Source: an uncultured Alphaproteobacteria bacterium
Lineage (GTDB): Bacteria > Pseudomonadota > Alphaproteobacteria > Parvibaculales > Parvibaculaceae
Length of the DNA: 44,360 nt
Direction of reading: 5' to 3'
Assembly (NCBI GenBank): GCA_903889655.1
Contig: CAISYL010000242.1
Span: 1 to 44,360, forward strand
Part shown: positions 1-44,360 of the stretch, piece after piece
How the letters are laid out: each line of letters begins with the position of its first letter
Position numbering within the stretch: position 1 is the stretch's first letter
Notes under the pieces: model-generated
Told to the model about the DNA's origin: nothing
Seen by the model: the letters and a program-made list of their open reading frames with translations, nothing else
The model's database searches: none
Translations under genes and position numbers: made by a program

Positions 1-128
1 AGTTCCAGAATGCTGACAAGCGGACAGCGCATTACATCGCCGCCTTCGGCCTCCAGCATGGCCGCGAACAGGTCAAGCTCGCGGCTTTCCGGCACGAGTA
101 TTTTCAGCGCGCCGAGTTTGCTGCTCAT
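1..128 (-). CDS. uroporphyrinogen-III synthase-like protein, N-terminal part (cut by window edge)
   Basis: Only the first 42 or so codons are present; the gene runs off the left edge. The visible start reads MSSKLGALKILVPESRELD, followed by a stretch resembling the N-terminus of HemD-type uroporphyrinogen-III synthases (a strand, then a region rich in E and L leading to a CPLV-like strand). Its ATG overlaps the nasA stop codon (ATGA), so it is probably translationally coupled as the last visible gene of the nitrate operon. A HemD paralogue here makes sense because NirB needs siroheme, which is made from uroporphyrinogen III. The family call rests on a short stretch and on context. Confidence 0.6.
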   Translation of the reverse strand, partial: MSSKLGALKILVPESRELDLFAAMLEAEGGDVMRCPLVSILE

Positions 129-2785
129 TTCGCCACCATCAGGTCGCCTTCGCTATGTTCTTGCAACAGTTTCTTCAATTCGGGAATGCAGGAACCGCAA
201 TTGGTTCCCGCCTTCAGCCTTGCGCCGATTTCCGCGACGCTGGAAAGCTTCCCGTCGCGGATGGCTTCGGCAATGCTCTCTGCACTCACCGAGAAACAGG
301 AGCATATGATCTTTTGCGATACAGCGGATCCATCCGGCGTCAGTGCGGCAAGAAGCGAAACGCGCTCCATCGGTGTCATCGCGCGGCCCAGAAACGCCTG
401 GGCAACTTCTCTCGGCGGCAAGGACACACCCTCCGGCGCGAGGAAGAGACAGGCTTCCAGCCTGTCGCCTGCAAAGCCGGCATAACGGAAAACGGATTTT
501 CTCGGATCGGAATAAGAGACAAGTTCTGCATCGCGCGGGATGCGCAATACCTGCCGCAAGATGTCTTCGGAGTGAATGACGGACGCGAGCGCGGTCCAGC
601 CTGCGAGTTCAAAGGCGAAACCGGACGCAACCGGCACCTTCGACCAGTAGATCTGCTCGCCAAGTGATGGCGTCCCGTCTTGCCGACGCAGCAGAAAGCC
701 CGTCCATTGAGTTTCGATCGCTGTGACCTGCACATCCGTCGCCTTGAGGTCGGGCTGGCCCGAAACCGGGTCCGTCCGGTCCATCACGAGCTTGCCGATC
801 ACGCCCGCCGACGAGAACTGGTCGGTCCAGTGCATCGGCATGAAGGCGTCGCCCGGCCGTTGCTCTTCCGTCACCGAAACGCGAAGAATCGCCACGCCAT
901 GTTCACTTTTGAGCCGCGCCAGCGTGTTCTCCGCAATGCGGCGAAGGCCTGCATCGCGCGGATGCATGGCGAGTTTCGGCGCGGCGGCGTGGGTCATCAG
1001 GTGCGGTACGCGTCCGGTGCGGGTCATGGTGTGCCATTGGTCACGCAGCCGACCCGTATTGAGCCGCAGCAATGATTGCGAGCGGCGTTCATCAAGGCCC
1101 TTCACCGGCACCATGCGGGCACGGCCATCCGGCGTCGGAAAACCGCCGCGCGCAAAGAGTCTCGGCCCCGTGCCGGATATTTCCCGCTTCGAAAGCGGCC
1201 ATTGTAGCGGCGGCAAGGCGTCATAAGTCTCATCGTCGATATCGGCCAGGGCGCCGATGTCGAGGAGCCGTCTGCCGTCATTCTCGAACGCCGAGAGCGC
1301 CGCGTGTTCGCGAAAAATGTCGGCGGGCGTCCGATGAGCGAAAGCGTCTTCCCATCCCATGCGGCGTCCGACCTCGGCGAACATCCACCAATCGGGACGG
1401 GCGGCGCCGGGCGCAGGCCGGAAGGCGCGCTGGCGCGAGATACGGCGCTCGGTATTGGTGACGGTGCCGTCCTTCTCGGCCCAGCCTGCGGCGGGCAGCA
1501 CGACATGGGCAAGCGCACTTGTGTCTGTCGGCCAGGCGTCGGAGACGACGACGAAGGGGCACGCTTTCAGCGCTTCGCGCACATGGTTTGCGCGCGGCAT
1601 GCTAACGGCCGGATTGGTGGCCGCGATCCAGATTGCCTTGATCTCGCCGCGTGCTACGGCGTCGAACATGTCGACCGCCTTGCGTCCCGGCCGCGATGCG
1701 ATGTTCGCGGTCTTCCAGAAGCGTCCGACACGCGCCACATCTTCCGGCGCAAAACCCATATGGGCGGCAAGCTGGTTTGCAAGTCCGCCGACTTCGCGCC
1801 CGCCCATTGCGTTGGGCTGGCCGGTTAGCGATAACGGTCCCATACCTGCGCGGCCAATGCGTCCTGTGGCGAGATGGCAATTGATGATGGCGTTGACGTT
1901 GTCGGTACCGGCGGCGGACTGATTGACGCCCTGTGAATAGAGCGTGAGCACGCGCTCGGTGCCTGCGAACATCTCGTAGAAGCGGAGCAGATCTTCACGC
2001 GCGAGTTGCGTTATTGCTGCGGCGGCATCGATCGAGGGAACCGACATGCCGGCCGTCTTCAGCGTCTCTCCAAAACCGGTCACATGCGACGCAATCCAGG
2101 CTTCATCGATCGCGTGGTTTTCGGCGAGGTGAACGAGCAATCCGTTAAAGAGCGAGACGTCGCTTCCGGCGGCAATCTGCAGATGAAGATCGGCGGTTTC
2201 GCAGGTTGCGGTGCGTCGGGGATCGATGACGACGACGCGGGTACCGCGTCTTTCCCGCGCCACTATCAGGCGCTGATAAAGAACGGGGTGGCACCAGGCC
2301 ATGTTGCTGCCTACGAGAACGACGAGATCGGCTTCCTCGAGGTCTTCATAGCAGCCCGGCACAACATCCTCGCCGAAAGCACGAATGTGGCCCGCGACGG
2401 AGGATGCCATGCAGAGGCGCGAATTGGTGTCGATATTGCCGGAGCCGATGAAGCCCTTCATCAACTTGTTGGCGATATAATAGTCTTCCGTGAGAAACTG
2501 GCCGGAGACATAAAAGGCAACGGCATCGGGGCCGTGCGTTCTTACAGTCTCGGCGAAGCGCGTTGCGATGAGATCGAGAGCTTCATCCCACGCGGCCTCA
2601 CGCCCGCCGATCGTCGGTACAAGCAGACGGTCAGGCAGAGACAGCGTATCTTTTAACGCGGCGCCCTTGGAGCACAGGCGTCCGTAATTCGCGGGATGTG
2701 CAATATCGCCCTTAAGCGCGCCACCGCTCACCATGAGGCCGCAGCCGACGCCGCAATAGGGGCAGGTGGTGCGGACGTCGCTCAC
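125..2785 (-). CDS. nasA: assimilatory nitrate reductase, catalytic subunit
   Basis: This 886-residue protein reduces nitrate to nitrite in the cytoplasm. The N-terminus has the [4Fe-4S] motif of bis-MGD molybdenum enzymes (C8, C11, C15, C38; TCPYCGVGCGL). The long central molybdopterin oxidoreductase and dinucleotide-binding domains follow. The C-terminus adds a BFD-like [2Fe-2S] domain with C828, C830, C863 and C866, typical of the NasA/NarB type that takes electrons from a separate donor. No signal peptide is visible, which fits an assimilatory rather than periplasmic enzyme. The start overlaps the nirD stop by 4 bp and the stop overlaps the hemD-like start, so it lies inside a coupled operon. 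No separate NasB-type reductase gene is seen in the window. Confidence 0.95.
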   Translation of the reverse strand: MSDVRTTCPYCGVGCGLMVSGGALKGDIAHPANYGRLCSKGAALKDTLSLPDRLLVPTIGGREAAWDEALDLIATRFAETVRTHGPDAVAFYVSGQFLTEDYYIANKLMKGFIGSGNIDTNSRLCMASSVAGHIRAFGEDVVPGCYEDLEEADLVVLVGSNMAWCHPVLYQRLIVARERRGTRVVVIDPRRTATCETADLHLQIAAGSDVSLFNGLLVHLAENHAIDEAWIASHVTGFGETLKTAGMSVPSIDAAAAITQLAREDLLRFYEMFAGTERVLTLYSQGVNQSAAGTDNVNAIINCHLATGRIGRAGMGPLSLTGQPNAMGGREVGGLANQLAAHMGFAPEDVARVGRFWKTANIASRPGRKAVDMFDAVARGEIKAIWIAATNPAVSMPRANHVREALKACPFVVVSDAWPTDTSALAHVVLPAAGWAEKDGTVTNTERRISRQRAFRPAPGAARPDWWMFAEVGRRMGWEDAFAHRTPADIFREHAALSAFENDGRRLLDIGALADIDDETYDALPPLQWPLSKREISGTGPRLFARGGFPTPDGRARMVPVKGLDERRSQSLLRLNTGRLRDQWHTMTRTGRVPHLMTHAAAPKLAMHPRDAGLRRIAENTLARLKSEHGVAILRVSVTEEQRPGDAFMPMHWTDQFSSAGVIGKLVMDRTDPVSGQPDLKATDVQVTAIETQWTGFLLRRQDGTPSLGEQIYWSKVPVASGFAFELAGWTALASVIHSEDILRQVLRIPRDAELVSYSDPRKSVFRYAGFAGDRLEACLFLAPEGVSLPPREVAQAFLGRAMTPMERVSLLAALTPDGSAVSQKIICSCFSVSAESIAEAIRDGKLSSVAEIGARLKAGTNCGSCIPELKKLLQEHSEGDLMVAK

Positions 2786-3120
2786 ACCGTCTCCCGAACG
2801 GGCAGGCCGACATAGATTTCGCCATCTTCGAACCGCACGGGCAGGGCGCGCGTATGGCCCTCGTCAGGTGCGGCCGCCTTGCCGCTGTCGAGCTCGATGA
2901 CCCAGTTATGCAGAGGGCAAGTGACGGTCTCACCCGCGATGATGCCTTCCGACAATGGACCGGCCCGATGCGGGCACTCGTCTATCAACGCGAAGTAGGT
3001 ATTTGCGCCAGTGCGAAAGATGGCGATCGGATGTCCCTCGTGGCCGAAGCAAAGCCGTCGCGCGCCGCGCAGCGGGATATCCGTTCCGAGACCGATCTTC
3101 TTCCAGGCAAACTCGGTCAT
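2782..3120 (-). CDS. nirD: nitrite reductase small subunit, Rieske type
   Basis: A protein of 112 residues with the Rieske [2Fe-2S] ligand pattern C-P-H near DECPHRAGPLSEG and C-P-L-H near CPLHNWVIELDSG. It is the small subunit of NAD(P)H-dependent assimilatory nitrite reductase and is encoded directly after nirB. The ATG at 3120 lies 2 bp past the nirB stop, with a GGAGG about 10 bases upstream inside the end of nirB. An in-frame TTG at 3126 overlaps the nirB stop by 3 bp and is an alternative start with a shorter spacing to the same GGAGG. The 3' end overlaps nasA by 4 bp. Confidence 0.93.
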   Translation of the reverse strand: MTEFAWKKIGLGTDIPLRGARRLCFGHEGHPIAIFRTGANTYFALIDECPHRAGPLSEGIIAGETVTCPLHNWVIELDSGKAAAPDEGHTRALPVRFEDGEIYVGLPVRETV

Positions 3121-3122
3121 AG

Positions 3123-5576
3123 TCAAACCACCTCCGGCATGCGCGCAAATTCATGTGCGTCCGCGCCCCGGGCGCGTTCGGCCCAGGGGTCCGCCTGCGC
3201 AAAACGCTGGGAATAGAGAAAACGGGCACAGAGGGCCCTGCGTCCCTCGTCATCATCGACAAGACGCTTCTTCACGTAATCGATGCCGACGCGGGCGATC
3301 CATGGCGCGGTGCGTTCGAGATAATGCGCTTCCTCACGATAAATCTGCATGAAGGCGCCAGCATATTCCATGACCTCTTCCTCGGTCGCGACGCGCGTCA
3401 ACGGATCCGTGACGCGCACATCGATGCCGCCATTACCGCCGACGAGAATGTCGTAGCCAGCTTCGACACAGACGATGCCCATATCCTTGATGGTCGCCTC
3501 CGCGCAATTGCGCGGGCAACCGGATACCGCGAACTTCACCTTGTGCGGCGTCCATGAGCCCCAGCACATCTTTTCGAGTTTGATGCCAAGCCCGGTCGAA
3601 TCCTGAGTACCGAAGCGACACCATTCGCTGCCGACACAGGTTTTCACGGTGCGCAAGCCCTTGGCATAGGCGTGACCGGATACCAGTCCTGCCTTGCCGA
3701 GATCAGACCAGACGGCAGGCAAGTCTTCCTTTTTGACACCCAGAAGGTCGATACGCTGGCCGCCCGTCACCTTCACCGTCGGGATCGAGAATTTCTCGGC
3801 CACCGATGCGATCGCGTGAAGCTCCGCCGGCGTGGTCACGCCGCCCCACATGCGCGGCACGACCGAATAGGTGCCGTCCTTTTGAATATTGGCGTGCAGA
3901 CGCTCATTGACGAAGCGCGATCTGGAGTCGTCGACATATTCACCGGGCCAGGCACAGAGTAGGTAATAGTTCAGCGCCGGGCGGCATTTGTGACAACCCT
4001 CCGGCTTCTTCCATTCAAATGCGTGGCGCACCGCTTCCATGCTCTTGAGATGCCGGGCGATAATCGTCTGGCGTATTTCGTCATGCCCCGCGGTCGTGCA
4101 TTCGCAGATCGCCGGGACTTTTTTCTCCGAGACGACGCCCGTTGCGTGCGCGAGCAACGCTTCCACCAGTCCGGTGCATTGGCCGCACGAGGCGGAGGCT
4201 TTGGTGTGGGCGCGGATTTCCGACAGTGTCCCGAGGTTTTTTTCCTTGATGGCGCAGACGATGCTGCCTTTCGAGACACCGTTGCAGCCGCATATCTGCG
4301 TGTCGTCGGGTATCGACGCGATGTCAGGCCCTGTGGCGGCGGAGCCGGCTTCGGCGATGGCACGGCCAAAAACCAGGCGGTCGCGCAGCGCGGAGACGTC
4401 CGTCTTTTCGCGCATGAGCTGCAAATACCATTGTCCGTCGCCGACATCGCCATAAAGCACTGCGCCGACCAGTTTCCCGTCGCGCAGAACGACTTTCTTG
4501 TACATGCCGCGATTATCATCGCGGAGGGTGATCTCGTCGTCGCTCTCATCGGCTGCCGTCAGCGCGCCTGCGGAGAAGAGATCGACGCCCGTGATCTTGA
4601 GGCTGGTCGACAGGGCGCGGCTCTCGAAGAGCGCGTCCGCGTCTCCCGCGAGTCTCGCGGCGCAGACTTTCGCCTGATCCCAGATAGGCGCGACGAGACC
4701 GAAAACCTGACCCCGATGTTCCACACACTCGCCGACGGCAAAGATATAGGGATCGCTCGTGCGCATGTCGTCGGCGACGACGATGCCGCGATTGACTTCG
4801 AGCCCCGCAGATTTTGCCACATCGACGTTGGGCCGGATGCCGATGGCGAGAACGACGAGATCGGCGGGGATGAAACGACCGTCGGCGAGTTGAACGCCCT
4901 CGGCGCGGTCGACGCCGGTAATCTCCTCGGTCTGACCTTCGGTGAAGAATGCGATGCCCCGACGATCGAGATCGCGCTGCAGGAGTTGCCCAGCCGGCGC
5001 GTCGAGCTGACGTTCCATCAATGTCGGCATCAGATGGACCAGCGCGACCGACATGCAACGCTGCTTGAGGCCCCATGCCGCTTCCAGCCCGAGCAGGCCG
5101 CCGCCGATCACGACAGCGCGCTTCCGGGTTCGGGCAGCTTCGAGCATCTTGTCGACATCGGCGATATCGCGAAAGGCACAAACGCCGGGCAAATTAAGGC
5201 CCGGAATGGGTGGCGCAAGCGGACGCGAGCCCGTGGCGATCAGGAGACGGTCATATTGCGCAACATGGCCGTTCGCCGTAGTGACGATGCGGGCCTCGCA
5301 GTCGATGCTTTTAACGGCATCGCCGGTCATGAGCGTGATGCCGTTCTCCATGTACCATTCGCGGCTGTTGATGACGATATCGTCGACAGTCTTGTCGCCG
5401 GCCAGCACGGACGACAGCATGATGCGGTTGTAATTGACGTGCGGCTCGGCGCCGAAGACGGTGATGCGATAGCGTGCCGCGCCACCGAGCTTCAGCAATT
5501 CCTCGACCGTGCGCATGCCGGCCATGCCATTGCCGATGACGATCAGATGTTCCCGGGAATCTGCGATCATGTTCAT
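3123..5576 (-). CDS. nirB: nitrite reductase [NAD(P)H] large subunit
   Basis: NirB reduces nitrite to ammonium with NAD(P)H as donor, using FAD, Fe-S clusters and siroheme. This copy has 817 residues, normal for the family. It begins with an FAD/NAD(P) disulfide-reductase fold (LIVIGNGMAGMRTVEELL). Two BFD-like cysteine segments follow (CGCNGVS...CGQC and CECTTAG...CHKC), then the siroheme/[4Fe-4S] site C647-x5-C653 and C687-x3-C691. The start ATG at 5576 is preceded by AAAGGA. The frame stays open further upstream to 6164, but that stretch is arginine-rich, overlaps the transporter gene antiparallel in frame quality, and should not be included. It starts 11 bp after the transporter stop. Confidence 0.96.
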   Translation of the reverse strand: MNMIADSREHLIVIGNGMAGMRTVEELLKLGGAARYRITVFGAEPHVNYNRIMLSSVLAGDKTVDDIVINSREWYMENGITLMTGDAVKSIDCEARIVTTANGHVAQYDRLLIATGSRPLAPPIPGLNLPGVCAFRDIADVDKMLEAARTRKRAVVIGGGLLGLEAAWGLKQRCMSVALVHLMPTLMERQLDAPAGQLLQRDLDRRGIAFFTEGQTEEITGVDRAEGVQLADGRFIPADLVVLAIGIRPNVDVAKSAGLEVNRGIVVADDMRTSDPYIFAVGECVEHRGQVFGLVAPIWDQAKVCAARLAGDADALFESRALSTSLKITGVDLFSAGALTAADESDDEITLRDDNRGMYKKVVLRDGKLVGAVLYGDVGDGQWYLQLMREKTDVSALRDRLVFGRAIAEAGSAATGPDIASIPDDTQICGCNGVSKGSIVCAIKEKNLGTLSEIRAHTKASASCGQCTGLVEALLAHATGVVSEKKVPAICECTTAGHDEIRQTIIARHLKSMEAVRHAFEWKKPEGCHKCRPALNYYLLCAWPGEYVDDSRSRFVNERLHANIQKDGTYSVVPRMWGGVTTPAELHAIASVAEKFSIPTVKVTGGQRIDLLGVKKEDLPAVWSDLGKAGLVSGHAYAKGLRTVKTCVGSEWCRFGTQDSTGLGIKLEKMCWGSWTPHKVKFAVSGCPRNCAEATIKDMGIVCVEAGYDILVGGNGGIDVRVTDPLTRVATEEEVMEYAGAFMQIYREEAHYLERTAPWIARVGIDYVKKRLVDDDEGRRALCARFLYSQRFAQADPWAERARGADAHEFARMPEVV

Positions 5577-5587
5577 GACGACGTCCT

Positions 5588-6796
5588 TTAAATCCGAGCC
5601 GTGGCGAGGTCGCCGGATATGTCCTTGCGCCAGCGGATACGGACGCTGGTGATGCCGGCAAAGGCGGCAAGAGCGAGCAGTGCGAAGACGACGAAGCCCG
5701 CCATGTAGCTGCCGGTAAATTGCTGCACATAGCCGAGGCTGGCGGCGAGATAGAAGCCACCGACGCCGCCGGTCATTCCGACCAGACCGGTCATGAGGCC
5801 GACGTCGCTCCCGAAGCGTTGTGGGACGAGCTGGAACACGGCTCCGTTGCCCATGCCGAGTGTCGCCATGCTGATGATGAAGAGCCCGAGCGTAAGCGGG
5901 GCAGAGAAATGCCCGGGGCTGACGAGAAGCAACAGAGTCGCCACCGTTGCGTAGATATAGGTGAGTGCTCTGGTGCCGCCGATACGATCGGCGAGGGCGC
6001 CGCCGAAGGGCCGCGCGAAGGAACCGGCGAAGACGCAAGCGGCGCTGAAATAGCCGGCGATGACGGGCGAGAGGCCGAACTGATCGTGGAAATAGATCGG
6101 CAGGAATGACGACAGGCCGACAAAGCCGCCAAAGCTGACGCTGTAGAAGAACATCAACCACCACGCATCGGGAGATTTGAGAATGCGCACGTAATCGGCG
6201 CCGGTCTTGCGCGGCGGACAGTTGGGGCTGTTCCTCGCCATACTCGCAAAAAGGATGAACACTGCGAGGAGCGGCAGAGTGGCGAGGCCGAGCACGTTGA
6301 TCCAGCCAAAGGCGACTGCGAGCGTTGGCACGAAGAGAGCTGCGAGAACGGTGCCCGAGTTGCCAGCTCCGGCGAGGCCGAGTGCCATGCCCTGATGCTC
6401 GGGCGGGTACCAGTAAGAGACCATCGGGAGCGCGATGGCGAAAGAAGCACCCGCGACGCCGAGAACCAGACCGAGCAGGAGAATTTGCGTGAAGCTGTGA
6501 ATGCCGGTGAACCAGGCGAGGCCCAGGCCGAGGATCACGATCGCCTGCATGATGAGGCCCGTCAGGCGTGGCTGCAGTTGGCCGACGAGAATGCCGTTGA
6601 TCACGCGCAGAAGCGCACCGGCAAGAACCGGCGTTGCGACGACGAGACCCTTTTGGCCCGCACTCAGATTGAGATCGTGTGCGATCAGGACCGCCATCGG
6701 ACCGAGCAGCACCCAGACCATGAAGCTGAGGTCGAAATAGAGAAAGCAGGCGACAAGCGTGGGCAGATGCCCGGCTTTGAGGAATGCTGGTTTCAT
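5588..6796 (-). CDS. narK: nitrate/nitrite transporter, MFS family (NarK/NasA type)
   Basis: This is a membrane protein of about 402 residues with roughly 12 hydrophobic segments. It belongs to the NarK/NrtP nitrate-nitrite porter family. The two glycine-rich nitrate-signature segments are recognisable: GLAGAGNSGTVLAALFVP in the first half and GLVGMTGGVGGFYLAASLG in the second. It is the first gene of the nir-nas operon and would supply cytoplasmic nitrate. I chose ATG 6796 (MKPAFLKAGHLPTL) because the transporter core starts there. An in-frame ATG at 6862 would add 22 unconserved-looking residues and would fall inside the predicted leader hairpin. Neither start has a strong Shine-Dalgarno. 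Confidence 0.9.
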   Translation of the reverse strand: MKPAFLKAGHLPTLVACFLYFDLSFMVWVLLGPMAVLIAHDLNLSAGQKGLVVATPVLAGALLRVINGILVGQLQPRLTGLIMQAIVILGLGLAWFTGIHSFTQILLLGLVLGVAGASFAIALPMVSYWYPPEHQGMALGLAGAGNSGTVLAALFVPTLAVAFGWINVLGLATLPLLAVFILFASMARNSPNCPPRKTGADYVRILKSPDAWWLMFFYSVSFGGFVGLSSFLPIYFHDQFGLSPVIAGYFSAACVFAGSFARPFGGALADRIGGTRALTYIYATVATLLLLVSPGHFSAPLTLGLFIISMATLGMGNGAVFQLVPQRFGSDVGLMTGLVGMTGGVGGFYLAASLGYVQQFTGSYMAGFVVFALLALAAFAGITSVRIRWRKDISGDLATARI

Positions 6797-6864
6797 TGGA
6801 ATGCAGCTCGCTGCAATCAGCGCAAAGGCACTGCCGGACCTCGTCCGGATGCGAACCGCCATTG

Positions 6865-6885
6865 GCCCGCTGCTACGTCACAGGC
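6865..6885 (-). promoter_or_regulatory. leader hairpin P2 (candidate NasT/ANTAR target)
   Basis: On the minus strand this segment can pair GCCTGTG with CA-CGGGC around a six-base loop ACGTAG, with one bulged G and one G-T pair. It lies about 50 bases after P1 in the predicted leader of the transporter-nirBD-nasA operon. A competing hairpin just upstream (GGCGG, loop GCGA, CCGCC) would use part of the same bases. That is the kind of mutually exclusive folding expected in antitermination. Paired by eye, no energy calculation. Confidence 0.4.
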
Positions 6886-6933
6886 GGTCGCCCGCCCGAG
6901 TTCTGAAAAGGGTCCGCCGTTAGACGCTTTCCA

Positions 6934-6953
6934 ACCGGCGCTGCATCACCGGT
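6934..6953 (-). promoter_or_regulatory. leader hairpin P1 (candidate NasT/ANTAR target)
   Basis: On the minus strand the sequence ACCGGTGATGCAGCGCCGGT folds as a 7-bp stem (one T-G pair) with a six-base loop ATGCAG. It starts at the transcription start predicted from the sigma-54 element. ANTAR regulators such as NasT are known to bind paired hairpins with six-base loops in nas leaders. Both loops here start with A and end with AG. Position 4 of each loop is not G, which departs from the loop consensus as I recall it. Confidence 0.5.
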
Positions 6954-6964
6954 GCCGAGAGCTA

Positions 6965-6980
6965 CGCAAAAGGCGGGCCA
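6965..6980 (-). promoter_or_regulatory. sigma-54 (RpoN) promoter of the nitrate operon
   Basis: The minus strand reads TGGCCCGCCTTTTGCG. Against the RpoN consensus TGGCACG-N4-TTGCW, only one base differs within the core (C for A) plus the last weak position, and GG and GC are exactly 10 bases apart. The predicted start is near 6954, giving a leader of about 158 nt before the transporter ATG. RpoN with NtrC is the usual nitrogen control for assimilatory nas operons in Alphaproteobacteria. I did not find a clear NtrC dyad in 6981-7110. Confidence 0.7.
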
Positions 6981-7110
6981 ACTTCTCGAAAGGGCGGAAA
7001 TGAAAGGAAATCCAAGCATTCGGGGAGCGAAGCAAAGCCGGCTGCACGGGCCGCCGGCGGCACGCGATGCCCAAGGCGCGGGCAGCTTCGGTCAATGATT
7101 GTGCATCGCG

Positions 7111-8313
7111 TCAAAGAGAGGCGGGTGCCCTGTGTGCGCCAGCTTCAAATATGGCGCCGTCGCAGAAAAGATCGGGGCCCATAGTGATAGAGGCGGGCGC
7201 GGCTTCGAGCTGCCAGTCGGCGGCGTGTGTGCCTTCACTCTTTATGTCGGCCAGAGGGGAGGGCAAACCGAGCGATGCGGCAGCCCGCCGATACAAATCT
7301 GGACGGTAAACCTCGGTCGCCAGCTTCTGAAGGTCGAGATCGCCCGCGAGCAAGCCCCAACGCGTCATCTCGAGCAAAAACCACAGGCCATGCGAGCGCC
7401 ACGGGAAGGTCGCGGCATTGCGATAGAAACTCGCCTCGTTGGCGCGGGTGATCGCCCCGCCCGGCAGCGTCGACATGATCGCGTGGCTGTCGACGTTCAG
7501 ATATTTCTGCCGAGATAGAAGCGCTGCGGTGTAGGACGCATTTTCCGGCGCATCGCAGAAGCGCGCGGCTCGCAACAATGCGCGCTGTGCACCGTGCAGG
7601 GCGTCGGCATGATCGTCTGCCCAACGCGACCGCACGGCGAAAGCTTTTTCAGGCGCGTTCTGCCAGATGTCTTTCGATGTGGCGATGGTCGCTCCGACGC
7701 CTGCTCGCTCGGCGATATCGCCCCAGGGCGCGCCGGCGCAGAAGCCGGCGATTTGCCCGGATCGCAGGGCTTCGACGGCCTGCGCCGGCGGAACCACGAT
7801 GAGCTTCACGTCACGCTCGAGGTCGAGGCCGCCCGCAGCTAGCCAGTAGCGCAGCAACAGGTTATGCGTCGAATAGGCGTGTACGATTCCGAGCGGCAGG
7901 GCATTCACTTTTTCTTCCCGCAGCGCCGTCGCGAATGCCTGCGGCGGGATAGCATTGTCGCGCATGGCGACGGTGCGGATTCTGGCCGCAAGCTCCGGCC
8001 CGATTGTCACAGTATTGCCGCCGAGGCTGAGCGTATGCGGAATGATGAGCGGTTGAGCGACGCCGCGCAGACCGAGCGTCACCGCGAAAGCCAGCGGCGG
8101 CACGATGACTGCGGCATCGAGAAAGCCATAGGCGAGCTTGTCTGCAATGTTTGCCCAGGAGGGTTCGACCACGAGTTCAGTATCGACACCTTCTTCGGCA
8201 AAGAGGCCAAACTCGTGTGCCACGATGACCGGCGCGGAATCGGTCAATCTCAAAAGCCCGATGCGTAATCGGGTTTCGCCTGTCCGGCGCGACATCTCCA
8301 CAACCTCGCTCAT
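7111..8313 (-). CDS. nasS: nitrate/nitrite sensor protein NasS (NrtA/CmpA-like)
   Basis: A 400-residue protein related to the substrate-binding components of nitrate ABC transporters (NrtA/CmpA). It has no signal peptide or lipobox, so it should be cytoplasmic, as NasS is. The start reads MSEVVEMSRRTGETRLRIGL and continues with family-typical segments (PVIVAHEFGLFAEEGVD, GFCAGAPWGDIAERAGVG). NasS binds nitrate or nitrite and, without ligand, holds the antiterminator NasT inactive. Its ATG overlaps the nasT stop by 4 bp, so the two are co-translated. No transporter permease or ATPase follows, which supports a sensor role. Confidence 0.9.
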   Translation of the reverse strand: MSEVVEMSRRTGETRLRIGLLRLTDSAPVIVAHEFGLFAEEGVDTELVVEPSWANIADKLAYGFLDAAVIVPPLAFAVTLGLRGVAQPLIIPHTLSLGGNTVTIGPELAARIRTVAMRDNAIPPQAFATALREEKVNALPLGIVHAYSTHNLLLRYWLAAGGLDLERDVKLIVVPPAQAVEALRSGQIAGFCAGAPWGDIAERAGVGATIATSKDIWQNAPEKAFAVRSRWADDHADALHGAQRALLRAARFCDAPENASYTAALLSRQKYLNVDSHAIMSTLPGGAITRANEASFYRNAATFPWRSHGLWFLLEMTRWGLLAGDLDLQKLATEVYRPDLYRRAAASLGLPSPLADIKSEGTHAADWQLEAAPASITMGPDLFCDGAIFEAGAHRAPASL

Positions 8314-8903
8314 GGACCGCTCCTCCGCTTTGCGTCCGCTGCTTCTTCCTTCTCGACGAACTCGGCGACGATCTCGGAGAGTTTGCGGTTTTCGTTCATG
8401 GCCTTGCGCTGCAGCCAGCGATAGGCCTCCGGTTCGGTCATCTTCCGGTTGCGCATCAGAATCGCCTTGGCGCGTTCGATCAGGCGACGCTCATCGAGCA
8501 GCGCCTTGGCGGCGGCGAGTTCGATCTCGACATGGCGATAGCGGCGAAAGAGGGCGATGGCGGAAGCGAGAATTGGCTTCACATCCTCGAGCGCCACGCC
8601 TGAAAGATTATAGGAGCACACGCCCGCAGCGATGGCTTCCTCCGCGAAGGTTGGATCGCCGCCGCCCGCGAACATCACCACGGGCTGCGCGCTCGAGACG
8701 GTTCGTATGTCCTCCAGCGCGTCGCGGTCGGGAAGTGCCATGTCGACGATGATCAAATCCGGATGCAAACGCTCGACGGCCTCTGCAAGCCCCGGCCCTT
8801 CCGGCATGCGTATAACCTCGGCGAAGCCGGACTCAGCCAGCTTTCTTTCGAGCGCCCGCGCGCGCTCGGCATCAGTGTCAATCAGGACTATCCGGAGAGG
8901 CAT
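8310..8903 (-). CDS. nasT: response regulator/antiterminator NasT (receiver + ANTAR)
   Basis: The 197-residue protein has an N-terminal receiver-like domain (residues 1-120, acceptor-position D54 in IIVDMALPD) and a C-terminal ANTAR RNA-binding domain (about 127-185; RRLIERAKAILMRNRKMTEP, then a conserved EAYRWLQRKAM helix). The receiver lacks the usual late lysine: the equivalent segment reads GVCSYNLSGV, so it is probably a pseudo-receiver controlled by NasS rather than by phosphorylation. NasT prevents termination in the nas leader when nitrate is present. AGGG lies 4-5 bases before the ATG at 8903. nasT and nasS form a two-gene operon upstream of the structural operon. Confidence 0.92.
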   Translation of the reverse strand: MPLRIVLIDTDAERARALERKLAESGFAEVIRMPEGPGLAEAVERLHPDLIIVDMALPDRDALEDIRTVSSAQPVVMFAGGGDPTFAEEAIAAGVCSYNLSGVALEDVKPILASAIALFRRYRHVEIELAAAKALLDERRLIERAKAILMRNRKMTEPEAYRWLQRKAMNENRKLSEIVAEFVEKEEAADAKRRSGP

Positions 8904-9567
8904 GACGCCCTATATTTTACATATTTGCTCAAAAACGGCTTTTGACAAATCCCCTTCCCACACCGCATCGCGGGTTACGAAGGGCGTTTCCGAGGATTCT
9001 GAATATCTCCGGCTATTGACGCTGACGCAAGCGTCTGCCGAAGTTCACTGGTCTGCGCCCAGCGGGCGAGGGCATTGCCCAGGGCTCAAAAGTCCGCACG
9101 AAATTCCGCATGGCTTCTTCATCAAAAACCGATGCGCTGGTCGACCGTTTGTTTGTAGCGAATTTTCGATGTTGAAGCATCGCACGTCGGCAACCTACTG
9201 TGGCACCTGACATGGAATATAGAACTTTAGGCCGAAGGGCGAGAGCGATTGCCGGCCTACCGCCGCTTGGCGCCCTCTGCGGGCGGACTTCATCCCTATC
9301 GCTTCGTGTGCATCGATAGGTGTGCATCGATAGTGATTCATCTGAGGTGGCACTGTACGACGCTGACGAGCATTCGCGCGCGTCTTTAATCTGGTGCGGT
9401 TGCGGCACTGGCGTCGAGTGGCCTTAGGTTTCACGCTTGGTTAGCGGTCCCTCGCGACCGCGAACCGCAAGCTTTGCGAGATGCCGACTCCGGTGGCGTA
9501 GTGATAACTAGGGTGACGGCTCTCAAAGCGCGCACGGTGCGCACGCGGCGTCGGCTCGGTCATTTGA
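8904..9567. other. 664-bp intergenic region without a supportable gene
   Basis: This lies between nasT and the LysR gene. Short frames exist on both strands, but none has a convincing start, family resemblance or Shine-Dalgarno. Visible structure includes an inverted repeat GACGCT/AGCGTC at 9018-9035, a tandem 13-bp repeat at 9307-9333, hairpin GCGGTC/GACCGC at 9444-9461 followed by CGCAA/TTGCG at 9466-9478, and a compact GCGCAC-G-GTGCGC palindrome at 9530-9542. The last lies just past the LysR stop and could end that transcript, though no T-tract follows. Confidence 0.5.
9307..9333. repeat. tandem 13-bp direct repeat
   Basis: TGTGCATCGATAG occurs at 9307-9319 and again at 9321-9333, separated by a single G (14-bp period). 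It sits in the gene-free stretch between nasT and the LysR gene. It contains the palindromic core ATCGAT. No function can be assigned; it could be a protein-binding array or a chance slippage product. Confidence 0.8.
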
Positions 9568-10473
9568 TCAGATTTTCTGGCTGACGCGTGCGATCGCATC
9601 CCGAAACCAGATATGCGCAACATCGGAGTTGCGGTTGGACGCCCAGAAAAGGGCGATGTCGAGGATTTCCGTCTTCACCGGCGGCGGCATGATTTGCAGC
9701 CCGGCGACATTCTGAAAGCGCCTTGCGAGGCGCTCCTGCACCAATGCGATCGCGGATGTAGCGCCGACGAGAAAGGGCAGGGCTGCGAAGCTCGGGCAGG
9801 TCAGGAGGACCGAAGGCTCGACGCGCTGCCTCTTCAATTGCATCGCTTCGGCACTCACGGCCGCCTCCCGACCCGGTTGATAGCGGACGTGGGGCAGTTT
9901 CCGAAATGTGGTGATGTCGATCGTTCCCTTGATCGTCGGATGACGGCGCGCAGCGATGCAGACGAGCTTCTCCTTGAAGAGCGTGCGTGATTGCAGGCCC
10001 TCGCTGAAGAGGCGCGAACGCGGCGCGATGATGACGTCGATTTTTCCGAGCAGCATATCGGGCATGGTACGGTCGGCGAGGTCCAGAACCTGGAGACGCA
10101 TGGACGGCGCCTCCTTCTGCATCAGCTTGAGGAGGGCCGGCACCAGCGTGACGGTCATATAGTCGGCTGAGGCGATGATGAATCGATGATCCGAAAGTCC
10201 TGGATCGAATGTGTCCGGAGCGACGGTCGCATCGATCTGGGCGATCAGTGCTGAAATCCTGGGCTTAAGCATTTCGGCCCGAGGCGTCATTTGCATCCTG
10301 CGGCCGACAAGCACAAGCAGATCGTCGTCGAAAGCGAGGCGCAAGCGTTTGAGCGCGCTGCTGACGGCCGATTGCGTGAGATTCAATCTGCCGGCCGCGC
10401 GAGTTACGTTCTGCTCCTTGAGCAGAATATCGAGCACGATCAGCAGGTTCAGGTCGAGATTTTTGTACATCAA
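9568..10473 (-). CDS. LysR-family transcriptional regulator
   Basis: A 301-residue LysR-type regulator. The N-terminal winged helix-turn-helix spans about residues 1-65 (NLLIVLDILLKEQNVTRAAG and NLTQSAVSSALKRLR), and an effector-binding domain follows. The N-terminus resembles the NodD/NahR/LinR branch, which often senses aromatic compounds. It is transcribed away from the amidohydrolase gene across a 154-bp AT-rich spacer, the classic arrangement for a LysR activator of the divergent catabolic operon. The inducer is presumably the pathway substrate or an early intermediate, which is inference. Confidence 0.88.
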   Translation of the reverse strand: MMYKNLDLNLLIVLDILLKEQNVTRAAGRLNLTQSAVSSALKRLRLAFDDDLLVLVGRRMQMTPRAEMLKPRISALIAQIDATVAPDTFDPGLSDHRFIIASADYMTVTLVPALLKLMQKEAPSMRLQVLDLADRTMPDMLLGKIDVIIAPRSRLFSEGLQSRTLFKEKLVCIAARRHPTIKGTIDITTFRKLPHVRYQPGREAAVSAEAMQLKRQRVEPSVLLTCPSFAALPFLVGATSAIALVQERLARRFQNVAGLQIMPPPVKTEILDIALFWASNRNSDVAHIWFRDAIARVSQKI

Positions 10474-10627
10474 GCGGATGACCTTCTGGCGTCGTCATGT
10501 AAGCGCCGAACTATAAGCAGAATTGATAATAACTATAATATTCATTGATTTCATAACTGAGCTCTGCGCGCCTAGCCTGTGTATCCGGTAACGAGACCGA
10601 GAAGCCAAATCAGGAGTGAGCGACAGA
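10474..10627. promoter_or_regulatory. divergent promoter region between LysR gene and amidohydrolase
   Basis: This 154-bp spacer contains a conspicuous AT-rich segment (about 10515-10558, with TTGATA, TATAAT and a repeated ATTGAT) in an otherwise GC-rich sequence. It is the expected site for both divergent promoters and for LysR binding. A CGGT-N6-ACCG inverted repeat lies at 10586-10599. I could not assign one clean -35/-10 pair with 17-bp spacing. Confidence 0.5.
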
Positions 10628-11677
10628 ATGAATCGCATCGACGTACATCACCACCTGATTCCGCCGACCTTCACGCGCGTGATGTCGGAGAGAGGTCTGA
10701 AGGAAGTGGCGGGAGCGCCGTTGCCGAACTGGACCGTCGAGCAGTCCCTCGCCGTCATGGACGCGAACGGAATCCGCACGGCCATCACCTCTCTCTCGGC
10801 GCCCGGCGTCTATTTCGGAGATCGGCAGGAGGCAAGGGATCTTGCACGAAGCTGCAATGAGTTCGCGGCCGACATGGCTGCGCGGCATCCGGGGCGGTTC
10901 GGCTCGTTTGCGGTTCTGCCTATGCCGTTTACCGAGGATGCCTGCCGCGAGGCGAGTTATGCGCTTGATGTGCTGAAGGCGGACGGTGTCGTGCTGCTCG
11001 GCAGCACCGAGGGGAAGTTTCTCGGCGATCCCCATTTCGACGAATTGATGGCGGAGCTCGACCGGCGCCATGCCGTCGTCTTCGAGCACCCCAACATCCA
11101 CAAGACGAGTAACGAACTCGACCTTGCGATGCCGGGATTCCTCGTCGAGTTCCTCTGCGATACGACGCGGGCTGCCGCGAACCTGATCCTGTCGGGGACG
11201 ATGGAGCGCTATCCGAATATTCGCTGGATCCTGTCTCACGCCGGGGGTTTTCTGCCCTTCATCGCCTGGCGTCTCTCGCTTGCCAATGCGTTGCCGCAAT
11301 TTGCCGTGTCGGCGCCGCAAGGCGTGTTGACCTATCTCCGGCGCTTCTATTTCGATACCGCGCTTTCGCCGTCTCCCTTCGCGATGGCGGCGTTGAAGGA
11401 GCTTGTCGACCCAAGCCACATCCTTTTCGGCAGCGATTTCCCGTTTGCACCGGCGATTGTTACGGGAATGGAGGTGGCGGCCCTGAAGGAGCTTGCGGTC
11501 TTCGACCGAGCCGCCAAAGCCGGTATCGACCGCGGTCATGCGCTGTCCCTGTTTCCCAAATATGCGCAGTCCCAGGAACCGGTCGTTCCCGCAGACAGAC
11601 CGCAGGCTGGGAATTGGCTCAGGAACAGGGCGGCCCGGGGCGTTGTCGGGATCGCGAACTGGCTCAGGGACCGCTGA
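10628..11677 (+). CDS. amidohydrolase-2 family protein (possible aromatic-acid decarboxylase)
   Basis: A 349-residue TIM-barrel metal enzyme of the amidohydrolase-2 (ACMSD) group. Metal-ligand motifs are present: H7-x-H9 in DVHHHLIP, a histidine in ILSHAGGFLPF, and the late aspartate in LFGSDFPFA. Members include gamma-resorcylate, 2,3-dihydroxybenzoate and 5-carboxyvanillate decarboxylases, ACMSD, and some ring-cleavage hydratases/hydrolases. Placed first in a meta-cleavage operon, it might decarboxylate a hydroxybenzoate-type substrate to a phenol, or act on a ring-opened product; the sequence alone does not decide. ATG 10628 is preceded by AGGAG at 11-base spacing. The GTG at 10616 overlaps that AGGAG and is unlikely to be the start. 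Confidence 0.85.
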   Translation: MNRIDVHHHLIPPTFTRVMSERGLKEVAGAPLPNWTVEQSLAVMDANGIRTAITSLSAPGVYFGDRQEARDLARSCNEFAADMAARHPGRFGSFAVLPMPFTEDACREASYALDVLKADGVVLLGSTEGKFLGDPHFDELMAELDRRHAVVFEHPNIHKTSNELDLAMPGFLVEFLCDTTRAAANLILSGTMERYPNIRWILSHAGGFLPFIAWRLSLANALPQFAVSAPQGVLTYLRRFYFDTALSPSPFAMAALKELVDPSHILFGSDFPFAPAIVTGMEVAALKELAVFDRAAKAGIDRGHALSLFPKYAQSQEPVVPADRPQAGNWLRNRAARGVVGIANWLRDR

Positions 11678-11733
11678 CGATGCGGCGGGATGTCCCGATG
11701 ATCCGCGCTTGACCGGAATGATCGTCGCTAGTA

Positions 11734-11753
11734 TCTGTAACGAACGTTCCAGA
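11734..11753. promoter_or_regulatory. 20-bp palindrome, candidate TetR operator
   Basis: The sequence TCTGTAACGAACGTTCCAGA is an imperfect palindrome with 8 of 10 mirrored pairs matching (TCTG/CAGA and AACG/CGTT arms). It ends 12 bp before the TetR-family ATG and abuts its AGGA ribosome site. Position, size and symmetry fit autoregulation by the TetR protein. A partly similar half-site (GTATCcGGTAACGA) lies at 10581-10594 before the amidohydrolase gene. Confidence 0.5.
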
Positions 11754-11765
11754 CAGGAATCGCTC

Positions 11766-12392
11766 ATGAAGAACACCGACATCATGTTGACCTTGAAGGA
11801 AGAACAGGGCGTTCAGTCCCGACGGCACATCCTAGAAGCAGCGCTCGATCTCATGGCGCAGCGGGGCTATGCCGGGGCCAGCATTTCGGCGATCAGCAAG
11901 CAGTCGGGCCTGCCGGTCAGCTCGATCTATTGGCATTTCGAGAGCAAGGAAGGCCTTCTGGCAGCCGTTCTCGAGGACGGGGCGCGTAACTTCGTCGACG
12001 GCCTGCCGAAATTTGAAAAGCTGAAAGGGTCGCATCGGGAACGTGTCGGCCTGCTGATGCGCGACCTGGCCCGGCGGCTCGGATCCCAGCCGCGTTTCCT
12101 GCGTCTGCTAATCCTGATGGGGCTCGAACACCGTCATTCGGATTCAGCCGTTCTGGAAAACATCCGGAGCATCCGCCGGCAGACGATCGAAGGGAGCGCT
12201 CGCTCCATCGCCAATACAATCCTTGCCGGACATCCCGAAAAGGATGAATTCGCGCGCAAGCTCGCGACCCTGTTGCTGGTCATCGCCGATGGCGCCTTCA
12301 TCGCCCATCAGATCGATCCGAATTTCAATCTCGAAGAGCTGTTCGAGCTCCAGTTCCAGGCGCTGGCGGCCATGCTTCCGCCCGACCGGTAA
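11766..12392 (+). CDS. TetR-family transcriptional regulator
   Basis: A 208-residue TetR/AcrR-type repressor. The N-terminal helix-turn-helix is clear (about residues 18-65: RRHILEAALDLMAQRGYAGA, then ISAISKQSGLPVSSIYWHFE, then SKEGLLAAVLEDG). The C-terminal ligand-binding half is all-helical and unrecognised. AGGA lies about 8 bases before the ATG. It sits in the same direction as the catabolic genes, between the amidohydrolase and the monooxygenase, so it is probably co-transcribed and acts as a second regulator beside LysR. The palindrome directly upstream is its likely operator. Confidence 0.9.
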   Translation: MKNTDIMLTLKEEQGVQSRRHILEAALDLMAQRGYAGASISAISKQSGLPVSSIYWHFESKEGLLAAVLEDGARNFVDGLPKFEKLKGSHRERVGLLMRDLARRLGSQPRFLRLLILMGLEHRHSDSAVLENIRSIRRQTIEGSARSIANTILAGHPEKDEFARKLATLLLVIADGAFIAHQIDPNFNLEELFELQFQALAAMLPPDR

Positions 12393-12425
12393 TCGCCAGA
12401 AACACAAAACGTGGAGGAAACCAGA

Positions 12426-13643
12426 ATGTCCGAAGCACTGAAGCAGGCACCCCGCACTGTTGAAGATCGGCCGACGCCGGAAGAACTCGTCCAGCGCGCG
12501 CGGGACATGATCCCGACATTGCGCGCGCGGGCGCAGCGCTGCGAAGTCGATCGCCGCGTTCCCGACGAGACGGTCGCCGAGTTCAAGCAGGCGGGATTTT
12601 TCCGCGTCCTCCAGCCTGCCATCTATGGCGGCTATGAGATGGATCCGATGGTGGCCTATGACATCACCATCGAACTCGCGAAGGGGTGCCCTTCGAGCGC
12701 CTGGATTTATGGTGTGGTCGGCGTTCATCAGTGGGAAATGGCACTCTTCCCGCGTCAGGTCACGGAGGAAATCTGGGGCAAGGATACCGAGGTCCTGATC
12801 TCATCCTCCTATGCGCCCACCGGAAAGATCGAACGCGCGCCGGGCGGCTATCGCCTGAGTGGCCGCTGGGGCTTTTCGAGCGGTTGCGATCATTGCGACT
12901 GGGTAATTCTCGGGGGCGGCCTTGTGCCGCCGAAAGAGGAAGGCGGTCTGCCTGACGCGGTCGTCGTCATTCTGCCGCGCAGCGATTATCGCATTGACGA
13001 TACCTGGCATGTTGCGGGCCTCGCCGGCACGGGCAGCAAGGACATCGTCGTCGATAATGCCTTCATTCCGGAATATCGGACGCATTCGGTCGTCACGCCT
13101 CACGCTGATCCGAGCGTCGTCGGCGAGGGCGGGCTTGCCGAGACCTACAAGCTGCCGTTCCCCGTCGTCTTCAGCAACGCGATTTCGACGGCGACAATTG
13201 GCATGGCTCTGGGGGCGCTCGACGTTTATCTCGAACAGTCCCGCAAGCGCGTGACGCTTTTCGACGGTGCGCAGGTCGCCAACGATCCCTTCGCCCAGCA
13301 TCGCGGCGCGGCGGCGGAAGCGGCCATCAACGGCATCCGCCTCCAACTCAGGGCGAATTTCGAGGAGATGCGGGAAATGGTCCGTAGGGGCGAGCCGATT
13401 GGCATGGATCGCCGGGCCCGGTATCGCTGGGATTCGGCCAACATGGCGCGCGTCTGTGCGAGGGCGGTGGCGAGCCTCTTCGAAGGCATGGGCGGTCGTT
13501 CGCTCTATCTCGACAATCCGATGCAGCGTTTCTTCCGCGACGTTCATGCGGCGACCGTTCACGGCTTCCTCAATCCGGAGAAGCTCGGCGTGAATTACGG
13601 CCGCGTGCAGCTCGGCCTGGACGGCACCGATCTGACAGTCTGA
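12426..13643 (+). CDS. flavin-dependent aromatic monooxygenase, HsaA/acyl-CoA dehydrogenase-like fold
   Basis: This 405-residue protein belongs to the two-component flavin monooxygenase group with an acyl-CoA dehydrogenase fold (HsaA, HpaB-type group D). Recognisable segments are FFRVLQPAIYGGYEMDP, CPSSAWIYGVVGVHQWEMA and GYRLSGRWGFSSGCDHCDW. Such enzymes use FADH2 or FMNH2 supplied by a separate reductase to hydroxylate a phenol to a catechol. Next to an extradiol dioxygenase, it should provide the catechol. No HsaB/HpaC-type reductase gene is in the window. The start has GGAGG 8 bases upstream. The gene is followed after 14 bp by the dioxygenase. An acyl-CoA dehydrogenase role is less likely from context. 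Confidence 0.88.
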   Translation: MSEALKQAPRTVEDRPTPEELVQRARDMIPTLRARAQRCEVDRRVPDETVAEFKQAGFFRVLQPAIYGGYEMDPMVAYDITIELAKGCPSSAWIYGVVGVHQWEMALFPRQVTEEIWGKDTEVLISSSYAPTGKIERAPGGYRLSGRWGFSSGCDHCDWVILGGGLVPPKEEGGLPDAVVVILPRSDYRIDDTWHVAGLAGTGSKDIVVDNAFIPEYRTHSVVTPHADPSVVGEGGLAETYKLPFPVVFSNAISTATIGMALGALDVYLEQSRKRVTLFDGAQVANDPFAQHRGAAAEAAINGIRLQLRANFEEMREMVRRGEPIGMDRRARYRWDSANMARVCARAVASLFEGMGGRSLYLDNPMQRFFRDVHAATVHGFLNPEKLGVNYGRVQLGLDGTDLTV

Positions 13644-13657
13644 ACGGGAGGAAGAAA

Positions 13658-14548
13658 ATGGCCAATCTGGAGATGGGATATGTCGGGCTGGAAGTCAGCA
13701 GCTTCGATAAATGGGAAGCATTCGCTCGCGATATTCTGGGCGTGATGGTCGCGCGCAATGCCGATGGAACGATGTCGTTCCGCATCGACAACCATGCGCG
13801 ACGCATCATCCTGACCGAGGGGCCACTCGACGATCTCGCCTATATCGGTTGGGAAGCGCCCGACCGGAAGGCGTTCGAAGAGGTTTTGGCCCGCCTGCGC
13901 GGCGCCGGTGTTGCTCTTGAATCCGGCAGCGCGGAGGAGGCCGCCCGCCGTGCCGTCGGCAGCTTCGTCCGGTTCATGGATCCGAACGGCATCCCGCAGG
14001 AGCTCTATGTCGATGCAGCGCAGGCCCCTGAGATCTTCAAATCGGAGCTCGTGCCGGAAGGCTTCGTTACGGAAGGCCAGGGCGTCGGTCATTTCGCTTT
14101 GGTGGTGAAGAACCGCGCGGAATCAACGCGGTTCTATTGCGATCTCCTGGGCATGCGCATCAGCGACTATATCGAAACGGAGATCATGGGGTTTCCGCTG
14201 GATCTGACCTTTCTTCATTGCAACCCGCGGCATCACACGCTTGCGCTGGCCGAGGTTCCGCTCCCGAAGCGCATCCAGCACATGATGTTGCAGGTGAAAT
14301 CGGAGCTCCGAGTCGGCAAGGCCTATGACCGATGCCTTGAGACCAAGCAACCGATAGCTCTCACGCTCGGTGAACATCCGAACGACCGGATGTTCTCTTT
14401 TTATGTCACCACGCCCTCGGGCTTCGATCTCGAATACGGAACGGACGGCATCGAAATCGACGATGCGAACTGGACGGTGAAGACGTTCGACAAATTGAGC
14501 ACCTGGGGGCATCGGCCCGTCGGTCTGCTTGGCGAAACGGCACGTTGA
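13658..14548 (+). CDS. extradiol ring-cleavage dioxygenase (VOC, BphC/HsaC type)
   Basis: A 296-residue two-domain type I extradiol dioxygenase. It cleaves a 3-substituted catechol next to the hydroxyls using Fe(II) and oxygen. The 2-His-1-carboxylate ligands align with those of BphC: H145 (GVGHFALVV), H208 (IQHMMLQV) and E259 (FDLEYGTDG). The conserved active-site histidine is present at about H193 (HHTLAL). The first VOC repeat (residues 1-120) lacks the metal ligands, as is normal. GGGAGG precedes the ATG. Pairing with an HsaA-like monooxygenase and a BphD-like hydrolase suggests a substrate bearing an alkyl, aryl or acyl side chain rather than plain catechol. Confidence 0.93.
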   Translation: MANLEMGYVGLEVSSFDKWEAFARDILGVMVARNADGTMSFRIDNHARRIILTEGPLDDLAYIGWEAPDRKAFEEVLARLRGAGVALESGSAEEAARRAVGSFVRFMDPNGIPQELYVDAAQAPEIFKSELVPEGFVTEGQGVGHFALVVKNRAESTRFYCDLLGMRISDYIETEIMGFPLDLTFLHCNPRHHTLALAEVPLPKRIQHMMLQVKSELRVGKAYDRCLETKQPIALTLGEHPNDRMFSFYVTTPSGFDLEYGTDGIEIDDANWTVKTFDKLSTWGHRPVGLLGETAR

Positions 14549-14570
14549 GTATCGTCGAAAGGATGGATGA

Positions 14571-15398
14571 ATGTCTTCGGGTTCCGCGGCCGAACACGTA
14601 AATACACCGATGCAAGAGATCGAGGTTGCCCGACTTCTCTTGGAAGCCCGACGCGAGCGCCGGCCGATTTCCTCGATAGCCCACCTGTTCCCCGCGGGTT
14701 CGCTCGAAGCGGCCTACCGCGTTCAAAAAATCAATGCCGATGCCGCGCGGGCGCACGGTCTGCGGCAAGTCGGACGCAAGATAGGCCTCACGTCGCTTTC
14801 TGTTCAAAGGCAGCTCGGCGTCGATCAGCCGGATTGCGGCGTCCTGTTTGAAGATATGTGGTTTAGCGACGGAGATGTCCTCCCGATCGAACGTTTGATG
14901 CAGCCGCGCATCGAGGCGGAAATTGCTTTTGTGCTGGGGCGCGATGTGACGGTGGATGGAGCATCGCACGAGCAATTGCAGGCGGCGATCGATCATGTCG
15001 TTGTCGCGGCCGAGATTGTGGACAGCGCCATTGCCGGCTGGAAGATCAGCCTAGTCGACACTGTTGCAGACAATGCCTCCTGCGGCCTGTTCGCGCTCGG
15101 TAATCAACGGCACAGTATCGCCGGGCTGGATCTCCGTCTTTGCGGCATGGTGTTGAGCCGAAACGGCGCCGATGCATCCTTTGGTGTCGGGGCAGCCTGT
15201 CTCGGTCATCCGCTCAATGCCGTGAAATGGTTGGCCGACGTGGCCGTGCGTCTCGGCGAGCCGCTCCGTGCCGGTGAGATTATCCTCTCCGGCGCTCTCG
15301 GCTCGATGGTCGACGTTGCCGCCGGCGATGTATTCCGCATCGAGGTGGCAGGACTTGGTGAGCTGGTCGTGCCCTTTTCGGCGGAGACGCGGTCATGA
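14571..15398 (+). CDS. mhpD: 2-hydroxypenta-2,4-dienoate hydratase
   Basis: A 275-residue member of the MhpD/DmpE/HsaE hydratase family (fumarylacetoacetate hydrolase fold), which adds water to 2-hydroxypenta-2,4-dienoate to give 4-hydroxy-2-oxovalerate. Family segments include [34 protein letters not shown] (metal-binding acidic residues) and [12 protein letters not shown]. The ATG at 14571 follows AAAGGA at 7-base spacing. Its stop overlaps the start of the acetaldehyde dehydrogenase (ATGA). It is the first of the three lower-pathway genes shared by all meta-cleavage routes. The symbol follows the E. coli mhp naming. Confidence 0.93.
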
Positions 15399-16333
15399 GG
15401 ACCAAGGTCGCGATCATCGGGTCGGGCAATATCGGAACCGATCTGATGATGAAGGTGATGCGTCTGTCGGAGGTGCTGGAGATGGGCGCCTTTGTCGGGA
15501 TCGATCCGGAGTCCGATGGGTTGAAGCGCGCCGCGCGCATGGGCGTACCGGTATCGGCTGAAGGCGTTGAAGGTCTGGTTGCGATGCCGGGCTTTGCCGA
15601 GATTGCGATCGTCTTCGATGCGACCTCGGCGGGCGCGCATGCGCATCATGACAAGGTGCTGAGGGCGCATGGCAAGCGCGCGATCGACCTGACGCCGGCC
15701 GCGATCGGGCCCTATACGGTGCCCCCGGTCAATCTCGATGCAAATCTCGATGCGCCGAACGTCAACATGGTGACTTGCGGCGGCCAGGCGACGATCCCGA
15801 TCGTTGCCGCCGTAAACCGTGTCGCGCCGGTGCACTATGCTGAGATCGTGGCGTCGATTGCATCGAAGTCGGCAGGGCCGGGGACACGCGCCAATATCGA
15901 CGAGTTCACCGAGACGACTTCGAAGGCGATCGAAGTTGTGGGCGGCGCCCGGCGTGGCAAGGCGATCATCGTGCTCAATCCGGCCGAACCGCCGCTCATC
16001 ATGCGCGATACGGTCTATTGCCTTTGCGACGACACCGATGAGGCGGCGGTCGAGGCCTCGGTCGAGGCGATGGTGACCGAGGTGAAGACGTATGTGCCGG
16101 GTTATCGTCTCAAGCAGAAGGTCCAGTTCGAGCGGGTGGGGCACAACAGCCGGCTTTATATCCCCGAGATGGGTGAAGCCTTCGCGGGGCTCAAGGTGAC
16201 GATCTTTCTCGAAGTCGAAGGAGCTGCGCACTACCTCCCGGCCTATGCCGGCAATCTCGATATCATGACCTCGGCGGCTCTCAGGACAGCGGAGCGCATG
16301 GTCGAGCGCGGGTTCCGGAGGGCCGCCGAATGA
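15395..16333 (+). CDS. mhpF: acetaldehyde dehydrogenase (acylating)
   Basis: A 312-residue CoA-acylating acetaldehyde dehydrogenase of the MhpF/DmpF/HsaG type, which converts acetaldehyde, NAD+ and CoA to acetyl-CoA. The NAD-binding [10 protein letters not shown] motif is at residues 9-18, and the catalytic cysteine is C128 in [10 protein letters not shown]. The length is normal. The 4-bp ATGA overlaps with the genes on both sides fit the known physical complex with the aldolase, in which acetaldehyde is channelled directly. Confidence 0.96.
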
Positions 16334-17355
16334 ATGCCTTCACGCCCCCGGCGAAGCTCTACATCCAGGACGTGACGCTACGCGACGGCATGCATGCGAT
16401 CCGGCATCGCTATGACATCCATCACGTCAAGGCGATTGCGAAGGCGCTCGACGATGCGAAGGTCGATGCGATCGAGGTGGCGCATGGCGACGGCCTTTCC
16501 GGATCAAGTTTCAACTACGGCTTCGGCGCACATACCGACTGGGACTGGATCGGCGCCGTGGCGGAGGTCATCAGCCATGCAAGCCTGACGACGCTTCTAT
16601 TACCGGGCATTGGTACGATCCACGATCTGAAGCACGCCTATGACGCTGGTGTTCGCTCGGTCCGCATCGCGACCCATTGCACCGAGGCCGATATCTCGAA
16701 GCAGCATATTGAAGCTGCGCGTAATCTCGGCATGGACGTGTCGGGCTTCCTGATGATGAGCCATATGAGCGCGCCCGATGCGCTGGCCCAGCAAGCCAAA
16801 CTGATGGAGAGTTACGGCGCCCATTGCGTCTACGTCACCGACTCCGGCGGTGCGCTCACTATGGACGGCGTTGCCGAGCGTTTTCTGGCTTATGAGCGGG
16901 TGCTGAAACCCGAGACAGAACGCGGCATCCACGCGCATCACAATCTGAGCCTCGGTGTCGCAAACTCGATCGCCGCCGTTCAGAACGGAGCAATCCGTGT
17001 CGATGCGAGTCTCGCGGGCATGGGAGCAGGGGCGGGTAACGCGCCGCTCGAGGTCTTCATCGCCGCCGCCGATGTCTATGGCTGGGAGCACGGCACCGAC
17101 CTCTTCGGGTTAATGGATGCCGCCGAAGACCTTGTGAGACCGCTTCAGGATCGTCCCGTCCGCGTCGATCGCGAGACGTTGAGTCTCGGCTATGCCGGCG
17201 TCTATTCGAGCTTTCTGCGTCACGCCGAAAAGGCTGCCGCCGATCAAGGACTCGATGTCCGGACAATCCTCATCGAGCTCGGGCGACGGCGCATGGTCGG
17301 CGGCCAGGAAGATATGATCCTGGACGTCGCTCTCGATCTCAAAAAGAAGAATTGA
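16330..17355 (+). CDS. mhpE: 4-hydroxy-2-oxovalerate aldolase
   Basis: A 341-residue DmpG/MhpE/HsaF-type aldolase. It splits 4-hydroxy-2-oxovalerate into pyruvate and acetaldehyde with a divalent metal. The N-terminal [11 protein letters not shown] motif carries the conserved Arg and metal-binding Asp, and [11 protein letters not shown] carries the metal-binding histidines. The C-terminal helical domain that contacts the dehydrogenase is present ([19 protein letters not shown]). Its start overlaps the dehydrogenase stop by 4 bp. Confidence 0.96.
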
Positions 17356-17398
17356 ATGGGCGGGGGTCTGAAGACCGCCGACAAAAATGGAATATCCG

Positions 17399-18244
17399 AT
17401 GACTCAATACACAGCCGAGAGCACGAGCGGGAACATTGAACTTGGCGATGTGACGCTCCGTTACCATGATGTGGGGACGGGCGATCCCGTGATCCTCCTG
17501 CATGGCGGTGGGCCAGGTGCTTCCGGCTGGAGCAACTACAATCGCAATGTCGATGCACTGGCGGCGCGCTTCCGTCTCTTCATCGTCGACATGCCCGGCT
17601 ACGGCAAATCCTCGAAGCCGGACATGAGCGACGATCCCTTTGGACATCGCGCGAATGTGCTTCTCGCCTTTGCCGATGCGCTCAAGCTTGAGCGGCCACA
17701 TCTGATCGGGAATTCGCTCGGCGGCGCCGTCGCACTCCGTATGGCGCTTGAAGCGCCGGAGAAGGTCGGCAAGGTGATCCTGATGGGGCCGGGCGGTGGC
17801 TTTTCGCCGCATCAGATCGCGCCAACCCAGGGACTGCTTGAGCTTCTCTTCTATTACGCCGGCGGTACGCCAACCCGTGAGAAGCTCGTCTCGTTCCTGA
17901 AGCACCTCGTCTTCGATCCGTCGGCAATCACCGACGATCTGATCGACGAGCGCTATAAGGCGAGTATCGAAGCCGATGTTCTCGCCTGTCCGCCCCTCGC
18001 CATTCCGAAGGGCCCCGTTCGCGGCGTCGATCTGTGGCGCGACCCGCGTCTTCAATTCTTGCAGAACGAAGTACTCGTAATCTGGGGTGCGGAGGACAAG
18101 GTCAATCCCGCCGACGGTGCATTGCTGTTCCAGAAGCTTATCCCGCGCTGCGATACCTACATCTTCTCCAAATGCGGTCACTGGGCGCAGTGGGAATATG
18201 CCGACAAGTTCAACGGCGTCGTAGCGGCATATCTATCAATTTGA
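17399..18244 (+). CDS. meta-cleavage product hydrolase (alpha/beta hydrolase, BphD/HsaD type)
   Basis: An alpha/beta hydrolase of about 281 residues (285 from the upstream ATG at 17387). It should hydrolyse the C-C bond of the ring-cleavage product to an acid and 2-hydroxypenta-2,4-dienoate. Counting from 17387, the triad is S110 (GNSLGGAV), D237 (GAEDKVNP) and H265 (CGHWAQWE), and the oxyanion loop is HGGGPGASGWSNY. This GGGPG pattern is typical of carbon-carbon hydrolases such as BphD, HsaD and MhpC. I prefer ATG 17399 because GGAATATCCG directly precedes it, the same ribosome-site context as dacC and the M23 gene here. It ends the catabolic operon. Confidence 0.93.
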   Translation: MTQYTAESTSGNIELGDVTLRYHDVGTGDPVILLHGGGPGASGWSNYNRNVDALAARFRLFIVDMPGYGKSSKPDMSDDPFGHRANVLLAFADALKLERPHLIGNSLGGAVALRMALEAPEKVGKVILMGPGGGFSPHQIAPTQGLLELLFYYAGGTPTREKLVSFLKHLVFDPSAITDDLIDERYKASIEADVLACPPLAIPKGPVRGVDLWRDPRLQFLQNEVLVIWGAEDKVNPADGALLFQKLIPRCDTYIFSKCGHWAQWEYADKFNGVVAAYLSI

Positions 18245-19029
18245 GTTGTTTCAGCCCATACCCAAACTTATTGAAGCCGACTAGGGGAGCGCTTTAGCCG
18301 CCGCTGCCCCCCGCAACAAAATCCTGCTCGGCAAGACGGCTGATTTGTTGAAATCCGTGGCCGGTGTGGGTTCGCGAAATAGCTGTGTCTTCGAGCCCCC
18401 GTGAGCCATTGAGGTTTTCCGGGGTACTGCATCAGTATGAAATTTGGGTAGCGTCTCAGTTTGAATCTTCGAGAGTATCCCACTCCGGTCCACAGCTAGT
18501 TGCGGGGCTTCCCGCTTTCTCGATGCGCCGCACCTCTGCTGCGGGCACGTGTGCAGGGGCATTCGCCGCAATCGGCCCGGATGATGCTGATGTCTTGGGC
18601 GCAGCCGACGCGATCGTCGAGATCGTCGACACGCCGTTCGGTTAGCGCCCCGTTCCGCGTGCACCATGATCCTACCGGGGACGGCGCGAATGTCGCTTTC
18701 GCGGTGCTCGACCGTCCGCGCGCCGAAATGCTTCGCAGCGTTAACAAGCCCGATCCGATGTTCGATATGACATATCCCTATGTCTTCGTTCGCCATCGAG
18801 GATGGGCTTTCGCTGGGCTGACGCTCCGTAAAACAAAAAGGGCTTCCGCCAGCTGATTGATCGTGCCCGGCTTTCGTTCCGGAGGGATACGAATCTGGAA
18901 AGTGGTGATGGCAGCAGGAATGGGCAAGAAAAGGGGTGGTTTGGGCATTCAGTTTTATTGCCTCGGCCCACGATACTGACGCTCAAGCAATCGCCCTCTC
19001 AGAGGGTGGCGTTAGTAGAAAGACATTCT
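18245..19029. other. 785-bp gene-free, possibly decayed stretch
   Basis: Between the C-C hydrolase and the SDR remnant. Overlapping short frames exist on both strands (for example minus-strand 18281-18796 and plus-strand 18500-18856), but none has a recognisable fold, a ribosome site or consistent codon use. Base composition is more mixed than in the flanking operons. It marks the boundary between the aromatic operon and the Baeyer-Villiger cluster. I see no intact gene, RNA or insertion-sequence ends. Confidence 0.5.
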
Positions 19030-19331
19030 GTGTCAAAAACTGAGATCGCAATTGTGGCAGCCGGTGGCCGGGGAATTGGCCGGAAGACCGTGATGCTAGC
19101 CGAGGACGCGATTGTCCTGCAGCCAGACGTCAGCTTCGTGACGCGCGCGCGAGGCGCCTTCGTGGGCTCCGGCGCGGAGAATATCCAATACCTAATCAAC
19201 AACGTAGAGGCGTCCTCGGGTGCCGGCTCGGCGACGATTGCCGAAGCCGAGTTGGAAAATTCGCTAGCTGGATATGCAGCTCGCCGAGCCACGGCGTCGA
19301 ATGTCCCCCAACAACCCATTTGGAGCCGCCC
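19030..19331 (+). pseudogene. decayed short-chain dehydrogenase fragment
   Basis: From a GTG at 19030 the frame reads SKTEIAIVAAGGRGIGRKTV, closely matching the N-terminus of the intact SDR at 27230-27988 (SDSKIAIVTGGSRGIGRNTV). A second match follows at about 19165-19250: IQYLINNVEASSGAGSATIA, then EAELENS, against the intact protein's FDYLVNNAGNSSAASFESIT, then EAEMDAL. The roughly 80 residues that should lie between are collapsed to about 25, the catalytic YxxxK region is missing, and the NNAG motif has become NNVE. The two nucleotide sequences also align base by base near the start. This is a broken relative of the intact gene, deleted internally and truncated. Confidence 0.7.
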
Positions 19332-21110
19332 ATGATAGACAAGGAAACCACTAAGGCCAGGTATCGCGCCGAGCGCGACAAGCGGCTGCGGGCGGATGGA
19401 ACTGCGCAATATCACCGCCTTGCCGGCGAGGTGGTCGCTGATCCCTATGCTCCCGTTGAGCCCCGTGAACCGAAAACCGACCACGTGACTTTCGCTTTCG
19501 TCGGCGGCGGCTTCGCAGGCTTGTTGACAGGCGCGCGGTTGGTGGAAGCCGGCGTCAAGGACGTGCGCATCGTCGATAAGGCCGGCGACTTCGGCGGTGC
19601 CTGGTACTGGAACCGCTATCCCGGGGCCCAGTGCGATACGGCGTCGATGGTCTACATGCCGCTATTGGAAGAGACGGGGCACAGGCCAACCGAGAAATAC
19701 GCACACGCCCCGGAAATTCGGGCTCAGTGCCAACGGATCGGCCAGCACTATGGCCTCTATGACCACGCCCTGTTTCACACCGAAGTGACAGACCTGACGT
19801 GGGACGATGCCCAGTCGGTCTGGCGCATCGAGACTGATCGCGGCGACGCCTTCACTGCCCAGTTCATCGGTCTAGGCACAGGCCCTTTGCACGTGCCGAA
19901 ATTACCAGGCATTCCGGGTATCGAGAGCTTCAAGGGCCACAGCTTCCACACGAGCCGCTGGGACTACGACTACACCGGCGGCGATCCACTGGGCGCGCCG
20001 CTCAGCAAATTGGCCGACAAACGCGTGGCTATCATCGGTACCGGCGCGACGGGCATTCAATGCGTGCCGCACCTGGCCAAGACCTGCGGTCAGCTTTTCG
20101 TCTGTCAGCGCACCCCTTCCTCCGTCGACGTGCGCGGAAATGCACCGATTGATCCGGACTGGTTCGCCAGCATCGCCACGCCCGGTTGGCAGCAGCGCTG
20201 GCTCGAGAACTTTACTGACAACCAGACCGGAGGGTTCGCAACGACCGAGGACCTGGTGCAGGACGGCTGGACCGATATGTGGCGCCGCGTCCGCGCCCGC
20301 ATTGAGAACATTCCGGCCGAGGAGCGCGATCTCGCGGTCATCGTGGAAGCTCTCGAGGACTCCGATTTCGAGAAGATGGATGAGATCCGCGCGCGGGTCG
20401 ACGCCGTGGTGGACGACGCGGCGACCGCGCAACGCCTGAAAGCCTGGTACCGTCAGCTCTGCAAGCGCCCGTGTTTCCACGATGCCTATTTGCAGGCCTT
20501 CAACAATTCCAATGTCTCCTTGCTAGACACCGACGGCAAGGGCGTCGAACGGATCACCGAGACAGCCATTGTTGTAGCCGGGGTCGAATACCCCGTCGAC
20601 TGCGTTATCTACGCCTCGGGATTCGAAATGGGCTCGCCCTATACCGAGCGTGCGGGATTTGACTTGGTCGGTCGGGAAAGTTTGGCCCTATCTGCCGCCT
20701 GGTCCGATGGGATGCGCAGCTTGCACGGCGTTTATGTGCACGGCTTTCCCAACGCCTTTTTCGTGCAAGCGACCCAGGGTGCGGCCCTGATCTCAAACGT
20801 GCCGCATAACTACACCGAGGCTGGGCGCTCCATTGCCCTGGTGGTGGCTGAAACCTTCAAGCGCGGCGCCTCAAGGGTCGAAGTCACCCAGGACGGCCAG
20901 GACAAGTGGGTCGAAGTCCTGCTCGCTGGCGGTCCCCGCAATCTTCTGAGCTTACCCGACTGCACACCGGGCTACTACAACAACGAAGGCCAGCCGCTCA
21001 GTCCGGCCGCCCGCTACGCCGTCGGGTACCCCCAAGGGCCGGCCGCCTACTTCCGCTATCTGGAGGGATGGAGAAAGTCCGGAGCGTTCGAAGGGCTGGC
21101 CTTTGAGTGA
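19332..21110 (+). CDS. Baeyer-Villiger monooxygenase (FAD/NADPH, class B)
   Basis: A 592-residue type I Baeyer-Villiger monooxygenase, which inserts oxygen next to a ketone to form an ester or lactone. The first Rossmann motif is GGGFAG at residues 58-63. The class fingerprint FxGxxxHxxxW is exact at F200-W210 (FKGHSFHTSRWD), and the second Rossmann motif GTGATG is at 236-241. The extended N-terminus before the FAD site resembles the PAMO/steroid/cyclododecanone monooxygenase branch rather than the shorter cyclohexanone enzymes. ATG 19332 has GGAG 6 bases upstream. The gene is followed after 40 bp by an MDR oxidoreductase; with the SDR and patatin-like genes it suggests an alcohol-ketone-lactone route. 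Confidence 0.94.
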   Translation: MIDKETTKARYRAERDKRLRADGTAQYHRLAGEVVADPYAPVEPREPKTDHVTFAFVGGGFAGLLTGARLVEAGVKDVRIVDKAGDFGGAWYWNRYPGAQCDTASMVYMPLLEETGHRPTEKYAHAPEIRAQCQRIGQHYGLYDHALFHTEVTDLTWDDAQSVWRIETDRGDAFTAQFIGLGTGPLHVPKLPGIPGIESFKGHSFHTSRWDYDYTGGDPLGAPLSKLADKRVAIIGTGATGIQCVPHLAKTCGQLFVCQRTPSSVDVRGNAPIDPDWFASIATPGWQQRWLENFTDNQTGGFATTEDLVQDGWTDMWRRVRARIENIPAEERDLAVIVEALEDSDFEKMDEIRARVDAVVDDAATAQRLKAWYRQLCKRPCFHDAYLQAFNNSNVSLLDTDGKGVERITETAIVVAGVEYPVDCVIYASGFEMGSPYTERAGFDLVGRESLALSAAWSDGMRSLHGVYVHGFPNAFFVQATQGAALISNVPHNYTEAGRSIALVVAETFKRGASRVEVTQDGQDKWVEVLLAGGPRNLLSLPDCTPGYYNNEGQPLSPAARYAVGYPQGPAAYFRYLEGWRKSGAFEGLAFE

Positions 21111-21150
21111 CCGCCCATCAACCCCGGATCGGGACGGAGAGGATTCAGTA

Positions 21151-22290
21151 ATGACGGACAAGAACCAGGGCCAAGGTCTGCAGCTACGCTCGCTGGTAAC
21201 GGAAGCGGGCGAGCTGCAGCTCTCGCTTGCCAGAGTCGATATCCCGACGCCCGGGGCAGATGAAATCCTTGTCCGTGTCGAGGGCTCGCCGATCAACCCC
21301 TCCGACCTCGGATTGTTGCTCGGCCCGGCCGACCTCTCGACCCTGAGCGTCACCGGCGCCGGCGAGGACGTGGTGGTCAGCGCGAATATTCCCTCGCAAT
21401 TCGCACGCGCCATCTCACCCCGCATCGGTTTGTCCCTGCCGGTCGGGAATGAGGGCGCGGGTGTGGTCGTCGACGCGGGGGCGGACTCCAAAGGTTTGGT
21501 CGGCAAAACCGTCGCTATTTCTGGCGGCGCTATGTACTCCCAATATCGCGTCGCGAAAGCGATTGAGGCGCTCTTGGTCCACGACGATGCGACGCCCAGG
21601 GATGCCGCCTCGTGCTTCGTCAATCCTCTCACGGCGCTCGGCATGATCGGTACCATGCGCATGGAGGGTCACACCGCGCTTGTCAACACCGCCGCTGCCT
21701 CCAACCTCGGCCAGATGCTCGTAAGGACTTGCCTGAAGGACGGCGTCGATCTGGTGAGTATTGTCCGCAAACCCGATCAGGTCGCGCTGCTGAAAGGCCT
21801 CGGCGCCAGACACGTGGTCGACTCCTCCGCATCGGGCTTCATGGATGATCTGATCGCCGCCCTAACAGAAACCGGTGCCACCATCGCCTTCGACGCCATC
21901 GGCGGCGGTAAGCTCGCTGCCCAGATCCTGGCCGGCATGGAGGCGGTGGCTGTCAGAAAGGGCGGCGCGTTTGGGCCCTATGGCTCGACCATCTTCAAGC
22001 AGGTCTACATCTACGGTGGCCTCGACACCGGACCCACCGAGCTTCTTCGCGCGTTCGGTATGAAATGGGGCCTGGCCGGCTGGCTTCTCCCATACTTCAT
22101 GGAAAAGGTTGGTCCCGCCGAGGTAGGCAAGTTGCGCCAGCGCGTTGCCGATGAGCTGAAAACCACTTTCGCCAGCCGCTACACCGCCGAGATCAGCCTC
22201 CTCGAAGCGCTCCAGCCCGAGGTGATTGCCGCCTACCACGGGAAGACCACGGGCGAGAAATACCTGATCAATCCCAATAAAGGTCTCTAG
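21151..22290 (+). CDS. MDR-superfamily NAD(P)-dependent oxidoreductase (quinone oxidoreductase/alcohol dehydrogenase-like)
   Basis: A 379-residue medium-chain dehydrogenase/reductase. The GroES-like N-terminal domain shows DEILVRVEGSPINPSDLGLL, and the nucleotide-binding domain centres on ALVNTAAASNLGQMLVR and later FDAIGGGKLA. The zinc-ligand cysteines of classical alcohol dehydrogenases are not apparent, so it is probably a zinc-free quinone-oxidoreductase-like enzyme. ATG 21151 has GGAGAGGA 7 bases upstream; a TTG at 21103 overlapping the previous stop is a weaker choice. In context it may oxidise the alcohol or reduce an enone feeding the Baeyer-Villiger step; the substrate is unknown. 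Confidence 0.85.
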   Translation: MTDKNQGQGLQLRSLVTEAGELQLSLARVDIPTPGADEILVRVEGSPINPSDLGLLLGPADLSTLSVTGAGEDVVVSANIPSQFARAISPRIGLSLPVGNEGAGVVVDAGADSKGLVGKTVAISGGAMYSQYRVAKAIEALLVHDDATPRDAASCFVNPLTALGMIGTMRMEGHTALVNTAAASNLGQMLVRTCLKDGVDLVSIVRKPDQVALLKGLGARHVVDSSASGFMDDLIAALTETGATIAFDAIGGGKLAAQILAGMEAVAVRKGGAFGPYGSTIFKQVYIYGGLDTGPTELLRAFGMKWGLAGWLLPYFMEKVGPAEVGKLRQRVADELKTTFASRYTAEISLLEALQPEVIAAYHGKTTGEKYLINPNKGL

Positions 22291-22368
22291 CGGTCCGGAT
22301 CTTCCGGCAGCGCGCCCATCCGCTCCTTGTCCGACCATGATCCCCACCTTGCGTCTCGGAGTTACTCA

Positions 22369-23157
22369 ATGAAGATGTCTCAGAACACAGTTCTTATCAC
22401 CGGCGGCACGAGCGGGATTGGTTACGCACTCGCCGCTCAGCTCCTGAAGCGCCGAAACACTGTGATCATCACGGGGAGAACGGAGGAGCGGCTGACAGCG
22501 GTTCGCCAGTCCCTAAGTGGCGTGCACACATACGTTTGTGATCAGAGCGATCCCGCAGCGATCGTTCGACTCTACGCCGAAGTTACGCGCGCGTTCCCAG
22601 ACCTCAATGTTCTCATCAACAATGCGGGCATCGGTCTGAAGCTCAATTTGAACGACACGACCCGCCCGCTCGAGGATCTGGAAAAAGAGATCAGGACCAA
22701 CCTGATCGGGCCGATCCAGCTCATCAATCAGTTCCTGCCCCAGTTGAAGCGTCAAAAGGCGGCCATGATCGTCAACGTCACGTCAGGTCTTGCGTTTGTT
22801 CCGCTGCCGCTGAAGCCGATCTACTGCGCGACCAAGGCTGCCATGCACTCGTATACGCAGTCTCTTCGCGTGCAGCTGAAGCACTCGTCCATAAAGGTCG
22901 TCGAACTCGCGCCGCCGGCGACAAATACTGATTTCAACAAGGGGCAAGAGGAAATGAATTCGGCCTCGTTGATGGATGTGAACAAGTTCGCCCGAGTGTC
23001 CGTCCGCGGCCTGGAGCGAGGTCGGGAAGAAATACTGCCTGGCATGAGCCCGATCATACGCTTGATAGGTCGTCTGCGACCTCATGCGACCTTCAGGAGA
23101 GCCGAGGCTGAGCAAATGGCTGTGCACGGTGAAGACAGCGCAAAGCGGCTCCAGTGA
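22369..23157 (+). CDS. short-chain dehydrogenase/reductase (DltE-like SDR)
   Basis: A 262-residue classical SDR. It shows the cofactor motif TGGTSGIG (about residues 11-18), NNAG, and the catalytic Y-x3-K in IYCATKAAMHSYTQSLRVQL. The pattern with KVVELAPPATNTDF and the C-terminal tail resembles the DltE/YdfG-like cell-envelope oxidoreductase subgroup. GGAG lies 7 bases before the ATG. It is in the Baeyer-Villiger cluster, where it could interconvert alcohol and ketone. Confidence 0.9.
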   Translation: MKMSQNTVLITGGTSGIGYALAAQLLKRRNTVIITGRTEERLTAVRQSLSGVHTYVCDQSDPAAIVRLYAEVTRAFPDLNVLINNAGIGLKLNLNDTTRPLEDLEKEIRTNLIGPIQLINQFLPQLKRQKAAMIVNVTSGLAFVPLPLKPIYCATKAAMHSYTQSLRVQLKHSSIKVVELAPPATNTDFNKGQEEMNSASLMDVNKFARVSVRGLERGREEILPGMSPIIRLIGRLRPHATFRRAEAEQMAVHGEDSAKRLQ

Positions 23158-23404
23158 CGGCGCTCCTCTACACCATGATGAACTTGATCAGCGCGGTGTC
23201 TGCGCCGATCGCGACGTATTTCTTTGCCAGTCCGGGAGCACTCCGCAGTGGACCGTCTGCGATCTCGACCGGCGGGTTTGCGGGCGATGTCCTGTTTTTT
23301 CGTGTCGTCCATGCGTGGAGCGGCCAACGAGAGTTCGCTCCGGCCTAAAGGAGTGCCGCTGTCAGCGTGGCCGTCTTGGAGCGGCTGCAAAAAGGGGAGA
23401 CTGC
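23158..23404. other. 247-bp spacer, possible gene remnant on the minus strand
   Basis: On the minus strand, ending with a TAG near 23170, a protein-like tail reads EIADGPLRSAPGLAKKYVAI and continues to GADTALIKFIMV. It has no start or ribosome site and its upstream part falls into the patatin-like gene region, so at best it is the end of a lost gene. The plus strand is also open for 64 codons directly after the SDR stop without a clear identity. I do not assign a function. Confidence 0.3.
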
Positions 23405-24271
23405 ATGATGGACCGAGCTTTGGTGCTGGGCGGCGGCGGGCCGGTGGGCATCGCATGGGAGGCAGGGCTGGCCGCGGGCCTTTTGGCTGAAGGGGTCGAC
23501 CTGGCGCGGGCGGATCGCACCATCGGCACCTCCGCCGGATCGTTCGTTGGCGCTCATTTGGCGGCGGGGCAGCCGGCGCTGGAGCTCTATGAGGCGCAGA
23601 TTGCGCTCAGCCGGCAGGACGCAGCTGAACGCGCCTCCAGCAATGAGCGTCTGCCGCAGCCCGACCCGACCCCTTTCCTAGCCCTTGTCATCCGACCCCT
23701 GGAAGAAGGCGAGACGCCGGAAATGCGTCGTGTGAAGATGGGAAAGTTGGCGCTCAGTACCAAAACTATTTCCGAGGACGCGTTCATCGGCCGCTTTGGC
23801 CAGTCGCTGCGCGGCCTTTCCTGGCCAAAGGGTTTTGTCTGCACAACGGTGGACGCCCTGACCGGGGCGTTCCGGCTTTGGGAGGAGAGGGACGGGGTGG
23901 AACTGGCGCGGGCCATCGCGTCATCATGCTCCGTGCCCGGCATTTTTCCACCCATTACGATCAAGGGGCGGCGCTACATCGACGGGGGTGCGCGCTCGCC
24001 AACATGTGTCGATGTGGCGGCGGGGGCGCGGCGCGTGGTGACCCTGGCCGTGGTCGGAGCCATGGCCAGGGAGCCATATCTTGCCCGTATTGCCGAGGAA
24101 TCGAAGGCACTGGGCGACGCCGCCCAAGTGCTGATCACCCCGGACGAAGCCGCCCTTGGCGTGTTCGGCCCGAACTTGATGAACGTCGCGGATCGGGCCG
24201 CCGTCGCCCGCTCGGGTTACGACCAGGGCTGCCGGGAGGCGGAGCGGGTAGGGAGGCTGTGGGGGCTTTGA
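23405..24271 (+). CDS. patatin-like phospholipase/esterase
   Basis: A 288-residue patatin-family hydrolase with a Ser-Asp dyad. The oxyanion-hole glycines are in LGGGGPVGIAWEAG (residues 9-15), the nucleophile S43 lies in GTSAGS, and the dyad aspartate is in YIDGGARSPT. No signal peptide or membrane segment is evident. GGGGAGA precedes the ATG; a second ATG three bases on is equally possible. In other bacteria such proteins act on phospholipids or acyl esters. Here it is the only esterase candidate beside a Baeyer-Villiger monooxygenase, so it may open the lactone or ester product, which is inference. Confidence 0.88.
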   Translation: MMDRALVLGGGGPVGIAWEAGLAAGLLAEGVDLARADRTIGTSAGSFVGAHLAAGQPALELYEAQIALSRQDAAERASSNERLPQPDPTPFLALVIRPLEEGETPEMRRVKMGKLALSTKTISEDAFIGRFGQSLRGLSWPKGFVCTTVDALTGAFRLWEERDGVELARAIASSCSVPGIFPPITIKGRRYIDGGARSPTCVDVAAGARRVVTLAVVGAMAREPYLARIAEESKALGDAAQVLITPDEAALGVFGPNLMNVADRAAVARSGYDQGCREAERVGRLWGL

Positions 24272-24413
24272 TCCGTGCGACGGCGGCCGGCCGCCAATCA
24301 GGTTGGTGTCTCTGCGCAGGCGCTGAAGCGCATGGCTGAATCGATTTGTGCGGGGCGATGAGCGCTTCCGCGAAAGCGGCACAACAGATGTGAACTTCGA
24401 TGAAGGTGGCGCG

Positions 24414-24863
24414 ATGATTACGATTCACGTGAACGGTACGCCGCAACAGGTGGATGCCGAGGATGGAATGCCTTTGCTGTGGGCAATCCGGGACGTGCTG
24501 AATATGACCGGCACAAAGTACGGCTGCGGCGTGGGCGCATGCGGCGCGTGCACCGTGCTGATCGACGGCGTCGCAATGCGCAGCTGTTCTTTTCCGGTGG
24601 GCCTTGCCGCGGGTAAGGACGTCACGACGATAGAGGGACTCAAGACTGGCGATACGCTGCACAAGGTGCAGCAGGCTTGGATCGATGCGCAGGTGCCACA
24701 GTGCGGCTATTGCCAGTCGGGACAGATTATGGCCGCTGTCGCGTTGCTTCAGGAGAAATCACGGCCGACCGAAGCCGACGTTGAAGAGGCGATGACAAAC
24801 ATTTGCCGTTGTGGCGCTTACACACAAATTCGTGCGGCCATTAATGCCGCGGCGAGAGCGTGA
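24414..24863 (+). CDS. iorA: isoquinoline 1-oxidoreductase-like small subunit, [2Fe-2S] protein
   Basis: A 149-residue protein with two [2Fe-2S] clusters, the small subunit of a molybdenum hydroxylase. The plant-ferredoxin type motif is YGCGVGACGACTVLIDG plus a later C, and the helical second motif is QCGYCQSGQ with CRCGAY. ATG 24414 has AAGGTGG 4-5 bases upstream. It is followed after 13 bp by the large subunit. The pair belongs to the IorAB-type membrane-linked group of xanthine dehydrogenase/aldehyde oxidase enzymes. Confidence 0.92.
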   Translation: MITIHVNGTPQQVDAEDGMPLLWAIRDVLNMTGTKYGCGVGACGACTVLIDGVAMRSCSFPVGLAAGKDVTTIEGLKTGDTLHKVQQAWIDAQVPQCGYCQSGQIMAAVALLQEKSRPTEADVEEAMTNICRCGAYTQIRAAINAAARA

Positions 24864-24876
24864 AGAGGTAACAAAC

Positions 24877-27093
24877 ATGATCTCTCGTCGTTTTGTGATT
24901 TTCAGCGGCATCGCTGCTGCGGGCGGTTTGGCGGTTGGCTATGCGTTGACACCGTTTTCCACGCTTGAGCGGGCGGCGCAGCTTGTAGCGAAGGAAGGGG
25001 CAGCTTCGCTGGGGGCATGGGTGCGCATCGGCAGCGACAACTCTGTGACGGTCATCGTGCCACACTCCGAAATGGGGCAGGGCGTTCATACGGCACTGCC
25101 GATGATGTTGGCCGAGGAGCTCGATGCCGATTGGTCGCTTGTCAGTATGGAACAGGCGCCGCCGGACGTGGCGTTTGCGAACGGCGCTATGGTACGCGAA
25201 TATTTGCGCGGTGACATGTCGATCCCGGGTTGGATGTCGGGCGTTACCGAATTCGGCTCACGGAAGATTGCGGAATTGACGCATCTGCAGATCACCGGCG
25301 GAAGCACGGCCGTGCGCTATACCGGCGTGCGGGCAATGCGCGTTGCTGGTGCCGCTGCACGCCGGATGCTGATCAAAGCGGCGGCTGCCGCCTGGAATGT
25401 TTCCGAAGGCGAGATCGAAGCGAAGCAGAGCCGCCTTTCGCATAAGTCTGGAAAAAATGCCACCTATGGCGAGATGGCTGTCGCGGCGGCGGCATTCGAT
25501 CCGCCGGTCGATCCGCCACTCAAGGCCAAGAAGGACTATAAGATCGTCGGTACGCCGATGAAGCGCTTCGACATCCCTGCTAAAGTCGACGGCAGCGCGA
25601 AGTACGGTATCGATGTACGGCAGCCGAATATGAGCTTTGCTGTTATTGCAGCATCGCCGGTCTATGGCGGAACCCTGAAGTCCGTGGACGAGAAGCCGGC
25701 AATGGCGATGCGCGGCGTCAAGAAGGTCGTGAAGTTTCCCGATGCGGTAGTTGTGGTGGCCGACAACACCTGGCGAGCGAAGGAGGCCTTACTCGCACTG
25801 CAACCGATTTGGGACGATGGCGAGAACGCCAACCTCACTCAGGCCTCGATCTTCGAGGGGATGACTGCTGCTCTGAAGAAGGGAGACCTTACCGAGGATT
25901 ACGGAAACGGCGATGTCGACGACGCGTTGAAGAGCGCAAAGAATGTCGTCGAGTCGCTCTATCGCGTGCCGTACCTCGCGCATGCGACGATGGAAGTGAT
26001 GAACTGCACGGCGCACTTCGAGGGCGATAAGCTGACCCTATGGGGCGGCTTTCAAGACGGCCTCGGGTCGCGGGCGGCGGCAGCGAAGTTTGCGGGGCTG
26101 GCGATCGAAAATGTGACGTTACATCATATGGCGATGGGCGGCGGTTTCGGGCGGCGCGGGCGGCAGAGGCAGCGAACGATCGATTACCTCGAACGTGCAA
26201 TCGCAGTCGCACGGCAGGTCGAAGGGCCGGTGCAACTCGTCTTTACTCGCGAAGAAGACATGACGCAGGACAACTATCGTCAGGCATCGGTCGCGTGGAT
26301 GAAGGCGGCGCTTGACGACGACGGCAAGGTGAACGCTTGGCTGCATACGTTTACCGAGAAACATGACCCGCCAGAGGCGGTCCGCGTGAATTATGGTTTT
26401 GCAAACCAAGCGGTGCGGTATGCGACCGGTACAAACCCCGTCCCGTGGGGTTCGTGGCGGAGTGTAGATCATTCGCAGCACGGATTTTTCATTGAGTCGT
26501 TCATGGACGAACTCGCTTATGCCGCGAAGACGGATCCGTTCGAGTTCCGGCGGGCGCATCTGGCGGACGCGCCGCGGCACAGGGCGGTTCTGGAACTCGC
26601 GGCTTCGATGGCGGGGTGGAGCAATCCGCGCCAGCCAGGCCGGGCGATGGGCATCGCGATCCGCGAGATCTTCGGCACGATCGTGGCACAGGTAGCGGAG
26701 GTCTCGCTCACGAACGATGGGCGGGTGCGCGTCCATCGAATGTGGAGTGCTGTCGATCCGGGTGAGGTCATCAATCCGGCGACCTTTACCGCGCAGATTC
26801 AGGGCGGCGCGATTTACGGTTTAACGGCAGCACTCTACGGCGAAATCTCGATCGACAAGGGCCGCGTCGTGCAACAGAACTTTCCGGACTATGAGATGGT
26901 GCGGATGGCGGACGCACCGGAACATGAGGTCCGCTTCATCGAGTCAGGTGCCCGTACGGGCGGTGCTGGTGAGCCCGGAACAGTGCCTGTGGCGGCAGCC
27001 GTCGCGAATGCCGTGTTTGCACTTACGGGGCAGCGGGTGCGCGAATTGCCGTTGATGAAGGCGAAGTTTATTGGGAAGACAGGTGGCTCATAG
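24877..27093 (+). CDS. iorB: isoquinoline 1-oxidoreductase-like large subunit, molybdopterin cofactor-binding
   Basis: A 738-residue molybdopterin subunit of the IorB type (aldehyde oxidase/xanthine dehydrogenase superfamily). It begins with a Tat-like twin-arginine signal (SRRFVIFSG plus a hydrophobic run), so the enzyme is probably exported folded. Family motifs include VPHSEMGQGVHTALPMMLAE, GGGFGRRGRQRQ and ESGARTGGAGEPGTVPVAAA; the last contains the Glu region of the active site. These enzymes hydroxylate N-heteroaromatics or oxidise aldehydes and pass electrons to a cytochrome c. No cytochrome c or XdhC-type maturation gene lies next to it here. The start at 24877 has GAGG about 8 bases upstream. 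Confidence 0.92.
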   Translation: MISRRFVIFSGIAAAGGLAVGYALTPFSTLERAAQLVAKEGAASLGAWVRIGSDNSVTVIVPHSEMGQGVHTALPMMLAEELDADWSLVSMEQAPPDVAFANGAMVREYLRGDMSIPGWMSGVTEFGSRKIAELTHLQITGGSTAVRYTGVRAMRVAGAAARRMLIKAAAAAWNVSEGEIEAKQSRLSHKSGKNATYGEMAVAAAAFDPPVDPPLKAKKDYKIVGTPMKRFDIPAKVDGSAKYGIDVRQPNMSFAVIAASPVYGGTLKSVDEKPAMAMRGVKKVVKFPDAVVVVADNTWRAKEALLALQPIWDDGENANLTQASIFEGMTAALKKGDLTEDYGNGDVDDALKSAKNVVESLYRVPYLAHATMEVMNCTAHFEGDKLTLWGGFQDGLGSRAAAAKFAGLAIENVTLHHMAMGGGFGRRGRQRQRTIDYLERAIAVARQVEGPVQLVFTREEDMTQDNYRQASVAWMKAALDDDGKVNAWLHTFTEKHDPPEAVRVNYGFANQAVRYATGTNPVPWGSWRSVDHSQHGFFIESFMDELAYAAKTDPFEFRRAHLADAPRHRAVLELAASMAGWSNPRQPGRAMGIAIREIFGTIVAQVAEVSLTNDGRVRVHRMWSAVDPGEVINPATFTAQIQGGAIYGLTAALYGEISIDKGRVVQQNFPDYEMVRMADAPEHEVRFIESGARTGGAGEPGTVPVAAAVANAVFALTGQRVRELPLMKAKFIGKTGGS

Positions 27094-27134
27094 GAGACGG
27101 TCCGAGCGCCGGATTCGTAATCCGATCAATCGAA

Positions 27135-27166
27135 CCGGCGGCGAGCGTCGTTGTGCTCACCGCCGG
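27135..27166. terminator. strong hairpin between convergent iorB and SDR
   Basis: CCGGCGG-c-GAGC pairs with GCTC-a-CCGCCGG around an 8-base loop: 11 pairs with one mismatch. It lies 41 bp past the iorB stop and 63 bp past the SDR stop, in the 136-bp gap between convergent genes. No T-tract follows in either direction, so it is a possible bidirectional or Rho-assisted end rather than a textbook intrinsic terminator. Confidence 0.4.
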
Positions 27167-27229
27167 CGGCGTTCAGGCCGATACCACGTAGGCGCGGGAT
27201 TAACATAAGCCGTCGACACGGCACTCCGC

Positions 27230-27988
27230 TCAGATATGCATGCCGCCGGCTACTTCGATCCGCTGGGCATTGACCCAACCGAAGTCGTCGGACAACAGCC
27301 CGGCGATGACTGGCCCAACATCGTCGGGCACGCCGGCACGGCCGAGCGCGGTGTGATCGGCGATCATCTTGTTGACCTCCCGATTGTCGCGAACGATGCC
27401 ACCGGAAAAATCGGTCGCGATCGGGCCTGGTGCGACGACGTTCGCGGCGATCCGGCGCGGCCCCAATTCAAGGGCCATGTATCGTGTCAGCGTTTCGACC
27501 GCCGCCTTCATAGAACCGTAGCCGATGCGGTTATGTCCGGCGAAGCGAGCCAGTCCTGAGGAGATGTTCACGATGCGCCCGCCATCATTCATCAGCGGCA
27601 GAAGTTTTTGCGTCAGGAACAGGACGCCCTTGAAGTGGACGTTATAGAGCGCGTCCATCTCCGCTTCTGTTATTGACTCAAAGCTTGCGGCAGAGGAGTT
27701 CCCGGCATTGTTGACGAGGTAATCGAAATGTTCGGCTTTGAGTTCATGCAGTGCATCTCGCACCTGCCCTGCGAAACCATCGAACGAACTCATATTGCCC
27801 GTGTCGAGCTGCAGCGCAATCGCGTTGGCGCCCGCCTCCGCGGCGAGCGCCACGACCTTGTCAGCTTCTGCACGATTGGTGTTGAACGTGAATATCGAAC
27901 GGACCCCGCGCTTGGCCAGGCAGAGGACTGTGTTACGGCCGATTCCTCGGCTACCGCCAGTGACGATCGCGATTTTACTATCTGACAT
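27230..27988 (-). CDS. short-chain dehydrogenase/reductase
   Basis: A 252-residue classical SDR. It has TGGSRGIGR for cofactor binding (residues 10-18), NNAGN, and catalytic Y-x3-K in GYGSMKAAVETLTRYMALEL. The ATG at 27988 is preceded by AAAGAG; the longer frame to 28123 adds a Lys/Arg-rich segment without support. It is divergent from the AraC-type regulator, 165 bp apart, a common AraC-controlled SDR arrangement. Its N-terminus matches the decayed copy at 19030. The substrate is not predictable from sequence. Confidence 0.92.
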   Translation of the reverse strand: MSDSKIAIVTGGSRGIGRNTVLCLAKRGVRSIFTFNTNRAEADKVVALAAEAGANAIALQLDTGNMSSFDGFAGQVRDALHELKAEHFDYLVNNAGNSSAASFESITEAEMDALYNVHFKGVLFLTQKLLPLMNDGGRIVNISSGLARFAGHNRIGYGSMKAAVETLTRYMALELGPRRIAANVVAPGPIATDFSGGIVRDNREVNKMIADHTALGRAGVPDDVGPVIAGLLSDDFGWVNAQRIEVAGGMHI

Positions 27989-28153
27989 AATTACTCTTTC
28001 TGTTTGAAGTTGGCATTTCGGAGTTGATTGCTTTTGTCGATTATGGGAGCCGAAGGTCAGGAAGGGGAATGCTGAAACGCGCCTATTTCTTGCCTTTTTC
28101 TGCTTGGATGGATATTTTCGCATGTGACTTCAACGTGACCGGAAGGCTCGGAC

Positions 28154-29104
28154 GTGCCCGATCAATTGGCGAAAGCGCTCCTGCGCTATACGGATAATGA
28201 GCCCGGAGAGAGCCCGTTCATGACGGCCATCGACGGGTTGGCCATCGTGCGATCCGATCATCCGAAGCCGCCGATCCACATGATTTCAAAGCCGGCGATG
28301 TGCATCGTGGCGCAAGGCGCCAAGTGGGCAATGTTCGGCGACAACAAGCTTGAATACAGGGCAGGGCAAGCTCTCCTGATCGGCGTCGAGACGCCCACAA
28401 TCGGCCGCGTGATTGAAGCAAGCCCTGATGAGCCTTGTCTTGTCCTCGCGTTCGAACTGGACCTTGCGATCATGCGGTCCGTCGCGGAGGGACTGGATAC
28501 GCCGCCCAGAGCAAGTGGGGAGCTTGGGCGCGGCGTGTTCGTCACGAACTTTCAAGGCCCGTTGGCTGACTGCGCGCTGCGCCTGGTTCGGCTGCTCGAT
28601 ACGCCCGAAGCGATTCCGACGCTCCATCCCATCATCATGCGCGAGATTTGTTATTGGCTTCTGACCGGCCCTCACGGCGGAGACGTTGCTAGGATGGCTC
28701 TGGCGAACAGCCCATCGCAACGTGTGATTAGCGCCATGAACAGTTTGCGAAGTCGCTTTAGAGAATCGATTCGTATCGATGAGTTGGCTGCGATCGCTCG
28801 AATGAGTACTTCCGCCTTCCACCGTCAGTTCAAAGCGCTGACCTCGCAGACGCCACTGCAATATCAGAAACAACTCCGGCTGCTGGAAGCACGCCGGCTG
28901 ATGATCTCAAGGGCATTCAACGTCGAGACGGCATGTCTCGCGGTTGGGTACGAAAGTCCTTCGCAGTTCAGCCGAGAGTATGCGCGTATGTTCGGCTCAC
29001 CGCCAAAGCGCGACGTGAAACATATGCAAGTGGTACTTCAGGAAGATCGCGCTCACTCTGATGCAGAAATGAGCGCTGAAGATGCCCGGGCGGTTGCCGC
29101 CTAA
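28154..29104 (+). CDS. AraC-family transcriptional regulator
   Basis: A 316-residue regulator with an N-terminal AraC_N cupin-type domain (HPKPPIHMISKPAMCIVAQG and AGQALLIGVETP) and a C-terminal double helix-turn-helix (about residues 200-295: RIDELAAIARMSTSAFHRQF and ACLAVGYESPSQFSREYARM). The start is a GTG with GGAAGG a few bases upstream. This YqhC-like subfamily typically lies divergent to an SDR or aldo-keto reductase that it activates in response to aldehydes or quinones. Here the divergent SDR is the likely target. Confidence 0.92.
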   Translation: MPDQLAKALLRYTDNEPGESPFMTAIDGLAIVRSDHPKPPIHMISKPAMCIVAQGAKWAMFGDNKLEYRAGQALLIGVETPTIGRVIEASPDEPCLVLAFELDLAIMRSVAEGLDTPPRASGELGRGVFVTNFQGPLADCALRLVRLLDTPEAIPTLHPIIMREICYWLLTGPHGGDVARMALANSPSQRVISAMNSLRSRFRESIRIDELAAIARMSTSAFHRQFKALTSQTPLQYQKQLRLLEARRLMISRAFNVETACLAVGYESPSQFSREYARMFGSPPKRDVKHMQVVLQEDRAHSDAEMSAEDARAVAA

Positions 29105-29223
29105 GCCAGGCAGATCAGCCGCCGCCCATGATTTCGGCGAGAACATCGATCTCCTCGAAGCCATGTCGGCGGGAGGGTGGCGCTTCATGGCAGACCATAA
29201 TAAGAACCAATAAGATTTATCCG

Positions 29224-29237
29224 ATAATATATATTAT
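29224..29237. promoter_or_regulatory. perfect AT palindrome ATAATATATATTAT
   Basis: A perfect 14-bp palindrome in an AT-rich island (about 29197-29250) between the AraC gene and the glycosyltransferase. It contains TATTAT/ATAATA on both strands and could serve as a -10 element or regulator site for the rightward glycosyltransferase genes. No matching -35 was assigned. Confidence 0.4.
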
Positions 29238-29357
29238 GGAATAAAAATTGGTACGAGCGCGAGCCGTAAATGGGATGGCCCCGTCGTGGGTTTCTGGGCA
29301 ATGTGGCGGCTTGCGGCCTTTTCGGCCATTCGACGGCTTCACGGCGACAAGCACGCA

Positions 29358-30431
29358 ATGCGCATAGCCTTCATCGGCCACATCTATCATCGCAAGACCG
29401 GCTCATCCGATTTCCTGCTCGATCTGATCGCGCCGCATGGTCAGGTCGAGCGTTTCTCCGTGGACGATCTCGGCGGCGCTGCTTATCGGAGCTGGCGTCG
29501 GGATTTCGAGGCCGCGCGCTACGATCTCATCATTGTCTGGCAAGTCCAGTTCGTGCTGGCCGATCTGCCGGGCGACCATCCGAACGTTGTCTTCGTGCCC
29601 ATGTACGATGCGCAGGTTTCGGGCGGCCGTATCCATTGGAACGACGCGCTGAGCGCGCGGAAGATCGTCTGTTTTTCCCGGACGCTTCATGACGAAATCG
29701 AGCCCTACGGCGTAAGTGCATATTCAGCCACCTATTTTCCGGATCCGGCAAAATATGAGAGCATCGACAATTTCGATGATCTGCGTGGTTTCTTTTGGTA
29801 TCGACGGCAGCAAATCCCGCCGGAGCTGATCTTCAAGCTCATGGAGAACTACAGCTTTGCCCGCCTGGAGCTTCATAATGCTCCTGATCCGGGGCATGAA
29901 AGTGCCGGAAATTGGCCCTGCCCGCCGGCCGTCGGCGCGCTGAATATCACGACCTGGTCCAGTGCGAACGCAGATTATCGAGCGATATTAAGGGGATGCA
30001 ACGTCTTCTTCGCTCCGCGCCTTTATGAAGGCATCGGGCTGAGCCTGCTGGAAGCTATGGCGTCGGGCATGTGTGTCATCGCGCCCGACCGACCCACCAT
30101 GAACGAGTATGTCAGGAGCGGCGAAAACGGACTTCTCTACGATCCGAACGCGCCTCATCCGCTGGATTTTTCCAAAGCGCGGGAATTGGGATCGAGAGCT
30201 CGCCAGACTGTCGAGGAAGGGTTCACCCGCTGGCAGGCGCAGATTCCGGGACTACTGGACTTTGTTCTGCAACCCGGTTCCGGGCGTGTCGCTGGTCGCG
30301 CTGTGAAGGTCACGCCGAGAGCGCGCGCCCTCGGGATGCTGAACACGCTGAAGCGGCGCTGGCCGGCTCTGGGTGCTCTGGTCGGCGCTGCCGCCGTCTC
30401 CGTCGCGCGCCTCGTCAGACGAGCCCGCTGA
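29358..30431 (+). CDS. glycosyltransferase, GT4-like (GT-B fold)
   Basis: A protein of about 357 residues. The C-terminal half has the GT4 signature region (APRLYEGIGLSLLEAMASGM, then CVIAPDRPTMNEYV and SGENGLLYDP), where the Glu residues bind the nucleotide sugar. The N-terminus MRIAFIGHIYHRKTGSS fits a GT-B first strand. I start at ATG 29358 because this core begins there; a GTG at 29286 would add 24 residues. It ends in TGATG, overlapping the next glycosyltransferase start by one base, so the two are coupled. With the adjacent polysaccharide exporter genes it probably assembles a surface glycan. Confidence 0.85.
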   Translation: MRIAFIGHIYHRKTGSSDFLLDLIAPHGQVERFSVDDLGGAAYRSWRRDFEAARYDLIIVWQVQFVLADLPGDHPNVVFVPMYDAQVSGGRIHWNDALSARKIVCFSRTLHDEIEPYGVSAYSATYFPDPAKYESIDNFDDLRGFFWYRRQQIPPELIFKLMENYSFARLELHNAPDPGHESAGNWPCPPAVGALNITTWSSANADYRAILRGCNVFFAPRLYEGIGLSLLEAMASGMCVIAPDRPTMNEYVRSGENGLLYDPNAPHPLDFSKARELGSRARQTVEEGFTRWQAQIPGLLDFVLQPGSGRVAGRAVKVTPRARALGMLNTLKRRWPALGALVGAAAVSVARLVRRAR

Positions 30432-31333
30432 TGGCACCGACCATTTCCATCGTGACACCGTGCCTCAACCGGGCGCAGACCATCGAACAGGCGATCCGGA
30501 GCGTCATGGATCGGGCGGGCCGCCCGACGGTCGAACATCTCGTCATCGATGGAGGATCGACCGACGGAACGCTCCAGATTCTGGCGCGCTATCCGCATCT
30601 CATCGTCGTCTCGGAGCCCGACCGCAATCTTTACGACGCGATCAACAAGGGTCTCGCACGGACCAGAGGTGAGATCGTCGGGCTGCTCAACAGCGACGAC
30701 GAGCTGAAGCCGGGCGCGCTAGCCGCTGTGGACCGGGCCTTCCGGGCGAACCCGGAGGCCGACATGGTCACCGGTGGCGCCGAGGTGGTCGAGGCGGGCA
30801 GGACGGTTCTTGTTCACAATGATGAGCGGCTCAAGGCACTTGGCGAGCCAGGTATCATCGCCGGTATCGCACTCACCAATGCGCGCTTCCTGCGGCGACG
30901 GCTAGTGGAGCGGGTGGGGACGTTCGATATCCGCTTCCCGGTCATGGCCGACAAGGACTACCTGATGCGCGCCCTGCTCCGCCATCCGTCGAATATCGTT
31001 CTGCCGGACGTCATCTATCGTTATCTGCGGCATCCGGGCTCGCTCACCATGTCCGGGGTGGACATCAGGCGGAAGCTCGCCAGCGAGGCGCTGGACCTCA
31101 CCAGCTTTCGGCTAGCCGACTGTGTGCCGGGCACTGAGGCTTTCCATCGTTATCGACGCTGGAGAGCCTGGGCCGTCGGGTATGCTGCCGGGCTCGACAT
31201 CATGTCCGGACACGGGCGTGAGGCGCTGAAATGTGCGGCCACCGAACTGCAGTCCGACCCGGCCTGGCCCTTGCGCTTCGCGGCGCTCGCCCTCGCCCAT
31301 TGGCGCGAGCGAGGGATCCGGAGCGGCTTATGA
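30431..31333 (+). CDS. glycosyltransferase family 2
   Basis: A 300-residue GT-A fold glycosyltransferase. The N-terminus ISIVTPCLNRAQTIEQAIRS and the segment HLVIDGGSTDGTL are typical of GT2. The nucleotide-sugar DxD-like motif is in LLNSDDELKPGAL, and the acceptor-side motif MADKDYLMRALL follows. The ATG overlaps the upstream stop by one base. The frame remains open upstream to 30071 but that part shadows the previous gene. Its 3' end overlaps the convergent ABC ATPase gene by 6 bp. Donor and acceptor sugars are unknown. Confidence 0.92.
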   Translation: MAPTISIVTPCLNRAQTIEQAIRSVMDRAGRPTVEHLVIDGGSTDGTLQILARYPHLIVVSEPDRNLYDAINKGLARTRGEIVGLLNSDDELKPGALAAVDRAFRANPEADMVTGGAEVVEAGRTVLVHNDERLKALGEPGIIAGIALTNARFLRRRLVERVGTFDIRFPVMADKDYLMRALLRHPSNIVLPDVIYRYLRHPGSLTMSGVDIRRKLASEALDLTSFRLADCVPGTEAFHRYRRWRAWAVGYAAGLDIMSGHGREALKCAATELQSDPAWPLRFAALALAHWRERGIRSGL

Positions 31334-32101
31334 AAGCGCCCTGAGGCGCGCCGGCTCGGGCACGACACCGGTCGCATAGGCCTTCAACACCTCATCGGTC
31401 GGGCCGTCCATGACGATCCTGCCGCCATCGAGCCAGAGGATGCGGGTGCAGACTGCGGCGAGAATCCAGGTGATGTGGCTCGCCAGGACGAGAAGCTGCG
31501 ATTGCTTGACGAATTGCTCGATCCGGCCCCTTGCCTTCTCGATGAACTGGGCATCGCCCGCCATCAGCCATTCATCCATGACGAGAATATCCGGCTTCGT
31601 CGCTGTGGCGACAGCGAAGGCCAGGCGAAGGACCATGCCGGCGGAATAGGTACGGACCGGCATATGCAGGAATTCGCCGAGTTCTGTGAATTCGGCAATC
31701 GAGGGCGTCAACTCGCGGATTTCGTCCGGGTGAAGGCCGATATAGAGACCCCGCAGCATGATGTTCTCATAGCCCGTCGCGTCGAGGTTCAGGCCGAGAT
31801 TGACGTTCAGAAGCGCGTTGACATGGCCATCGACCTCCACCTGACCGACGATGGGTTCATAGACGCCGGAGAGTACCCGCAGCAGCGTCGTCTTCCCGGC
31901 GCCGTTGGAGCCGACAAGCCCTACCCGTTCTCCATGGCTGAAATGGAACGAGACGTTCTTGAGTGCGTCGACGACGACATGCGAGCCCTCCGACGAGAGC
32001 TTCGCCCGGCCTATGCCAAGCAGACTCTTTTTCAGCGAGCGGTTGCTCGCCTGATAGAGCGGAAAACGGATAGTGACGTCGCGAAGCGTGATCGATGACA
32101 T
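31328..32101 (-). CDS. polysaccharide ABC exporter ATPase (Wzt/KpsT type)
   Basis: A 257-residue ATPase with Walker A GSNGAGKTT, an unusual signature YSAGM in place of LSGGQ (normal for the Wzt/KpsT/TagH group), Walker B ILVMDEWL and an H-loop ASHITW. It lacks the extra C-terminal carbohydrate-binding domain of long Wzt proteins. It would power export of a lipid-linked polysaccharide with the permease encoded 9 bp upstream. Confidence 0.93.
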   Translation of the reverse strand: MSSITLRDVTIRFPLYQASNRSLKKSLLGIGRAKLSSEGSHVVVDALKNVSFHFSHGERVGLVGSNGAGKTTLLRVLSGVYEPIVGQVEVDGHVNALLNVNLGLNLDATGYENIMLRGLYIGLHPDEIRELTPSIAEFTELGEFLHMPVRTYSAGMVLRLAFAVATATKPDILVMDEWLMAGDAQFIEKARGRIEQFVKQSQLLVLASHITWILAAVCTRILWLDGGRIVMDGPTDEVLKAYATGVVPEPARLRALS

Positions 32102-32110
32102 TCGGAACCG

Positions 32111-32956
32111 TCAGAGCCAGTAGGGAATGCGCGCCCGGTAGCGTGCAAAGAAGGAAAAGGCCAACGCCCAGCCGATGACTGTCGTGGTCAGCGCGATTAC
32201 CCAAACATTTTGCGAGATGGGTACACCGAGCAATGGGGCACGGGCGATCTCGATCAGCGCGTAAGCGGGATTGAAATCGGCAATCCAGTGCCGCATGCCG
32301 AGCGCCGTCGGGTGCCAGAGGATCGGCGTGAGGAAAAACAGAATCTGCGTGAAGCTCGAGACGATCTGGCCGACGTCGCGAAAGCGCGCGCACAGCATGC
32401 CGAACAGCAGCGTGACCCAGAAGCCGTTCAGGTAGATCAGCGCGATGCCGACAAGCGAGACTAGGCTGTAGAGCGACTGGTGAACCTGAAATATCACGAT
32501 GACGGCAAGGCCGACCAGACAGTTGTGGGCGAAGATGATGAAGTTGCGAGAGAGACTGCGCATCACATGCACCGTGAGGGGCATGCGGCTCTGCAGGATG
32601 ATGGTGTCCGAATTCACGAAGACGACGCAGCCATCCGTGATCAGCGTCGAGGTCGTCGTCCAGAACAGCAGGCCGAGGCATAGAAACGGAAGATAGGTAT
32701 GGATATCCATCTTCATCAGCGTGGAATAAAGCACGCCCAGCGTCGCGATCATGATCGCCATGCTGATGGTCAGCCAGAACGGACCGAGGACCGAACCGCG
32801 ATAGCGCTGGCGAATGTCCTGCCATGACATCGCCGACCACATCCACCACCGACCGACGCCGCTGCGAATATCGGCGATAGCGGCCTTTACCGGATGGCGG
32901 CGCGACAATGGTTTTGCCGTGCTCAAGTCAATCTGCGGGTGCAACGTGTCGGTCAT
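32111..32956 (-). CDS. polysaccharide ABC exporter permease (Wzm/KpsM type)
   Basis: A protein of about 281 residues with roughly six membrane segments of the ABC-2 exporter family. The cytoplasmic start RQRYRGSVLGPFWLTISMAI is the typical Wzm/KpsM/TagG coupling segment, and NPAYALIEIARAPLLG is the conserved loop near the C-terminus. I start at ATG 32956 (MTDTLHPQ); the frame continues to 33163 without similarity, and the Shine-Dalgarno for 32956 is weak. It is paired with the ATPase downstream and close to two glycosyltransferases, suggesting O-antigen or capsule export. Confidence 0.9.
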   Translation of the reverse strand: MTDTLHPQIDLSTAKPLSRRHPVKAAIADIRSGVGRWWMWSAMSWQDIRQRYRGSVLGPFWLTISMAIMIATLGVLYSTLMKMDIHTYLPFLCLGLLFWTTTSTLITDGCVVFVNSDTIILQSRMPLTVHVMRSLSRNFIIFAHNCLVGLAVIVIFQVHQSLYSLVSLVGIALIYLNGFWVTLLFGMLCARFRDVGQIVSSFTQILFFLTPILWHPTALGMRHWIADFNPAYALIEIARAPLLGVPISQNVWVIALTTTVIGWALAFSFFARYRARIPYWL

Positions 32957-33249
32957 CTGATGATTATGGTTACCGGCCTGAAGCGCGAAGCGTCGTCCCT
33001 TGTAGGGCCAATTCCGCACCAGATCAACGGAGGCTCCGCCTTGCAGCGATGCGGCGGAATTCGGCGAAAAACAGGCCATGCCGGGGCGTGAAAAAGAAGT
33101 CGGGAGCGGAGCGTGAACTCCTTCATGCGCCTCTCGGACCGGAAGTGACAGCCGGCACTGCAATGGCAGCGCCGGCTATTCGCCGTTCCGCTCGAAAGCG
33201 GAACCCACCTGCCCGCCGGTTTGTTGAATACCAAAGAGGAGGAAGGCAG

Positions 33250-33684
33250 ATGAGGAAACATATTCTGGCCGGTCTCGCGGGATCGGCAATTTTAATACCG
33301 GTGATCGCAATGGCAGCCGGCGCGACCGGCGCGGTACAGGGCACGGTGTCGGGCACGAGTGATGCGCCGGTGCAGGCGCCCGAAACAGGCCCCAACGGGA
33401 CGGCCATTCCCGAGGTGCCGCCTGGCGGAACGACGACAGGCATTCGCTCGTCGGGCGAGACGACCGGCTCCATCAATTCCAGCAAACAAGGCGGCGCTTC
33501 CATGCTGGATCTGCAGCAGAATCTGTCGGCAAAGGGCTACACCGATATCCGGCCGGAGAGCGGCAGCGGGACGAGCAATAGCGGCAATACGCGATTTACG
33601 GCCAAGAATGCGGCGGGAAAGGACGTTATCGTGACGGTGAACGCACATACCGGCGCGATCGTCGGCGAGAAGGCGGCAGATTAG
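33250..33684 (+). CDS. small secreted protein with PepSY-like C-terminus
   Basis: A 144-residue protein. The first 23 or so residues form a signal peptide (MRKHILAGLAGSAILIPVIA with an A-rich cleavage region). A Gly/Thr/Pro-rich linker follows (about 25-75). The C-terminal 60 residues (LQQNLSAKGYTDIRPES, then RFTAKNAAGKDVIVTVNAHT and GAIVGEK) have the strand-turn-strand pattern of PepSY-type repeats. A strong GAGGAGGAAGG lies just upstream of the ATG. It stands alone between divergent and convergent neighbours. The function is unknown. Confidence 0.8.
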   Translation: MRKHILAGLAGSAILIPVIAMAAGATGAVQGTVSGTSDAPVQAPETGPNGTAIPEVPPGGTTTGIRSSGETTGSINSSKQGGASMLDLQQNLSAKGYTDIRPESGSGTSNSGNTRFTAKNAAGKDVIVTVNAHTGAIVGEKAAD

Positions 33685-33696
33685 CGCTTCTTCGCG

Positions 33697-34506
33697 TCAG
33701 AGGTCGAAATCGATCGTCATGCCGTCATAGGCGGGCACGACACCTTCGGGCAGTTCGGACGCCAGTCGGCGATAGTCGAGATCGACATGCAGATTGGTCA
33801 GGACGCCGTGCGGGACATTTGCCCGCGCAATCCATGAAAGTGCCAGATCGACATGGGCATGCGTCGGGTGCGGTGTATAACGCAACGCGTCGACGATCCA
33901 GCAGTCGATGCCATCGATGAGGCCGAAGCTCTCATCCGGCATGCCGACGAGATCGCTCGAATAGGCCAGCGGCCCGAAACGGAATCCCAGCGAGCGGATC
34001 GAGCCGTGATCCTGATCGAAAGGAATGGCTTCGATCGTTCCGCCGGCACCCTCGATGCGGATCGGCCGGCCCATTTCCTCGATCGCCCTGGCGTTGAGGA
34101 TCACGGGATAGCCGGAGCCTTCTTCCTGCAGAAAGCAATAACGAAAGCGCGAGGTCAGCGTCGCCGTCGTCGGCGGATCCATCCAGACATCGACGCGGCG
34201 ATGACCGTTCTGCGCGACCATGCGCAGATCGTCGATGCCGTGACACTGGTCCGCGTGGTCATGGGTGAAGAGCACGCCGTCGATCCAGGAAACGCCGGCA
34301 TCGATCAATTGCTCGCGCATATCGGGCGATGTGTCGACCAGCACGGTCGTCTTTCTGTGCGGATCTTCGTCCCATTGCTCGACAAGAAGCGAACAGCGCC
34401 GGCGGCGGTTTCTCGGCTCGTTCGGATCGCAGGCGCCCCAGTGGCCGCCGATGCGCGGCACGCCGCCCGAGGAGCCGCTGCCGAGAATGGTCGCACGCAT
34501 TTTCAT
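33697..34506 (-). CDS. MBL-fold metallohydrolase (PhnP-like)
   Basis: A 269-residue metallo-beta-lactamase-fold protein with the dinuclear metal motif HxHxDH-like THDHADQCHG. The N-terminal LGSGSSGGVPRIGG is typical of the PhnP/phosphoribosyl cyclic phosphodiesterase-like group. It is often encoded directly after tatD in alphaproteobacteria. Its ATG overlaps the tatD stop by one base (TGATG). No phosphonate genes are nearby, so a PhnP role in phosphonate use is not implied. Confidence 0.9.
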   Translation of the reverse strand: MKMRATILGSGSSGGVPRIGGHWGACDPNEPRNRRRRCSLLVEQWDEDPHRKTTVLVDTSPDMREQLIDAGVSWIDGVLFTHDHADQCHGIDDLRMVAQNGHRRVDVWMDPPTTATLTSRFRYCFLQEEGSGYPVILNARAIEEMGRPIRIEGAGGTIEAIPFDQDHGSIRSLGFRFGPLAYSSDLVGMPDESFGLIDGIDCWIVDALRYTPHPTHAHVDLALSWIARANVPHGVLTNLHVDLDYRRLASELPEGVVPAYDGMTIDFDL

Positions 34507-35303
34507 CAGGCGAACACGGCCTCACGCGGAACACGGGAAAAAAGATTCAGAAAATTCTCGGTGGTGGCGCCGGCCAGCGTCTCGAGCGGAACGCCTTTCA
34601 ATTCGGCGACTTTTGCCGCGGTATGGACGACGAAGGAAGGCTCGTTGCGTTTGCCGCGTTTCGGGATCGGCGCAAGGTATGGCGAATCCGTTTCGACGAG
34701 CAGGCGGCCGAGCGGCACCTGGCGCACCGTTTCCTGCAGGTCAGCCGCACTCTTGAAGGTGACGATGCCCGAGAGCGAGATATAGAAACCGAGCGCCAGC
34801 GCCTGTTCGGCCAATGTGCGGCTCGACGTAAAGCAATGCAGAAGACCCGGGAACGCCCCCTTCCCCATTTCCTCCGTCAGCAGCGCGGCGGTGTCGAGGT
34901 CGGCGTCGCGCGTGTGCACGATCAGCGGCAGTTTCGTTTCGCGCGCGGCGCCGATATGGGCGCGGAAGGCCCGCATCTGCGCGTCGCGAGGGCTGTGCTC
35001 GTAATAATAATCGAGGCCCGTCTCGCCGATGCCGACGACCTTCGGATGCTTCGCAAGTTCGACCAGCCGCGCCGTATCCGTGTCGGGCTGGCTCGCGGCT
35101 TCATGCGGATGAATGCCGACCGAGCAATAGACATTCGGGAAACGCTCGGCGATGGCGACGATGCGGTCGAATTCCGAAATCTTGGTCGAGATCGTGACCA
35201 TCAGCCCGACGCAGGCCTCATGCGCACGCGTCACGACGTCATCGACTTCAGACGCGAAGTCCGGAAAATCGAGATGGCAATGACTGTCGACGAGAACCGC
35301 CAT
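34506..35303 (-). CDS. tatD: TatD-family metal-dependent DNase
   Basis: A 265-residue TIM-barrel hydrolase. Metal-binding motifs are DSHCHLDF (H8, H10), GETGLDYYYE, PLIVHTRDAD, LLHCFTSS and VETDSPYLAP, all in the expected order. TatD enzymes are 3'-5' exonucleases or deoxyribonucleases linked to DNA repair or quality control. It follows metG after 6 bp and is coupled to the MBL gene. Confidence 0.95.
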   Translation of the reverse strand: MAVLVDSHCHLDFPDFASEVDDVVTRAHEACVGLMVTISTKISEFDRIVAIAERFPNVYCSVGIHPHEAASQPDTDTARLVELAKHPKVVGIGETGLDYYYEHSPRDAQMRAFRAHIGAARETKLPLIVHTRDADLDTAALLTEEMGKGAFPGLLHCFTSSRTLAEQALALGFYISLSGIVTFKSAADLQETVRQVPLGRLLVETDSPYLAPIPKRGKRNEPSFVVHTAAKVAELKGVPLETLAGATTENFLNLFSRVPREAVFA

Positions 35304-35309
35304 GGTCGC

Positions 35310-36884
35310 TCAGCCTTCCGCGGGCTCGTCGACGAGACGCGGGAAGACGCCTTGCGGTGCAGGCAATTCTACGCCCGCCTTCAGCGGATGGGCGTCGATA
35401 TGCTCGAAGCAGCGATGCTCTTCCGGCACACCGAGCATGTCGAGGAGGCGCGCCGTCGAGGCGGGCATCACCGGCTGCAACAGGATCGCCGCGTGGCGCA
35501 CCGTTTCGATCGTCACGTAGAGGACCGTCGCCATGCGCGCCGGATCCGTCTTCTTCAGAGCCCAGGGTTCCTGCGAGGCGAAGTAGCGGTTGGCGGCGCT
35601 CACCACCTCGAAGACGGTGGCGAGGTAATTGTGAATCTCGAACCGCTCCATCTGCCCGCGCACGGTCGGCAACATGGCCGCCGCGGCGCGGAGAAGAACC
35701 TTGTCTTCCTCGCTCAGCTCGCTGCGTGCCGGGACTTCGCCGCCGCAGTTCTTCGCGATCATCGACAGCGAACGCTGCGCAAGATTGCCGATATCGTTGG
35801 CGAGGTCGGCATTGACGCGGTTCACGACCGTCTCGTGACTATAGCTCCCGTCCTGACCGTAGGGGACCTCGCGGCAGAAGAAATAGCGGATCTGGTCGAC
35901 GCCATAGGTATCGAGCAGTTCGAAGGGATCGATCACATTGCCGACCGACTTCGACATCTTCTCGCCGCGGTTATAGAGAAAGCCGTGACCGAAGACATGT
36001 TTCGGCAAATCGATCTTCGCCGCCATCAGCATCGCCGGCCAGATCACCGCATGGAAGCGCACGATGTCCTTGCCGATAATGTGCACGTCGGCCGGCCAGA
36101 ATTTCCTGAACAGCTTGCTGTCGACATCGGGGTAGCCGACGCTGGTGATGTAATTGGTCAGCGCGTCGAACCAGACATACATGACGTGATCCGGATCGCC
36201 CGGCACCTCGATGCCCCAATCGAGCTTCGAGCGCGCACGCGAGATCGACAGATCCTTCAGGCCGCGCTTCACGAAGGCGACAACCTCGTTTCGCCGCGTC
36301 GCGGGCTGAATGAACTCCGGGTGCTTCTCGTAGAGTTCGAGGAGCCTGTCCTGATAGGCGGAGAGGCGGAAGAACCAGGTTTCCTCCTCCATCCATTCGA
36401 CGGGCGTGCCGGTCGGCGCGAAGCGCTGGCCCTGCTCGTCCTTCGTTAACTCGTCCTCGCCGTAAAAAGCCTCGTCGCGTACCGAGTACCAGCCTGAATA
36501 GGCATCGCGGAAAATATCCGGTCCCTGCGGACCTTCATTCGCCGCGATCGTCTTCCAGAGATGCTGGCAGGAGCGCACATGGCGATCTTCGATGGTGCGG
36601 ATGAAATCGTCGTTTGAGGCGTTGAGGCGCTCGGCCATGGCCTTGAATTTCGGTGCCATCTCGTCGGCGAGTTGCTGCGCGGTGATGCCGCGCGCCTTCG
36701 CCGTCTGCACCATCTTCTGGCCGTGGTCGTCGACGCCCGTCAGGAAACGCACATCGAAGCCGTCGAGTCGCTTGAAGCGCGCGATGACGTCGGTCGAGAT
36801 CATCTCATAGGCGTGGCCGATATGCGGCGCGCCGTTCGGATAGGAGATGGCAGTCGTTATGTAAAAGGCGTTGGGAGCCGTCAT
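35310..36884 (-). CDS. metG: methionyl-tRNA synthetase
   Basis: A 524-residue class I aminoacyl-tRNA synthetase. HIGH is in [11 protein letters not shown] and KMSKS in [14 protein letters not shown]. The zinc-knuckle cysteines of long MetG forms and the C-terminal tRNA-binding extension are absent, as in the short alphaproteobacterial form. I choose ATG 36884 ([18 protein letters not shown]); an ATG at 36914 would add 10 residues. It lies 45 bp after holB. Confidence 0.97.
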
Positions 36885-36929
36885 ATAGGCAGACCTGTCG
36901 AGATTGGCGCCCATGAAAGGCGCGGAGCA

Positions 36930-38042
36930 TCAGGCTCCAATGCGCTCGCCGGCGACGCTTTCCAGCATCGAGAAAGCGTTCAGGATCACCAGCTTGCGAT
37001 CGGTGTTGAGCGCTTCGGCCCGGGCGACCGATTGGTTGATCTTTTCCCATACCTCGACCCAGCGATCAAGGCCGGGACCAGCGGCGAGACGGGCCATCGC
37101 AGCCCCCTCGCCGGCCACCAGATCGACGCCCCCGCCCGCCCCCGCGCCCGTGCGCACGAGGCGTTGCAGCCAGTCCGACAGGAGCTCGGTAAAGGTTTCG
37201 TAGGCGTCGTCCGCGCCGCGCCGTCCGACCTTGTCGGCCAGGGCGTGCACGGCCTTGATGTCGAGCTGCGGCAGCGGCATCAGGATCGCGGCAAGCTGCC
37301 TGTAGAGATCGAGGCCGCCGCCGGCGGCGATCGAGAGCGCACGACCGGCGCTCCCCTCGGCAAGGCGCGCGATGGCGCTGCGCTCCTCGTCGTTCGCGCG
37401 CACTTCGTTGGCGGCGAGAATGTCCGCGATATGCGCCGTCGAAAGCGGTTTCATGGCAAGGACGCGGCAGCGCGAGCGGATTGTCGGCAGCAGCCTGCCC
37501 GGCTGGTGGCTGACGAGGATGAAGAGCCCGCGCGCGGGCGGCTCCTCCAGGATTTTCAGCAGCGCGTTTTCGGCGTTGACGTTCATGTCGTCGGCGGCGT
37601 CGACAATGGCAATCCGCCAGCCGCCGGCGCCCGCGCTCATGCCGAAGAAGTTTCCGGTGCGCCGCACCTCTTCAACGGGGATCACCGTCTTCAGCCGCTT
37701 TGCCTTGTCGTCGTAAGGCCGGCGAATGATCAGCAGGTTCGGGTGGCTTTGCGCCGCAATCTGGCGAAAGACGCCGTCATCCTCAGCCACGGAAAGATCA
37801 CGCGCGCGGGCGGCCTGCGCGATCTCGGGCGTGCCGTATTTCAGCAGGAAGCGCGCGAGGCGATAGGCAAGCGTTGCCTTGCCGATGCCTCTTGAGCCAG
37901 TCAGCAGCCACGCGTGATGCATCCGGCCGCCCATGAAGGCGTCGAAGACCGCGCGCTCCGCCTCTTCCTGGCCGACAAGCGTCGAGACTTCGCGCGGATG
38001 CGGGAAGTCGTCCAGCCGGTCGCTTTCGGGAATGTCGCTCAT
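36930..38042 (-). CDS. holB: DNA polymerase III delta' subunit
   Basis: A 370-residue AAA+ clamp-loader subunit. The P-loop-like GSRGIGKATLAYRLARFLL, Walker B region IAIVDAADDMNVNAENALLK and sensor LLPTIRSRCRVL are clear. The N-terminal HPREVSTLVGQEEAERAVFD is typical of alphaproteobacterial delta'. ATG 38042 is chosen; an in-frame GTG at 38057 is possible, and AAGGGG sits between the two. It stands between the M23-family gene and metG. Confidence 0.94.
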   Translation of the reverse strand: MSDIPESDRLDDFPHPREVSTLVGQEEAERAVFDAFMGGRMHHAWLLTGSRGIGKATLAYRLARFLLKYGTPEIAQAARARDLSVAEDDGVFRQIAAQSHPNLLIIRRPYDDKAKRLKTVIPVEEVRRTGNFFGMSAGAGGWRIAIVDAADDMNVNAENALLKILEEPPARGLFILVSHQPGRLLPTIRSRCRVLAMKPLSTAHIADILAANEVRANDEERSAIARLAEGSAGRALSIAAGGGLDLYRQLAAILMPLPQLDIKAVHALADKVGRRGADDAYETFTELLSDWLQRLVRTGAGAGGGVDLVAGEGAAMARLAAGPGLDRWVEVWEKINQSVARAEALNTDRKLVILNAFSMLESVAGERIGA

Positions 38043-38089
38043 GCCCCTTGGTATCACAGGGGCCCCCGCCGCCTCAAACGGAGCGTCGA

Positions 38090-39097
38090 TCAGTTATGCG
38101 GAGTGTTCTGGCTGACCCGTGTGGCATAGGGCTCGAGCTTGATTTGCGAGCTGCCGTCCAGGCTGACCTGCACCATGACGTCCTGCAGCGGGTCGACCTG
38201 CTTGTTGTCCACAAGCACCTCGTAATAGAGGTGGTTGCCCGTGGCGAGGCCGGACGCGCCGATATAGGCGATAACCTGTCCCTTACGGACATGCGAACCG
38301 GCGTGAAGGCCCGGCGCGAATTTGGCCAGATGCGCGTAGGCGGTCGCCAGATGCTCGTTGTGCGAAATTTTCAGATAGCGGCCGTAATTGCCCCGCCAGC
38401 CCAGATCCTGCACGACGCCGCTTTCGGCCGCATAGACCGGCGTCCCCTTCGGCGCGGCAAAATCGACACCCTTATGGAATTTCCGGACGCCAAGTACCGG
38501 ATGCACTCGCCAGCCCCAAGGCGAGGTCATGCGCGCGTTCTGCACCGGCGTTCCGAGTTCGAGCGTCGTTACCCCGACCGGCAGGATCGTTGCGGCTTCG
38601 GCTTTTGCGACCACGGGCGCCTTGCCCTGCAGGCGGAAGATGCCGTCGTCGCTCGATGCGACCGTCACCGCTTCCGTCTTGCCGGCATGAAGTCGCAGCG
38701 ACACGAGCTGACGCTTCGTCGGGTCGGTACCGCGGACCGAAAGTTCGATCTGGTCGCCGGCCTTGAGTTTCGAGACGTCGAAGGTATCGGCGAGCGCGCG
38801 CAGCGCGGCATCGCGCTGGTCCTTGGCGACGCCCTCGCGGACGAGGAGCCTGGCGAGCGTGTCGCCTGCCGACAACGTGATTGTCCGGCTGGCGACCATG
38901 TCGAGGCGTGTGGTGGAATTCAGGATGGCCGCGTTGATATCGCCGGCCGCGCTGGCCGGGAGATCCGACGAGGGGATGCTCAGTGTGCCGAGCGTATTGG
39001 CATTGGCGGGAAGCGCATTGATGAGAAGGAAGGCGGAGGAGAGAGATGCACCGATGATGGGCAACAGATTTCTATGGGTCTTCTGTCGCTGTTTCAT
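38090..39097 (-). CDS. M23/LytM-domain protein, probably catalytically inactive
   Basis: A 335-residue secreted protein with a signal peptide (residues 1-34), a LysM/OapA-like middle region (about 70-150; TITLSAGDTLARLLVREGV) and a C-terminal LytM/M23 domain (about 185-300). M23 enzymes bind zinc through His, Asp and the second His of an HxH motif. Here H208, D212, H256 and H289 are present, but the HxH reads HLY: the third ligand is Y291. This suggests a non-hydrolytic LytM factor, like EnvC or NlpD, that regulates amidases, rather than an endopeptidase. It lies between tmk and holB, behind its own promoter-like sequence. Confidence 0.9.
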   Translation of the reverse strand: MKQRQKTHRNLLPIIGASLSSAFLLINALPANANTLGTLSIPSSDLPASAAGDINAAILNSTTRLDMVASRTITLSAGDTLARLLVREGVAKDQRDAALRALADTFDVSKLKAGDQIELSVRGTDPTKRQLVSLRLHAGKTEAVTVASSDDGIFRLQGKAPVVAKAEAATILPVGVTTLELGTPVQNARMTSPWGWRVHPVLGVRKFHKGVDFAAPKGTPVYAAESGVVQDLGWRGNYGRYLKISHNEHLATAYAHLAKFAPGLHAGSHVRKGQVIAYIGASGLATGNHLYYEVLVDNKQVDPLQDVMVQVSLDGSSQIKLEPYATRVSQNTPHN

Positions 39098-39158
39098 GCC
39101 CGGATATTCCCCTGTTTCATGAGCGCTCCCCTGCCACGCGGAACGCTTTCGCTCAGCC

Positions 39159-39188
39159 TCTATAGTCGAATGCCGGCGGCGCGGTCAA
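39159..39188 (-). promoter_or_regulatory. candidate sigma-70 promoter for the M23 gene
   Basis: On the minus strand TTGACC (39183-39188) and TATAGA (39159-39164) are separated by 18 bp. It lies in the 119-bp gap between tmk and the M23-family gene, giving a leader of about 55 nt. It suggests that the M23-holB-metG-tatD genes can be transcribed separately from rlpA-dacC-tmk. Confidence 0.45.
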
Positions 39189-39216
39189 ACAGGAATTTAC
39201 CATGTGCATCAAGGGC

Positions 39217-39858
39217 CTATGTGACTAAACGTGATGTCACACTGTGCCAAATTTGTCGCGCGACGTCATCGGTATCGCTCGCCGCGTCGATGACGACGCA
39301 GCGTTGCGGCTCCGTATGCGCAATAGAGAGAAAGGCATTTCGGAGCGTCTGATGGAACGTCGTGTCCATTCGCTCATAGCGATCCTCTGCGGAATTGTCG
39401 GCACCGGCGCGCCGATGCGCGCGTGAGAGACCGAGATCGACAGGCAGGTCGAGAATGAGCGTCAGCGCCGGCATATCCTCGCCGATCACAAGGGCCGACA
39501 GTGTTTTAATCGCCGCCTCGCCGAGCCCCTGGGCGATGCCCTGATAGGCGAAGGTTGAATCGACGAAGCGATCGGAGATCACCCAGGCGCCCCGTGCCAG
39601 GGCCGGCCGAATGGTGCGAGCGAGATGATCTTCGCGCGCCGCGAAGTGCAGCAGCGCCTCCGTGCGGGCCGTCCAGCGGTCGGTTTCGCCGGTGACGAGA
39701 AGCTGCCGGATCGCCTCGGCGCCGGGGGAGCCGCCCGGCTCACGGGTCAGCACCACCTCGTATCCGAGACCCTCGAGGCGTTTCGCGAGCAGGCGGGCCT
39801 GCGTCGATTTTCCGGCCCCCTCGCCGCCTTCCAGCGTGATGAAGCGCGGCTGCGTCAA
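39217..39858 (-). CDS. tmk: thymidylate kinase
   Basis: A 213-residue dTMP kinase that makes dTDP. The P-loop is GGEGAGKST (residues 11-19), the DR motif is ISDRFVDSTFAYQG, and the lid RRAGADNSAEDRYERM follows. The start is a TTG at 39858, 4 bp after the dacC stop; I found no better ATG, since TLEGGEG must be close to the N-terminus. Translation is probably coupled to dacC. Confidence 0.95.
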   Translation of the reverse strand: MTQPRFITLEGGEGAGKSTQARLLAKRLEGLGYEVVLTREPGGSPGAEAIRQLLVTGETDRWTARTEALLHFAAREDHLARTIRPALARGAWVISDRFVDSTFAYQGIAQGLGEAAIKTLSALVIGEDMPALTLILDLPVDLGLSRAHRRAGADNSAEDRYERMDTTFHQTLRNAFLSIAHTEPQRCVVIDAASDTDDVARQIWHSVTSRLVT

Positions 39859-39862
39859 CGGA

Positions 39863-41026
39863 TCAGCTGCCGAAAACCATGTGATGGATCGCGCTCATCG
39901 CACGGCCGAAGATGCCGAGGCGCGCAACGTCGGCGCCGGCCACCAGCGGAATTTCCTGCACCGGCTTTTCAGGCGCTTCGATGCGAAGCGTGCCGATGCG
40001 CTGGCCGGCGGCGACGGGTGCTTTCACGGGCGCGGAATAGTCGACCGAAACCTTCATGCCCTTGCGTTGGTCGGGCGTCATGATGAGCGAGACGTCGCTC
40101 GTCGTGACGAGCGGCACCTGCGAATAGGTGCCCTGCCAGACGGGAGCGTTATCGACGGCCGCGCCGGCCTTGAAGAGTTCGTATTTCTTGAACGAACGGA
40201 AACCCCAGTCGAGAACGCGCACGCTTTCTTCGGAGCGCGCCTTGTTGGTCGGCATGCCGTTGAGAACGAGGATAAGCCGTTCGTCGCCGCGTTTGGCGGA
40301 GACGACGAGGCCGTAGCCTGACGCCTCGGTGTGGCCGGTTTTCAGGCCGTCGACGGTCGGATCGAGATAAAGCGCGGGGTTGCGGTTCTCCTGGTGGATG
40401 CCGTTCCAGGTGAACTCCTTCTCGCTGAAGTAGTGATAATATTCCGGAAAGTCGTAGATGATGTGACGTGCCAGACGCGCGAGGTCGTGCGCCGTCATCA
40501 TCTGGTTCGGATCGGGCCAGCCCGTGGCGTTGGCGAAGGTCGAATCCGTGAGCCCGAGTTCTTTCGCGCGTTCGGTCATCGCCGCTGCGAATTCCGGCTC
40601 GGAGCCCTTCAGTGCCTCGGCGACGGCGATACAGCCGTCATTGGCCGACTGCACGATAATGCCCTGGATAAGCGTCTCGACGGGAATGCGCGAGCCGACC
40701 TGCGCGAACATCGTCGACGAACCGGAGGTCGTGCCACCCGCGCGCCACGCATGCTCGCTGATCGGGAATTCATCGGTGAGCTTGACGGTGCCCGACTTCA
40801 ACGCGTCGAAGAGCATCGACAGCGTCATGAGCTTGCTCATGCTCGCCGGATGCATGCGGACGTCGCCATCCTTCTCCCAGAGCACCGTTCCGGTCGCCGC
40901 ATCCATCAGCACGGCGTATTGCGCCGATGTGTCGAAGGCGAGCGCCGGTTTCGCCGCGCCGATGCTCAGCAGCAATGCGAGGGCGGCGAGATGCAGGCTG
41001 TGAAAGATCGGCTTCATTCGCTTCAT
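39863..41026 (-). CDS. dacC: D-alanyl-D-alanine carboxypeptidase (PBP5/6 type)
   Basis: A 387-residue periplasmic penicillin-binding protein. A signal peptide (1-30) precedes the catalytic domain. The three active-site motifs are S62-x-x-K65 (SMSK), S127-A-N129, and K229-T230-G231. The C-terminal beta domain and a closing amphipathic segment (AMSAIHHMVFG) suit membrane attachment. It trims pentapeptides in peptidoglycan. The start has GGAATATCCG upstream. In this order it follows rlpA and precedes tmk, as in many Rhizobiales. It could equally be named dacF or dacA. Confidence 0.95.
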   Translation of the reverse strand: MKRMKPIFHSLHLAALALLLSIGAAKPALAFDTSAQYAVLMDAATGTVLWEKDGDVRMHPASMSKLMTLSMLFDALKSGTVKLTDEFPISEHAWRAGGTTSGSSTMFAQVGSRIPVETLIQGIIVQSANDGCIAVAEALKGSEPEFAAAMTERAKELGLTDSTFANATGWPDPNQMMTAHDLARLARHIIYDFPEYYHYFSEKEFTWNGIHQENRNPALYLDPTVDGLKTGHTEASGYGLVVSAKRGDERLILVLNGMPTNKARSEESVRVLDWGFRSFKKYELFKAGAAVDNAPVWQGTYSQVPLVTTSDVSLIMTPDQRKGMKVSVDYSAPVKAPVAAGQRIGTLRIEAPEKPVQEIPLVAGADVARLGIFGRAMSAIHHMVFGS

Positions 41027-41119
41027 ATCGGATATTCCTTTTCCGGCCGCTTCGGATCGGGCCGCGAGGCGCGCACCTTATCCGACTCTCTTCCCGCTCG
41101 ACAATCTCTCGCGTGGCTT

Positions 41120-42175
41120 CTAGTCGACAATGATCCGCGCGCCGGCGTGGCCCTTCTGGATGACCGTCTGGAGCGAAGCGTCGGCGCTCGGCACGTCGGG
41201 CAGCGGACCGACGCGCACACGATAATACTGCGTGCCCTCGATCATGGTCGGCTGCACCTGAACGTTGCTCACACCCTGCGCGAGCAATTGCTGATGGACC
41301 GCTTCCGCATTCGCGAAGCTGCGGAAGGAACCGGCCTGAACGAATATGTTGGTGCCGACGGGCACGGGCACCTGCTGCACGGCTGCCGGCGTTGGCGGCT
41401 GTACGTTCGCGGTCTGGACCGGCGCTTCGTCGGGGATGGGCTGCATCGCCCGGTTCGGCGTCGTGGCGCTGAGCGCCGAAGGCGAGACGGGTGACGAGGA
41501 GACCGGCGTCGTCGGTGCGACCTTCACACCCGCGACGGGCGCGAGCGTCACCGCCGTCACCGAGGATTTCGGCACCGAGGCTACCTGCCGCTCGCTTTCA
41601 TCCGTGACCGGCTTCGGCGCGATGAAGGTTTCCTGCCCGCCGCCGGTGGAGGCGACCTGCGTCGTCATGGTGCCCGGAATGCCCGGCAATGGCGCGCGAC
41701 CGACATACTGGACGCGGACCTTGGCCGTGCCCTTGCGATCGTAGCCGAGAAGTTCGGCCGCCTTGCGTGAGAGGTCGATCTCGCGGCCATTGACGAAAGG
41801 TCCGCGATCGTTGACCCGAACGACGAGCGACTTCCCGTTTTCGAGATTGGTCACGCGGACGAGAACCGGCATCGGCAGGGTTGGATGCGCTGCCGTCAAC
41901 GCTTCCTGATCGAAGAGTTCGCCATTCGCGGTTCGCTTGCCGTGGAACTGGGGGCCGTACCAGGAACCGATCCCGGTCGCGTCGTAGTTTTCGTCCTCAT
42001 GCGGATAGTACCAGACGCCCGCGACCTGATAGGGCTTGCCGATCTTGTAGGCCCCGCCCTCGCCCGTCGGCACATGATCGCCCCCGGTGGTGCCGCAGGC
42101 CGCCAGAAGCAGCGTCATCGCGGCAACCGTAGCGAAACGCAAAGCGGTGGAACGCCCCGTGGTGGAGTACCCCAT
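41120..42175 (-). CDS. rlpA: septal ring lytic transglycosylase-like lipoprotein RlpA
   Basis: A 351-residue lipoprotein. The start MGYSTTGRST leads to a hydrophobic run and lipobox LLLAAC with C27. A double-psi beta-barrel follows (about 70-155: GIGSWYGPQFHGKRTANGEL and VVRVNDRGPFVNGREIDLS). A Pro/Thr/Val-rich linker leads to a C-terminal SPOR domain (about 270-350), which binds denuded septal glycan. The frame continues to 42385 but only ATG 42175 gives a proper lipoprotein signal. It is the first gene of the rlpA-dacC-tmk run. Confidence 0.94.
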   Translation of the reverse strand: MGYSTTGRSTALRFATVAAMTLLLAACGTTGGDHVPTGEGGAYKIGKPYQVAGVWYYPHEDENYDATGIGSWYGPQFHGKRTANGELFDQEALTAAHPTLPMPVLVRVTNLENGKSLVVRVNDRGPFVNGREIDLSRKAAELLGYDRKGTAKVRVQYVGRAPLPGIPGTMTTQVASTGGGQETFIAPKPVTDESERQVASVPKSSVTAVTLAPVAGVKVAPTTPVSSSPVSPSALSATTPNRAMQPIPDEAPVQTANVQPPTPAAVQQVPVPVGTNIFVQAGSFRSFANAEAVHQQLLAQGVSNVQVQPTMIEGTQYYRVRVGPLPDVPSADASLQTVIQKGHAGARIIVD

Positions 42176-42332
42176 GGAGAAACGCAATGGCCACGGCATG
42201 ATCCGCCTGGACCAGACCATCTCGGACGTCGAACCGCTCATTCGGATACCCCTCGTTCCGTGCGGAGCTGCGCTTCCGAACAGACCTGCCTGCCATTCGG
42301 ACCAGCGACTCACGCACGCGAACATCCAAAAA

Positions 42333-42361
42333 CTTATAATCACGCACAGGTTGGGCGGCAA
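42333..42361 (-). promoter_or_regulatory. candidate sigma-70 promoter for rlpA
   Basis: On the minus strand TTGCCG (42356-42361) and TATAAG (42333-42338) are separated by exactly 17 bp. This lies in the 281-bp gap between divergent rlpA and the MmgE/PrpD gene and would give a leader of about 150 nt for rlpA. No other feature was seen in this gap. Confidence 0.5.
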
Positions 42362-42456
42362 GAAGCCGCGGAGATGCTGTGGCATGGCTTTCCTTTATGC
42401 CCGAGCCGCGTTAACGATTGAAGACGATAGCCGCCTGTCGCGGACCGGGGATAAGT

Positions 42457-43806
42457 ATGACGACCAATGCCGCTGCCAGACCGACCGCGCTTCCGGAAGC
42501 CGCCGGAAAGCCGTCCCTCACCCAGGGGCTAGTGCGCTTGATCCGGGCGAAACCGGTGACGGCTTCGGACCTCGAAGCGGCCGCCCTGTTCATGCTCGAC
42601 GCGATCGCCAACATCCTCGCCGGACGCAATTCGGAACCGGGCCAAATCCTGCTCGCCTGGTCGGCGGAAAAGACGCGCAGCAATGCCGAGCCGGATCCCG
42701 GGCAGGTCGCGTTCCTGATGGGTGCGCTTTGCCACATTCTGGAAACCGACGACCTTCACCGCGAGTCGGTAGTGCATCCGGGATGTGTCGTCGTACCGGC
42801 CGCCTTTGCGCTGGCGCGGCATCGCCGGGCCGGTGGCCGCGCCTTGCTGGAGGCGGTCCTGCAAGGCTTCGAGGCGACGACGAGGGTCGGCATGGCCGTC
42901 GGTCCGGCCCATTACCGCATCTGGCACAATACGGCGACCTGCGGCCCTTATGGCTCCGCCATGGCCGGCGCCGCCCTGCTCGGCCTCGGCGATGCGCAGG
43001 CCGTCGATGCGCTGGGCAATGCCGGCAGCCAGTCGGCGGGGCTCTGGCAGTTCCTCGAAACGGGCGCGATGACCAAACACCTGCATGCCGGACACGCTGC
43101 CGAGGCGGGGCTCAAAGCGGCGGAGCTTGCTGCGTTCGGGTTCAGCGGCCCGCCCCACATTCTCGAAGGCGAAAAGGGCTTTTTCCGAGCCGCCTGCCCC
43201 GATGCCGACCCGGATGCCGTGCTGCGGGCCCCCGATGCGCCGTGGCAGCTCGTGCGCACCTCGATCAAGCCGTGGCCGTCCTGCCGGCACACGCATCCGG
43301 CGATCGATGCGGCCGAGGAACTGCGCGTCCGCATCGCCGGGCGCGAGATTGCGTCGGTGGAGGTCGACACCTATCAGGCGGCGCTCGATGTCTGCGACCG
43401 TCCGGTGGCGACCAGCGATTACGAGGCAAAGTTCTCGCTCCAGCATGCGGTGGCGGCGGCTCTGACCCTGCCCCAGGTCGATTTCGCCGCTTTCGGCCCG
43501 GCCGCGCGCGACGCCTGTGCGGCTTTGGCGCTCAGGGTCGCCATCGCGGCCAACGAGCCCTATCGCTCGGCCTATCCGGCGGCCTGGGGAGCGGAAGTTC
43601 GGGTTCGGCTCGCGGACGGGACGGCCTTATCCGTCGCCCGCAGCAACGCCAAGGGCGATCCGGAAGCGCCGCTCTCGCCCGGGGAGATGATCGCCAAGGC
43701 CCGCATGCTGCTCGCCCATGGCGGCATCAGCGACCCTGACCGGATCGTCGAAGGTGTACTCGGTCTTGCCTCAGGCGGCGCCCTGCCGGAGCTGCCGGGG
43801 CTTTAA
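42457..43806 (+). CDS. MmgE/PrpD family protein
   Basis: A 449-residue member of the MmgE/PrpD family (2-methylcitrate dehydratase, cis-aconitate decarboxylase and iminodisuccinate epimerase relatives). Family segments are ALCHILETDDLHRESVVHPG, NTATCGPYGSAMAGAALLGL and IKPWPSCRHTHPAIDAAEEL. ATG 42457 follows GGGGATAAGT; a TTG at 42418 is a weaker start. No other propionate or methylcitrate genes are adjacent, so the substrate is open. It runs convergent with the last gene, with only 2 bp between their stops. Confidence 0.9.
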   Translation: MTTNAAARPTALPEAAGKPSLTQGLVRLIRAKPVTASDLEAAALFMLDAIANILAGRNSEPGQILLAWSAEKTRSNAEPDPGQVAFLMGALCHILETDDLHRESVVHPGCVVVPAAFALARHRRAGGRALLEAVLQGFEATTRVGMAVGPAHYRIWHNTATCGPYGSAMAGAALLGLGDAQAVDALGNAGSQSAGLWQFLETGAMTKHLHAGHAAEAGLKAAELAAFGFSGPPHILEGEKGFFRAACPDADPDAVLRAPDAPWQLVRTSIKPWPSCRHTHPAIDAAEELRVRIAGREIASVEVDTYQAALDVCDRPVATSDYEAKFSLQHAVAAALTLPQVDFAAFGPAARDACAALALRVAIAANEPYRSAYPAAWGAEVRVRLADGTALSVARSNAKGDPEAPLSPGEMIAKARMLLAHGGISDPDRIVEGVLGLASGGALPELPGL

Positions 43807-43808
43807 AA

Positions 43809-44243
43809 TCAACTCGCCGTCTTCTCGAGCAGCGGCTTCAGCACATCGAGATAGGCCTGGCCGGCAAAGCCCGCGACGAAGGGCAACCAGATCCAGGCCG
43901 TCCGCCAGACGAGGCTCGGCTTCGCTTTGACGGCCTCCTCTTTGGTCTTCCGGGGTTCCTCCGCAGCCATGCTCGGAGTTGGCGCCGCCGGTGCGGCGGG
44001 CGTCGCGGGTTCGGCGGCCGGGGACGCATGGACAATCTCGGCAACTTCGGCGGCAACCGTTGCAGCCGAAGCGGCTGCGGATGCCGCTGCTGCGGCCGCG
44101 GAAGCCGCCGCCGCTTCGACTTGCTCCAGAGCGATCGATTCCCGGCGTTCCTTGCGGAACAGGTGGATCATGTAGGCCACGAGCACTGCGAGCAGGCTCA
44201 ACGGAATCCAGGTCGACGTAAAATCCACAAACGGCAACGACAC
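43809..44243 (-). CDS. small Ala-rich membrane protein of unknown function
   Basis: A 144-residue protein starting with GTG after GGGGGGAA. It has one N-terminal membrane segment (about 12-29, WIPLSLLAVLVAYMIHLF), a basic/acidic stretch (RKERRESIALEQVE), an Ala-rich helical region (about 43-70), a Pro/Ala linker, and a second hydrophobic segment (about 112-130, TAWIWLPFVAGFAGQAYL). I do not recognise a family. The alternative longer frame on the same strand (43771-44262) is Arg-rich and overruns the neighbouring gene, so I prefer this one. The remaining 117 bp to the window end show nothing I can support. Confidence 0.65.
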   Translation of the reverse strand: MSLPFVDFTSTWIPLSLLAVLVAYMIHLFRKERRESIALEQVEAAAASAAAAAASAAASAATVAAEVAEIVHASPAAEPATPAAPAAPTPSMAAEEPRKTKEEAVKAKPSLVWRTAWIWLPFVAGFAGQAYLDVLKPLLEKTAS

Positions 44244-44360
44244 AACTTCCCCCCAATGTCACGTGGCGGCCGCTTTGGGTGCTCCCCCTGCGACCGCCTC
44301 ATTTTGTGCCATTCTGGCGCGGCTTGGGTCCGCTGGCAAAATGGATTCTGAAAGCCCCTG

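Follow-up and report, generated by a model that had tools for sequence, protein, structure and literature searches.

A candidate meta-cleavage operon headed by an amidohydrolase that recurs beside ring-hydroxylase genes, in an uncultured alphaproteobacterium

The window, a 44,360-nucleotide stretch of DNA from an uncultured member of the Parvibaculaceae (Alphaproteobacteria), contains at 10628-18244 the eight-gene meta-cleavage operon described in the original prediction. All eight genes are intact open frames, and profile searches matched them to the expected families. The first encodes an amidohydrolase that we call AmhA, and a LysR-type regulator gene lies just beyond the operon range on the upstream side. 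The features are listed below, with profile scores and, where relevant, model cut-offs.

9568 to 10473, minus strand: LysR-type regulator, divergent from AmhA (Pfam HTH_1 and LysR_substrate)
10628 to 11677, plus strand: AmhA, amidohydrolase-2 (ACMSD-like), probable decarboxylase (PF04909, 99.1 bits)
11766 to 12392, plus strand: TetR-family regulator (PF00440), in line with the downstream genes
12426 to 13643, plus strand: HsaA-like flavin-dependent aromatic oxygenase, the ring hydroxylase (NCBIfam HsaA, 404.8 bits, equivalog cut-off 450; PDB 2rfq, E 3.7e-94)
13658 to 14548, plus strand: BphC/HsaC-like type I extradiol dioxygenase (TIGR03213 [BphC], 290.6 bits, cut-off 366.45; H145, H208, E259)
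14571 to 15398, plus strand: 2-hydroxypenta-2,4-dienoate hydratase, BphE/DmpE-like (TIGR03220, 255.5 bits, cut-off 408.8; PRK11342, 293.3, cut-off 350)
15395 to 16333, plus strand: acylating acetaldehyde dehydrogenase, BphG/DmpF (TIGR03215, 480 bits, cut-off 282.25)
16330 to 17355, plus strand: 4-hydroxy-2-oxovalerate aldolase, BphF/DmpG (TIGR03217, 570.2 bits, cut-off 286)
17399 to 18244, plus strand: meta-cleavage product hydrolase, HsaD/BphD-like (NCBIfam HsaD, 280.6 bits, equivalog cut-off 400; BphD, 211.4, cut-off 462.15; S108, D233, H261)

With these starts, successive genes between TetR and the hydrolase either overlap by 4 bases or leave gaps of 14 to 43 bases, and 88 bases lie between the end of AmhA and the start of TetR. 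Alternative starts occur for AmhA (a GTG at 10616) and for the hydrolase (17387). The downstream BVMO and dehydrogenase genes (19332-22290) were rejected as operon members because a stretch of roughly 1.1 kb, apparently without coding sequence, lies in between. Near the AmhA relatives in loci L019 to L097, no BVMO homologue covering half of the query was found, and L008 gave a partial match (26%). A palindrome in the gap before TetR was rejected as an operator, since its matches with at most one mismatch were equally frequent in shuffled sequence; a promoter scan gave no excess of sites and none in that gap.

The dioxygenase carries the 2-His-1-carboxylate set H145, H208 and E259 exactly where it had been claimed, at positions that we take to be the iron-binding sites of the family. 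In the hydrolase, S108 lies within a GNSLGG motif, and D233 and H261 are able, by position and motif, to complete a Ser-Asp-His triad, presumably the catalytic one. The oxygenase, the dioxygenase, the hydrolase and the hydratase all score below the cut-offs given above, and the DmpFG-type pair scores above them; the best characterized matches of the three upper enzymes accept bulky substituents. An HsaA-type oxygenase requires a flavin reductase. The ring-opening route had been called complete: its upper enzymes and lower trio are present, but no flavin reductase gene is found in the operon, and the contig of the window yields no PF01613 match. Elsewhere in the same genome, PF01613 matches lie on contigs C197, C125, C270 and C144, and the C197 protein reaches 149.2 bits against the HsaB model, whose cut-off is 230. 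Contig C53 carries a second HsaA and BphC pair, whose neighbors are a reductase-like protein, an RND protein and DUF1302. The window gave no match to an MhpA-type FAD hydroxylase at an E value of 1e-10.

Comparison with related genomes, as the original prediction had proposed, revealed AmhA with meta-cleavage gene sets in many bacteria. Under uniform tblastn labeling, and with the window excluded, we counted 39 copies at least 58% identical to AmhA in 36 loci; a ring-hydroxylase gene lies within 11 kb of 35 of them, and 28 of these 35 are also near a ring-cleavage cassette. Among copies less than 50% identical, 9 of 56 are near hydroxylase genes, and for loci whose flank measures 16 kb or more the corresponding figures are 32 of 35 versus 6 of 35. 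Because the closer copies adjoin ring-hydroxylase genes far more often than the distant ones, AmhA is, on this comparative evidence, part of the ring-opening pathway, and its original placement inside a meta-cleavage route is upheld. Copies at or above 58% without such neighbors are those of L013, L015, L026 (a 7.5-kb contig) and L039. The hydroxylase is mostly of the MhpA type, the HsaA type occurring among the 39 only in Caulobacter hibisci. As for the cassettes, BphC with BphD is found near 22 of the 39 copies, VOC with FAH near 9 and both near 3; in three loci (L037, L038, L143 [genome G299]), one AmhA sits between the two. Related loci also hold acyl-CoA synthetase genes (near 10 of 39 copies) and DUF1302 genes (13 of 39), and a FadL-like gene is present in L022. 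LysR relatives occur near 4 of the 39, and a TetR homologue (37% identical) in one related cluster, L018, on a plasmid of Rhodococcus fascians A21d2.

The combination had been considered unlike any named pathway. This stands insofar as no characterized counterpart or syntenic operon appeared among the matches listed in the open-access literature (titles and the starts of abstracts), but AmhA with meta-cleavage genes is no singularity of this genome: it recurs in the public genomes of many bacteria, with no function found for it in the open-access papers searched.

In a tree that carries a long-branch warning and has 17 of 59 inner branches open, the window AmhA falls inside a 47-row clade (SH-aLRT, 98), with at least three cassette changes among 26 rows and at least two changes of hydroxylase type among 36 rows. 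When the labels were shuffled 300 times, every shuffle needed more cassette changes (4 to 6) than these three, and therefore AmhA and the cassette have also been partly inherited together. Tat-like leaders are present on 4 of 40 copies at or above 58% identity (window included), among them the C. hibisci copy near HsaA, and on 6 of 7 copies at 50 to 58%, compared with 11 of 2060 codon-shuffled controls. They are also frequent among the distant copies that lie away from aromatic loci (27 of 48), a split of the copies below 50% that uses earlier neighborhood labels and is biased, gene clusters having been computed for only a minority of the distant loci. The window AmhA has no export signal, so that the Tat argument is indirect for this copy.

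The residues of AmhA that bear on its chemistry are H7, H9, H154, H204 and D270, together with R215. In the available parts of the sources, its metal set of H7, H9, H154 and D270 (His-x-His, His, Asp) agrees with those of NbaD and of iso-orotate decarboxylase (IDCase), the latter having a His-x-His metal site (PMC8187880, in part). The same portion of that paper gives a Glu metal ligand for the gamma-resorcylate, 2,3-dihydroxybenzoate and 5-carboxyvanillate decarboxylases; where, at the beginning of strand 1, the phenolic AHS decarboxylases have Glu8 or Glu19, AmhA has H7. H204, R215 and D270 match the His, Arg and Asp that bind the carboxylate in three AHS decarboxylases, the His-Arg spacing being 11 in both (PMC6305744, in part), although this set may not be exclusive to decarboxylases. 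The AlphaFold2 model (mean pLDDT, 89.2) is closest to 2f6k (VIA-align Z, 42.9), to which the match listings attach no functional name, followed by AHS decarboxylases (34.2-37.4), LigY (31.1-31.5) and LigJ (29.7-30.3), a ranking that does not exclude families placed low in it or missing from it. In profile searches, the top-scoring match with a name is ACMSD (140 bits). Neither NCBIfam nor PHROGs assigned AmhA to a family, and Pfam gave PF04909 alone. Of the kinship originally drawn with ACMSD and resorcylate decarboxylase, a decarboxylating role would be compatible with both fold and residues, but the resorcylate likeness gives way to a His-x-His site in place of Glu. Judged from sequence and model, AmhA is probably a decarboxylase, a view that we hold with moderate confidence.

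Since its neighborhood is conserved, two cassettes are served and relatives bear Tat-like signals, AmhA most likely acts upstream, before ring opening; we are fairly confident of this placement, which agrees with the original proposal. Tentatively, and with slightly less than even confidence, we read the locus as a route that degrades a substituted phenolic acid by meta-cleavage and in which AmhA comes first, decarboxylating 6-R-salicylate to 3-R-phenol; 6-R-salicylate as the actual substrate is a doubtful assignment. AmhA would act on a 2-hydroxybenzoate whose C6 bears a hydrophobic R (6-alkyl- or 6-aryl-salicylate) and take off the ring carboxyl, and the HsaA-like oxygenase, with reduced flavin from a reductase encoded elsewhere, would add the ortho hydroxyl to yield a 3-R-catechol. 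The BphC-like enzyme would then cut the ring next to R, the BphD/HsaD-like hydrolase would split the product into R-COOH and 2-hydroxypenta-2,4-dienoate, and BphE, BphF and BphG would convert the latter to pyruvate and acetyl-CoA. Control of AmhA and of the TetR-to-BphD unit probably lies with LysR and TetR.

The His-x-His metal site keeps action after ring cleavage as a rival, albeit an improbable one: as with OpaD, PraH and ACMSD, a carboxylated catechol would be cleaved and the acyclic product decarboxylated before the BphD-like step. Its precedent is OpaD, a metallo-dependent hydrolase that decarboxylates 3-carboxy-2-hydroxymuconate-6-semialdehyde (PMC6362003, in part), and it draws on the metal site shared with NbaD/ACMSD in the excerpted sources, on the ACMSD profile match and on the partial coinheritance of AmhA and cassette type. 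One clade, however, accompanies two different cassettes, with a single AmhA between both in three loci, and the dioxygenase is BphC/HsaC-like by profile, 2,3-dihydroxybenzoate-type enzymes lying outside the direct comparison. Moreover, ring-cleavage products form in the cytoplasm, while several AmhA relatives, including the C. hibisci copy, have Tat-like leaders.

It is similarly unlikely, in our estimation, that AmhA acts upstream as a hydrolase (of a lactone, ester or depside) or on another group, freeing a phenol for HsaA. Most members of the amidohydrolase superfamily catalyze hydrolysis (PMC8187880, in part), LigY and LigJ share the fold, the closest structure lacks a functional name, and exported relatives would fit hydrolysis ahead of uptake; yet profile and fold scores rank decarboxylases above LigY and LigJ, and R215 with H204 and D270 suits carboxylate binding as the available text describes it. 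We consider it very improbable that the operon serves as a second Hsa (steroid-type) pathway or handles another large phenol, AmhA being a bystander under its own LysR: the HsaA and HsaD models are the top matches for oxygenase and hydrolase, C53 holds its own HsaA and BphC pair, the 88-base gap and divergent LysR set AmhA apart and genome G040 has an HsaA-BphD-BphC // BphE-G-F set without AmhA, but both model scores are below cut-off, no other steroid gene was seen by eye beside the operon (family-model scans covering a minor part of the window outside it) and, in other genomes, 35 of 39 AmhA copies have a ring-hydroxylase gene nearby.

Returning to AmhA as an entry decarboxylase, we offer a broader speculation, unlikely to hold: AmhA would represent an undescribed family with cytoplasmic and Tat-exported forms, common to at least two interchangeable cassettes, BphC/BphD/HPD for 6-substituted salicylates and VOC/FAH/acyl-CoA-synthetase for 2,4-dihydroxy (orsellinate-/olivetolate-type) relatives. 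Jointly, the two would amount to a widespread route for phenolic lipids or polyketide acids from plants, lichens and fungi, and the window would be a rare version of it with an HsaA-type oxygenase replacing MhpA. If true, a gene set of Pseudomonas, Burkholderia, Acinetobacter, Rhizobium and others would gain a function, with 6-substituted salicylates and orsellinate-type acids as its class of substrates, an amidohydrolase would be the common entry point to interchangeable ring-cleavage cassettes, and enzymes able to decarboxylate alkylsalicylic acids would be at hand.

Among known systems, the Hsa steroid ring A/B pathway (HsaA, HsaC, HsaD) shares with the window an HsaA-like oxygenase, a type I extradiol dioxygenase and an alpha/beta hydrolase; the window enzymes, however, fall below equivalog cut-offs, no reductase gene is in the operon, and an HPD-type lower trio and AmhA are added. 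As far as the available part of PMC6362003 describes it, the o-phthalate (opa) operon in Pseudomonas sp. PTH10 likewise combines genes for an extradiol dioxygenase and a lower meta-cleavage pathway with an adjacent one for a metallo-dependent hydrolase that resembles ACMSD, and OpaD and AmhA both have a His-x-His metal site, but OpaD works after ring opening and the opa route starts with a Rieske dioxygenase rather than an HsaA-like oxygenase. With the AHS phenolic decarboxylases (gamma-resorcylate, 2,3-dihydroxybenzoate, LigW), AmhA shares the fold and the His/Arg/Asp carboxylate-binding residues, whereas their Glu metal ligand is H7 in AmhA. The AmhA-MhpA-BphC-BphD-BphEGF clusters of Pseudomonas, Burkholderia, Rugamonas, Massilia, Cupriavidus and Sphingomonas have the AmhA clade, BphC, BphD and the lower trio in common with the window; they differ in their MhpA-type FAD hydroxylase, in a BphC 34 to 39% identical to the window's (46% for a second BphC in L048) and, in several cases, in extra DUF1302/DUF1329 genes. 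In Caulobacter hibisci KACC 18849 (L030), AmhA is 65%, HsaA 49%, BphC 35%, BphD 49%, the aldolase 85% and the acetaldehyde dehydrogenase 82% identical to their window counterparts, in a gene order unlike the window's and with an AmhA that bears a Tat-like leader.

The original prediction placed a meta-cleavage operon in this stretch, an observation that is confirmed: the predicted genes are all present, and their catalytic residues are in place. On the plus strand, AmhA (the amidohydrolase-2 enzyme, an ACMSD-like probable decarboxylase) is followed by TetR, an HsaA-like oxygenase, a BphC-like dioxygenase, a hydratase, an acetaldehyde dehydrogenase, an aldolase and a BphD/HsaD-like hydrolase, and a LysR gene is divergent from AmhA.

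10628-18244, plus strand, meta-cleavage operon
10628-11677, plus strand, AmhA gene
18245-19331, about 1.1 kb with no convincing gene, between the operon and a set of genes that includes a BVMO and dehydrogenases; possibly the scar of a rearrangement
18958-19335, short frame resembling, by eye, a short-chain dehydrogenase fragment
24348-27093, gene pair resembling, by eye, a two-subunit molybdenum hydroxylase (2Fe-2S and molybdopterin subunits)

A gap of 88 bases separates AmhA from TetR; from TetR through the hydrolase, the chosen gene starts leave 14 to 43 bases between neighbors or an overlap of 4. AmhA carries H7, H9, H154, H204 and D270, the dioxygenase H145, H208 and E259, and the hydrolase S108, D233 and H261. 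The acetaldehyde dehydrogenase and the aldolase score above their NCBIfam cut-offs. Four other enzymes are related to a model but fall short of its cut-off: the oxygenase (HsaA), the dioxygenase (BphC), the hydratase (DmpE) and the hydrolase (HsaD).

AmhA belongs to a ring-opening pathway. Relatives were taken from a genome-collection scan with a five-sequence alignment (A1) and two peptide patterns (best 80 of 281, 79 loci) and from plasmid records, and neighbors were labeled by one uniform tblastn procedure. Among the matches listed, 39 copies are at least 58% identical (36 loci; window left out, near-duplicate strains counted). An MhpA- or HsaA-type hydroxylase lies within 11 kb of 35 of these 39, versus 9 of the 56 copies below 50% (32/35 versus 6/35 where the flank is at least 16 kb). 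Among the same 39, BphC and BphD accompany 22, at least two lower-pathway genes 20, a VOC dioxygenase with a fumarylacetoacetate-hydrolase-family (FAH) protein 9, and both cassettes 3; hydroxylase, cassette and lower-pathway genes are absent near four (L013, L015, L026 on a 7.5-kb contig, and L039). At L015:15043-18210 (Sphingomonas sp. NY01 plasmid), an AmhA with a Tat-like leader adjoins a 1055-aa fusion protein, a self-sufficient P450-reductase. The genera among the matches listed include Pseudomonas, Burkholderia, Rugamonas, Massilia, Cupriavidus, Acinetobacter, Sphingomonas, Caulobacter, Rhizobium, Agrobacterium and Myxococcus. In the window's class the gene is sparse, since 4 of 385 drawn genomes, including the window's own, carry AmhA at E <= 1e-95.

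The combination of enzymes had been taken for an unrecognized pathway. This is supported in part: the operon represents a rare, HsaA-bearing form of a meta-cleavage module that recurs with AmhA, and no published function for the module was found in the literature searched. Among the matches listed, only one of the 39 copies has an HsaA-type neighbor (Caulobacter hibisci, oxygenase 49% identical), the other 34 of the 35 hydroxylase-linked copies having the MhpA type; three copies below 50% (L017, L052 and L094) also have an HsaA-type neighbor. Close relatives of the upper enzymes were not found in the sequences searched (best identities 49% HsaA, 46% BphC, 51% hydrolase). Genome G040, of the same class, encodes HsaA (49% identical), BphD (44%), BphC (45%) and a divergent BphE-G-F set with no AmhA match, so this core can exist without AmhA. 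Near its HsaA-BphD-BphC locus (L133, G040:C8) is a protein resembling salicylyl-CoA 5-hydroxylase (279 bits, cut-off 1078).

HsaA-type oxygenases need a flavin reductase partner, and no such gene was found within the operon. The genome's four PF01613 matches all lie on other contigs; with the HsaB model, whose cut-off is 230 bits, the C197 match reaches 149.2. Contig C53 (L125, G000:C53:1-20000) carries a second HsaA and BphC pair (44% and 36% identity with the window pair) beside a reductase-like protein, an RND-type protein, a DUF1302 protein and a BphD-like hydrolase, perhaps a steroid-type cluster.

As judged from gene content, the hydratase-aldolase-dehydrogenase trio and the BphD-like hydrolase imply that the ring opened would be a 3-substituted catechol without further ring oxygen, which a 2-hydroxy-6-R-benzoate could yield after decarboxylation. 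For the oxygenase, dioxygenase and hydrolase alike, the best characterized relatives accept substrates with bulky substituents. Acyl-CoA synthetase genes occur in 10/39 and DUF1302 genes in 13/39 related loci (copies at least 58% identical, among the matches listed), and L022 encodes a FadL-like protein scoring below the model's cut-off; in view of these genes a hydrophobic or fatty acid-like R would suit. No gene of these three kinds was found next to the window operon. For the FAH cassette, dihydroxy acids such as orsellinate (orcinol pathway) would presumably fit. Precedent, for the reaction only, comes from fungal PatG, which in the excerpted text of PMC7305150 decarboxylates 6-alkylsalicylates to 3-alkylphenols.

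That AmhA acts before ring opening is favored by three observations. On the AmhA tree (long branches, 17 of 59 inner branches open), AmhA is retained while the adjoining cassette switches at least 3 times among 26 labeled rows (20 type I, 6 type II). Label shuffles (n = 300) give 4 to 6 changes, more than observed; AmhA and cassette are thus partly co-inherited, which weakens this point. A single AmhA sits between both cassettes in L037, L038 and L143, the last (G299:C6:122500-142400) having two differing cassettes, each with TetR and an MhpA-like gene; L023 has both cassettes nearby and a second, partial AmhA at the locus end. Ring-cleavage products form in the cytoplasm, and exported copies should therefore act earlier. 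By a simple in-house rule rather than a trained predictor, Tat-like leaders occur in 4/40 copies at least 58% identical (window counted; C. hibisci among the four), 6/7 at 50-58%, and, below 50%, 3/8 in aromatic loci and 27/48 elsewhere, with 11/2060 in codon-shuffled controls; the same rule found none on the window's AmhA. The 27/48 concern distant relatives outside aromatic loci (L054-L097, mostly Bradyrhizobium), many with a conserved cysteine-rich stretch in front.

The AlphaFold2 model of AmhA (mean pLDDT 89.2) best matches 2f6k (Z 42.9), a functionally unnamed amidohydrolase, followed by mostly tied gamma-resorcylate, 5-carboxyvanillate, ACMSD, 2,3-dihydroxybenzoate and iso-orotate decarboxylases (Z 34.2 to 37.4), with LigY (Z 31.1-31.5) and LigJ (Z 29.7-30.3) lower. 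Profiles rank ACMSD (140 bits), LigW, gamma-resorcylate and iso-orotate decarboxylase after 2f6k, and LigJ and LigY far lower. Of 103 copies, 101 conserve all of H7, H9, H154, H204, R215 and D270; the other two are L051_4940, whose start is masked, and L034_11268, a second copy in Pseudomonas yamanorum that has lost several metal ligands and is perhaps a pseudo-enzyme. H204, R215 and D270 are counterparts of the carboxylate-binding His, Arg and Asp of the iso-orotate, gamma-resorcylate and 5-carboxyvanillate decarboxylases, with an identical His-Arg spacing of 11 (excerpts of PMC6305744). The metal pair differs: according to the portion of PMC8187880 available, gamma-resorcylate, 2,3-dihydroxybenzoate and 5-carboxyvanillate decarboxylases have Glu8, Glu8 and Glu19, whereas AmhA has the His-x-His of ACMSD and iso-orotate decarboxylase, which counts against a phenolic decarboxylase. 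Decarboxylation before ring opening is the favored order. The alternative, that AmhA decarboxylates the acyclic ring-cleavage product, draws on this metal pair and on OpaD, which has ACMSD-like residues and acts on an opened ring (PMC6362003, in extract).
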